Shown here piece by piece: positions 1 through 38,987 of a stretch of DNA of 38,987 nt. The notes under the pieces were generated by a model, which saw nothing but the letters and a program-made list of their open reading frames with translations, did no database searches and was not told the origin of the DNA. Location of the stretch: contig NZ_JAGSXH010000056.1 in the NCBI RefSeq assembly GCF_018283645.1, positions 1 through 38,987 on the forward strand, in the 5' to 3' direction. Within the stretch, counting starts at the first letter, position 1; each line of letters opens with the position of its first letter. This DNA is from Actinocrinis puniceicyclus. GTDB lineage: Bacteria > Actinomycetota > Actinomycetes > Streptomycetales > Catenulisporaceae. The position numbers and the translations under genes are program-made.

Positions 1-317
1 CGCGGTCGGTGGGCCTGACCGCCGGGGCTTCGGCGCCGCCGAAGCTGGTGGACGAGGTCGCCGACGCGCTGGCCGGGCTCGGCCCGGTGCGCCGCGAGGA
101 CCCGCCGGGCGTGGAGGAGTCCTACAAGTTCGCCCTGCCGCCCATGCCGCCGCTCTCGGCCGCTCGGCGCAGCGGGGACGGGCGGCGGCCGCCCGCGACG
201 GCGCGCGCGTCCGATACTGAACCCGACCTTGGTTCAGAAGCGGTAGACGGGGCCGTGGTCGCGGCGAGTACGGGCCCTGACGCGAGCGCGGTCTCTGATG
301 CAATCACTGGGAGCTGA
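1..317 (+). CDS. ispH: 4-hydroxy-3-methylbut-2-enyl diphosphate reductase, C-terminal part
   Basis: This is the 3' end of a gene that begins before the window; the reading frame starts at base 3. The visible start reads SVGLTAGASAPPKLVDEV, which matches the conserved C-terminal IspH segment with the TAGAS(A/T)P motif, and the IspH-like end ESYKFALPP follows. IspH is the iron-sulfur enzyme that makes IPP and DMAPP in the last step of the MEP pathway. After FALPP the frame continues for about 55 residues of Ala/Gly/Arg/Asp-rich low-complexity sequence that is not part of the usual fold, so this copy has a disordered tail. The stop lies 5 bases before the TTG start of hpnH, so the two are almost certainly co-transcribed. 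An ispH copy next to hpnH is typical of hopanoid clusters. Only about 100 residues can be judged. Confidence 0.82.
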   Translation, partial: RSVGLTAGASAPPKLVDEVADALAGLGPVRREDPPGVEESYKFALPPMPPLSAARRSGDGRRPPATARASDTEPDLGSEAVDGAVVAASTGPDASAVSDAITGS

Positions 318-322
318 TCGTC

Positions 323-1324
323 TTGTCCATTCCCCTGCGGCAGTCCGCGCGGATCGGCGCTTACCTGTTCAAGCAGAAGCTCAAGGGCGTCAAGAAGTTC
401 CCGCTCATCGTGGAGCTCGAACCGCTGTTCGCCTGCAATCTGGCCTGCCCCGGCTGCGGGAAGATCCAGCATCCGGCCTCGGTGCTCAAGCAGCGGATGC
501 CGGTGGAGCAGGCGGTCGGGGCGATCGAGGAGTGCGGGGCGCCGATGGTCTCGATCGCGGGCGGCGAGCCGCTGATGCACCCGCAGATCGACGAGATCGT
601 GCGCCAGCTGATCAAGCGCAAGAAGTACGTGTATCTGTGCACTAACGCGCTGTTGCTGCCCAAGCACATCCACAAGTTCGAGCCCTCGCCCTACTTCGCC
701 TGGGTCGTGCACATCGACGGGCTGGAGGAGCGTCACGACGAGGCGGTGGACAAGCAGGGCGGGTTCCAGGGCGCGGTCGACGCGATCAAGCTGGCCAAGT
801 CCAAGGGCTTCAAGGTCAACACGAACTCGACCTTCTTCAACAACGACACCCCGCAGGCCGTGATCGACGTGCTGGACTACCTCAACGACGAGCTGGGCGT
901 GGACCAGATGATGATCTCGCCCGCCTACGCCTACGAGAAGGCGCCGGATCAGGACCACTTCCTCGGCGTCACCCAGACCCGGGAGCTGTTCAAGAAGGCG
1001 TTCGCGGACGGCAACCGCAAGCGCTGGCGGTTGAACCACTCCCCGCTGTTCCTGGACTTCCTGGAGGGCACGCGGGACTTCCAGTGCACGGCGTGGGGAA
1101 TCCCGTCCTATTCGTTGTTCGGATGGCAGCGGCCGTGTTATCTGATGAACGACGGGTACGTGAAGACGTATCGGGAACTGATCGAGACCACCGAGTGGGA
1201 CAAGTACGGCCGCGGCAAGGACGACAGGTGCGCGAACTGCATGGCGCACTGTGGTTACGAGCCGACCGCGGTGCTGGCCACGACGTCGTCTTTGAAGGAG
1301 TCACTGCGCGCGATGCGTGGCTGA
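323..1324 (+). CDS. hpnH: Adenosyl-hopene transferase HpnH (radical SAM)
   Basis: This 333-residue radical SAM enzyme joins adenosine (from SAM) to the hopene side chain, giving adenosylhopane, the first step towards extended C35 hopanoids such as bacteriohopanetetrol. The 4Fe-4S ligands are C38-x3-C42-x2-C45 in FACNLACPGCG, followed by the SAM-binding segment SIAGGEPLMHP. The C-terminal cysteines (CANCMAHCGYEP) are the usual HpnH C-terminal cluster region. The length matches the family and the sequence looks intact. The start is TTG, chosen because GGAG at 310-313 is about 9 bases upstream and the N-terminus MSIPLRQ is typical. Coupling to the ispH gene upstream links isoprenoid supply to hopanoid modification. 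The squalene-hopene cyclase and other hpn genes presumably lie to the left, outside the window. Confidence 0.95.
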   Translation: MSIPLRQSARIGAYLFKQKLKGVKKFPLIVELEPLFACNLACPGCGKIQHPASVLKQRMPVEQAVGAIEECGAPMVSIAGGEPLMHPQIDEIVRQLIKRKKYVYLCTNALLLPKHIHKFEPSPYFAWVVHIDGLEERHDEAVDKQGGFQGAVDAIKLAKSKGFKVNTNSTFFNNDTPQAVIDVLDYLNDELGVDQMMISPAYAYEKAPDQDHFLGVTQTRELFKKAFADGNRKRWRLNHSPLFLDFLEGTRDFQCTAWGIPSYSLFGWQRPCYLMNDGYVKTYRELIETTEWDKYGRGKDDRCANCMAHCGYEPTAVLATTSSLKESLRAMRG

Positions 1325-1356
1325 CCGCCAGAACCACACGGCACGGCGAGAGGTAG

Positions 1357-2289
1357 ATGCGCGCATCCGGACCGCACCGCGCGAGACGCTGTAAGCGGCG
1401 GCGACGTTATGTCGCCGCCGTGCTGTGCTCAGGCGCTCTCGTTGTGGGCGCGGTCGGAGCGCTTCTGGCCGAGGGGCGGACCGGAACGCACGGCGGGACC
1501 GGTCCTCGCGCGCCGCGGTACCTGGCGGATTCGATGCAGCAGACGGCGTTCGGGCGGCCGCTGGCCGGCTCGTCCGGGCCGAGGTTCGGCGCCCTGCTGC
1601 CGCACGGGGCGCAGCAGGCGACGGGCGTGCCCTTCGCGGGACTGCCGCAGGTCGGCGCGCTGTTCCCGTATGACGGGAACGGGACCGGGGCGCACTTCTG
1701 TTCGGGCAGCGTGGTCGCCAGCAGCGGTGGCGACATCGTGGCGACCGCGGCGCACTGTGTGTACGACACGTACGCGGGCGCCTACGTCGGTGGCGTCGAG
1801 TTCGTGCCCGGATATCACGACGGCGTGCAGCCTTACGGGGTCTGGCAGGTGGCGAGGGCCCTGGTGGCGCCGCAGTGGATCGACGACGCGGACCCGGACT
1901 ATGACGTGGCGTTCCTGGTGGTGCGTCAACCGGGCTCCGGCCGGCGGATCCAGGACGTCGTGGGCGCCGACGAGTTGGGGGTCGATGCCTCGGTGGGCGG
2001 GATGACGCAGGTCGTCGGGTACCCGTTGGACGCGCAGCGGCCGGTCACCTGCACGGCGCCCGTCAAGCTGTTCTCCGCCACGCAACTGGAGTTCGACTGC
2101 GGTGGCTTCCCGGAGGGGACCAGCGGCGGGCCGTTCCTGGCCGGCGTAGATCCGGCCACGGGCCGCTCCACCGTCGTCGGGGTGATCGGCGGCTACCAGC
2201 TCGGCGGGGAGACGCCGGACATCTCGTACAGCGCATACTTCGGCGACACGGTCGCCGCTCTGTTCAGGCAGGCCGAGGCGGTCGGCTGA
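1357..2289 (+). CDS. Secreted trypsin-like serine protease (S1 family)
   Basis: This 310-residue protein has an Arg-rich N-terminus followed by a hydrophobic helix (about residues 18-38), which is a Sec signal peptide or signal anchor. The chymotrypsin-fold triad is complete: H133 in ATAAHC, D183 in DYDVAF and S256 in GTSGGPF. Cysteines near the histidine and serine could form disulfides. The overall pattern resembles the V8/glutamyl endopeptidase-like secreted proteases common in actinomycetes. The substrate is unknown. It starts 32 bases after hpnH on the same strand behind GAGAGG, so it could be read through from the hopanoid operon, but no functional link is evident. Confidence 0.85.
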   Translation: MRASGPHRARRCKRRRRYVAAVLCSGALVVGAVGALLAEGRTGTHGGTGPRAPRYLADSMQQTAFGRPLAGSSGPRFGALLPHGAQQATGVPFAGLPQVGALFPYDGNGTGAHFCSGSVVASSGGDIVATAAHCVYDTYAGAYVGGVEFVPGYHDGVQPYGVWQVARALVAPQWIDDADPDYDVAFLVVRQPGSGRRIQDVVGADELGVDASVGGMTQVVGYPLDAQRPVTCTAPVKLFSATQLEFDCGGFPEGTSGGPFLAGVDPATGRSTVVGVIGGYQLGGETPDISYSAYFGDTVAALFRQAEAVG

Positions 2290-2630
2290 CGCGCGTGTGC
2301 GCGTCTTGTCGCGCGGGCGCAACGTACGCACGGCCCGGACAGCGGCGCGCATTCGTGCCTGTGGACACGGCGAACGCACGCTGTGAGCTGCGCGGACGAC
2401 GGCGGTGTGAAGCCGCGCCACAGGTGTGCGAGTGGCCCTCCGCAGCCTCACTCTCCGGGCATGCCTTGCATTTCGGCGGTTTCGACCCGAAAAATGGGAG
2501 GCGGCGCGGGCGCCCGACCACGCGAACGCTTGATCGAGCTACCGCGCGACCCACTGCCCTGACATGGAGGTGTGCTACCGTACCGATCACCCGACAACTA
2601 TTTGGGCACGCGCGAAACGGCGGCACCGCG
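2290..2630 (+). promoter_or_regulatory. Intergenic region with a possible promoter for the PP2C gene
   Basis: This 341-base gap has an open frame continuous with the downstream gene but no domain in it, and its codon content (many Cys, Arg, His) does not look protein-like. A possible promoter is CTGACA at 2559-2564 and TACCGA at 2581-2586 with a 16-base spacer, about 45 bases before the chosen start. The match is only moderate. No terminator for the protease gene is obvious. Confidence 0.3.
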
Positions 2631-4745
2631 ATGGCCTCTACCGCACGCGACCGCCCGTGGCCCGCCACTTTGACGCTGGGTCCGGACGGAAGGATCACCT
2701 CCTGGAGCCGGGGTGCCCAGGCCGTGTTCGGCCTCTCGGCGTCCCGGGCCTGCGGGCGGCGGCTTCGCGCGCTGCTGGTGCGGCCGGACGACCGCGCCGC
2801 GGTCGACGAGCTGTTCGGCTCCGTGCTGGCCGGACGCACCTGGTCCGGCGCCCTGTCGCTGCTCGACGCCGACGGCGGCACCCACCCGGTGGAGTGCGGC
2901 TGGCAGCCGATCCAGGACCGGCGCGGCCGCCCGGGCGCGCTGGTCGTGGTGACCGGTCGGGCGGACCTGCCCGGCACCGAACCGGCGGTCGCGGACGCCC
3001 CGCTGGGCACGGCGCAGTCCGCGCTGGAGGCGATCAGCCAGTTCCAGGAGCACGCCGCGACCGTGGCGATGATGCGCCGGGTGCAACTGCTCACCGACGC
3101 CAACACGATGATCGGCTCCACGCTGGACATGGCCACGACGGCGGCCGAGCTGATGGAGGTGGCCGTCCCGCGGTTCGCCGACTCGGCGAGCGTGGCCGTG
3201 CTGGAGTCGGTGGCCGAGGACTTCGAACTGCCGGACCGGCCCGCGGGAAGCGGGACCGTGCTGCGCCGGCTGGCCGCCGCGCCGCTGGTGCGCGAGAGCG
3301 CACACCTGTTCCCGGTCGGCGCGACCGTCACCTACCAGGCGGGCACCCCGCTGGCGCAGGCGCTGGCCACCGGTCGCTCGCGCACGCTGCACGAGATCGA
3401 CGCGGCGACGGCGGAGCGGATCTGCAGCGGGCTGGACGACGAGGCCGCGGCGCTGTTCCTCGGCAAGTCGCTGCTGATCGTGCCGCTGGTGGCGCGCGGC
3501 GCGGTGCTGGGCCTGGCGGTCTTCGCCCGCGACGCCAGCAGACGCCCCTTCTCCCCCGGCGAAGGCGTACTCGGCGAGGAGTTGGCCGCCCGGGCCGCGC
3601 TGTGCATCGACAACGCCCGGCTGTACTCGCACGAGCGGCAGACCGCGCTGATGCTCCAGCGGGCGCTGCTGCCGGACGACTCCGGCTACCACGCCGGCAT
3701 CGACATCGCGCACCGGTACCTGCCCGCGAGCGACCTGACGGGTGTCGGCGGCGACTGGTACGACGTGATCGCGCTCGGCGGCGGACGGGTGGCGCTCGTC
3801 GTGGGCGACGTGATGGGCCACGGAGTGCGCGCCGCCGCGGTGATGGGGCAGTTGCGCACGGCGACCCGGACCCTGGCCGCGCTGGACCTGCAACCGGCCG
3901 ATGTGCTGCGCCATCTCGACGAGCTGATGGAGCACCTGGGCGGCTCGCTGGCCACCACGCACTTCGCCACCTGTGTGGTCGCGGTGTACGACCCGACCGA
4001 GCAGGCGGTGTGCATAGCGAGAGCCGGGCATGTGCCGCCGCTGGTGGTCTGGCCGGACGGCCGCACCGAACAGCTGGAGCTGCCCGCGGGCGTGCCGCTG
4101 GGCGTCGGCGGACACGCCTTCGAGAGCCGGAACGTGCCGCTTCCCGATGGCAGCCTCCTGATACTGTGCACCGACGGGCTGGTGGAGAGCCGCGCCCCCG
4201 GCCGGGACATAGACGACGGGCTGCGCGACCTGGCCGAGGCGGTGAAGGACCCGACGATGCCGCTGGAGGCGATCGCCGACGGCCTGATCTCCGGCCTGCG
4301 CGGGGACCGCACCCTGGACGACGCGGCGCTGCTGGTGGCCAGGGTGCGCGGATTGCCGTCCTCGTCCACGGTGGAGTGGATGGTGGAACCGGAGCCGCCG
4401 GCGGTGGCGCGGTCCCGTCGCACGGTGCGCGCCACCCTCGGCGGCTGGGGCCTGGGACAACTGGGAGAGACGGCGGAGCTGCTCACCAGCGAGCTGGTGA
4501 CCAATGCGCTGCTGTACACCGAGGGGCCGATCAGCGTGCGGCTGCTGCGTGACCGCAGCCTGCTGTGCGAGGTGCACGACGGTTCGGAGGCCGTGCCCCG
4601 GCTGCGTCCCGTCGCGGACGACGACGACGGGGGCCGGGGCCTGCACCTGGTCAAGGAGCTCTCCAGCCGGTGGGGCACCCGGCGCACCACCACCGGCAAG
4701 ACCGTCTGGTTCGAACTGCGGCTCGACGCGGACTCCGAGTTCTGA
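2631..4745 (+). CDS. PAS-GAF-SpoIIE phosphatase-ATPase regulator
   Basis: This 704-residue cytoplasmic protein has four modules. A PAS domain lies at about residues 10-105 (TLGPDGRITSWSRGAQAVFGL). A GAF domain follows at about 145-320. A SpoIIE/RsbU-type PP2C phosphatase lies at about 330-570, with metal-site motifs GGDWYDV, VVGDVMGHG and LCTDGLVE. The last module, about 590-700, is an RsbW/SpoIIAB-like ATPase with the N-box ELVTNALLYT and a GRGLHLV motif. Proteins of this kind are expected to dephosphorylate anti-anti-sigma factors, while the ATPase domain may bind or phosphorylate one, so PAS and GAF input would be coupled to a partner-switching sigma pathway. No sigma or anti-sigma gene is in the window, so the partners must be elsewhere. 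ATG 2631 was chosen because homology begins just after it; the frame is open upstream, and no strong ribosome site distinguishes the start. Confidence 0.88.
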   Translation: MASTARDRPWPATLTLGPDGRITSWSRGAQAVFGLSASRACGRRLRALLVRPDDRAAVDELFGSVLAGRTWSGALSLLDADGGTHPVECGWQPIQDRRGRPGALVVVTGRADLPGTEPAVADAPLGTAQSALEAISQFQEHAATVAMMRRVQLLTDANTMIGSTLDMATTAAELMEVAVPRFADSASVAVLESVAEDFELPDRPAGSGTVLRRLAAAPLVRESAHLFPVGATVTYQAGTPLAQALATGRSRTLHEIDAATAERICSGLDDEAAALFLGKSLLIVPLVARGAVLGLAVFARDASRRPFSPGEGVLGEELAARAALCIDNARLYSHERQTALMLQRALLPDDSGYHAGIDIAHRYLPASDLTGVGGDWYDVIALGGGRVALVVGDVMGHGVRAAAVMGQLRTATRTLAALDLQPADVLRHLDELMEHLGGSLATTHFATCVVAVYDPTEQAVCIARAGHVPPLVVWPDGRTEQLELPAGVPLGVGGHAFESRNVPLPDGSLLILCTDGLVESRAPGRDIDDGLRDLAEAVKDPTMPLEAIADGLISGLRGDRTLDDAALLVARVRGLPSSSTVEWMVEPEPPAVARSRRTVRATLGGWGLGQLGETAELLTSELVTNALLYTEGPISVRLLRDRSLLCEVHDGSEAVPRLRPVADDDDGGRGLHLVKELSSRWGTRRTTTGKTVWFELRLDADSEF

Positions 4746-4786
4746 TCGACCGGCACGGCTGCGGGCTCGACGGTGACACGCGTCTC

Positions 4787-4828
4787 CCGGGAGTGCTCCG
4801 CGCGGCGTACCGAGCGGAGCACTCCCGG
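4787..4828. terminator. Bidirectional hairpin terminator
   Basis: A perfect 15-bp stem pairs 4787-4801 with 4814-4828 around a 12-base loop. It lies 41 bases after the PP2C gene and before the end of the convergent regulator gene at 5038. There is no T-tract, as is common for actinomycete terminators. It could serve both directions. Confidence 0.75.
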
Positions 4829-5037
4829 AGAGCGGCTGCGTAAGGCACGACTGGGTCAGGGACGGCCGGATGCGTACGGCACCTTCGCCGCTCCGCTCGT
4901 CGACTCCCGCCAGGCCGTGCTGCAACATCGAATCCGCGTGCACGGGGACCGCAACGCAGAGACGGCGCGCCCGCTCATATGGACGGCGGCTCAACCTGCC
5001 CACCTGCCTCCCTCTCGCCGCGCGAGTCGACGCCGCG

Positions 5038-6375
5038 TCAGTTCTCAAGGGCGTCAAGCCGTTCCAAGACGCGGCGCGCCACCGCTGACGCCCGGTACGG
5101 CGCGAGCAGTTGCAGCAGCCTGCGCAGTTTGCGCCGGGCAAGGGTGACCTCCAGGGCCTCGGTGAGATCCGCGGCCTCAACGGCCGTCTGCGCGACCAGG
5201 TCGAGCTGCCCGACCCGGGCCGCCGCGCAGGCGACCTCGGCCAGCACCACCGCCCGGCCCTTGACCTGCTCGTGGCCCAGTGAGCGCATGGCCCACTCGG
5301 CCGCGTCCATGGAAGCCCGCGCGTCGCCGAGCCTGCCGTGCACGTTCGCCGCCGTCCCGGCCAGCAGCTTGGTGTCGAAGAAGCGGGTCCACGGCAGGGT
5401 GTCGTCGTTGGGCGTCGGCTGCGGCAGGTCTGAGCCCAGCTTGAGCGCGCGGTCGAGCTCGCACAGCGCCGCCGCGCGCTCACCGAGCTGCGCGGCCTCC
5501 TCCGCGGCGCGCGCCGACATCCACGCGCGGGCGCGCCGGTCCGGGCCGGCGTGCGAGACGGCGGTGTGCGCCAGCTGCCAGGCGGTGGCCGGGTCGCCGC
5601 GTTCCGCCGAGGAGTAGGACAGGTACGTCAGGACGCAGGCCAGCAGCGGGCTGTCGGAGGCGTAGCGCGCGGCGGCCAGCGAGCTGTCCCAGTACCGGTG
5701 TGCCCCGGCGACGTCGCCGCGGTCGAACGCCAACCAGCCGGCCAGGGCGGCGGCCTGCCCTCCGACCGCGGCCAGCCGCTTGCGCAGCGGGTCGCGCCGG
5801 GTGCCGGCCAGCAGCGTGGAGATGTCGTCGAGATGCCGGTTGACCGCGCCGGCCAGGGTGCGCGCGGCGCGGTGGTGTTCGAGCGCGAACAGCCGCGCCG
5901 TGTTGGTCTCGACGATGGCTATCGCCTCCTGGTCGGCCTGTTCGGGCCGTTCCAGGGCGAATCGCAGCCGGTCTCCCGGTTCCCCGGCCGAGGTGGGCGG
6001 CGGCTCGGACGGCCGCCGCTGCGCGCCGATCAGCCTCCCGGTGGACAGCGGGGTGTCCGGGGGCGGCGGCGGGGACCCTGAGAACCCGAGCTGTTCGTAC
6101 GGGGTGCGGGTCACCGCCTGCAGGGCCCGCTTGTAGTTCGGGCGGCACTCCGTGTGTTCGCCCGACTCCCACTTCTGCACCAAGCGTTTGTTGCAAGTAT
6201 TCGGCTCACCGAGCACGCCGCCGGCATGGCGGACGGCGGAGGCGAATTCACTCTGGCTCATCCGCATCGACAGTCGGATGGCCTTGAGCGTGTGGTTGGG
6301 CACGCGCTGTGCGGCTGGTACGGTCACGAGGGTGACAGTAGGGCCCTGAGTGACGCCGTGTTGCGCGTGAGTCAC
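5038..6375 (-). CDS. HTH (XRE-like) regulator with TPR-like C-terminal domain
   Basis: This protein has up to 445 residues. Residues about 27-85 form a Cro/C1-like helix-turn-helix (LKAIRLSMRMSQSEFASAVR, then LVQKWESGE). A Pro-rich linker follows (GSPPPPPDTPLS). About residues 140-445 are all-helical and Ala/Leu/Arg-rich with TPR-like spacing. This architecture is widespread among Streptomyces regulators that control development or antibiotic production, but I cannot name the target. The listed start is a GTG at 6375; a second in-frame GTG at 6327 would remove 16 residues and still keep the HTH. It lies 81 bases downstream of the aminopeptidase P gene on the same strand and may be in the same transcript. 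Confidence 0.75.
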   Translation of the reverse strand: MTHAQHGVTQGPTVTLVTVPAAQRVPNHTLKAIRLSMRMSQSEFASAVRHAGGVLGEPNTCNKRLVQKWESGEHTECRPNYKRALQAVTRTPYEQLGFSGSPPPPPDTPLSTGRLIGAQRRPSEPPPTSAGEPGDRLRFALERPEQADQEAIAIVETNTARLFALEHHRAARTLAGAVNRHLDDISTLLAGTRRDPLRKRLAAVGGQAAALAGWLAFDRGDVAGAHRYWDSSLAAARYASDSPLLACVLTYLSYSSAERGDPATAWQLAHTAVSHAGPDRRARAWMSARAAEEAAQLGERAAALCELDRALKLGSDLPQPTPNDDTLPWTRFFDTKLLAGTAANVHGRLGDARASMDAAEWAMRSLGHEQVKGRAVVLAEVACAAARVGQLDLVAQTAVEAADLTEALEVTLARRKLRRLLQLLAPYRASAVARRVLERLDALEN

Positions 6376-6456
6376 TCTTTGGTGTTGAAGCTACGCCTAT
6401 GAAGTCCCTTTCATACGTCCAAACGACGCTGACAAGGTACGCATCTCAGATGGTTG

Positions 6457-7947
6457 TCATGCGGGATGGGTGAGCGAACCCATCCAACGCTCGATGTCCT
6501 GCGCCCGGCGCGGCAGCCCGGCGGAAAGGTTTTCGTTGCCGTCGGCGGTCACCAGGATGTCGTCCTCGATGCGCACGCCGATGCCCCGGTACTCGGCGGG
6601 CACGGTCTCGTCGTCGGGCTGGAAGTAGAGTCCCGGCTCCACGGTCTGCACCATGCCGGGGCGCAGCGTGCCGTCGACGTAGTCCTCGCAGCGGGCCTCG
6701 GCGCAGTCGTGCACGTCGAGGCCGAGCATGTGCCCGGTGCCGTGCAGGGTGTAGCGGCGCTGCAAGCCGAGCTCCAGGACGCGCTCGAGCGGGCCCTCCA
6801 GCAGACCCCATTCGATCAGCCGCTCGGCGAGCACCCGCTGCGCGGCCTCATGGAAGTCGCGGAACCGGGCGCCGGGCCCGACCGCGGCGATCCCGGCCTC
6901 CTGCGCGTCGTAGACGGCGTCGTAGACGCGGCGCTGGATCTCGCTGAAGGTGCCGGAGATCGGCAGGGTACGGGTGACGTCCGCGCTGTAGAGGGCCTCG
7001 GTCTCGGCTCCGGCGTCGAGCAGCAGCAGCTCGCCTGGCCGCACGGCGCCGTTGTTGCGGGTCCAGTGCAGCGTGGTGGCGTTGGGGCCGGCGGCGCAGA
7101 TGGAGCTGTAGCCGACGTCGTTGCCCTCGACGCGGGCGCGGCGGTAGAAGGTTCCCTCGATCCAGCGCTCCGAGGTGGCCACGGCCTGCGCCAGCTCGCG
7201 CACCACGTCTTCGAACCCGCGCACGGTGACCTCGCAGGCGCGGCGCAGCTGCTCGATCTCCCAGTCGTCCTTGACCAGCCGCAGGCCGTGCATGAAGGCC
7301 TTGAGTTCCTCGTCGAGCCGGGCCGCCTCCTCGGCGGACCGGCGACAGGCCGCGCCGGCCTGGTCGAGAGCCGCATCGAGCACGGCGTCGTGACCGCGCA
7401 GGATGCGGGTGACCGTGTCCGGGGCGGCGGCGACGGCCTGCGCGATGCGTTCGGCGGCCTCGCGGCTGTCGCAGGTTTCCAGGCCCAGTTCGGCGGCGGC
7501 CTCGGCGAGCGAGCGGCGGCGGCCCACCCACAGCTCGCCCTGTCCGTCGAGCCAGAACTCGCCGTTCTCCCGGTTCGAGCGCGGCAGCAGGTAGAGCGTC
7601 GCGGCGTGGCCGCCGTCTGGGCGCGGTTCAAGCACCAGGACGCTGTTCTCGGTCTGGTCCGCGGTGAGGTACGCGTAGTCGCTGGCGGCCCGGAAGCCGT
7701 AGTCCACATCGTTGGAGCGGGTCTTGAGCCGCCCGGCCGGGATGATGATCCGCTCGCCGGGGAAGGCCGCGCTGACGGCCTTGCGGCGCTTCGCGGCGTA
7801 CCCGGAGTGTTCGGACGGTTCCAGGTCGCCGCGCTCCGTGTCGCTCCAGCCGCGCCGCATCCCTTCCTCAAGCTCGTCGGAGATGCCCGGGTAGAGCCCG
7901 TTCTTGCGCCCCTTGAGCGGTTTGTCGGGCCTGCGCTGCTCGCTCAC
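6457..7947 (-). CDS. pepP: Xaa-Pro aminopeptidase (aminopeptidase P, M24B)
   Basis: This 496-residue cytoplasmic metallopeptidase removes the N-terminal residue from peptides with proline in second position. The N-terminal creatinase-like domain (about 55-220, including YGFRAASDYAYLT) is followed by the pita-bread catalytic domain. The five metal ligands are visible in order: D in LLLDAGAE, D in YSADVTRT, H in HGTGHMLGLDVHD, E in TVEPGLYF and E in GVRIEDD. The length fits bacterial PepP. The start MSEQRRPDKP follows a GAGGAGCT-like ribosome site on the minus strand. The neighbouring HTH regulator downstream may share its transcript. The gene looks intact and housekeeping in nature. Confidence 0.95.
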   Translation of the reverse strand: MSEQRRPDKPLKGRKNGLYPGISDELEEGMRRGWSDTERGDLEPSEHSGYAAKRRKAVSAAFPGERIIIPAGRLKTRSNDVDYGFRAASDYAYLTADQTENSVLVLEPRPDGGHAATLYLLPRSNRENGEFWLDGQGELWVGRRRSLAEAAAELGLETCDSREAAERIAQAVAAAPDTVTRILRGHDAVLDAALDQAGAACRRSAEEAARLDEELKAFMHGLRLVKDDWEIEQLRRACEVTVRGFEDVVRELAQAVATSERWIEGTFYRRARVEGNDVGYSSICAAGPNATTLHWTRNNGAVRPGELLLLDAGAETEALYSADVTRTLPISGTFSEIQRRVYDAVYDAQEAGIAAVGPGARFRDFHEAAQRVLAERLIEWGLLEGPLERVLELGLQRRYTLHGTGHMLGLDVHDCAEARCEDYVDGTLRPGMVQTVEPGLYFQPDDETVPAEYRGIGVRIEDDILVTADGNENLSAGLPRRAQDIERWMGSLTHPA

Positions 7948-8088
7948 TGCCGAGCTCCTCTTTACCGAGGGTGGGTACGGTGTACGGACCGTAGGCGTCG
8001 CCCGGTCCTTATCGCAGCCTAGCGGGATCCGCCATGCCGTCCAGGCCGTGTGTGAGACGTAGCGTCGGATGCCACGCAGCGTTTCCCC

Positions 8089-8119
8089 TTGCGCTTGCCA
8101 CGGGGCAAGGTCGTAGCGT
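8089..8119 (+). promoter_or_regulatory. MerR-type promoter/operator with 19-bp spacer
   Basis: A -35 element TTGCGC (8089-8094) and a -10 element TAGCGT (8114-8119) are separated by 19 bp, the overlong spacer that MerR-family activators act on by twisting the DNA. Inside the spacer lies a perfect dyad, CTTGCC (8094-8099), 4 bases, GGCAAG (8104-8109). The next gene is itself a MerR regulator whose ATG is at 8127, 8 bases after the -10, so the mRNA is probably leaderless. This fits autoregulation. Confidence 0.7.
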
Positions 8120-8126
8120 GGCCGGC

Positions 8127-9020
8127 ATGAGGCAAGATTCGCCGGACGCTCTTCTGACGATCGGGCGCATGGCGCGGCGCAGCGGCCTGAGCGCGAAGGC
8201 GCTGCGTCACTACGACCGCATCGGGCTCCTGCGCCCGGCAGCGGTCGACGAAGTCAGCGGATACCGCCTCTACCACCCCGGCCAGCTCGCCGAGGCGGCC
8301 CTCGTCGGGCTGCTGCGTTCCCTGGAACTGCCGCTGGAGCGCGTGCGCTGTGGTGTCGCTGCGTGGAAGCAAGGCGACATCGCAGCCCTCGACCGTCTGC
8401 TGGCCGAGCACCGGCGTCAGCTCGACGCCCGGGTGAGCCGCCTACGCGGCGCCCTGCACCGCATCGACCACCTGCTCAAGGAAGGTATCGCCCCCGCCAT
8501 GACCGAGCAGACCATGCCCGCCGGCCCGGCCACCGCACAGAGCGCGCCGGGTACGGGCACTGTCACCGACCAGCGCATGCTGGCCGCGCAACTGTTCAAC
8601 GAGACGTGGCGGCTGCTGGAGATGGAGCACCGCACCCGCGACGACGACGACCGCATGATCCACACCGCCCACGCCTCGCGCTATCACTGGGGCCAGACAC
8701 CCACCGCGACAGCCGCCAATCTGGCGCGCGGCGAATGGCAGATCTCCCGCGTCTACGCCGTGCTCGGCCGCCCCGAGCCGGCGCTGCACCACGCCCACCG
8801 GGTGCTGGACATATGCACCGGGAACCGGATCGGCGACTGGGATCTCGCCTTCGCCCACGAGGCCCTGGCCCGCGCACATGCCGTCGCCGGCGATCCCGAT
8901 CAAGCCCGCGCCGCCACCGACCAGGCCCTCGCGGTGGCCGAGGACATCGCCGAGGACGAAGAACGCGACCTGCTCTACGCGGACCTTGAGACCATCCCCC
9001 ACCAACCCCGCTACTGGTGA
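8127..9020 (+). CDS. MerR-family transcriptional regulator
   Basis: This 297-residue protein has an N-terminal winged HTH of the MerR type (TIGRMARRSGLSAKALRHYDRIGLL, about residues 10-35, then SGYRLYHPGQL). A coiled-coil dimerisation helix follows at about 75-125 (LLAEHRRQLDARVSRLRGALH). The C-terminal 170 residues are helical and Ala-rich with TPR-like repeats (for example ALHHAHRVLDICTGN and QARAATDQALAVAEDIAEDEE). There is no metal-binding Cys cluster, so a metal sensor is unlikely; a small-molecule or peptide ligand is more plausible. ATG 8127 was chosen because it lies just after a MerR-type promoter and homology begins there; an in-frame GTG at 8118 overlaps the -10 box. It converges with the FmdB gene 16 bases away. 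Confidence 0.85.
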   Translation: MRQDSPDALLTIGRMARRSGLSAKALRHYDRIGLLRPAAVDEVSGYRLYHPGQLAEAALVGLLRSLELPLERVRCGVAAWKQGDIAALDRLLAEHRRQLDARVSRLRGALHRIDHLLKEGIAPAMTEQTMPAGPATAQSAPGTGTVTDQRMLAAQLFNETWRLLEMEHRTRDDDDRMIHTAHASRYHWGQTPTATAANLARGEWQISRVYAVLGRPEPALHHAHRVLDICTGNRIGDWDLAFAHEALARAHAVAGDPDQARAATDQALAVAEDIAEDEERDLLYADLETIPHQPRYW

Positions 9021-9036
9021 GATCGGGCCGGCCGGG

Positions 9037-9252
9037 TCAGGAGCAGCAGCCGCCGCCACAGCAGCCGCCGGAAGCGCCGGATGACGGGGCCGCGGCGGGC
9101 TTGGCCAGACCGCCGACGGCGACCATGGAGAACAGCTTCACCGTGTCGGCGTGTCCGCCGGGGCAGTCGATCGGCGCGGAGGCCTCACTCATCGGGCGGG
9201 TCTTCTCGAACGTGGCGCCGCAGGAGCGGCAACGGTACTCATAGCGCGGCAT
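9037..9252 (-). CDS. FmdB-family zinc ribbon protein
   Basis: This is a 71-residue protein. The N-terminal zinc ribbon is MPRYEYRCRSCGATFEKTRPM...CPGG, with Cys pairs around residues 8-11 and 30, as in FmdB/putative regulatory proteins (PF09723). It ends in a Gly/Cys-rich tail (SGGCCGGGCCS), also common in this family and possibly metal-binding. Members are small, widely conserved and poorly characterised; the original FmdB was proposed to regulate formamidase expression. Nothing here allows a more specific role. It lies between a convergent MerR gene and an unrelated kinase-fold gene. Confidence 0.85.
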   Translation of the reverse strand: MPRYEYRCRSCGATFEKTRPMSEASAPIDCPGGHADTVKLFSMVAVGGLAKPAAAPSSGASGGCCGGGCCS

Positions 9253-9365
9253 AGCCTCAATTTAGCCGTCCGAGCACCGCGGCAGCCAGTGGGACCGGCC
9301 GTCGGCCTACGCAATCGACGCGGCCGAGCGGCAGTCGTCGCCGGCGCCTGCGGGCTTGTGCGGTC

Positions 9366-10130
9366 TCACAGCCGGGATCTGAGCACGTCGACCTCGCAGC
9401 CTGGCGCGAACGGGTCGAAGCCGTGCTCGATCAGCCAGCGGATCGCCTCCAGGCTGCGCAACGACCACCACCCGCGGATCACGTCCAGGTCGACGTCTGC
9501 GCCGTATCCGGCTACGACGTCGCTGAGGCGCTCCTGGTGCCCGAGCGTCAAGATGGCGAGGTCGAACAGGGCATCGCCCGGGCCCGCCTCGGACCAGTCG
9601 ATCACGCCGGTGACCTCGTCACCGTCGATGAACACGTGGGCGACTTGCAGGTCGCCGTGTGTGAACACCGGCGTCCACCACCGCAGCGCGGCCTCGGCGA
9701 CCCGGCGGTTGCGCGTGACCAGGTCCGTGGGAAGCACGCCGTTCGCAAGGAGCCACTCACATTCGCCGTCGAGGCGCGATGCGACCTGGTCGAGGCTGCG
9801 GCCGGCCCATGGCGGCGACGGCGCGTCGTGCAGCATCCGGGCGGCCGCACCCGCCGCGGCCCACGCCGCCGCCGACGCGGTCGAAGGCTCGCCGAGGCGC
9901 CCCAGTGCCGTCCCCGGCAAGGCCGCGAGCGCGAGTACGGGCGGCTTGCGCCACAGGACCCGCGGAGTCGGGACCGGCGCCATCGCCATCGCCTCGACCT
10001 CGACATCGGTGCGCGCCTGGTCGGCGTCGATCTTCAGGAACACCTCTCCGACGCGCAAGGTCGCGCGCTCGCGATGAGCGACGACGACCTCGACCTCGGC
10101 CTCTTCGCGGGCACCCTGCACGTCGGCCAT
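9366..10130 (-). CDS. Aminoglycoside phosphotransferase (APH)-fold kinase
   Basis: This 254-residue protein has the APH/choline kinase signature: the catalytic loop FTHGDLQVAHVF with H158, G159 and D160, and the magnesium motif VIDWSEAG with D178, followed by ALFDLAIL. The N-terminal lobe keeps VFLKIDAD as a possible ATP-binding lysine strand. Homologues phosphorylate aminoglycosides, macrolides, choline, amino sugars or other small molecules, and the substrate cannot be told from sequence. The start is uncertain. The frame is open for 71 codons further upstream, but that part is Arg-rich and unlike the family, so I use ATG 10130 (MADVQGAREE). Its role in resistance is unproven. Confidence 0.75.
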   Translation of the reverse strand: MADVQGAREEAEVEVVVAHRERATLRVGEVFLKIDADQARTDVEVEAMAMAPVPTPRVLWRKPPVLALAALPGTALGRLGEPSTASAAAWAAAGAAARMLHDAPSPPWAGRSLDQVASRLDGECEWLLANGVLPTDLVTRNRRVAEAALRWWTPVFTHGDLQVAHVFIDGDEVTGVIDWSEAGPGDALFDLAILTLGHQERLSDVVAGYGADVDLDVIRGWWSLRSLEAIRWLIEHGFDPFAPGCEVDVLRSRL

Positions 10131-10452
10131 TATCGCGGGATCACCGACGACGTCACCCGGATTATCGCGCGCGCCCGCGCGGCTGACAGCGTCCAGATCC
10201 TGGCGGCCTCGTGCTCTCACGGCACGGACCGTCGACGACAGGGCGTGCCCACCACCACTCTTCTCGGAGTCCCGATCCGCGGCATCTTGCGCGGGCGCCC
10301 GTCTGACGACACTCCGGTAACGGGCATTCCGGTGTTGCATCACGGATTCACCGTTCGGGTATCGCGTCCTGCGCCGTTGCCGCTAGCCTGTCTCGACTTT
10401 CCGTCCGGCGCGACATGAGCGCGGGCGACGGCGACTGAGGGGAAGCCGAACC
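10131..10452 (+). promoter_or_regulatory. Divergent intergenic region with sigma-B-like promoter
   Basis: This 322-base gap lies between two divergent genes. On the plus strand, GCAT (10337-10340), 16 bases and GGGTAT (10357-10362) fit the actinomycete sigma-B/SigF promoter pattern GNNT-N14-16-GGGTAY, and it lies 90 bases before the ATG at 10453. A GAGGGGAA ribosome site precedes that ATG. I see no clear minus-strand promoter. Confidence 0.35.
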
Positions 10453-10905
10453 ATGAGCAGCCTTTACATCCACGTGGTGCATCCGCACATCGACCACCGC
10501 AAGGCGCACGGCCCGGTCAAGGTGGTCGACCAGCATCCGACCGGCAGCGGCGTCGCCCGCTTCAACACCCGGCTGGCCATCGCCATCACCAAGGTCGTCG
10601 GCAGCATGTGGTGCGCCTACGCCTTCGGCCTGTTCGACCTGATCAGCCTGCCGGCCGCGATCAACGCGGGCACGGCCGCGATCATCTCGTGGATCGCGCA
10701 GACCTTCCTGCAGCTGGTGCTGCTGTCGGTCATCATGGTCGGCCAGAACGTGCAGGCGGAGGCCGCCGACAAGCGCTCCGAGGCGACGTACAAGGACACC
10801 GAGGCGCTGCTGCACGGGCAGGAGCAACTCGCCGCGCACCTGGCCGCCCAGGACGTGGTGCTGCGGTCGCTGGCCGCCAAGGTCGGGATCGAGGTCGGGT
10901 GCTGA
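10453..10905 (+). CDS. Small conserved membrane protein, two helices
   Basis: This 150-residue protein has a His-rich cytoplasmic-looking start (VVHPHIDHRKAH) and then RFNTRLAIAITKVVGSMWCAYAFG. Two membrane helices lie at about residues 45-70 and 78-100 (WIAQTFLQLVLLSVIMVGQN), followed by an amphipathic helical tail (EATYKDTEALLHGQEQLAAHLAAQ). The arrangement, with a QN motif after the second helix and a coiled C-terminus, recalls the low-affinity iron permease/DUF1003 type of small membrane protein, but I cannot assign a family firmly. A good ribosome site (GAGGGGAA) precedes the ATG. A possible sigma-B-type promoter upstream would make it a stress-induced protein. Confidence 0.7.
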   Translation: MSSLYIHVVHPHIDHRKAHGPVKVVDQHPTGSGVARFNTRLAIAITKVVGSMWCAYAFGLFDLISLPAAINAGTAAIISWIAQTFLQLVLLSVIMVGQNVQAEAADKRSEATYKDTEALLHGQEQLAAHLAAQDVVLRSLAAKVGIEVGC

Positions 10906-10946
10906 GCCGGGGCGGCGGCGCCGGCTCAACCGGCGGCGGTCACTGA

Positions 10947-11876
10947 TCACGCGGCGGCCACGGCGGCGACACGGCTGTCGCGGCTGTCGCGGCTGAACCA
11001 GGGCACGGTGACGTGCATGAGCGGACCGATGGCGAGCGCATAAACCAGCGTGCCGAGGCCGACGTCCCCGCCCAGCATCCAGCCCGCGGCCAGGACGGAC
11101 AGTTCGATCGCGGTCCGCACGACACGGATCGAGCGGCCCTGCGCGGCCAGGCCGGTGGTCAGGCCGTCTCGGGGCCCGGGGCCGAGCGCGGCACCGATGT
11201 AGAGGCCCGTGGCCAGGGCGTTGAGACCCACGCCCGCGACGAAGACGGCCCAGCGCAGCCAGAGAGCGTGCGGAGCCGGCATGGCGGCGAGCATCACGTC
11301 GACGACGGCGCCGATGACGACGATGTTCGCCACGGTGCCGATGCCGGGGCGCTGCCGAAGCGGAATCCACAGCAGCAGCACGAGTCCGCCGACGAGAATC
11401 AGGACCGTCCCCACGGGAATGCCGGTGATCCGCGCGAGCCCGGTGTGGAACACGTCCCAGGGATCCACTCCGACGGCGGGGGCGAGCATCAATGCCTCGC
11501 TCACGCCGTAGAGCACCAGGCCCGCGGTCAACTGCAGCAACCGCGAGGCCACGCTCTCCCGCGGTACCGTGGCGCCGGCCGCCGAGCGGGCCCGGTACCA
11601 CAGGCGCCGCAGGTGGCCGTAGCCGCGGCGCAGGTCCCACGGTTCGCTGATCCGCTCGCCCCGCCGCGCCGCCAGTTCCCGTTCCAGCGCATCGGTGAGC
11701 ACCGTGTCTCTGGTGAGCACCGTGTCTCTGGTGAGCACGGCGTCTCTGGTGAGCACCGTATCTCTCGTGAACACAGCGTTTCCAGCAAGCCCGGCGTTGC
11801 CGGTGAACGCGGTTTCGCCGGCCGCGCGCTCGTCGAAAGCGCTCTCGCCGAGCGCGGCGCCACTGAATGCGGCCAT
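10947..11876 (-). CDS. YczE/YitT-like membrane protein
   Basis: This 309-residue protein has two parts. The first 110 or so residues are cytoplasmic and unusual, with repeated VLTRDT-type hexapeptides encoded by an 18-bp minisatellite, then RRGERISEPWDLRRGYGHLRRL. The rest forms about five membrane helices, with the YczE-like landmark GVDPWDVFHTGLARITGIPVG (about residues 165-185) and GLYIGAALGPGPRDGL. YczE-type proteins are typically encoded next to and controlled by MocR-family regulators, exactly as here; their transport or biosynthetic function is not settled. ATG 11876 follows AGGGGAGC at good spacing. An in-frame extension to 12050 would run through the promoter region of the divergent gene and is rejected. 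Confidence 0.82.
   Translation of the reverse strand: MAAFSGAALGESAFDERAAGETAFTGNAGLAGNAVFTRDTVLTRDAVLTRDTVLTRDTVLTDALERELAARRGERISEPWDLRRGYGHLRRLWYRARSAAGATVPRESVASRLLQLTAGLVLYGVSEALMLAPAVGVDPWDVFHTGLARITGIPVGTVLILVGGLVLLLWIPLRQRPGIGTVANIVVIGAVVDVMLAAMPAPHALWLRWAVFVAGVGLNALATGLYIGAALGPGPRDGLTTGLAAQGRSIRVVRTAIELSVLAAGWMLGGDVGLGTLVYALAIGPLMHVTVPWFSRDSRDSRVAAVAAA
11694..11819. repeat. 18-bp minisatellite in the YczE-like gene
   Basis: There are seven consecutive 18-base units. Those at 11694, 11712, 11730 and 11748 are nearly identical (GGTGAGCACCGTGTCTCT) and those at 11766, 11784 and 11802 are diverged. The unit is a multiple of three and encodes V-L-T-R-D-T/A, so changes in copy number would keep the frame and vary the length of the cytoplasmic N-terminus. 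Confidence 0.9.
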
Positions 11877-11992
11877 CGTCGTCGCTCCCCTGCCGAATCG
11901 CGAGTGCCAAACCTTGAGGATCTGGCCTGGTGATGCGATTCTGGTCAAAGATTGGACCGGTACTCGATAGCCAATTCGAAGAAGGTGGCCTG
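11877..11992. promoter_or_regulatory. Divergent promoter region of the YczE-like/MocR pair
   Basis: The gap is 116 bases. A partly symmetric element GGTCaaagattGGACC lies at about 11943-11958, in the middle, where the regulator would be expected to bind. A ribosome site GAAGAAGG precedes the MocR ATG at 11993 and AGGGGAGC precedes the YczE-like ATG. No strong -35/-10 pair stands out. Confidence 0.35.
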
Positions 11993-13477
11993 ATGCCTGC
12001 CGTGACGACGACGGTCGGAGCCGGCCAACTGGCCCAACGGCTCGGGCCATGGCGCAGCGCGGACGGGCACGCCGCGGGGCGCGTCGGCGGCAGGCCGCTG
12101 CAGGCCGCGCTCGCGGAACGGCTCACCGGGCTGGTCCTGGACGGGCGCCTGGCCCTGGGCACCCGGCTGCCGGCCGAGCGGACACTGAGCGCCGCGCTCG
12201 GGGTCAGCCGCACCACGGTGACCGCCGCCTACGCGCTGCTGCGTGAATCAGGGTTCGCCGTCAGTCGGCAGGGCTCGGGCAGCTACGTCTCGGTGCCGGA
12301 CGGCGCGGCCCGCAACAACAGCGGCTGGCGGGCGGACGGCCGCGACGGCGACGTGATCGACCTGATGTTCGCCGCGCCGCTCGCGCCGCTGAGCGTGCTG
12401 CGTCGCGCGCTGCGCACCGCCGCCGAGCAGTTTCCGGCTCACGCCGACGCCGGGGGCTACCTGCCGTACGGGCTCGACGCGCTGCGCGAGGCGGTCGCGG
12501 ACAACTACACCGCTCGCGGCCTGCCCACCTCGCCGGACCAGATCCTGGTGACCAACGGGGCTCAGGGTGCGATCACACTGGTGGCGCGGCTGCTGTGCGG
12601 CGCCGGGGACCGGGTGCTCGTCGAGAGCCCCACGTACCCGAACGCGCTGGACACCTTCCGCAACGCGCACGCCCGAGCGATACCGGTGCCGCTGGACGAC
12701 GGCGGATGGGTGCCCGGCGGCTACGAGAACGCGCTGGCCCAGCTGCGGCCGCGGTTGGCGTATCTGATCCCGCACTTCCAGAACCCGACCGGGTACCTGA
12801 TGGATCCGGACACTCAGGGCTCGATCGCGCGCGCGGCGCGGCGGGCCGGCTCCTGGCTGCTGGCCGACGAGACGATCACCGAGGCGGCCCTGGACACCGC
12901 GGTGCCGCCGCCGTTCGTGGCGACGATCCGGCCGGCCGACGCGGAGGCGGTGCTGGTGTGCGGCTCGATGGCCAAGTCGTTCTGGGGCGGCCTGCGGATC
13001 GGCTGGCTGCGCGCCCCGGCGCGGATCGTGCACGAACTGGCCGCGGCGCGCGCCGCGATGGATCTGGGTTCGCCCGTCCTGGACCAACTGGCCGCGGCCG
13101 CGGTGCTGCGCGGCGAACAGGGTTATTTGGAGGAGCACCGGCACGCCTGGCGGGAACAGCGCGCGGCGCTGATGCAGGCGATCGACGAGACGTTTCCGCA
13201 GTGGTCCTACCGGGTTCCCGAGGGCGGCCTGTGCCTCTGGCTGCGGATGGACCGGGAGGAGGCCACCGCGCTATCGCAGCGTGCGCAGACGCACGGTCTG
13301 CTCCTGCACGCGGGTCCTCGCTTCGGCGCGGACCCCGGCACCTTCGAACGCTACATCCGCCTGCCGTATGTGCAGCCGCCGGATCTGCTGCGCGAAGCGG
13401 TACGGCGCCTCGATCTGGCGCGCGCGGTACCGGGTCCGCGGCACGCCGCCGACCACCGCGCCGACCTGGTGGCCTGA
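11993..13477 (+). CDS. MocR/YczR-type regulator (GntR HTH fused to aminotransferase fold)
   Basis: This 494-residue protein carries an N-terminal GntR winged HTH (about 30-100: LQAALAERLTGLVLDGRLALGTRLPAERTLSAALGVSRTTV). A fold-type I aminotransferase domain (about 120-480) follows. The PLP-binding lysine is probably K328 in GSMAKSFWGGLRIGW, and other landmarks are TNGAQGAITL, FQNPTGY and LADETITEAALD. The last replaces the usual DDYDxEFR of other MocR proteins, a difference I associate with the YczR branch. It is divergent from the YczE-like gene and presumably regulates it and itself. ATG 11993 was chosen over an upstream in-frame ATG at 11930 because of the ribosome site AAGAAGG. Confidence 0.9.
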   Translation: MPAVTTTVGAGQLAQRLGPWRSADGHAAGRVGGRPLQAALAERLTGLVLDGRLALGTRLPAERTLSAALGVSRTTVTAAYALLRESGFAVSRQGSGSYVSVPDGAARNNSGWRADGRDGDVIDLMFAAPLAPLSVLRRALRTAAEQFPAHADAGGYLPYGLDALREAVADNYTARGLPTSPDQILVTNGAQGAITLVARLLCGAGDRVLVESPTYPNALDTFRNAHARAIPVPLDDGGWVPGGYENALAQLRPRLAYLIPHFQNPTGYLMDPDTQGSIARAARRAGSWLLADETITEAALDTAVPPPFVATIRPADAEAVLVCGSMAKSFWGGLRIGWLRAPARIVHELAAARAAMDLGSPVLDQLAAAAVLRGEQGYLEEHRHAWREQRAALMQAIDETFPQWSYRVPEGGLCLWLRMDREEATALSQRAQTHGLLLHAGPRFGADPGTFERYIRLPYVQPPDLLREAVRRLDLARAVPGPRHAADHRADLVA

Positions 13478-13500
13478 CGGACGGGTGGCCTGACGGACGG
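13469..13500. repeat. 16-bp perfect tandem duplication across the mocR stop codon
   Basis: GTGGCCTGACGGACGG occurs twice without a gap (13469-13484 and 13485-13500). The first copy contains the stop codon of the MocR-type gene (TGA at 13475-13477). The second lies just after it, in another frame. It is a simple slippage-type duplication. Confidence 0.9.
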
Positions 13501-13601
13501 GCGCTCGCGCGGATCACCGGGATCGCCGCGTGATAAGGGCTGAGATCCACGCACGCGGTCGCCGGACGCGGTCACCGCACCGGCCGGCGGGTCCGGGTCC
13601 G

Positions 13602-14441
13602 TCAGGGCTTGCGGCCTATGCCGCCGGCTATACAGCGCTGCACCTGATTGAGCGGCTTGATCCGCGGGCCGTCCGGCCACCAGTCGGCGCACAGGGTCAG
13701 GCCCGGATCCACCATCTCCAGCCCGTCGAACAGCTCCTCCAGTTCGGCGCGCGTGCGGAACGTGCCGGACCCCATCATGCTGTGTACGAACATTTCCTCC
13801 ATCTTGCGGGCCACCGGGCTGTACTCGTTCTGCGGGTCGAAGAAGTGGCTTATCGCCACGTACGAACCCGAGGGCAGCGCGTCGATGTACTCCCGCATGA
13901 TCCGCGCCGGCTGCTCGCGCGGGCCGTTGTAGTGGTGCAGGGTGCCCATCTGCAGGAAGACCAGCGGGCGGGAGAAGTCGATGCGGGCGCGCACCTCCCC
14001 GTGCCCGAGCACCTCGCGCGGAGCGAAGATGTCCGCCGAGACCAGGTGCGTGCTCTCGTTCTCCTCCAGCAGGGCGCGGCCGTGGGCGAGCACCACCGGG
14101 TCGTTGTCGACGTAGACGACGCCGGCCTGCGGGTTGATCCGCTGCACGACCTGATGCACGTTCTCCGCGGTCGGCAGGCCGGACCCGCAGTCGAGGTACT
14201 GGTCGATCCCGGTCTGCGCGGCGAGGAACCGGCAGGCGCGGATCAGGAAGCCGCGGTTCTCCGTGGCCAGGTCGACCGCCTCCGGGGCCGCCTTCTGCAC
14301 CTGGCGCAGGACCTCACGGTCCACCTCGTAGTTGTCCTTGCCGTTGAGGAAGGCGTCGTACACGCGGGCGATGCTGGCCCGGGTGGGGTCGACGCCGACC
14401 GGCACCGTGCGCTTGGCAGCGACGGTGGCGTTGTCGGCCAT
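13602..14441 (-). CDS. SAM-dependent methyltransferase, DUF574 family
   Basis: This 279-residue protein matches the actinobacterial DUF574/Methyltransf_19 family. It opens with VDPTRASIARVYDAFLNGKDNYEVDREV, and the SAM-binding strand-loop reads YLDCGSGLPTAENVHQ. VYVDNDPVVLAHGRALL, GTLHHY and YVAISHF follow in order, as in the family. The substrate is unknown. These enzymes are frequent neighbours of XRE-DUF5753 and DUF397 genes in Streptomyces, as here. ATG 14441 follows GGGAGAA; an upstream in-frame ATG at 14465 lacks that support. It is divergent from the XRE gene, with a shared 110-base control region. Confidence 0.88.
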   Translation of the reverse strand: MADNATVAAKRTVPVGVDPTRASIARVYDAFLNGKDNYEVDREVLRQVQKAAPEAVDLATENRGFLIRACRFLAAQTGIDQYLDCGSGLPTAENVHQVVQRINPQAGVVYVDNDPVVLAHGRALLEENESTHLVSADIFAPREVLGHGEVRARIDFSRPLVFLQMGTLHHYNGPREQPARIMREYIDALPSGSYVAISHFFDPQNEYSPVARKMEEMFVHSMMGSGTFRTRAELEELFDGLEMVDPGLTLCADWWPDGPRIKPLNQVQRCIAGGIGRKP

Positions 14442-14482
14442 TGCGTTCTCCCGCCTTGTCCGCACAACCGGATGGTTGCTCG

Positions 14483-14521
14483 CACTTAACTTAGCGTAAG
14501 TGGTCGTAATAACATCGTAAG
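14483..14521 (+). promoter_or_regulatory. Promoter and repeat-rich operator between DUF574 and XRE genes
   Basis: This is an AT-rich island in GC-rich DNA. TTAACT (14486-14491) and TAACAT (14510-14515) with an 18-bp spacer make a fair plus-strand promoter for the XRE gene at 14552. A palindrome ACTTA-GCG-TAAGT (14489-14501) lies inside it. CGTAA occurs three times at 14495, 14505 and 14516, spacing 10 and 11 bases, so on one face of the helix. This looks like an autoregulatory operator. Confidence 0.5.
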
Positions 14522-14551
14522 CGCGCGACCGCAGTCCTAGGGAGGGTCCTG

Positions 14552-15430
14552 ATGGCCACGTTCGACGAGCAGAGCGGTGTGCCGCCGACCGGCCCGACCG
14601 TGCGCCGGCTCATTCTGGGAACGCAGCTGCGCAGGCTGCGGGAACGGGCCGAGATCACCCGGGCCGAGGCCGCCTACAGCATCCGCGGCTCGGAATCGAA
14701 GCTCAGCCGCATGGAGTCGGGGCGCGTCGGCTTCAAGGAGCGCGACGTGGCGGACCTGCTGACCCTCTACGGCGTGACCGAGCAGGCGGAGCGCGCGAAG
14801 GTGCTCGACCTGGTCGCGCAGTCCAACGTGCAGGGCTGGTGGCACGCTTACAGTGACCTGATGCCGAAGTGGTTCGAGGACTACATCGGCCTTGAGGAGT
14901 CCGCGTCGCAGATCAAGGTGTACGAGCTGCAGTTCGTCCCCGGACTGTTGCAGACCCGCGACTACGCCCTGTCCATCCTCAGCCGCGGCCGCCCCGAGAA
15001 CGCGGACGTCGACGCCGAACGCAAACTGCGTTTGCGCATGCAGCGGCAGAAGGTGCTGCTGGGCCAGAACGCGCCGAGGCTCTGGACCGTCATCGACGAA
15101 TCAGTGCTCTACCGCAGGCTCGGCGGTGCCAGGGTGCTGCGCGCGCAGCTCGACCACCTGCTGGAGGTCACGACGCTGGCGAACATCTCGTTGCAGGTGG
15201 TGCCTTACCACACCAGCGGTTACGGCGCCGAGGGCCCGTTCACGCTGCTGCGCTTCGGCGAGCCCGAGCTCTCCGACATCGTGTACGTCGAGCACCTGGC
15301 CGGCGCGTTGTACCTGGAGAAGCCGGAGGAGATCGAGATCTACAGCCGGGCGCTCGACCGGCTGGCCGTGGAGGCCGAGACCCCGGCGCGCAGCCGGCAG
15401 ATCCTGCTCAAGGCCCGCGAGGAGATTTGA
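14552..15430 (+). CDS. XRE-family regulator with DUF5753 domain (WhiJ/Scr1-like)
   Basis: This 292-residue protein has an N-terminal HTH (about 20-75: LGTQLRRLRERAEITRAEAAY, SESKLSRMESGR) and a C-terminal DUF5753 domain (about 100-285, with YELQFVPGLLQTRDYA and LQVVPY). Regulators of this kind, such as WhiJ of Streptomyces coelicolor, work with a small DUF397 protein; in the studied cases the small protein relieves repression or modulates development. Such pairs are also annotated as Scr1-type toxin-antitoxin-like systems. A DUF397 gene follows 234 bases downstream and a DUF574 methyltransferase diverges upstream. The ATG follows GGGAGGGT. The gene is intact. Confidence 0.92.
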   Translation: MATFDEQSGVPPTGPTVRRLILGTQLRRLRERAEITRAEAAYSIRGSESKLSRMESGRVGFKERDVADLLTLYGVTEQAERAKVLDLVAQSNVQGWWHAYSDLMPKWFEDYIGLEESASQIKVYELQFVPGLLQTRDYALSILSRGRPENADVDAERKLRLRMQRQKVLLGQNAPRLWTVIDESVLYRRLGGARVLRAQLDHLLEVTTLANISLQVVPYHTSGYGAEGPFTLLRFGEPELSDIVYVEHLAGALYLEKPEEIEIYSRALDRLAVEAETPARSRQILLKAREEI

Positions 15431-15600
15431 CAGGGCGTTTTCAGCGCAGCCGGCGTCCGCCCTTCCACCAGGCCGCGGATCGTGCGTGCGTTCGCCGCCG
15501 CGACCGCCTGAGATGCGGCTGCCGACCCATTGACGCAAGATCCTGATTCTCAGGTGTTCGTATGCATTCTCATCACCCGGTGCTACTTTGCGTGCGGGGG

Positions 15601-15625
15601 GCAAGTGCACATGCAAGTGACTCAT
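15601..15625. repeat. Tandem direct repeat upstream of the DUF397 gene
   Basis: GCAAGTG-CACAT (15601-15612) is followed directly by GCAAGTG-ACTCAT (15613-15625), and a third GCA begins at 15626. The repeat is 40 bases before the DUF397 start codon, a position suited to a regulator-binding site. It does not match the CGTAA repeats upstream of the XRE gene. Confidence 0.5.
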
Positions 15626-15664
15626 GCAGACGGACCGTGCAGGTTGGTCGGAAAGTGAGAGATC

Positions 15665-15910
15665 ATGGCGGAGGAAACCACCACGCTCATCAATGGGTTG
15701 TCAGCCGATCTGCTGGTCGGCGCGGCATGGCGAAAGAGCAGCCACAGCGGGTACAACGGCAACTGCGTCGAGCTGGCGCCGCTGGCCGGCGGAGAGGTGG
15801 CCATGCGCAACTCGCGTGACCCGCACGGTCCGGCGCTGATCTACACCCGCGCCGAGATCGCCGCGTTCCTGGCCGCGATCAAGGACGGCGAGTTCGACGA
15901 CGTGCTCTGA
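15665..15910 (+). CDS. DUF397 small protein
   Basis: This 81-residue protein carries the DUF397 signature: AWRKSSHSGYNGNCVELAPL, then VAMRNSRDPHGPALIYTRAEIAAFLAAIKDGEFDDVL. These proteins, related to the products encoded beside whiJ and abaA in Streptomyces, act with XRE-DUF5753 regulators, and one such regulator lies just upstream. The biochemical mechanism is thought to be binding to the regulator, but this is not shown by sequence. The ATG follows GAGAG. The 234-base gap from the XRE gene, with its own repeats, suggests a separate promoter. Confidence 0.92.
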   Translation: MAEETTTLINGLSADLLVGAAWRKSSHSGYNGNCVELAPLAGGEVAMRNSRDPHGPALIYTRAEIAAFLAAIKDGEFDDVL

Positions 15911-15931
15911 TCCCTGGGATCGGCGCACCCC

Positions 15932-15965
15932 GCGCCGCCCGGTCCGTGCGGGGACCGGGCGGCGC
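15932..15965. terminator. Bidirectional hairpin terminator
   Basis: A perfect 14-bp stem pairs 15932-15945 with 15952-15965, with a 6-base loop. It lies between the DUF397 gene (plus strand, ends 15910) and the end of the seven-gene operon (minus strand, ends 16081). It has no T-tract. Confidence 0.8.
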
Positions 15966-16080
15966 CCGCAGGCGCAAGGGCAGGCGCACATGCGAAAGCA
16001 ACGGGAGAGCGCAGGTTCCGTTCGAAACCCGTCCGCGCACCGCGCCGGCGGCGGGCTGTGCCGTTACAGCGCGGGCTGGA

Positions 16081-16884
16081 TCAGAACTCTTCGAGCGTGA
16101 GCGTGGTCCACACGCCCACGTGGATCCGGTCCCCCGCGTTGACCGGGACCTCGGTCTCCACCGGTAGCCGCTGCTCGGCGCCGTTGAGCCTGGTGCCGTT
16201 CGCGGAACCGAGGTCCACCACGCGCCAGCCGCCGTCCGGGCCGCGCAGCAACTGCGCGTGCAGATGCGAGACGGCGGGATCGAGCGGCGGACCGGTCAGA
16301 TCGATCTCCACCGCGATGCCGCGACCGGTGGACGCGCGGCCGATCCGAAGCACCTGCCCGTCCAAGGCGAAGCGCCGCTCGACGGGGTACTTCGGGAACG
16401 GGAATTCGTCCTCGACGATGTCACCGCGCTCGACCTGCGCCGTGTAGTAGTCGCGGTCGGCGGTGACCACGACCCCCGTCGGCGCGCGGCCCACCGCCCC
16501 TTCGTGCCCGGCCTGCTGAACCGGCGCGGCGGCCGGCGGCGTGGACTGCGGTTCGGCGACGGATTGCGGGGCCGCGACCGGGCCGCTCGACTGCGGCGTC
16601 TGCGACTGCGGCGTCTGCGACGGCTGTGCCACCGGCTCGGGGGGCAGCAGCTGCGCCATTTCGTAGTCGTATCCGCATTCCTCGCAGAACCGGCCGCCGC
16701 GCTCGGCCCCGCACTGCGGACACGAGGCCTCCCCGGCTCCCTCCCCCGGCGCGCCGCCGCCCGAGAGCAGCGCGGTGCCCTCCAGCGGCGCCACAGCGGT
16801 GACCGGCGCGCCGCCCATCACCGCGCCGCAGGTGTCGCAGTAATCGGTGGTCTGCGATTCGTGCCCTGACGGACAACGCGCCAT
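16081..16884 (-). CDS. FHA-domain protein with N-terminal zinc ribbons
   Basis: This 267-residue protein is the last gene of the operon. Two zinc ribbons come first: CPSGHESQTTDYCDTCG (about residues 4-20) and CPQCGAERGGRFCEECG (about 55-75). A Pro/Gln-rich linker with a 15-bp tandem duplication (SQTPQ twice, 16591-16620) follows, then a C-terminal FHA domain (about 175-265) with LRIGRAS, SHLHAQL and DLGSANGT, the phosphothreonine-binding loops. FHA domains read pThr, so this is the likely partner of the kinase in the operon. It lacks the ETTS phosphorylation motif of mycobacterial GarA, so the interaction must differ. ATG 16884 was chosen because GGAGG is 5 bases upstream; a GTG at 16896 overlaps that site. 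Confidence 0.88.
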   Translation of the reverse strand: MARCPSGHESQTTDYCDTCGAVMGGAPVTAVAPLEGTALLSGGGAPGEGAGEASCPQCGAERGGRFCEECGYDYEMAQLLPPEPVAQPSQTPQSQTPQSSGPVAAPQSVAEPQSTPPAAAPVQQAGHEGAVGRAPTGVVVTADRDYYTAQVERGDIVEDEFPFPKYPVERRFALDGQVLRIGRASTGRGIAVEIDLTGPPLDPAVSHLHAQLLRGPDGGWRVVDLGSANGTRLNGAEQRLPVETEVPVNAGDRIHVGVWTTLTLEEF

Positions 16885-16906
16885 CGAAGCCTCCACGAGT
16901 CAGACC

Positions 16907-18214
16907 TCAGCCCTGATTGCCCTTGCCGACGCGGACGGTCTTGCTGGAGCGGGTGTCCAGCGCCATCTCGTCCGCGTCGCTGACCCGCGCCTTGAGCCGG
17001 ACCGTGCCGGTGACCGGGTCCTGCACGTCGACCACCCGGGCCAACAGCCTGGTGGTGTCCTCGTTGCCGGAAGCGGCGGCGAGCTGCACCGCGCGGCCGA
17101 GCCTGGCCGTCGCGGTGTCGTAATCGCCGTTCTTGCGCGCCTCCAGGCCCTCCTGGATCGCATCGGCCAGCTCCGCCTGCCCGGTGTAGTGCGCGACCTG
17201 CCGGTTCATCTTGGTCGAGAGCGCCGCGTCACCGGTCCACACGGCGCGCACCAGACCCTGGCCGAGCGACTGCGCCTGTCCGGAGCCGTCGAGCGCCACC
17301 AGCGAGGCACGGGCCGCCAGCATCTCGTCGCCGACCGAGCCGGGCCGCACCGCGACGCAGACGTGGTAGTCGCGGGACTCCGCGCCCCACGCCCCGGTCG
17401 GATAGTCCCCCGCCAGCGGCCCGGTCTGCACCCTGCGGCCGGTCAGGTCCACCACGCTCGGCGCGACCTGCTTGACGAACTTGATCGTCGAGCCCTGCGG
17501 CGACCACAGCCGCAGCCGGACGTCCGCGACCGCCTTGCCCATCGCGCCCTCGATCATCGCCCGGAAGTCCCCGGCCAGGCCGCTCGGGTCGGCCACGATG
17601 TCCACGGTGCCGAGCAGGCCGCCGGCGATCCGGCGCAGCTCCGCGACCACCCAGTCGGTGCCGATGCCGCGGCAGTCACAGGTGAAACGGCCCTCGCAGC
17701 GGGCGATGGCGCGGCCCAGGTCGTCCGGGCTCTCGTGCTCGTCCTTGCCGTCGGTGAGCAGGATCGCGTGCCGGATGGCCTGCTCGTGGCCGGTGAAGAG
17801 ACGGTCGGCCAGCGCGAGCCACTGGCTGATCGCGGTGCCGCCCCCGGGGGTGAGCCGGCTCACCGCCGCCTTGGCCGCCGCCCGGCTGGAGGCGTCCGCC
17901 GCGACCAGGTACTCGGTCGACGGGAAAACCATCCGGCCCACATGCGTCCCCGCGACGACGGCGAACGGCACGCCCTCGCGGATCGCGTCGATCGCGGCGT
18001 TCGTGGCCTGACGCGCCGCCTCCATCTTCGTGGACGGATAGTCCATCGAGCCGGAGCAGTCCACCATGATGACCTGCGCCGCGCGCGCCGCGGACGGCCC
18101 GGCCGCACCCGACGAGGTCACCGTCACGATCGCGTTGACCTCGCCGGCGCCTTCGGGCAGGAACTCGTTCTGATAAACGGCGACCTTGAACTGCGGCAGA
18201 TCCGGCGTGCTCAC
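16907..18214 (-). CDS. von Willebrand factor A domain protein
   Basis: This 435-residue protein has a vWA domain at about residues 45-230. The metal-ion-dependent adhesion site is complete: D52-x-S54-x-S56 in VDCSGSM, the threonine in GGGTAIS and the aspartate in LLTDGKDE. About 230-350 is a beta-rich region, and the last 80 residues are helical (QVAHYTGQAELADAIQEGLEARKNGDYDTATARLGRAVQLA), TPR-like. There is no signal peptide, so it acts in the cytoplasm, probably as a metal-dependent protein-binding scaffold. It starts with GTG, whose GTGA overlaps the stop of the phosphatase gene (18211-18214), behind GAGGGGAG. The FHA gene follows after 22 bases. Confidence 0.88.
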   Translation of the reverse strand: MSTPDLPQFKVAVYQNEFLPEGAGEVNAIVTVTSSGAAGPSAARAAQVIMVDCSGSMDYPSTKMEAARQATNAAIDAIREGVPFAVVAGTHVGRMVFPSTEYLVAADASSRAAAKAAVSRLTPGGGTAISQWLALADRLFTGHEQAIRHAILLTDGKDEHESPDDLGRAIARCEGRFTCDCRGIGTDWVVAELRRIAGGLLGTVDIVADPSGLAGDFRAMIEGAMGKAVADVRLRLWSPQGSTIKFVKQVAPSVVDLTGRRVQTGPLAGDYPTGAWGAESRDYHVCVAVRPGSVGDEMLAARASLVALDGSGQAQSLGQGLVRAVWTGDAALSTKMNRQVAHYTGQAELADAIQEGLEARKNGDYDTATARLGRAVQLAAASGNEDTTRLLARVVDVQDPVTGTVRLKARVSDADEMALDTRSSKTVRVGKGNQG

Positions 18215-19371
18215 GATGCGCTCCCCTCGTCGTAGTGCACTGTGGTGCGCGGTGCCGCCCCCTCGGGCGCCGGCGGCAGTCGCAGCGTCTGCGCGGCCTC
18301 GACCTCGCGTTCGGTCTCGGGCTCGGGCTCGGCCGGGGTGTACGGCGGATGCCGGGCGAGCACCGTGGTGATGTTGTCCTGACCGCCGCCGTCGAGTGCG
18401 ACCGCGGTCAGCGCGGCGCAGGTTGCGGCCAGCCCGTCCCGGCCGTCGCGCGCCAGGGCCGCCAGGTCCGTGGCGTCCCAGACGTAGTTCCACAACCCGT
18501 CGCTGCATACCAATACCAGGCCCGGCCCGCCGGGGGCGAAGTGGCGCACGTGCGGCGGCTCGGGCGGGGCGTCCGGCCCGAGCCAGCGCAGGATCGCGTG
18601 CGCGTGCGGCGCCTTGTACGCCTCGGCCTCGTCGACCGCTCCCCCGGCGATCAGCTGCCCGGCCCAGGTGTCGTCGTCGGTCAGCCGGCACGAGGCCGCC
18701 GGATCGGCGGCCAGCCAGTAGACGCGGCTGTCGCCCACCCAGCCCGCGGTGATCCGGCCGCGTTCCACGACGGCGGCGGCGGCCGTGCAGGAAGGCGCGT
18801 TGGCGCGGTCCGGGTACTCGTCGGCCAGGGCGGTGACCGCCTGCTGGGCCGCCTCGATCGCGGCGCTGAGGGCCACCGGGGCCGGCTCTCCGCGCCGCAG
18901 CGCCCGCACGAGAAGGTCCACCATGGTGTCCGCCGCCAGCTGCGAGGCGCGCTGCGGGTCGACCGAGCTGGACACTCCGTCGCAGACCACGACGACGCTC
19001 GCCGGGAACTCGGTGCCCTCGCCGATCACCGCGAAGGCCATGGCGTCCTCGTTGCGGCTGTGCCGCAGTCCCCGGTCGCTCACCCCCGCGACGATGTGCA
19101 GGTCACGCTCCCAGCGGTCGCGCGGCGAGGGCGCGAGCCGGCCGCACTGGTCGCAGTAGCCGTCGGTGAACGAGGTGCCGCCGCAGTCGGGGCAGGGAGC
19201 CGCGGCCTCGCCGGGCCCGGGGGCGCGGCGCACCAGCAGATCGGCGCCGCACGCCTCGCAGTAACCGTCCTCGGGTTGCACGGACGCCGCGCAGGCGGCG
19301 CAGACCGGTCCTCGCGCGGCCTGCGCCGCGCCCTGTTCCCGCCCGCCGCCGTGCGCCGGCTCGCCGCTCAC
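18211..19371 (-). CDS. PP2C-family protein phosphatase with two zinc ribbons
   Basis: This 386-residue protein begins with two zinc ribbons: C24-x2-C27 with C38-x2-C41 (EDGYCEACG), and C60-x2-C63 with C73-x2-C76 (TDGYCDQCG). The PP2C domain spans about residues 90-350, with GVSDRGLRHSRNEDA, VVVCDGVSSS, GWVGDSRVYWL, VCSDGLWNYV and GGQDNIT, so the metal-binding Asp residues are present. It should dephosphorylate pSer/pThr proteins, most simply those phosphorylated by the adjacent kinase. The C-terminal 40 residues are acidic and disordered. It starts with GTG overlapping the kinase stop (GTGA, 19368-19371). Translational coupling and the shared ribbon type tie it to the kinase. Confidence 0.92.
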   Translation of the reverse strand: MSGEPAHGGGREQGAAQAARGPVCAACAASVQPEDGYCEACGADLLVRRAPGPGEAAAPCPDCGGTSFTDGYCDQCGRLAPSPRDRWERDLHIVAGVSDRGLRHSRNEDAMAFAVIGEGTEFPASVVVVCDGVSSSVDPQRASQLAADTMVDLLVRALRRGEPAPVALSAAIEAAQQAVTALADEYPDRANAPSCTAAAAVVERGRITAGWVGDSRVYWLAADPAASCRLTDDDTWAGQLIAGGAVDEAEAYKAPHAHAILRWLGPDAPPEPPHVRHFAPGGPGLVLVCSDGLWNYVWDATDLAALARDGRDGLAATCAALTAVALDGGGQDNITTVLARHPPYTPAEPEPETEREVEAAQTLRLPPAPEGAAPRTTVHYDEGSAS

Positions 19372-21842
19372 AGCAGGGTCCTGGGTCGCAACGCATTGGC
19401 CTGGTCCACCAGTTCGATCCGGCTCCTTCGGTCGGGGGCCATGCGGGCGCGCGCACGGTAGGCGCGCTCCAGGGCCAGACGGATGCCGCGCTCGGTCAGC
19501 TCAGTGTCGAACACGCGGCCCTGCGCGACATCGCGGCCGGCCGCGGCGGCGGCGGGCCGGGCCGTGAGCCAGTCGAGCGCCGCGCGCAGCACCAGGCACA
19601 CCATCGACGCGTGCGCCTCGCCGTCCAGGCCGAGAGCGTCCACGCGGCTGCCCAGCTCGTGCAGCTGCGCCGAGGTGACCCACTGCGCGAAACCCGGGGA
19701 GCCGAGCCGGGTCGTGATCGCCTGCAGCTCGGCGGCGGTGCGGTGGATCGAGGACTCGGGCACCTGGCCGAGCACCTCCACCGCGCCCGCGTGGTCGTTC
19801 TGCGCGGTCCGCAGGCGGGCTATCGCGAAGGCCGCGGTGGCGTAGGACCTGTCCACGGTCCAGACCAGCCGGTAGTACCGCAGCGCGGTGGCGTCGTCGC
19901 CGGCCAGGTCCGCGGACGCGGCCAGCGCGAGCTTGGGCGCCGGCTCGCCGGGCAGCTCGTCGTAGCAGGACTCGAAGAAGGCGCGCGCGGCGGCGGCGTC
20001 CTCACGGATCAGCGCCAGCAGACCGCGGTACCACAGCACCCGCCAATCGTAAGGGTCCTGCTGTTGCAGCAGGTCGAGCCAGTCGGCGGCCTCCTCGACC
20101 CGGTCGTTGTCGATCTCGGCGCGCACCAGGCGATAGTAGACCTCGGTGGACGGGTTCGGCAGACTGTTGAGGGTATTGATGACCTGTCCCGGGTTGCCGC
20201 CGAGGGTGGCCAGGACGCCCGCGTGCGGGTCGGTCGGGTCCACCGCCGGGATCGGCAGCGCGGCGGCGAACTGCCTTCCCCCCGGGCGGCGCAGGTCGGT
20301 GCCGACGGCCATGCGCTCACCGGTGAACATTGCGCCGGGAGCCGGGCGCGGCAGGCCGTCGCGCAGCGCGAGCACCTCCCGCAGCACGCCGGTGAGCTGG
20401 GCGGCCATCTCGGCGGCCGAGGAGAAGCGCCGCTCGCGCCGCGGATGGGTGGCGCGGCGCAGCGCGCGGTCGAAGGACTCGTATTCGACCAGTACCGGCA
20501 CGCTCTCACGCGAAGGCAGGGTGGTGGCGAAGGCCGAGGTGAAGCCCTTGAAGTCGAAGGAGAGCACGGCCATCATCCGGCCGACGGTGAACAGGTCGGA
20601 CTCGATCGACGGCCCCCGCTCGGCGATCTCCGGGGCCTGATAACCGACGGTGCCGTAGACCGCGGAGTCATCGTCGTCGAAGGCCCGCACCGCGCCGAGA
20701 TCGATCAGCTTGAGCTGCTCCTCGGACTGGATCACGTTGTCCGGTTTGAAATCGCAGTACAGCAGGCCGATCGAGTGCAGGTAGCCGAAGGCCGGAAGGA
20801 CCTCGATCGCGTAGGCCAGCACCCGCTCCAGCGGCAGCGGCGCGCCGTGCTCGCCGCGGTGGTCCAGCGCGAGCTGCTTGAGCGACTTGCCGCCGACGTA
20901 CTCCATGACGATGTAGTCGTCGAGCTGGTGGCGCACGAAGTTGTAGATCCGCACGATGTTGGGGTGCTCGACCTCGGCGAGGAACCGGCGCTCGGCCACG
21001 GCGGCGGCCAGCGCGTCGGCGTCCCCGCTGTCCAGCAGGCCCTTGAGGGCGACCCAGCGCCCTGAGACGTTGTTGTCCCGGGCCAGGTAGATCCAGCCGA
21101 GTCCGCCGTGCGCGAGGCAGCCGAGCACCTCGTACTGGCCGCCGACCAGGTCGCCGAGGGCGAGCCTGGGGTTGAAGTCGTACGAACCGCCGCACTTGGC
21201 GCAGTAGCCGCTGGTGCGCCCCGGGCGTCCGTCCCGGGAGCGGCCGACCTGTGTGCCGCACTTGGAACAGAAGCGCTTGTGCTCGGGCACCTGCGGGTCC
21301 GCCAGCACCGCTTCGCCCGGGTCGCGGTACTCGACCTGCGGAATCTCGACCAGGCCCAGGCCCAGCCCGCCGCGTCCGGTGGAACGCGAGCCCTGGGTGG
21401 TCGGGCCGCTGCGCGTGGCGGCGGTGCGCGCGGACACCGCCGAGCTGCGCGCCCGGCCGGACGCGGTGCGCGCCGAGGAGGTTCCGGTACGCGTGGAAGA
21501 GGTCCCGCCGCGCGCCGGTGCGGCCGCGCCGGACGCGCCGGATCCGCTGCCCGCCGCGGGGGACGCGGCCGCCAGTCCGGCCGCCATCCCGCAGGTGTCG
21601 CAGTATCCGTCCTCGATCGCGCCGCCGCAGCCGGGCCGGGAACAGCGCGCCGCCCCGGACGTTCCCGGCGCACCCGACACACCCGGCACACGTGGGACCG
21701 GTGAGGCCGCGGCAGCCGCCGGCCGAGCCGATACAGCTGCCGGTGACGGTGACGGCGCACGCTGCGCGAGCCCGCAGGTGTCGCAGTATCCGTCCTCGAT
21801 CGTTCCGGTGCAGCCGGCCCGGCCGCACTCGACCCCGCTCAC
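19368..21842 (-). CDS. PknG-like serine/threonine protein kinase
   Basis: This 824-residue soluble kinase has two N-terminal zinc ribbons (C6, C11, C20, C23, and a copy about 61 residues later), a low-complexity Ser/Arg/Thr linker (about 90-160), and a PknG-type rubredoxin-like pair (FCSKCG, YCAKCG, about 185-220). The kinase domain (about 240-490) has a Gly loop HGGLGWIYLARD, K267 in VALKGLL, D364 in YCDFKPDNVI (in place of HRD, as in PknG), D381 in LIDLGAVR, and YQAPEIAERGP. The C-terminal third is a TPR domain. In mycobacteria PknG responds to amino acids through GlnH and GlnX and controls GarA; homologues of both sensor genes lie upstream here. The GTG start follows GGGGGAGG and overlaps the upstream stop (GTGA). 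Confidence 0.93.
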   Translation of the reverse strand: MSGVECGRAGCTGTIEDGYCDTCGLAQRAPSPSPAAVSARPAAAAASPVPRVPGVSGAPGTSGAARCSRPGCGGAIEDGYCDTCGMAAGLAAASPAAGSGSGASGAAAPARGGTSSTRTGTSSARTASGRARSSAVSARTAATRSGPTTQGSRSTGRGGLGLGLVEIPQVEYRDPGEAVLADPQVPEHKRFCSKCGTQVGRSRDGRPGRTSGYCAKCGGSYDFNPRLALGDLVGGQYEVLGCLAHGGLGWIYLARDNNVSGRWVALKGLLDSGDADALAAAVAERRFLAEVEHPNIVRIYNFVRHQLDDYIVMEYVGGKSLKQLALDHRGEHGAPLPLERVLAYAIEVLPAFGYLHSIGLLYCDFKPDNVIQSEEQLKLIDLGAVRAFDDDDSAVYGTVGYQAPEIAERGPSIESDLFTVGRMMAVLSFDFKGFTSAFATTLPSRESVPVLVEYESFDRALRRATHPRRERRFSSAAEMAAQLTGVLREVLALRDGLPRPAPGAMFTGERMAVGTDLRRPGGRQFAAALPIPAVDPTDPHAGVLATLGGNPGQVINTLNSLPNPSTEVYYRLVRAEIDNDRVEEAADWLDLLQQQDPYDWRVLWYRGLLALIREDAAAARAFFESCYDELPGEPAPKLALAASADLAGDDATALRYYRLVWTVDRSYATAAFAIARLRTAQNDHAGAVEVLGQVPESSIHRTAAELQAITTRLGSPGFAQWVTSAQLHELGSRVDALGLDGEAHASMVCLVLRAALDWLTARPAAAAAGRDVAQGRVFDTELTERGIRLALERAYRARARMAPDRRSRIELVDQANALRPRTLL
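21588..21802. repeat. Duplicated zinc-ribbon coding segment in the kinase gene
   Basis: A perfect 32-base direct repeat occurs at 21588-21619 and 21771-21802, 183 bases (61 codons) apart. It encodes the shared ribbon core IEDGYCDTCG in both N-terminal ribbons of the kinase. Nucleotide identity at this length suggests recent duplication or gene conversion. Confidence 0.88.
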
Positions 21843-23101
21843 GCTCGGATTCCTCCCCCTCGGCCGGGCTGGTCCAGGGCCAGCACCGCCTTCTGGTACG
21901 CCGCCAGCGCCCTCGTGGACGCGGCCAGATCGCACGGCTTGGTCCACAGCAGGTCGCGCGCCGCACCGTAGAGCGCCTCCAGCCGAGGATCCTCCGCCGC
22001 CCCCGATCTTGCCGCGCGCACCCGGTATCCCGCCAGTCTCGCGCGCAGTTCCCCGCGCCGCTCCAGCAGCCCGGCCACGGCCTGGTGCACCCGGTTCGCC
22101 GCGGCCAGCGCCGCTTCCAGGGCGTCGTCCAGCGCGGCGGCCTCCCCGGCCAGCCGGTGCCACAGCCCGCGTTCGCGCAGCTCGCCGAGCGCCGCCAGCC
22201 GCGCGCGCAGCGCCGCGGCCTGGGAGGTGGGCGCGGGCAGCGCGCCGACCAGGATCTTCTCCCGTGCCTCGGCCGCCGCGGCGCGCTGGGCGTCCTCCAC
22301 GTCGGCGATCCGGTCGATCAGCCGGGAGAGGCGCTCGGCCCGCTGCTCGAAGCCGGCGCGCAGGTCGGCCGCCCCGCTCACGGCCGCCGCCACCGCCTGA
22401 AGATTCCGGTTCACCCGCTCGAGACGCGCGGGCAGGTCGCTGCCGGGGGCTGCGGCGCCGATCGGGTCGGCGAAGATCTCGCGGCGCAGCCCGGCGTATT
22501 CGTCGCCGACGCCGGCCAGTTCGACGGCCGGGCCGCGCTCGCCCAGTTCCCGCACCGCGTCCGCCGCCTGCTTGAGCCGCTCCTGGAGCGGATCGGCCTG
22601 CTGGAACAGGCGGTTCCAGGCCGCGTCCGCCGCGGTCACGAAGTCGGCGGCGAGCTGGAAATCGGTGTTCATCCGGTGCAGCGTCTCGGCCAGTGTGGCG
22701 CTCTGGCTCACGGTGCTCGGGCCGAGAAGGGTGCGTTCGGAGAGCGCAAGCGGCTTGGTGGACAGCGTGATCGACCTGCCGCGCAGCAGCTCGGCGATCG
22801 CGGTCAGCTCCTCGGGTCGCGGCTTGGCGCGCCGCCCGCGGATCTCGGCCGCCCGGTTCAGCACGTCCTGGAAGGCGGTGTAGTCGTCCCAGAGCCCTGC
22901 GATGCGGGCGGCGGCGCGCTGCCAGCGCTGGGCCGTGATCCCGGTGAGCGGGGCGCTGTCGAGCAGCTTGTAGCCCGGGTGATCGGCCAGTTCCAGCAGC
23001 GCTTCGGCGACCCTGGCGGCGTCCTGGCCGAGCCGGGCCAGTTCGGCGTCCACGGCCTCGCGGGTCGGCGGGCCGGAAGCGGGAAAGAGCATCGCGGACA
23101 C
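21839..23101 (-). CDS. Helical coiled-coil protein of the kinase operon
   Basis: This 420-residue protein has no signal peptide, no membrane helix and no catalytic motif that I recognise. It is almost wholly helical and rich in Ala, Leu, Arg and Glu, with heptad-like stretches (for example about 195-300). Landmarks are TKPLALSERTLLGPST (about 115-130) and a C-terminal WTKPCDLAASTRALAAYQKAVLA. It lies between the solute-binding lipoprotein gene and the kinase gene. Its GTG start is one base after the upstream stop, and its end overlaps the kinase start (GTGA, 21839-21842). Its place suggests an adaptor between the membrane sensor and the kinase. That is inference from position only. An ATG at residue 4 is an alternative start. 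Confidence 0.8.
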   Translation of the reverse strand: MSAMLFPASGPPTREAVDAELARLGQDAARVAEALLELADHPGYKLLDSAPLTGITAQRWQRAAARIAGLWDDYTAFQDVLNRAAEIRGRRAKPRPEELTAIAELLRGRSITLSTKPLALSERTLLGPSTVSQSATLAETLHRMNTDFQLAADFVTAADAAWNRLFQQADPLQERLKQAADAVRELGERGPAVELAGVGDEYAGLRREIFADPIGAAAPGSDLPARLERVNRNLQAVAAAVSGAADLRAGFEQRAERLSRLIDRIADVEDAQRAAAAEAREKILVGALPAPTSQAAALRARLAALGELRERGLWHRLAGEAAALDDALEAALAAANRVHQAVAGLLERRGELRARLAGYRVRAARSGAAEDPRLEALYGAARDLLWTKPCDLAASTRALAAYQKAVLALDQPGRGGGIRA

Positions 23102-23102
23102 G

Positions 23103-24122
23103 TCAGTGAGCGTATTGCGCGGGCGGAGGCTGTTGCGCGCCGAGCAACGGTCCCAGCCAGTTGTCGTAGATCTTCTGCCAGGTGCCGTCGCCGCGGATCT
23201 GCTCCAACACGCCGTTGACGAAGCGGATCAGGCCGGGGGAATCGCGCGAGACCGCGATGCCGTAGGGCTCCGCCCCGAACGCAGGGCCGACCACGGCGGT
23301 GTTCGGGTCCTGGCGGGCGAGCCCGGCCAGGATCGTGTCGTCGGTGGAGATCGCGTCCACCTGGCCCTGCTGCAGCGCGACCAGGCAGTCGGTCAGGTTC
23401 GTCACGCCGTAGGCGATCGGATGCGAAGGATGATCCCGGATTCGCTCCAGGGACGTGGATCCGTACTGCGCGCAGACGTTCTTGCCGCCGAGGTCGTCGA
23501 GGGACTTGTAGCCCGAGTTCTTCAGCACCAGCAGCCGCTGGCGCGCGTTGTAGTACACGCTGGAGAAGAGCACCTGGTTCGCGCGGTCGCAGGTGATGGT
23601 GAAGGTGTCCACCACCATGTCGACCGCCTGGTTCGGGTCCGCGGTCTGCAGGGCACTGATGCGCTGGGCGTTGGTGACCGCCTTGAACTGGATGTGCGCG
23701 GCGTCCTGGGTTCCGAAGATGGCCTGCTCGACCTGCCTGGCGATGTCGATGTCGAAGCCGCTCTCCACTCCGGAGGAGTCGAGGTAGCCGGTGAGGTATT
23801 GGTCCTGCGCGACGCCGACGATGAGCTTGTCGCGCTCTTTGATCCTCGTGACGTCGGCAGAGGCGGCGTCGCCCGCGGTGGGACGCAGCGAGAGCGCGGC
23901 GGGCACGCACGCGGCGGCGCTGCCGGCCGGCGCCTGGGACGGTGATCCGGTGACGACGGAACCGGGCTGCGGCACGGCTACCGACGGGTGTGCGCCGACC
24001 TCCACCAAACCGCCGCTGCACGCGGACAGTACGCAGACCGTCGCGAGCGCGGTGCCCGGCAGCGCCCAGCGCCGCGATCCGCGGCCCCGTCGCGCGCCGC
24101 CGCGCCGAGTTTCGCTCGCCAT
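23103..24122 (-). CDS. GlnH-like solute-binding lipoprotein
   Basis: This 339-residue protein has a lipoprotein signal peptide ending in the lipobox VLSAC, lipid-modified C35. The rest is a type 3 solute-binding fold (about 80-330) typical of polar amino-acid receptors: KERDKLIVGVAQDQYLTGYLDSSGVESGFDIDIARQV, VTNAQRISALQ, VDMVVDTFTIT and QGQVDAISTDDTILAG. No permease or ATPase gene is near, so it is probably a sensor rather than part of a transporter, as proposed for mycobacterial GlnH, which binds Asp/Glu/Asn. ATG 24122 was chosen because GAAGGGAG precedes it and it gives a normal signal peptide; an in-frame GTG at 24167, overlapping the GlnX-like stop, is an alternative. Confidence 0.9.
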   Translation of the reverse strand: MASETRRGGARRGRGSRRWALPGTALATVCVLSACSGGLVEVGAHPSVAVPQPGSVVTGSPSQAPAGSAAACVPAALSLRPTAGDAASADVTRIKERDKLIVGVAQDQYLTGYLDSSGVESGFDIDIARQVEQAIFGTQDAAHIQFKAVTNAQRISALQTADPNQAVDMVVDTFTITCDRANQVLFSSVYYNARQRLLVLKNSGYKSLDDLGGKNVCAQYGSTSLERIRDHPSHPIAYGVTNLTDCLVALQQGQVDAISTDDTILAGLARQDPNTAVVGPAFGAEPYGIAVSRDSPGLIRFVNGVLEQIRGDGTWQKIYDNWLGPLLGAQQPPPAQYAH

Positions 24123-24163
24123 GCCCCGCTCCCTTCTCTCCCGCCCCTGCATGGGCGCCACGC

Positions 24164-25465
24164 TCACCGGTACTCCGCCAGCCGCCGGTTGATGCCGTAC
24201 GCGGCGGCGAGGGCGGCGAGCAGCGCGCCGGCCGGCCCGATCCACAGTCCGCCGCCGAGCGCCGACCCGGCCGCCCCGGCGTCCGCCGTGTAAGCAGCCT
24301 GATCCGCCTTGTAGGCGGCCGCCAGCGCCGCGTCGCACGCCGCGGAGGTGGCGCTGACCGTGTCGGGCGCCGCCTTGCCACCATGGCCGACGACCATGTC
24401 GACCGCCTTGGAATAGTCGCCGTCCTGCACGGTCAGTGAGACCTGGTTCATGCCCGTGGACACCTTCGCGAGCGCGAGCCCCGAGGCGTTGTCGAGCTTG
24501 AGCAGGTCGATCCGGCCCAGGGCGGCCTGCTCGGCCTTGAAATCCGCGCCGCCGTCCTCGCCCCGGTCCACCAGGGTCAGCGACTGGTAGGAGTCGGCGA
24601 GGGCGAGATCGTCACGCCCCTGAAGCATGGCCTCGACCCGGTCGAAGTCCGCTTGGGCGCGGTGCACGCCGGCCGTCGCCGACGAGACGGCGACCAGCGA
24701 CCAGACCACGACCCCGAGCGCGACCAGCACGCCGAGCGCGACCCCCGGGTTGACTCGCCTGCGGGTGCTGCGCGAGAGCTCCCGCGCGACCGCCGCGAGC
24801 GCCAGCACCGCGAGCAGCGCGACGACGAGGATCCAGACCGGGAAGCCGGAGGCGTTCGCCTGCGCGTGCGCGTGGGCGGCGGTCTCCTGGTCGGCGACGT
24901 CCTTCACGCGCGTGAGGATCTGATCGTGCATCAGCTTGGAGGCCTCGCGCAGATAGGCGCCCGCGACGGGGAAGCCGAGCCGGTTGTCCGCCTGCGCCGT
25001 CGCGATCTCGGCGGTGTAGAGCGGCATCCGCCGGGCGACTTCGCTCAGCCGCGCCGAAGCGGTCGGATCGCCGGCCAGGTCGCGCGACGCGCTCGCCAGC
25101 GCGTCCTCCGCCTGGGTGATGTCGCTCAGGTACTCCTGCTGCATCGGGGCCGGCGGGACCGGGCCGACCAGCAGTGCGGTCGCGGCGGTCGCGTCCGCGT
25201 CGGCGAGCGCGTGGTAGAGCTCGTCGACGTTCACCAGCAGCCGCTGTGCGGTGGCCGCCGAGCGGGTCTCCGAGTCCTGACGCGCCGCGAGCGTCGCCCC
25301 GCAGGTCGCGCCGACCGCGACGAGGGCGACCACTGCCGTGAACAGGACGGCCCACAGCCTGGCCGGGGTCGTCAGGCGGCCGCCGCGCGCGACCGGCGGT
25401 CCGCTCCCGGGCCCGGACCCGTGTCCGCCCGCCGACACCGGAGCCTGTGCGGTCGTCGTCGCCAC
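24164..25465 (-). CDS. GlnX-like four-helix membrane protein
   Basis: This 433-residue protein is the first of the operon. Membrane helices lie at about residues 37-61, 208-230, 238-262 and 403-427. Two extracytoplasmic helical regions (about 62-205 and 263-400) resemble four-helix-bundle sensor domains, as in chemoreceptors. A short Arg-rich cytoplasmic loop (ELSRSTRRRVNPG) joins helices 2 and 3. This topology and its place before the GlnH-like and PknG-like genes match mycobacterial GlnX, which is thought to relay the GlnH-ligand signal to PknG. The start is GTG at 25465 with no good ribosome site. A perfect TTGACA lies upstream. Confidence 0.85.
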   Translation of the reverse strand: MATTTAQAPVSAGGHGSGPGSGPPVARGGRLTTPARLWAVLFTAVVALVAVGATCGATLAARQDSETRSAATAQRLLVNVDELYHALADADATAATALLVGPVPPAPMQQEYLSDITQAEDALASASRDLAGDPTASARLSEVARRMPLYTAEIATAQADNRLGFPVAGAYLREASKLMHDQILTRVKDVADQETAAHAHAQANASGFPVWILVVALLAVLALAAVARELSRSTRRRVNPGVALGVLVALGVVVWSLVAVSSATAGVHRAQADFDRVEAMLQGRDDLALADSYQSLTLVDRGEDGGADFKAEQAALGRIDLLKLDNASGLALAKVSTGMNQVSLTVQDGDYSKAVDMVVGHGGKAAPDTVSATSAACDAALAAAYKADQAAYTADAGAAGSALGGGLWIGPAGALLAALAAAYGINRRLAEYR

Positions 25466-25576
25466 AGCCGGTCACGCCCCCATCCGCCGCTCGCCCCGCA
25501 TTGCCGGTGATCCGCACCCACCTTATTCCCCGCCGCCGCCGCGGGCACCGTCGGTTGCGATCTCGTTCCCGGCCCG

Positions 25577-25582
25577 TGTCAA
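25577..25582 (-). promoter_or_regulatory. Possible -35 box of the kinase operon
   Basis: On the minus strand TTGACA, a perfect consensus -35 box, begins directly after the terminator hairpin of the HAD gene and 112 bases before the GlnX-like start. The expected -10 position (around 25554-25559) reads CGCAAC, a poor match, so a promoter here is only suggested. Confidence 0.3.
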
Positions 25583-25583
25583 T

Positions 25584-25619
25584 GCCGCGGCCACCGCCGT
25601 GCCGCGCGGTGGCCGCGGC
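25584..25619. terminator. Hairpin terminator after the HAD gene
   Basis: A perfect 14-bp stem pairs 25584-25597 with 25606-25619 around an 8-base loop, starting 5 bases after the HAD stop on the minus strand. It separates the HAD gene from the seven-gene operon downstream. Confidence 0.78.
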
Positions 25620-25623
25620 CGGA

Positions 25624-26313
25624 TCACAAGGCTTCTGATTCCTCGGCGAGCAGCTCGGGCAGTTCGGCGAGGCTGGTCAGCCGGAAGTCGGCCTTGGCGA
25701 TCAGGTCGCTGTGCTCCGCGACCAGGTGGCCCCACGGCCCGCGGCGGATGTGCGCGGTGCGCAGGCCCGCCTCCCAGGCCGGGCGCAGGTCGTTGTCCAG
25801 CCGGTCGCCGACGTAGCAGATGCGTTCCGGCGTGGCACCGGGCCGCAGGCTGCGGCAGACCTCGACGACCTTGGTGAAGAAGCGCGGATCAGGCTTCGAC
25901 ACACCCCAGGTGTCCGACGTGGTGACCAGGTCCACCGGCAGCCGAAGCGAGTCGAGGATCCGGTGCGAGCGCCGGGTCTGGTTCGCCGCGATCACGACCA
26001 GGTATCCCGCGGCGCGCAGCGCGGCCATCGTCGGGCGCGCGTCCGGGTAGAGGTCCGGTTCGCCGTAGTTCTCGGGCCGTCCCGCCGCGGCCCGCCGTTC
26101 GCGCTCCGCCTCCAGGTCGAAGCCGGGACGGAAGTACTCGAACACGTCGCGGTGGTCGCGCCCGGCGCCGATCACCGCGCCGAACACGGCGGAGAAGGTG
26201 TGCCGCGGAACCCCGAGCCAGTCGGCCCAGGAATGATATTCCACCGTCTCGTCGACGAGGGTCTCGCCGACGTCGAAGACCACTGCTTCGATGTGACGCA
26301 TGCTGATGGGCAC
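25624..26313 (-). CDS. HAD-superfamily hydrolase
   Basis: This 229-residue protein has the HAD motifs: FDVGETLVD with nucleophile D14, VVIAANQT (motif II region), the lysine in GVSKPDPRFF, and YVGDRLDNDL. In motif I the usual DxDxT reads D-V-G-E-T, so the second Asp is replaced by Gly, a variant I recall in other actinobacterial members. A helical cap (about 25-90) suggests subfamily I. It is probably a small-molecule phosphatase or dehalogenase-like enzyme; the substrate is unknown. GTG 26313 was chosen because AGGAG lies 8 bases upstream; an ATG at 26301 is an alternative. The gene is single, with a strong terminator behind it. Confidence 0.82.
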   Translation of the reverse strand: MPISMRHIEAVVFDVGETLVDETVEYHSWADWLGVPRHTFSAVFGAVIGAGRDHRDVFEYFRPGFDLEAERERRAAAGRPENYGEPDLYPDARPTMAALRAAGYLVVIAANQTRRSHRILDSLRLPVDLVTTSDTWGVSKPDPRFFTKVVEVCRSLRPGATPERICYVGDRLDNDLRPAWEAGLRTAHIRRGPWGHLVAEHSDLIAKADFRLTSLAELPELLAEESEAL

Positions 26314-26533
26314 GCTCTGGACTCCTGCCACTGTGTCGCTCGACCGGGCGCGCTTCGCGTCGGCACCTGCGCCCGAATCAGGTTCGGCGGGGAGCTTAGC
26401 GAGCCGACCGGCCGGCGGCACAGTTTTTGCACAGTTTGGATCCACGATTGGCGCAACCAGTGTGACTCAGGAGACTCCAGAGCCGTGCGTGTTGTGACTT
26501 CTCACAGCATGGCCGCGCGACGGCGGTGCCCGG

Positions 26534-28159
26534 TCAGCGCCGTAGCGCCAACTCGACGATCTTCACCACCACCAGCACGGACGCGAGTGCCAGGTACAGC
26601 CGCAGCACGGACATGCCGATCTTCCGGCTGGTGGGCATGTCCGCACGGCCGAGTTGCGAGAGCGGCGGCATGCGCCAGTCCTGCGCCCCGGTGCGGTCGA
26701 TCCGCTGCGCCCGGCGGCCGCGCCCGGCCAGCAGCGCGTACCCCGCGGCCCCGAGGCCGAGCACGGCGCACGCCGCGATGACGCCGAGGATCTGACCGGC
26801 GGTCAGACCCGGGTCGAGCACGGCGAGGGTCAGGATGACCGAGAGGGTGACCAGGACGGCCAGCACCGAGCCGGTGAACAGGTTCGTCTTGCGCCCGTTG
26901 ACCCAGGGCCCGAGCACCTGCTTGTCGTTGCACAGCACCAGCAGGTACACCGAGGCGGAAGGCAGCAGCACGCCGGCCATGGCCTGCACCCCGTTGGTGA
27001 TCAGGCCGAGCGGCGAGCCGGGAATCAGCACGATCGCCGCGGACACGGCGATCAGGCCGACGTAGACCGCGTAGAAGCCCTTGGCCTGCTTCACCCCGCG
27101 GTGCAGCGAGTGGTTGATGCCCAGCGTGTCCCCGGCCGCGTAGGCGGTGGACAGCGAGACCGCGAACGCGCCGATGATCGAGGAGTCCAGCAGCGCGACG
27201 GCGAACAGGATCCCGGCGACGTGCCCGGCCTTCGCCGCGATGCCCTGCGCCAGTCCCTGCGCGTCGGTGAAGTGCCCGGCCAGCGGGCCGCCCGCGACGG
27301 CGGCCGCGGAGAAGCCGATGATCGCGGCCGCGCCGACGACCACCACGACGATGCCGATCCACAGGTCCGCCTTCTCGTACTTGATGAAGCGCGGGGTGAT
27401 CCGCTTGTCGATGACGTAGGACTGCTGGAAGAACAGCTGCCAGGGCGCGACCGTGGTGCCCACCAGGCCGATCACCAGCAGCATCACCGTGGACTGCTGC
27501 CCGCCGCCGGGCATCTGCGGCACGAGGAATCCGTGGGCGAACTGCCCCGCGCTCGGGTGCAGCATCAGCGCGATCGGGATCAGCAGCAGGCTGCCGGCGC
27601 ACAGCGTGATCACGACCCGCTCGAAGCGCCGGAACGATCCCGTCGAGGCGGCCGCGACGACCACGGCCCCCGCCGCGATCACGGAGGGCGCCTTGGGCAG
27701 GCCGAGGTACCCGACCGCGAGCGTGATCCCGATGAACTCGGTCACCAGCGTCAGTGCATTGAGCAGGAAGAGGTCGATGACGCTGAACGCGCCCCAGAAG
27801 CGGCCGAAGCGCTCCATGATGAGCTTGCCGTGCCCGACGCCGGTGACCGCGCCGAGGCGGACCACCATCTCCTGGTTGACGTAGAGCACGGGGATCAGCA
27901 GCAGCAGCACCCACAGCAGGTGGGTGCCGTAGTTCTGGCCGGTCTGGCCGTAGGTGGAGAAGGCGCCGGCGTCGTTGTCGCCGCACATGACGATAAGGCC
28001 CGGGCCGACGATCGCCAGCAGGGTCTTGAACTTGGCGGACAGGCCCCGGCGGGCCGCGGTGTCGTCCAGCCTGATGGTGCCGAGCGCCCCGCGGATGTCG
28101 CCGACGTGGGCGTCGTCGAGCACTGCGCTCTTGGTCGGGGCGATGATGAGGTCGGTCAT
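26534..28159 (-). CDS. Nramp-family divalent metal transporter (NRMT-like)
   Basis: This 541-residue membrane protein has about 11-12 helices. The first helix carries GPGLIVMCGDNDAGAFSTYG in place of the DPGN motif of classical manganese transporters, and helix 6 reads GTTVAPWQLFFQQS, without the Met of the MPH motif. I associate this combination with the Nramp-related (NRMT) branch, some of which move magnesium as well as manganese. Substrate assignment is therefore inference. ATG 28159 follows AAGGAC. A roughly 560-base region lies upstream, before kdpE. The C-terminus has a soluble loop (RGRRAQRIDRTGAQDWRMPP) and a last helix. Confidence 0.88.
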   Translation of the reverse strand: MTDLIIAPTKSAVLDDAHVGDIRGALGTIRLDDTAARRGLSAKFKTLLAIVGPGLIVMCGDNDAGAFSTYGQTGQNYGTHLLWVLLLLIPVLYVNQEMVVRLGAVTGVGHGKLIMERFGRFWGAFSVIDLFLLNALTLVTEFIGITLAVGYLGLPKAPSVIAAGAVVVAAASTGSFRRFERVVITLCAGSLLLIPIALMLHPSAGQFAHGFLVPQMPGGGQQSTVMLLVIGLVGTTVAPWQLFFQQSYVIDKRITPRFIKYEKADLWIGIVVVVVGAAAIIGFSAAAVAGGPLAGHFTDAQGLAQGIAAKAGHVAGILFAVALLDSSIIGAFAVSLSTAYAAGDTLGINHSLHRGVKQAKGFYAVYVGLIAVSAAIVLIPGSPLGLITNGVQAMAGVLLPSASVYLLVLCNDKQVLGPWVNGRKTNLFTGSVLAVLVTLSVILTLAVLDPGLTAGQILGVIAACAVLGLGAAGYALLAGRGRRAQRIDRTGAQDWRMPPLSQLGRADMPTSRKIGMSVLRLYLALASVLVVVKIVELALRR

Positions 28160-28723
28160 GATGGCGCGGTCCTTCCTCACGCCGCGCACACGTCCGCGCC
28201 AGGTTGGACTTGGCACGGGCGAGCACGCACGTGTGGTCAGGCAGCGTGCGTCAGGGCCATGGGCGGCAGACCTCGGACGCGCGAACGCCTGCCCGGCGCG
28301 CCCAGGGCGGGGCGCGTGCGGTACGAGCGCAGGAGATGCGTTAAGGTCAGCGACTCAGTGCGCGGCGCACGCCGGTGGTGGATGAGGGCGTGTGCGCGTC
28401 GACGGATCCCGTTCTTTCAGGGCCCGTACTATGGCCGGGACTACTGGGTTCCATCATTCGCCTCCCCTCGTCCGGGGCGCCGTAGCGCGACGCTGATATA
28501 TGGGCTATGCGACGCCTCGCACGCGCCGGTTCGATCCGGCACCGAACACCCATACGATGATCGGGGCAAGACTCCTCCCGGGAGCCGCCCTCAGTCAAGT
28601 GCGGATGCAAACCGTCGCTGCATCGTGCCTTGACCGTGGTCAAGGATAACACCGGGCCGCGGCAGAGACGGACGACTCGGCGAGCGGCACGCGGCATCGT
28701 GTCGCAGCACACGTCCACCCGGC
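28160..28723 (-). promoter_or_regulatory. Long leader/intergenic region upstream of the Nramp-like gene
   Basis: This 564-base gap between kdpE and the Nramp-like gene contains no convincing coding sequence. It holds an 18-bp palindrome at 28628-28645, a nested hairpin (GACT 28570-28573 with AGTC 28593-28596, enclosing CTCCCGGGAG at 28575-28584), a GCCGG-TTCGAT-CCGGC hairpin at 28525-28540, and an AT-rich patch around 28496-28502. I find no match to the M-box or yybP-ykoY riboswitch cores. It may be a structured leader. Confidence 0.35.
28628..28645. promoter_or_regulatory. 18-bp palindromic operator candidate
   Basis: CCTTGACC-GT-GGTCAAGG is a perfect inverted repeat with 8-base arms and a 2-base centre. 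It lies 78 bases after the end of kdpE and about 470 bases before the Nramp-like start. The form suits a dimeric regulator of MerR or similar type. No clear promoter overlaps it. Confidence 0.5.
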
Positions 28724-29422
28724 TCAAGGCTCGAAGCGATAACCCATGCCGGGCTCGGTGAGCAACTGACGCGGACGCGACGGTTCGGGCTCCAGCTTCT
28801 GGCGCAGTTTCGCCAGGTAGAAGCGCAGGTAGTTCGTCTCCGACTGATAGGCCGGACCCCACACCTGTTGCAGCAGCTGCCTGCCGGAGACCAGCCGGCC
28901 CGGATTGCGGACCAGAACCTCAAGCACCGCCCATTCGGTCTTGGTCAGGTGCACCTGCTCGGGTGTCTGTTCGGGCGCCGCTGGGCGCTTGTGCACGCTC
29001 TTGGCGGCCAGGTCCACGACGTAGTGACCGATGGTCACGGCCGGCTCGGCCGCGGCGTCCGACTCGCTGCGCCGCACCAGGGCGCGCAGACGCGCCATCA
29101 GCTCGTCCATCGAGAACGGCTTGGTCACGTAGTCGTCGGCGCCCGCGTCGAGGGCGTCCACCTTGTCCGCGGCGTCCACGCGGCCGGAGAGCACCAGGAT
29201 CGGCACCCGCGTCCATCCGCGCAGGCCGGCGATCACCTCGGTGCCGTCCATGTCCGGAAGCCCGAGGTCGAGCACGACCACGTCGGGCAGGTGCCTCGCG
29301 GCCGCGGCCAGCGCGCTCGCGCCGTCCGCCGCGACGACCACCTCGTAGCGGCGGGCGCTGAGGTTGATACGCATCGCGCGCAGCAGCTGGGGCTCGTCGT
29401 CCACCACGAGGACGCGGATCAC
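28724..29422 (-). CDS. kdpE: KdpE-like response regulator
   Basis: This 232-residue OmpR/PhoB-type response regulator has a receiver domain at about residues 1-120, with phospho-acceptor D52 in VVLDLGLPDMDG, the acidic pair DDE near the start, and K in VTKPFSMDEL. The DNA-binding winged helix (about 130-230) includes LTKTEWAVLEVLVRNPGRLVSGRQLLQQVWGP and ends in LTEPGMGYRFEP, typical of KdpE. Its GTG start overlaps the kdpD stop (GTGA, 29419-29422) behind AGGAG. KdpE normally turns on the kdpFABC potassium pump under potassium limitation or osmotic stress. No kdpFABC is in the window. Confidence 0.9.
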   Translation of the reverse strand: MIRVLVVDDEPQLLRAMRINLSARRYEVVVAADGASALAAAARHLPDVVVLDLGLPDMDGTEVIAGLRGWTRVPILVLSGRVDAADKVDALDAGADDYVTKPFSMDELMARLRALVRRSESDAAAEPAVTIGHYVVDLAAKSVHKRPAAPEQTPEQVHLTKTEWAVLEVLVRNPGRLVSGRQLLQQVWGPAYQSETNYLRFYLAKLRQKLEPEPSRPRQLLTEPGMGYRFEP

Positions 29423-32046
29423 GTCGGTTGCTCCTGTCCGGTTTCTTCGGCCTCGCCCGCTTCGGCGACCGCGGGCAGCGCCACCACCATGGTGACACCG
29501 CCGCCGGGCGTGTCCTCCGGGGAGAGGGTGCCGCCCATCGCCTCGACCAGGCCCCGGGCCAGCGCCAGGCCGAGCCCGACGCCGGCGGTGTTGTCGCGGT
29601 CGCCGAGCCGCTGGAACGGGCGGAAGACCCGGTCGCGGTCCGCGGCGGGGATGCCGGGGCCGCGGTCGATCACCCGGATCTCCACCTGTCCCGCGAGCGC
29701 CGAGACGGTCACCGTCACCGGCGAGGCGGTGTGGCTGACGGCGTTGCCGACGAGATTGGCGACCGCGCGTTCGAGCAGCGGTCCGTCGGCGAGCGCGGGC
29801 GGCACGTGCGCCGCGGCCGGCGCCAGCGTCACCCGACCGGCGGATTCGGGCACGTCGTCCAGGGCGCGCGGCAGGATGTCGGCCGCCGCCACCGGTTCCA
29901 GGCGAAGCTTGATCGCCCCGGCCTGCAGCCGGGACATGTCCAGCAGGTTCTCCACCAGCCGGGCGAGGCGCCCCAGCGAGTAGTCGGCGGCCTCCAGCAG
30001 TTCGGCTCGATCGGCCGCGGCCAGGTCGAGCTGCGGGTCGCGCAGGGTGCCGATCGCCGCCTTCGCCGCGGCCAGCGGGGCGCGCAGGTCGTGCGAGACG
30101 GCGGCCAGCAGCGCGGTGCGCATCCGGTCGGCCGCGGCCAGGCTGTCCGCCTCGGCGGCGCTGCGGGCCAGGCGGCGGCGCTCCAGGGCCGCGGTGGCCT
30201 GCGCGGCGAAGGCGGTCAGCACGCGCTGGTCGTCGGCCGGCAGGGTGCGTCCGCGCAGCGCGATCACCGCGTCGGCGCCGGCCTCCACGACCGTGTCGGC
30301 CTGTCCGGGGCACAGCGCGGGCTCGGCGCCGGTCGAGGCGACCAGGGACCAGCGCCCCGGGTCGTCGTTGCCGTCCGGCAGGTGCGCGTCCGCGGGGCCG
30401 ACCCGCTGCAGCAGGGCCACCGAGGCCATCGCGAAGGTCTCCCGGAAGCGTTCCAGCAGCGCGGTGATCGCCTCGTCGCCGCGCAGCACCGAGACCGCGA
30501 ACGCGCCGAGCGTCTCGGCCTCGGCGGAGGCGCTGGCGGCCCGGCGCGTCTGCTTGGCCGCCAGGTCCACCACGGAGGCCACGGTGAGCGCGACCAGCGC
30601 GAAGACGATCAGGGCGAAGACGTTGTTGCCCTCCTCGATGGTGAAGGTGTGCACCGGGGTGATGAAGAAGTAGTTGAGCAGCAGCGAGCCCCACAGCGCC
30701 GCGATCAGCGCGGAGACCAGACCGCCGAGCCGGGCGATCGCCACGGTCGCGACCAGGAAGATCAGCACCTGGCTGGTCAGGTTCAGGCCGCCGTGCGGCA
30801 CCTGGGTCAGGACCGCGGTCAGGGCCGGCGGCACCAGCAGCGCGGCGGCCGGCCCGCGCCAGCGGCGGTGGCCCCAGACGGCCTCGCGCAGCGGATTGGG
30901 CGGCAGCCACGCGCCGCGGCGCCGCGCTTGCCCGGGCTCCTCGTGGGTGACCATGTGCACGTCGATGTCGCCCGAAAGACGGATGGCGCTCTCCCCGATC
31001 CCGCGGCCGGTCAGCAGCCGGCTGACGCGGTTGCGCCGCGAGGTGCCCAGCACCAGCTGGGTGGCGTTCTGCGCGCGGGCGAACTCAAGCAGCGCGCGCG
31101 GCACGTCGTCGCCGACCACGGTGTGGTAACTGCCGCCGAGCGATTCGACCAGGTGGCGCTGGGCGGCCAGGGCCGCGGGGCTGGTGGCCGAGGCGAGCCC
31201 GTCCGAGCGGGCCACGTGCAGCGCCAGCAGCTCGGCCCCGGAGCCGGCCCCCTTCGAGCCGCCCGCGTTCTTGACCGAGCGCTGGGCGATGCGCGCGCCG
31301 CGGCGGATCAGCACCTCGCCGGAGTCGTCCCCGGGCAGCGCCACCACGACGCGTTCGCGCGCCTCCCAGACCGAGTCGATCCGATGGTCCCCCCGATACC
31401 GCTGCAGGACCTCGTCGACCTGGTCGGCGACCCACAGCAGCGCCAGTTCGCGCAGCGCGGTGAGATTGCCGACGCGGAAGTAGTTGCCGAGCGCGGCGTC
31501 GACCTTCTCGGCGGCGTAGACGTTGCCGTGCGCGAGGCGGCGGCGCAGCGCCTCCGGGGACATGTCCACCAGCTCGATCTGATCCGCGGCGCGCACCACC
31601 TCGTCCGGAACCGTCTCGCGCTGCGGCACCCCGGTGATGCGCCGCACCACGTCGTTGAGCGACTCGAGATGCTGGATGTTGACCGTGGTGATCACCTCGA
31701 TCCCGGCATCCAGCAGTTCCTGCACGTCCTGCCAGCGCTTCTCGTGCCGGCCGCCGGGGATGTTGGTGTGCGCCAGCTCGTCCACGAGCGCGACCTGCGG
31801 CCGGCGGGCCAGCACCGCCTCCAGGTCCAGCTCCGGGAAGGCGCGGCCCCGGTAGACGCGGCTGAGCGTGGGCACCGCGGGCAGGTCCCGGACCAGGTCG
31901 ATCGTGTGCGGGCGGCCGTAGGTCTCCACCACGGCGGCGACCACGTCCGCACCGCGTTCGATCCGCCGATGGGCCTCCTCCAGCATCCGGTACGTCTTGC
32001 CGACGCCGGGCGCCGCACCCACATAGACCCGCAGCCTGCCACGCAT
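29419..32046 (-). CDS. kdpD: KdpD-like sensor histidine kinase
   Basis: This 875-residue membrane kinase has the KdpD N-terminal domain (about 1-210, with Walker A GAAPGVGKT including K17, and ALVDELAHTN), a universal-stress-protein-like domain (about 250-370), four closely spaced helices (DUF4118, about 395-500), a GAF-like region (about 520-620) and the kinase core. The phospho-acceptor is H652 in AVSHDLRAPL; N- and G-boxes are VANLVGNAVSH, DRGPGIP and GVGLGLAL. The length is normal. ATG 32046 was chosen because AGGA is upstream and MRGRLRVYVG is the family N-terminus; the longer frame to 32163 is rejected. It is divergent from the G1 peptidase gene. The structural kdp genes must be elsewhere or absent. 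Confidence 0.92.
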   Translation of the reverse strand: MRGRLRVYVGAAPGVGKTYRMLEEAHRRIERGADVVAAVVETYGRPHTIDLVRDLPAVPTLSRVYRGRAFPELDLEAVLARRPQVALVDELAHTNIPGGRHEKRWQDVQELLDAGIEVITTVNIQHLESLNDVVRRITGVPQRETVPDEVVRAADQIELVDMSPEALRRRLAHGNVYAAEKVDAALGNYFRVGNLTALRELALLWVADQVDEVLQRYRGDHRIDSVWEARERVVVALPGDDSGEVLIRRGARIAQRSVKNAGGSKGAGSGAELLALHVARSDGLASATSPAALAAQRHLVESLGGSYHTVVGDDVPRALLEFARAQNATQLVLGTSRRNRVSRLLTGRGIGESAIRLSGDIDVHMVTHEEPGQARRRGAWLPPNPLREAVWGHRRWRGPAAALLVPPALTAVLTQVPHGGLNLTSQVLIFLVATVAIARLGGLVSALIAALWGSLLLNYFFITPVHTFTIEEGNNVFALIVFALVALTVASVVDLAAKQTRRAASASAEAETLGAFAVSVLRGDEAITALLERFRETFAMASVALLQRVGPADAHLPDGNDDPGRWSLVASTGAEPALCPGQADTVVEAGADAVIALRGRTLPADDQRVLTAFAAQATAALERRRLARSAAEADSLAAADRMRTALLAAVSHDLRAPLAAAKAAIGTLRDPQLDLAAADRAELLEAADYSLGRLARLVENLLDMSRLQAGAIKLRLEPVAAADILPRALDDVPESAGRVTLAPAAAHVPPALADGPLLERAVANLVGNAVSHTASPVTVTVSALAGQVEIRVIDRGPGIPAADRDRVFRPFQRLGDRDNTAGVGLGLALARGLVEAMGGTLSPEDTPGGGVTMVVALPAVAEAGEAEETGQEQPT

Positions 32047-32266
32047 AACCGCAATCCTGCCATCAGGTGCGCGTGACTCATCCGGTTGACCGCGGGGCAC
32101 CCGGCGGGCGGTGTCGACCCGGCAGGAGCGCCGCCAATCGGGCCAACCGCCCTTTCCGGTCATCGGGTTCTGAGTTACCTTCGATGAAAGCCGCGATGAA
32201 CGTGCGGGCGGTCACCACCGCCCGCGCGCCGCGCTCCTGCCCACACGGATGAAGGAGCATTCGCTC

Positions 32267-33061
32267 ATGCGCCTGCGCCGAACCACCCACATCTCGAAGG
32301 CGGCCCTCTGCGCCGCACTGATCGGCCCGCTCGCGCTGCTGGCCGGGCCGGTGGCCGCCGCCACCGGACCCGCCGCCGCGCTCGCCGGCCTCGACTTCGC
32401 CCCGCACGCGGCCGGCGCCCGGCTGCACCCCGGGGCCGCGCACAACCTGAAGTTCGCCACCAGCACCAACTGGGCCGGGTACGCCGCGCACTCCACGACG
32501 TACACCTCGGTCACCTCCACCTGGCGCGAGCCCGGCGCGAGCTGCGGCTCCAGCACCTCGTACGCGAGCTTCTGGACCGGCCTGGACGGCTACGCCAGTT
32601 CCTCGGTCGAGCAGACCGGCACGCTCGTCGAGTGCTACCACGGCGCCGCGTACCAGTACGCCTGGTACGAGATGTACCCGGCCAGCCCGGTCTACTTCAA
32701 CAACACGGTCGCGGCCGGCGACACGATGGTCTCCAAGGTGACCGCCAGTTCCTCCGGCGCGTTCACGCTGTACCTGGCCGACACCACCCGCGGCTGGAGC
32801 CACACGGTCAACCAGAGCAACTCCTCGCTGGCGCGTTCCTCGGCCGAGGTGATCGCCGAGGCGCCCTCGTCCAGCAGCGGGGTGCTGCCGCTGGCGAACT
32901 TCGGCACGGTGACCTTCACCAGCTCGTACGTGAACGGCGGCACGCTCGGCGCGTCCAACCCGACCGCGATCACCATGGTGACCAGCTCGGGCGCCACCAA
33001 GGTCTCGGTCGGCTCGATCTCCGGCGGCACGTCCTTCTCGGCGACCTGGCACCATTCCTGA
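32267..33061 (+). CDS. Secreted glutamic peptidase, G1 family (eqolisin-like)
   Basis: This 264-residue protein has a signal peptide (about 1-35) and a short propeptide, then the all-beta G1 fold. Family landmarks come in order: TSTNWAGYA, FWTGLDGY, the catalytic glutamine Q116 in VEQTGT, YAWYEMYP, and the catalytic glutamate, probably E194 in SSAEVIAEAP (SAEWIVE in fungal members). G1 peptidases work best at acid pH. ATG 32267 was chosen because AAGGAG (32252-32257) lies 9 bases before it; that site sits just inside an upstream in-frame ATG (32249), which is therefore unlikely to be used. A series of hairpins follows the gene. Confidence 0.9.
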   Translation: MRLRRTTHISKAALCAALIGPLALLAGPVAAATGPAAALAGLDFAPHAAGARLHPGAAHNLKFATSTNWAGYAAHSTTYTSVTSTWREPGASCGSSTSYASFWTGLDGYASSSVEQTGTLVECYHGAAYQYAWYEMYPASPVYFNNTVAAGDTMVSKVTASSSGAFTLYLADTTRGWSHTVNQSNSSLARSSAEVIAEAPSSSSGVLPLANFGTVTFTSSYVNGGTLGASNPTAITMVTSSGATKVSVGSISGGTSFSATWHHS

Positions 33062-33083
33062 CGGCGGGCCGGGCCCGCACGAA

Positions 33084-33113
33084 GCTGGTGTCCCGCGCGC
33101 GCGGGACACCAGC
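33084..33113. terminator. Terminator of the G1 peptidase gene
   Basis: A perfect 13-bp stem (33084-33096 with 33101-33113) with a GCGC loop lies 23 bases after the stop codon. It has no T-tract. Confidence 0.75.
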
Positions 33114-33250
33114 CCGGGTGCGGCGGCACTCCCCGGCGATGCCGCCGCACGTCGAGCATCGCTGACGTCCGCGACGAACCGGCCACAGGCCGGCGCCGAT
33201 CGCAGGACGCTCATGCAGCGAGCCGGTCGCGGACCGGCCTGGCGACGATA

Positions 33251-33282
33251 GCGCACGCCGCCGGGCGTGCGCGGGGGTTTTT
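33251..33282 (+). terminator. Intrinsic terminator with T-tract
   Basis: A 9-bp stem (33251-33259 with 33264-33272, loop GCCG) is followed by GGGGG and five T. It is the only classical terminator with a T-tract that I noticed in the window, about 190 bases after the peptidase gene, so a transcript other than the peptidase mRNA may end here. Confidence 0.7.
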
Positions 33283-33556
33283 CCGCTTCCTGCCATCGGC
33301 GTCGCGGACCCGGTTCTCGCGCCCGCTCTGGCGCAGGGCTCTTGTTTCGGCTACGTTGCCGGGAGCTCATCTGGTTTGTTCTGTCGCGCAACCAACAGGC
33401 GGCTGCGATACCCGTGCACGGTCGGCGTCCATGCGACGCGCCGCGCCCGGGCAGGACAGAGGGAAACGCGCACAGCCGAAGGCCCCTGCGACAGCGGTGA
33501 TCGCGGCGGGCCGGCTCCTTCCTGTCCACCCTCGACGTTCACAGGAGAACGTGACG
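33283..33556 (+). promoter_or_regulatory. Upstream region of the glucoamylase gene
   Basis: A ribosome site AGGAG lies at 33543-33547, 9 bases before ATG 33557. The frame is open back to 33356, but that part lacks family similarity. Imperfect GGTTTG/CAACC symmetry around 33372-33395 could be an operator. I see no firm promoter. Confidence 0.3.
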
Positions 33557-36475
33557 ATGGTCGCGGCACCACTTCGGCACAACCCGCGCCCGCAGCGCGG
33601 CGGCACACCCGTTCGCAACGCCCTGACCGCGCTGGCCGCGCTGGCCCTGGCCGCCGGCCTGACCGCGGCGGGGGGCGCCCCCGCGCACGCGGCAACCGCC
33701 CCGGGCGGCCCGGGCAGCACGCCCTACTGGAACGAGGACGGCGGCGTGCAGGGCTTCGCCACCGCGCTCAGCAGTAACTCAAAGGTCTGGTACACCCTGG
33801 CCGACGGCGCGCTGCAGAACGTCTACTATCCGCAGACCGACCAGCCCGACACCTACGGCCTTCAGTTCTACGTCACCGACGGCTCCAGCTTCGCCGACTC
33901 CGAGAGCGCGAACGCCGCCCACGCGATCGCGCTGGCCGACCCGACCTCGCTGACCTGGACGCAGACGAACACCGCGGACAGCGGCAAGTGGACCATCACC
34001 AAGACGTACGTCGCCGACCCGGCGCGCTCGGTGGTGCTGGTCGGCACGACGTTCACGAACAACACCTCGACCGCGCTGCGCCTTTACGCCGACTACCAGC
34101 CCTACCTCGCGAATCAGGGTTACGCGAACTCCGGCGGCACGGACGCCTCCGGCGACCTGGTCGCGAGCAACGGCGCGGTGGCCAGCGCGCTGGCGGCCTC
34201 GACCGGTTTCAGCGCGGCCAGCACCGGCTACGTCGGCACCAGCAGCAGCGGAGCGAGCCAGCTGACCAGCGGCTACGGCCTGTCCGCGGTGTACTCGGGG
34301 GTCTCCGCCGGGGGACACCTGGATCAGACCGCGCAGATCCCGGTCAACGCCTCGGGCTCGACCACCTTCACCGTCGCGCTGGCCTTCGGCTCCAGCCAGT
34401 CCGCGGCCGTCAGCGACGCCGCGGCTTCGCTGAACACCGGGTTCGGCGCGGCGGAGAGGTCCTTCGAGTCGGGGTGGCACTCGTGGATCGGCGCGCTGTC
34501 CGCCGCGCCGGCCTCGGTCTCGTCGAACGCCGCGCTGTTGCGGCAGTACTACATCTCGCTGATGGAGATCAAAGCCGACGAGGACAAGACGTACCCCGGC
34601 GCTTTCGTTGCGGCGCCCAGCAATCCGTGGGGCGGCAGTGTGAGCGCGGCGAACGCGGGTGCGCACGGTTACCACCTGGTGTGGACCCGCGACGAGTACG
34701 AGATGGCCACCGCGCTGCTGTCCGCGGGCGACGCCGCGGACGCCAAGGCCGCGCTGAACTACCTGTTCGGCTACGAGGTGACCGCCGGCGGCTACGTGAA
34801 GCAGAACAGCTGGCTCAACGGCAACCCGGTGTGGAACGGCACCCAGCTCGACCAGGTCTCCTTCCCGATCATCCTGGCCTACCAGCTCGGTCTCACCGAC
34901 TCGGCCACGTGGGCGAAGGTCAAGGCCGAAGCGGGTTATCTGGTGGCCAACGGCCCGGTGACCGGCGAGGAGCGCTGGGAGGAGATCGGCGGGTATTCGC
35001 CCTCGACGATCGCCGCCGAGATCGCCGGACTGGTCTGCGCGTCGAGCATCGCCTCGGCCAACGGCGACAGCACCGACGCGAGCACCTACCTGTCCACCGC
35101 GAAGTCCTGGGCGGCGAGCGTGGACGGCTGGACGTACACCACCAGCGGCCCGTTCGGGAACGGCAGCTACTTCCTGCGGGTCACCCAGGACGGCAACCCG
35201 AACTCCGGCGCCTCGATCGGGCTGGCCAACGGCGGCGGCACCTGGGACGACCGGCAGGTCGTGGACGCCGGCTTCCTGGAGCTGGTGCGGCTCGGGATCA
35301 AGTCCGCCTCGGCGAGCGAGATCACCAACTCCCTCAGCGCCGTCGACTCCGTGATCAAGACCACCACCTCGTACGGACCGGTGTGGAAGCGCTACGACCA
35401 CGACGGCTACGGCGAGACCTCGACCGGCGCGGACTACACCGGCTCCGGGGTGGGCAACCCGTGGCCGGTGCTCACCGGCGAGCGCGGCGAATACGACCTG
35501 GCCGCCGGTGACACCCCGGGCGCCAAGGCGATGCTTCAGACCATGCAGTCCTCGGCGAACGCCGGCGGCCAGATCTCCGAGCAGGTCTGGGGTTCCGCCG
35601 CGGCGGCGAGCGCTCCCGGCACCGGCTGGACGCTCGGCCAGGGCGATGACTCCTCCACCCCGCTGATGTGGACGATGGCGCAGTACGTGCGGCTGGCGCA
35701 GGACATCTCCCACGGCAGCGACCTGGACACACCGAGCCTGGTGTGCAGCACCTTCAACTGTCAGGGCAGCCAGCCGCCGCCTGGCAACCACACGGAGACC
35801 GTCGACGTCACGGTGCCGGTCAACACCGCCGCGCCGGGCCTCGGGGTCTACCTGGACGGCGACTTCTCGGTCCTCGGCGAGGGCGGCGGCGACTGGGCGG
35901 CGAACGGCGTGGCCATGACGAAGGTCGACGACACGCACTACACCGCGACGATCACCGCGACCTCGGCGGCGGCCCTGTCCTACAAGTACGTGCTCGGCGC
36001 GAACTGGAGCGACGTCGAGAAGTCGGGATCGTGCGCGGACATCGGCAACCGGACGCTCACCGTGAACGGCGGCACCACCACGGACACGGTGCTCAACTGG
36101 GGCGGGCCGAACACCTGCGGCTCGGCCCAAGCGGTCATCGACGTGTCCGTCCCCTCCTCGACGCCGAGCAACGCAACCGTCTACATCGCGGGGAACTTCT
36201 CCGCGCTGGGGATCGGCATGTCCTCGTCGAACGACTGGAATCCGGTTCTGTATCCGCTCACGAAGATCGGTGCGAACCAGTGGCGGATCATCGTGCCCGC
36301 AGTCTCCGGCAGCACCCTTCAATACAAGTTCGACCTCAACGGAACGTGGACCAACGTCGAGGAGGGGGCGTCCTGCGCCGCCGCGGCCAACAGGAGCTTC
36401 TACTTCAACGGTTCCGGCAGCACGTTTACGGCCTCTGACACGGTGGTGAGCTGGGCCGGCCTGAACGGCTGCTGA
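33557..36475 (+). CDS. Secreted glucoamylase/glucodextranase (GH15) with two C-terminal carbohydrate-binding domains
   Basis: This 972-residue exo-acting enzyme should release glucose from starch-like or dextran-like glucans. A long signal peptide ends near AHA-ATAPGG (about residue 45). An N-terminal beta-sandwich (about 50-330) resembles that of glucodextranase and bacterial glucoamylases. The (alpha/alpha)6 catalytic domain (about 340-740) has a probable general acid E475 in ERWEEIGGYSPSTIAAEIAGL and a probable base E675 in ISEQVWG. Two related domains of about 100 residues follow (VTVPVNTAAPGLGVYLDGDFS and VSVPSSTPSNATVYIAGNFS), which look like starch-binding modules (CBM20-like). GH15 members also include trehalases, but the N-domain favours glucoamylase/glucodextranase. 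ATG 33557 follows AGGAG. A large hairpin terminator follows. Confidence 0.9.
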   Translation: MVAAPLRHNPRPQRGGTPVRNALTALAALALAAGLTAAGGAPAHAATAPGGPGSTPYWNEDGGVQGFATALSSNSKVWYTLADGALQNVYYPQTDQPDTYGLQFYVTDGSSFADSESANAAHAIALADPTSLTWTQTNTADSGKWTITKTYVADPARSVVLVGTTFTNNTSTALRLYADYQPYLANQGYANSGGTDASGDLVASNGAVASALAASTGFSAASTGYVGTSSSGASQLTSGYGLSAVYSGVSAGGHLDQTAQIPVNASGSTTFTVALAFGSSQSAAVSDAAASLNTGFGAAERSFESGWHSWIGALSAAPASVSSNAALLRQYYISLMEIKADEDKTYPGAFVAAPSNPWGGSVSAANAGAHGYHLVWTRDEYEMATALLSAGDAADAKAALNYLFGYEVTAGGYVKQNSWLNGNPVWNGTQLDQVSFPIILAYQLGLTDSATWAKVKAEAGYLVANGPVTGEERWEEIGGYSPSTIAAEIAGLVCASSIASANGDSTDASTYLSTAKSWAASVDGWTYTTSGPFGNGSYFLRVTQDGNPNSGASIGLANGGGTWDDRQVVDAGFLELVRLGIKSASASEITNSLSAVDSVIKTTTSYGPVWKRYDHDGYGETSTGADYTGSGVGNPWPVLTGERGEYDLAAGDTPGAKAMLQTMQSSANAGGQISEQVWGSAAAASAPGTGWTLGQGDDSSTPLMWTMAQYVRLAQDISHGSDLDTPSLVCSTFNCQGSQPPPGNHTETVDVTVPVNTAAPGLGVYLDGDFSVLGEGGGDWAANGVAMTKVDDTHYTATITATSAAALSYKYVLGANWSDVEKSGSCADIGNRTLTVNGGTTTDTVLNWGGPNTCGSAQAVIDVSVPSSTPSNATVYIAGNFSALGIGMSSSNDWNPVLYPLTKIGANQWRIIVPAVSGSTLQYKFDLNGTWTNVEEGASCAAAANRSFYFNGSGSTFTASDTVVSWAGLNGC

Positions 36476-36498
36476 GCCGGCGGCCCGAAGACGGCGTC

Positions 36499-36540
36499 GC
36501 GCCGGCTCCACTGCGCTCCCCGGCGCGGTGGAGCCGGCGC
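36499..36540. terminator. Bidirectional hairpin terminator
   Basis: A perfect 13-bp stem pairs 36499-36511 with 36528-36540 around a 16-base loop that can itself pair (GCGC 36513-36516 with 36523-36526). It lies between the glucoamylase gene (ends 36475) and the end of the convergent regulator gene (36596). Confidence 0.8.
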
Positions 36541-36595
36541 GGCGCGCGCCCGGTGTGCCAGTACCCGGCGTATCAGTACCCAGATTCCGGCGGGG

Positions 36596-38122
36596 TCAGG
36601 GCCGCACCCGCTCCAGCGCGTACCGCGCCTCTTCCACCGTGGCCAGCACGCGGGCGGGCGTGTTCAACGCGGCCAGGCGCCGCCGTACCGCGTCCACCCG
36701 GTCGACACCCGTCGCGTACCACGAGCGGTGCAGTTGCCCGATCGCGCTGCCGAGCAGGCGGGCCGACTCCTCCAGCTCGCCCTGCTGGGCCCGCACGTGC
36801 GCCAGATCGGCGAGCGTGACCGAGCGCTGCTTTCCGGCCGAGGGTTGCAGTGTGCGAAGCGTGTACTCCAGCGCGGCGGCGGCCTCGTGGGTGCGCCCGG
36901 CGGCCATCCGGCAGTAGCCCTTGAACCCGGTGAGCCGGGAGGCGTCGTAGAAGTCAAGCCACGCGGGGGCGCCGCCGTGCCCCGGCGAGCCGAGCGCGCC
37001 GAGGGCGTCCTCCGAGCGCGAGATCAGCTCGCCCGAGGCGGCCGCGTCGCCGAGCCTGGCCTCGATCTCCGACTCGACCGCGTACATCCAGGAGCGCTGC
37101 ACCGCGCCGATGGCCGCGGCGGACTCGTCGTGAGCGCGCGCTATCAGGTCGCGCGCCCGCCGCGCCCGGCCCGCGAAGGCCGGGACGAAAGCCATGTGCG
37201 CCAGCACCGCACCGGTCAACGCCCGGTCCGCCGCCTCCCGCGCCGCGTCCAGCGCCACGGCGAAGCAGCTGTCGGCCAGTCGCGGCTGCTGCAGGTCGAA
37301 GAAGGCCATCCGCGCGGCCAGCAGCGCGCTCTCGGCCACCGGGAGCGCCAGCCGGGTGCGCAGCGCCGGGGAGTCGGCTGCGCGCAGCAGTCCGACGCCG
37401 AGTTCGGAATGCGCGGCCACCGGCGCGAACATCGAGGAAGCCGGCACGCTCCAGTACAGCGCCCGATGCTGTTCGGTGATCGCCGCGTATCCGGCCACCA
37501 GGGAGGAGTCCACGCGCGCGGCGCCGGGTGCCGCGACCCGATGCTCGGCCAGGCGCAGGTTCGCCTCGGCCGTCCCCCGGTTCGCCGGGTCCTGATGAGT
37601 CGAGCCCTGATAGTCCGGTGCCTGATATCCCGCTTCCCGATAAGGTTCGCGGACACCGGCGCCGGAACCCAGCGCGACGGCGCCCGTCATGAACTGTCGT
37701 CTCTTCACCGGGTCGTGCCCTTCCTGGTCGTCTTGCGGCGACCGCGTGACCCCTGCTCCCCTGTGCGCCTGCGCCGGTACGCCCGAGCCCGTGTCGGGCA
37801 GACCGCTTTCTTCCCGCGGCCAGCGCGGCTGAAATCCCATCCGCTCGATCGGCACGCCGAACAGCGCCTCCAGCACCGCCTGATAGGCCGGCAGCGGAAG
37901 CGGCGGGTTGTCGCTCTCCCAGCGCCGAACCTGACGGACCGAGAGCGAGAGCGGGCGGCCGATCTGCCGGGAGCGCGCCTCGAACGCGGCGGCGAAGTCG
38001 GCCTGTGTCCAGAACCGGCGCAGGCGCAGCTGCCGCAGTGCGTTGTTACCCGGGTTCTCGCAGCCGCCCGCCTTGGACGACGTGCGCGCCTGGCCCTGCC
38101 GTGAGGGTGTCGCCTGCGGCAT
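36596..38122 (-). CDS. HTH regulator with TPR-like domain (NsdA-like architecture)
   Basis: This 508-residue protein has a Cro/C1-type HTH at about residues 25-90 (LRQLRLRRFWTQADFAAAFEAR, SVRQVRRWESDNPPLPLPAYQAVLEALFG). A linker contains VKRRQFMTGAVALGSGAG (about 145-162), a short Tat-signal-like hydrophobic segment seen in other Streptomyces regulators of this kind. From about 200 to the end it is helical and TPR-like. The architecture matches NsdA-type developmental/antibiotic regulators, but family membership is inference. ATG 38122 follows AAGGAG. It is divergent from the WhiB-like gene. A second protein with HTH plus TPR-like domains is encoded at 5038-6375, so the window has two such regulators. 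Confidence 0.8.
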   Translation of the reverse strand: MPQATPSRQGQARTSSKAGGCENPGNNALRQLRLRRFWTQADFAAAFEARSRQIGRPLSLSVRQVRRWESDNPPLPLPAYQAVLEALFGVPIERMGFQPRWPREESGLPDTGSGVPAQAHRGAGVTRSPQDDQEGHDPVKRRQFMTGAVALGSGAGVREPYREAGYQAPDYQGSTHQDPANRGTAEANLRLAEHRVAAPGAARVDSSLVAGYAAITEQHRALYWSVPASSMFAPVAAHSELGVGLLRAADSPALRTRLALPVAESALLAARMAFFDLQQPRLADSCFAVALDAAREAADRALTGAVLAHMAFVPAFAGRARRARDLIARAHDESAAAIGAVQRSWMYAVESEIEARLGDAAASGELISRSEDALGALGSPGHGGAPAWLDFYDASRLTGFKGYCRMAAGRTHEAAAALEYTLRTLQPSAGKQRSVTLADLAHVRAQQGELEESARLLGSAIGQLHRSWYATGVDRVDAVRRRLAALNTPARVLATVEEARYALERVRP

Positions 38123-38460
38123 CGACCTGGCTCCTTCCTGCGGCGTTCACAGTGCGCGTGGATGGATCAGCGTTGCGTGGCGACGGATCCGGAACGTAAA
38201 AGTAGTCCGGATCAGTGAACGGCGGGGGCGATTCCACCCGATCGTGCGACAGCGATGTCCGGCGCAGGTCCGCATCGCGGGTTGTCGGCCGGATCGGCCC
38301 GGCGGATACACGAGCCCGAAATCACCTGACTGCGGGAACGATAACCGCTCTCTGGTCGTCTCAAGAACTGCGGGGGGGACTGACGCGGCGGCGAGCGACC
38401 TGCGGAACATCGATGCCGCCGCGTCCGTTGGGTAGGGAGAGAACACACTCGGAGGGGATT
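38123..38460 (+). promoter_or_regulatory. Divergent control region of the regulator and WhiB-like genes, with ECF-like motifs
   Basis: This 338-base gap contains two plus-strand GGAAC-N16-TC motifs, as for extracytoplasmic-function sigma factors of SigE type: GGAAC 38191-38195 with TC at 38212-38213, and GGAAC 38335-38339 with TCGTCT at 38356-38361. The second lies about 100 bases before the WhiB-like start and has the better -10. No coding sequence is evident. Confidence 0.35.
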
Positions 38461-38919
38461 GTGTTAGTGGACGAGGTAAGTACGGCAGGCGGATCGGCGC
38501 ACGGCGGGAAGGCGGGCGTTCGGTCGGCGCAGCCGGGTCAGGGTCCGAGCGCGGCGCACGCCCAGGCCGCCACGACGGTGGCGGTGCTGCCCGAGCGCCG
38601 CTCGGCGCGCAACGCCGCGCGCATCCCGCCGGTCGCGCAGCTGCGGCTCGGCTGGCAGGAGCGGGCCGCGTGCCAGGGCTCGGACGCGCGGTTGTTCTTC
38701 GGTCCGGAGAAGGAGCGCATCCGCGACCGCGAGGTGCGCGAGGGCGCCGCGAAGCGGGTCTGCGCCAACTGCCCGGTGCTGCGCGAATGCCGCAACCACG
38801 CGCTTCAGACGCCGGAGCTGTTCGGCATCTGGGGCGGGCTGAGCGAGACGGACCGGGAGATCGGCTTCGGCCGCTCCTTCGGCCGGCGCATCCCGCGGCC
38901 CCGTTCCGTCGCCGCCTGA
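38461..38919 (+). CDS. WhiB-like (Wbl) iron-sulfur transcription factor
   Basis: This 152-residue protein has the four Wbl cysteines that bind a 4Fe-4S cluster: C71, C101, C104 and C110 (C-x29-C-x2-C-x5-C, in ERAACQG and VCANCPVLRECRNHAL), then the turn GIWGGLSE and a basic tail GRSFGRRIPRPR for DNA binding. Wbl proteins act with the primary sigma factor on development, redox or antibiotic-response genes. The N-terminal 60 residues are low-complexity and longer than in most members. GTG 38461 follows GGAGGGG (38451-38457); a GTG at 38467 is also possible. I cannot place it in a named subgroup (whiB, wblA, wblC and so on). Confidence 0.9.
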   Translation: MLVDEVSTAGGSAHGGKAGVRSAQPGQGPSAAHAQAATTVAVLPERRSARNAARIPPVAQLRLGWQERAACQGSDARLFFGPEKERIRDREVREGAAKRVCANCPVLRECRNHALQTPELFGIWGGLSETDREIGFGRSFGRRIPRPRSVAA

Positions 38920-38987
38920 GCGGGCCGATACCGAAGGCGAAGCCGAAGCCGTTAACCGGAACGATTAAGGGGGACAGGGGCAGGGCG

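Follow-up and report, generated by a model that had tools for sequence, protein, structure and literature searches.

A conserved seven-gene PknG operon with predicted zinc ribbons in Actinocrinis puniceicyclus

The genes and their borders

The window, i.e., the whole stretch of DNA analysed, comprises 38,987 nucleotides of the Actinocrinis puniceicyclus genome. Between positions 16081 and 25465 its minus strand carries seven genes, in the order of transcription glnX, glnH, a gene for a helical protein, pknG and the genes of a PP2C phosphatase, a vWA protein and an FHA protein (Table 1). The strand and coordinates given in the initial annotation were confirmed, as was its claim of overlaps or short gaps throughout: four of the six junctions are 4-nt GTGA overlaps (glnX/glnH, helical/pknG, pknG/PP2C and PP2C/vWA), the other two are gaps of 1 and 10 nt.

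Table 1. Genes, motifs and hairpins of the operon (positions in the window)
Feature	Position	Strand	Evidence
12-bp stem hairpin, between operon end and convergent DUF397-like gene	15934-15963	.	z -2.22 for 15850-15985; no T run
FHA protein, 271 aa	16081-16896	-	PF00498 3.1e-11; canonical phospho-threonine residues
Two N-terminal zinc ribbons of FHA protein	16672-16875 (16825-16875, 16672-16722)	-	motifs
vWA protein, 435 aa	16907-18214	-	GTGA overlap with PP2C; VWA_3 PF13768 6.6e-12, VWA_3_C PF18571 1.5e-24
PP2C phosphatase, 386 aa	18211-19371	-	GTGA overlap with pknG; PP2C_2 PF13672 4e-11, above cut-off
Two N-terminal zinc ribbons of PP2C	19141-19302 (19246-19302, 19141-19194)	-	motifs
PknG kinase, 824 aa (N-terminal zinc-ribbon pair; rubredoxin, kinase and TPR domains)	19368-21842	-	PF16918, PF16919, PF00069; 2pzi PknG 7.6e-156
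Kinase rubredoxin-type metal site	21189-21269	-	PF16919 and motif
Kinase N-terminal zinc ribbon 2	21588-21644	-	motif
Kinase N-terminal zinc ribbon 1	21771-21827	-	motif
All-helical protein, 420 aa	21839-23101	-	AF2 model almost entirely helical, pLDDT 90.2
glnH-like solute-binding lipoprotein, 354 aa	23103-24167	-	GTGA overlap with glnX; M. tuberculosis GlnH homology
GlnH lipobox LSAC	24018-24029	-	motif read directly
glnX-like membrane sensor/transducer, 433 aa	24164-25465	-	NCBIfam NF058618 GlnX family, 248.9 bits (cut-off 250), 1e-73
Perfect 14-bp stem hairpin, interval between HAD gene and glnX	25584-25619	.	folding z -3.79; no T run

A gene for a GlnX-family membrane protein is found in the same operon as pknG. 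Its product matches NF058618 over the full model, at a score slightly below the cut-off, and falls far below that of the narrower NF041460 (117.6 bits; cut-off 780). The closest solved relative of the lipoprotein is GlnH of M. tuberculosis (6h2t, E 5e-69 by phmmer). In the known Asp/Glu pocket of GlnH, the side chain of the ligand is touched by Arg147, Thr162 and Trp232. Here R147, T162, R169 and D250 are kept and a leucine occupies the position of W232; the pocket is not identical to the one that binds Asp.

The kinase contains PknG_TPR (3.4e-73), PknG_rubred (5.1e-27) and Pkinase (1.1e-28) domains, all well above cut-off in the profile scan. The complete motifs claimed initially were indeed present: besides the lipobox and the PP2C_2 match, YCDFKPDN and IDLG in the kinase, the MIDAS motif DCSGSM in the vWA protein and GR/S-H/NG in the FHA protein could be read directly. 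The FHA residues G186, R187, S210, N233 and G234 are invariant in 19 aligned orthologues. Against the Stp1-type family NF033484, the phosphatase yields 1.2e-30, which is below the family cut-off. The FHA protein is not GarA itself; it reaches 22.9 bits, compared to 183.4 for a better match elsewhere in the genome.

The helical protein, found in 58 of 60 relatives, has no Pfam or NCBIfam family above cut-off. Its model displays helices of 50 to 60 residues. No fold relation to EzrA is claimed: the best VIA-align Z scores, 12.0 and 11.5 for the EzrA cytoplasmic domain, are in the chance range for helical rods, and the best Foldseek hit has an E of 0.54.

The borders are less clear-cut. Of the hairpin terminators claimed for both ends, the hairpins stand, with a perfect 14-bp stem and a 12-bp stem, but as terminators they are putative: T runs are missing, and the terminator scan yielded 0 sites, where shuffled sequences average 2.1. 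The upstream one lies 4 nt past the stop of the HAD gene and may belong to that gene. The segment directly past the FHA stop (15985-16084) folds like its shuffles (z 0.03). No site emerged from a sigma-70-type promoter scan, and the tRNA search found none.

Conservation of the gene set and the reduced operon

Comparison of gene neighbourhoods, which the initial annotation had proposed as a possible refutation, upheld the operon. The order is kept in 21 of the 23 Streptomycetales-type loci read. Among 56 named loci that had been chosen via the helical gene and have complete flanks, 37 keep it and another 11 contain all seven genes reordered, which makes 48. The set also occurs in families f9, f80, f86, f87 and f43, the match of the helical gene being weak in f9 and f80. 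The five cytosolic genes remain together, while the glnX-glnH pair is mobile: it may precede them, follow them (f86) or lie on the opposite strand (L106). The proposed unit of sensor, writer, eraser and reader, together with a conserved helical protein, is backed by this order.

That unrelated signalling genes were grouped here by chance or merely regionally is practically negligible. Some junctions are loose, with gaps of more than 30 nt for glnH-helical in 57 of 80 loci, for PP2C-vWA in 44 of 100 and for vWA-FHA in 45 of 98. Conservation of the set over several families, however, contradicts chance clustering; moreover, the set moves in blocks and 4-nt overlaps are many (helical-pknG 60/100, glnX-glnH 61/99), even if the counts, which took the start nearest the upstream stop, are biased toward overlaps. 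As far as sequences can tell, the seven-gene signalling operon is real and widely conserved.

PP2C, vWA and FHA motifs are present in 100 to 106 of 106 loci; in the kinases of the same 106, a DFG-like motif was seen in 106, the Gly-loop in 95 and a VAIK-like motif in 97. The strict catalytic-loop pattern is found in 51 of 106 loci only and fails in 55, for the most part owing to a loop that reads CDFKVDN. An inactive kinase in Streptomyces was nevertheless dismissed, since the loops read (78 of 104, with 26 unread) keep D, K and N, in 51 of the 78 as CDFKVDN.

The glnX-glnH-pknG part is already published. For the seven-gene unit, the open-access literature searches made revealed no description, although the gene neighbourhood in Fig. 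2B of PMC6069109 may show neighbours. The phosphatase, the vWA and FHA proteins and the helical protein had initially been given no place in the mycobacterial model. This view had to be revised. In loci bearing the helical gene, the four genes adjoin pknG in several families. On the kinase trees, three-gene kinases have seven-gene kinases from their own family as neighbours, and for this reason the textbook operon of mycobacteria looks like a reduced form of the seven-gene unit. A single clade of three-gene kinases was rejected by the AU test (p-AU 0.004, 14 rows, omitting L194, which the first tree placed in f86). The two trees conflict on L187 and L202 (f110), which stand apart near the base in one and with Pseudonocardiaceae in the other. 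Both operon types are present in six genomes of two families, e.g., in Actinophytocola and Kibdelosporangium.

Zinc ribbons, GarA and a possible relay

Predicted N-terminal zinc ribbons were counted in 87 kinases, 94 phosphatases and 86 FHA proteins of 96 distinct loci; four loci fetched twice are counted once here, and with the repeats the numbers are 90, 97 and 89 of 99. The vWA protein has none (0/96), the helical protein one (1/92). The controls yielded 1 of 762 ORFs and 0 of 13 kinases that are adjoined by glnX and glnH only. The kinase and FHA protein of part of f87 (L179, L182) lack N-terminal ribbons.

Ribbons are also seen on GarA, which is encoded outside the operon. The A. puniceicyclus protein (G000:C110) matches model positions 3-130 of 130, its score of 183.4 bits being below the equivalog cut-off of 200. 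GarA was present in all genomes queried (44/44 and 7/7). All 31 genomes whose loci read were of the seven-gene type alone have a ribboned GarA, against none of the 16 that carry the three-gene operon. These 16 belong to f5, which we take to be Mycobacteriaceae, or to Pseudonocardiaceae; the loss of the GarA ribbon may be one lineage event unrelated to the operon type. G369 combines pknG-PP2C-vWA-FHA with a ribbonless GarA, and G527 a pknG-glnX-glnH set with a ribboned one. The putative zinc ribbon common to the kinase, the phosphatase, the FHA protein and the unlinked GarA is a new feature of the PknG operon, one that the initial annotation had overlooked.

What might such an operon do? Our tentative answer, to which we give a little less than an even chance, is an amino-acid-gated PknG relay that works as one complex and includes a dedicated writer, eraser and reader. 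Extracellular GlnH would bind an amino acid, and GlnX would relay the signal over the membrane to PknG, as the homologous genes of the published glnX-glnH-pknG pathway suggest; orthologous GlnX, GlnH and PknG, with GarA elsewhere in the genome, count in favour. The phosphatase would reverse the action of PknG, and the FHA protein would read its phospho-threonines. PknG, PP2C and the FHA protein may be held together by their common ribbons, and the vWA protein may form the platform of assembly jointly with the long helical protein. In genomes with only the seven-gene type, ribboned GarA, the TCA-cycle switch, would be the likely shared substrate. The three-gene operon of mycobacteria and relatives would then have lost the eraser, the reader, the platform and the ribbons, as the trees and the two-operon genomes suggest.

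Zinc ribbons need not be glue, of course. Like the PknG rubredoxin site, they could sense metals or redox state and tune each enzyme singly; the operon would then be a PknG pathway with its own off-switch and no common complex. Double zinc ribbons are generic (the DZR profile gave only weak matches below cut-off), and a change of PknG activity upon disturbance of the rubredoxin metal site is reported in PMC8546545 and PMC6069109. Ribbons, however, are found repeatedly on three products of the same operon and also on GarA. The vWA protein lacks them, as does the helical protein in nearly all cases, and few neighbouring ORFs have one. We consider this explanation unlikely.

Similarly improbable, in our opinion, is a separate pathway without control of GarA, in which the kinase targets the FHA or vWA protein of its own operon and acts on some other output, similar to conflict-linked kinase-PP2C-vWA triads. 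Such a triad is described for GAP1-N2 systems in PMC7159879, and a related Streptomyces module combines a PknG-like kinase, a vWA protein and a protein with a tail weakly similar to the helical one. A trypsin-like domain was seen in this module in both cases scanned. Two genomes (G039, G043) have no PknG_TPR match and yet keep GarA, PP2C, FHA and the helical protein, which means that the latter three can persist without PknG. Further, the six genomes with both operon types have a single GarA match that is ribbonless; docking of GarA via ribbons is impossible there. Against a separate pathway, the operon kinase is the only PknG_TPR match of the A. puniceicyclus genome, and every genome queried has GarA. 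GarA of Saccharopolyspora, whichever its operon type, is reported to be phosphorylated in its ETTS motif (PMC12321487).

A gated relay as one complex would matter in several ways. Although PknG has been the subject of much research, the action of GlnX on it is called elusive in PMC9769921; the conserved phosphatase, FHA reader, vWA protein and helical protein are direct candidates for this step in Streptomyces and other actinobacteria. For Saccharopolyspora, another antibiotic producer, PMC12321487 reports twice the erythromycin with a phosphoablative GarA. If it is a tag for assembly, the ribbon would offer a simple means to insulate one kinase pathway from others in a genome with 27 Pkinase matches (26 above cut-off). 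Going further, original PknG signalling may have been a self-contained, zinc-ribbon-coded complex that united sensor and scaffold with writer, eraser and reader, and in which the ribbon marked membership also on the unlinked GarA; the three-gene pathway would have arisen by repeated stripping-down, both versions persisting side by side in some genomes. We regard this broader proposal as less likely than not.

Comparison with known systems

A kinase, a PP2C-like phosphatase and a vWA protein also come together in YegI-YegK-YegL of E. coli, which is not known to have an SBP, GlnX, FHA or TPR. In the threonine phosphorylation pathway of type VI secretion, PpkA has a vWA tail and TagQ is a lipoprotein. 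This pathway (PpkA, PppA, Fha1, TagR), as presented in PMC3224232, has the logic of envelope sensor, kinase, PP2C eraser and FHA reader in common with the operon; its sensor and kinase, however, are of other families. No type VI secretion genes were among the ten neighbouring ORFs scanned.

The actinobacterial GAP1-N2 triad of Kaur et al. 2020 (PMC7159879) likewise comprises a ribboned active kinase that adjoins PP2C and a standalone vWA protein. As described there, it is tied to a GAP1-N2/GTPase conflict system, whereas the present operon has glnX-glnH, FHA, the helical protein and a TPR kinase of the PknG type. A family scan of ten neighbouring ORFs of the window, most of which matched nothing, revealed no GAP1-N2/GTPase partners.

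The closest counterpart is GlnX-GlnH-PknG-GarA/OdhI of Mycobacterium and Corynebacterium, with orthologous adjacent GlnX, GlnH and PknG, the latter with rubredoxin and TPR domains, and a GarA orthologue in the genome. The rubredoxin domain of PknG is expected outside corynebacteria. The operon differs by four extra genes, the kinase N-terminal zinc ribbons, the replacement of W232 in GlnH and the ribboned GarA. The TQAxFRP-type motif, a simple pattern for phospho-threonine docking of GarA at the kinase N-terminus, occurs in none of the 104 PP2C- and FHA-linked kinases and in 4 of 13 with only glnX/glnH; the other 9 lack it as well. If our reading is true, the mycobacterial system would have to be recast as a derived minimal form.

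The operon and its surroundings in the window

The region 16081-25465 is filled by seven genes, all on the minus strand. The initial annotation had seen in it a single minus-strand unit with overlaps and short gaps, and this is borne out: the genes overlap by GTGA at four junctions and are separated by 1 and 10 nt at the other two. A hairpin separates the operon from the HAD hydrolase gene upstream; downstream, a hairpin is followed by convergent genes, one of them for a small protein that we take to be DUF397-like. The host genome comprises 6.77 Mb in 430 contigs, of which the window is contig C382.

Features of the window and the GarA orthologue of the same genome (operon genes in transcription order)
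Feature	Position	Length (aa)	Strand	Remarks
glnX-like		433	-	first; GlnX family score just below curated cut-off
glnH-like lipoprotein	23103-24167	354	-	second
helical protein		420	-	third
PknG		824	-	fourth; family match above cut-off
PP2C		386	-	fifth; family match above cut-off
vWA		435	-	sixth; family match above cut-off; MIDAS motif
FHA		271	-	last; family match above cut-off
HAD hydrolase	25624-26445		-	upstream of operon
KdpD-type osmosensitive histidine kinase	29419-32163		-	upstream of operon
HTH_31-DUF5753 regulator	14552-15430			convergent with operon
small protein, presumably DUF397-like	15665-15910			after the regulator, convergent with operon
TPR repeats fused to MerR-type regulator	8034-9020			
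GarA/OdhI orthologue	L111:7235-7951		+	other locus of the genome; N-terminal zinc ribbon

Spread and gene order in relatives

Actinospica (family Actinospicaceae, order Catenulisporales) is the nearest named relative among the matches listed, with 64 and 63% identity of the helical protein, in a search that possibly omits records very close to the window's own. We read family f2 as Streptomyces (G035), f1 as a family with Actinospica (genomes G001, G005) among its members, and f86 as one with Spirillospora/Actinomadura (G670). From the sequences we infer that f5 is Mycobacteriaceae in the wide sense and, with the second kinase tree, that f110 is Pseudonocardiaceae.

The helical protein is present in 58 of 60 related genomes. 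Across the class its profile matches 88 of 394 genomes (E 1e-5), some of them partially, and PknG_TPR matches 141 of 394 (1e-10). The operon had been made to depend on conservation of gene order in relatives, and the order is indeed kept: 21 of the 23 loci read in f1 and f2 hold the full set in the window's order (the helical gene is split in one locus of this set, L095), as do 37 of the 56 full-flank loci from named GTDB genomes, which stem from the best 80 of at least 558 confirmed relatives found with the helical protein. The same genes with glnX-glnH placed last are seen in 10 of these 56, and all seven in a different reported order in one; four are without PP2C and FHA, two without PP2C, and in two glnX was not seen. 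The two f1/f2 exceptions, L092 (G039) and L204 (G043), retain the helical protein, PP2C and FHA; glnX, glnH and vWA were not found in these regions, nor was a PknG_TPR match in either genome at 1e-10. The locus reading of L092 gave a trace kinase match.

The 36 PknG loci fetched from f5 comprise 30 with glnX-glnH-pknG only, four with a lone pknG and two with seven genes. The helical gene matches only weakly (18 to 34 bits) or goes unmatched in f9, f80 and part of the f86 loci, where the other genes are present. In L106, from a genome outside the class, glnX-glnH lie on the strand opposite to helical-pknG-PP2C-vWA-FHA. The arrangement across the loci therefore resolves into two blocks, glnX-glnH as sensor pair and the five cytosolic genes. 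Since the locus sets were selected by helical protein or PknG, with four loci common to the named and unnamed sets, the frequency of the operon among all actinobacteria is not estimable from them.

Loci of the Actinomadura/Spirillospora type (L165, which equals L236; L224; L230; and L277) keep the helical protein, pknG, vWA, glnX and glnH; PP2C and FHA are absent. In L107 (G018), a gene for a calcineurin-like phosphoesterase lies two genes upstream of one for a PknG_TPR kinase, and none of the remaining module genes was detected there. A further module of f2 and f1 genomes (L108, L109, L110, L113) is made up of a PknG-like kinase, a vWA protein and, upstream, a protein with a tail weakly like the helical protein (18-41 bits). 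It contains a trypsin-like domain in L109 and L113, the two scanned; the vWA protein of L109 bears a weak C-terminal zinc ribbon.

Zinc ribbons, GlnH pocket and GarA

The kinase N-terminus, PP2C and the FHA protein carry zinc ribbons broadly of the form C-x(2-5)-C-x-YCxxCG, two on each in the window, where the first knuckle of the first FHA ribbon reads CPSGH. Among 96 distinct loci with pknG, PP2C, vWA and FHA, one or more N-terminal ribbons were counted in 87 kinases (rubredoxin not included), 94 PP2Cs and 86 FHA proteins; of the 96 vWA proteins none had one, and of 92 helical proteins one did. The motif is a simple pattern, single counts are possibly off, and another pattern gave slightly different ones. 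As a control, a ribbon was met in 1 of 762 other ORFs of the fetched loci (related loci, codon-composition filter, first 200 residues), and in none of 13 kinases that have no module genes but glnX and glnH beside them.

The window's GlnH is an orthologue of M. tuberculosis GlnH, which binds Asp. With positions mapped by count to the pocket residues named in excerpts of PMC6069109, it keeps Arg147, Thr162, Arg169 and Asp250; Ser164 is replaced by Thr, Lys161 by Asp, and Trp232, which contacts Asp in the mycobacterial protein, by Leu. Trp occupies this position in 11 of 12 GlnH from three-gene operons (glnX-glnH-pknG), but in 5 of 75 from seven-gene operons with the sensor pair first (those with the pattern listed, out of 83). 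Gln is commonest in the latter, Tyr in the type with the sensor pair last. GlnH probably still binds an amino acid, perhaps with shifted specificity. In the kinases, the 120 residues immediately preceding the rubredoxin site contain on average 29 Ser and Thr in full loci versus 16 in the three-gene set. The catalytic loop CDFKVDN (Pro to Val) is seen in Streptomyces-type kinases, e.g., that of L083; of the 104 kinases with linked PP2C and FHA genes, 78 had their loop read, and 51 of these show it.

GarA was present in all genomes asked (44/44 and 7/7); in the window's genome VTST stands at the place of the mycobacterial ETTS. The protein is ribboned at its N-terminus in all 31 genomes (28 + 3) with seven-gene-type loci and no three-gene operon among the loci read, counting G465 and G542, where the helical gene was undetected, several with a second, unread PknG_TPR match, and G378, where a second kinase adjoins divergent glnX-glnH (L201). 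It is also ribboned in the reduced genomes G039 and G043 and in G527, which has a pknG-glnX-glnH set. GarA lacks a ribbon in every one of the 16 genomes that have a three-gene operon (a seven-gene operon is present as well in six) and in G369, which has a pknG-PP2C-vWA-FHA locus. The phosphosite region reads ETTSVFRADF, or differs little from it, in 14 of these 16 (G154 and G132 were not printed), and T-S-T/S-[ILM], as in ETTSTISISG, in 24 of 28 seven-gene-type genomes. Because all 16 belong to f5 or Pseudonocardiaceae, the difference in ribbon and phosphosite may be one historical change.

History, possible function and known systems

Both operon forms occur together in two f5 genomes (G586, G656) and in four of Pseudonocardiaceae (Kibdelosporangium, two Actinophytocola, Actinocrispum). 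In a tree of 61 kinases, L201 included, the f5 three-gene kinases and two lone pknG copies together form the sister group of the f5 seven-gene kinases (joint clade 100/99). A second tree, built quickly from 48 kinases with no bootstrap and with the L108, L109 and L113 paralogues as root, returned this relation (100) and placed the three-gene kinases of Pseudonocardiaceae as sister to that family's seven-gene ones (81, modest). In both, L194 (f86, pknG-glnX-glnH) is nested among seven-gene kin. A single clade of 14 three-gene kinases, L194 left out, was rejected (p-AU 0.004). The three-gene label changes three times in the second tree and five times in the first, which also held L201. If the root is placed on the paralogues, some three reductions from the seven-gene form are suggested, on trees with a long outgroup branch and with L187 and L202 shifting position between them; repeated gain of the extra genes instead is formally conceivable.

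By their sequences, the parts of the operon look competent. GlnH-GlnX would activate PknG as proposed for the three-gene system (excerpts of PMC6069109, PMC9769921). The ribbons might gather kinase, PP2C and FHA protein on a platform of the vWA protein and the helical protein, for which a confident AF2 model shows helices of 50 to 60 residues (pLDDT 90.2, pTM 0.69). The FHA protein would read phospho-threonines, perhaps in the Ser/Thr-rich kinase linker; mycobacterial GarA docks instead on those of the kinase N-terminus (excerpts of PMC8546545). Ribboned GarA would be phosphorylated and then reset by PP2C. Against this mechanism we count the six genomes that combine a seven-gene operon with ribbonless GarA, the persistence of eraser, reader and helical protein without PknG_TPR in G039 and G043, part of f87, where several ribbons are absent, and some loose operon junctions.

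Published work already covers the three-gene operon and how widely it is conserved (excerpts of PMC6069109, PMC8546545, PMC9769921). A description of the seven-gene PknG unit or its shared ribbons was not found in the open-access literature searched. The most useful results are the conserved partners of PknG, the ribbon pattern and the genomes carrying both operon forms. In the GAP1-N2 conflict systems, as described in excerpts of PMC7159879, a ribboned kinase is accompanied by PP2C and a standalone vWA protein, and these three components are common to those systems and the operon analysed here.
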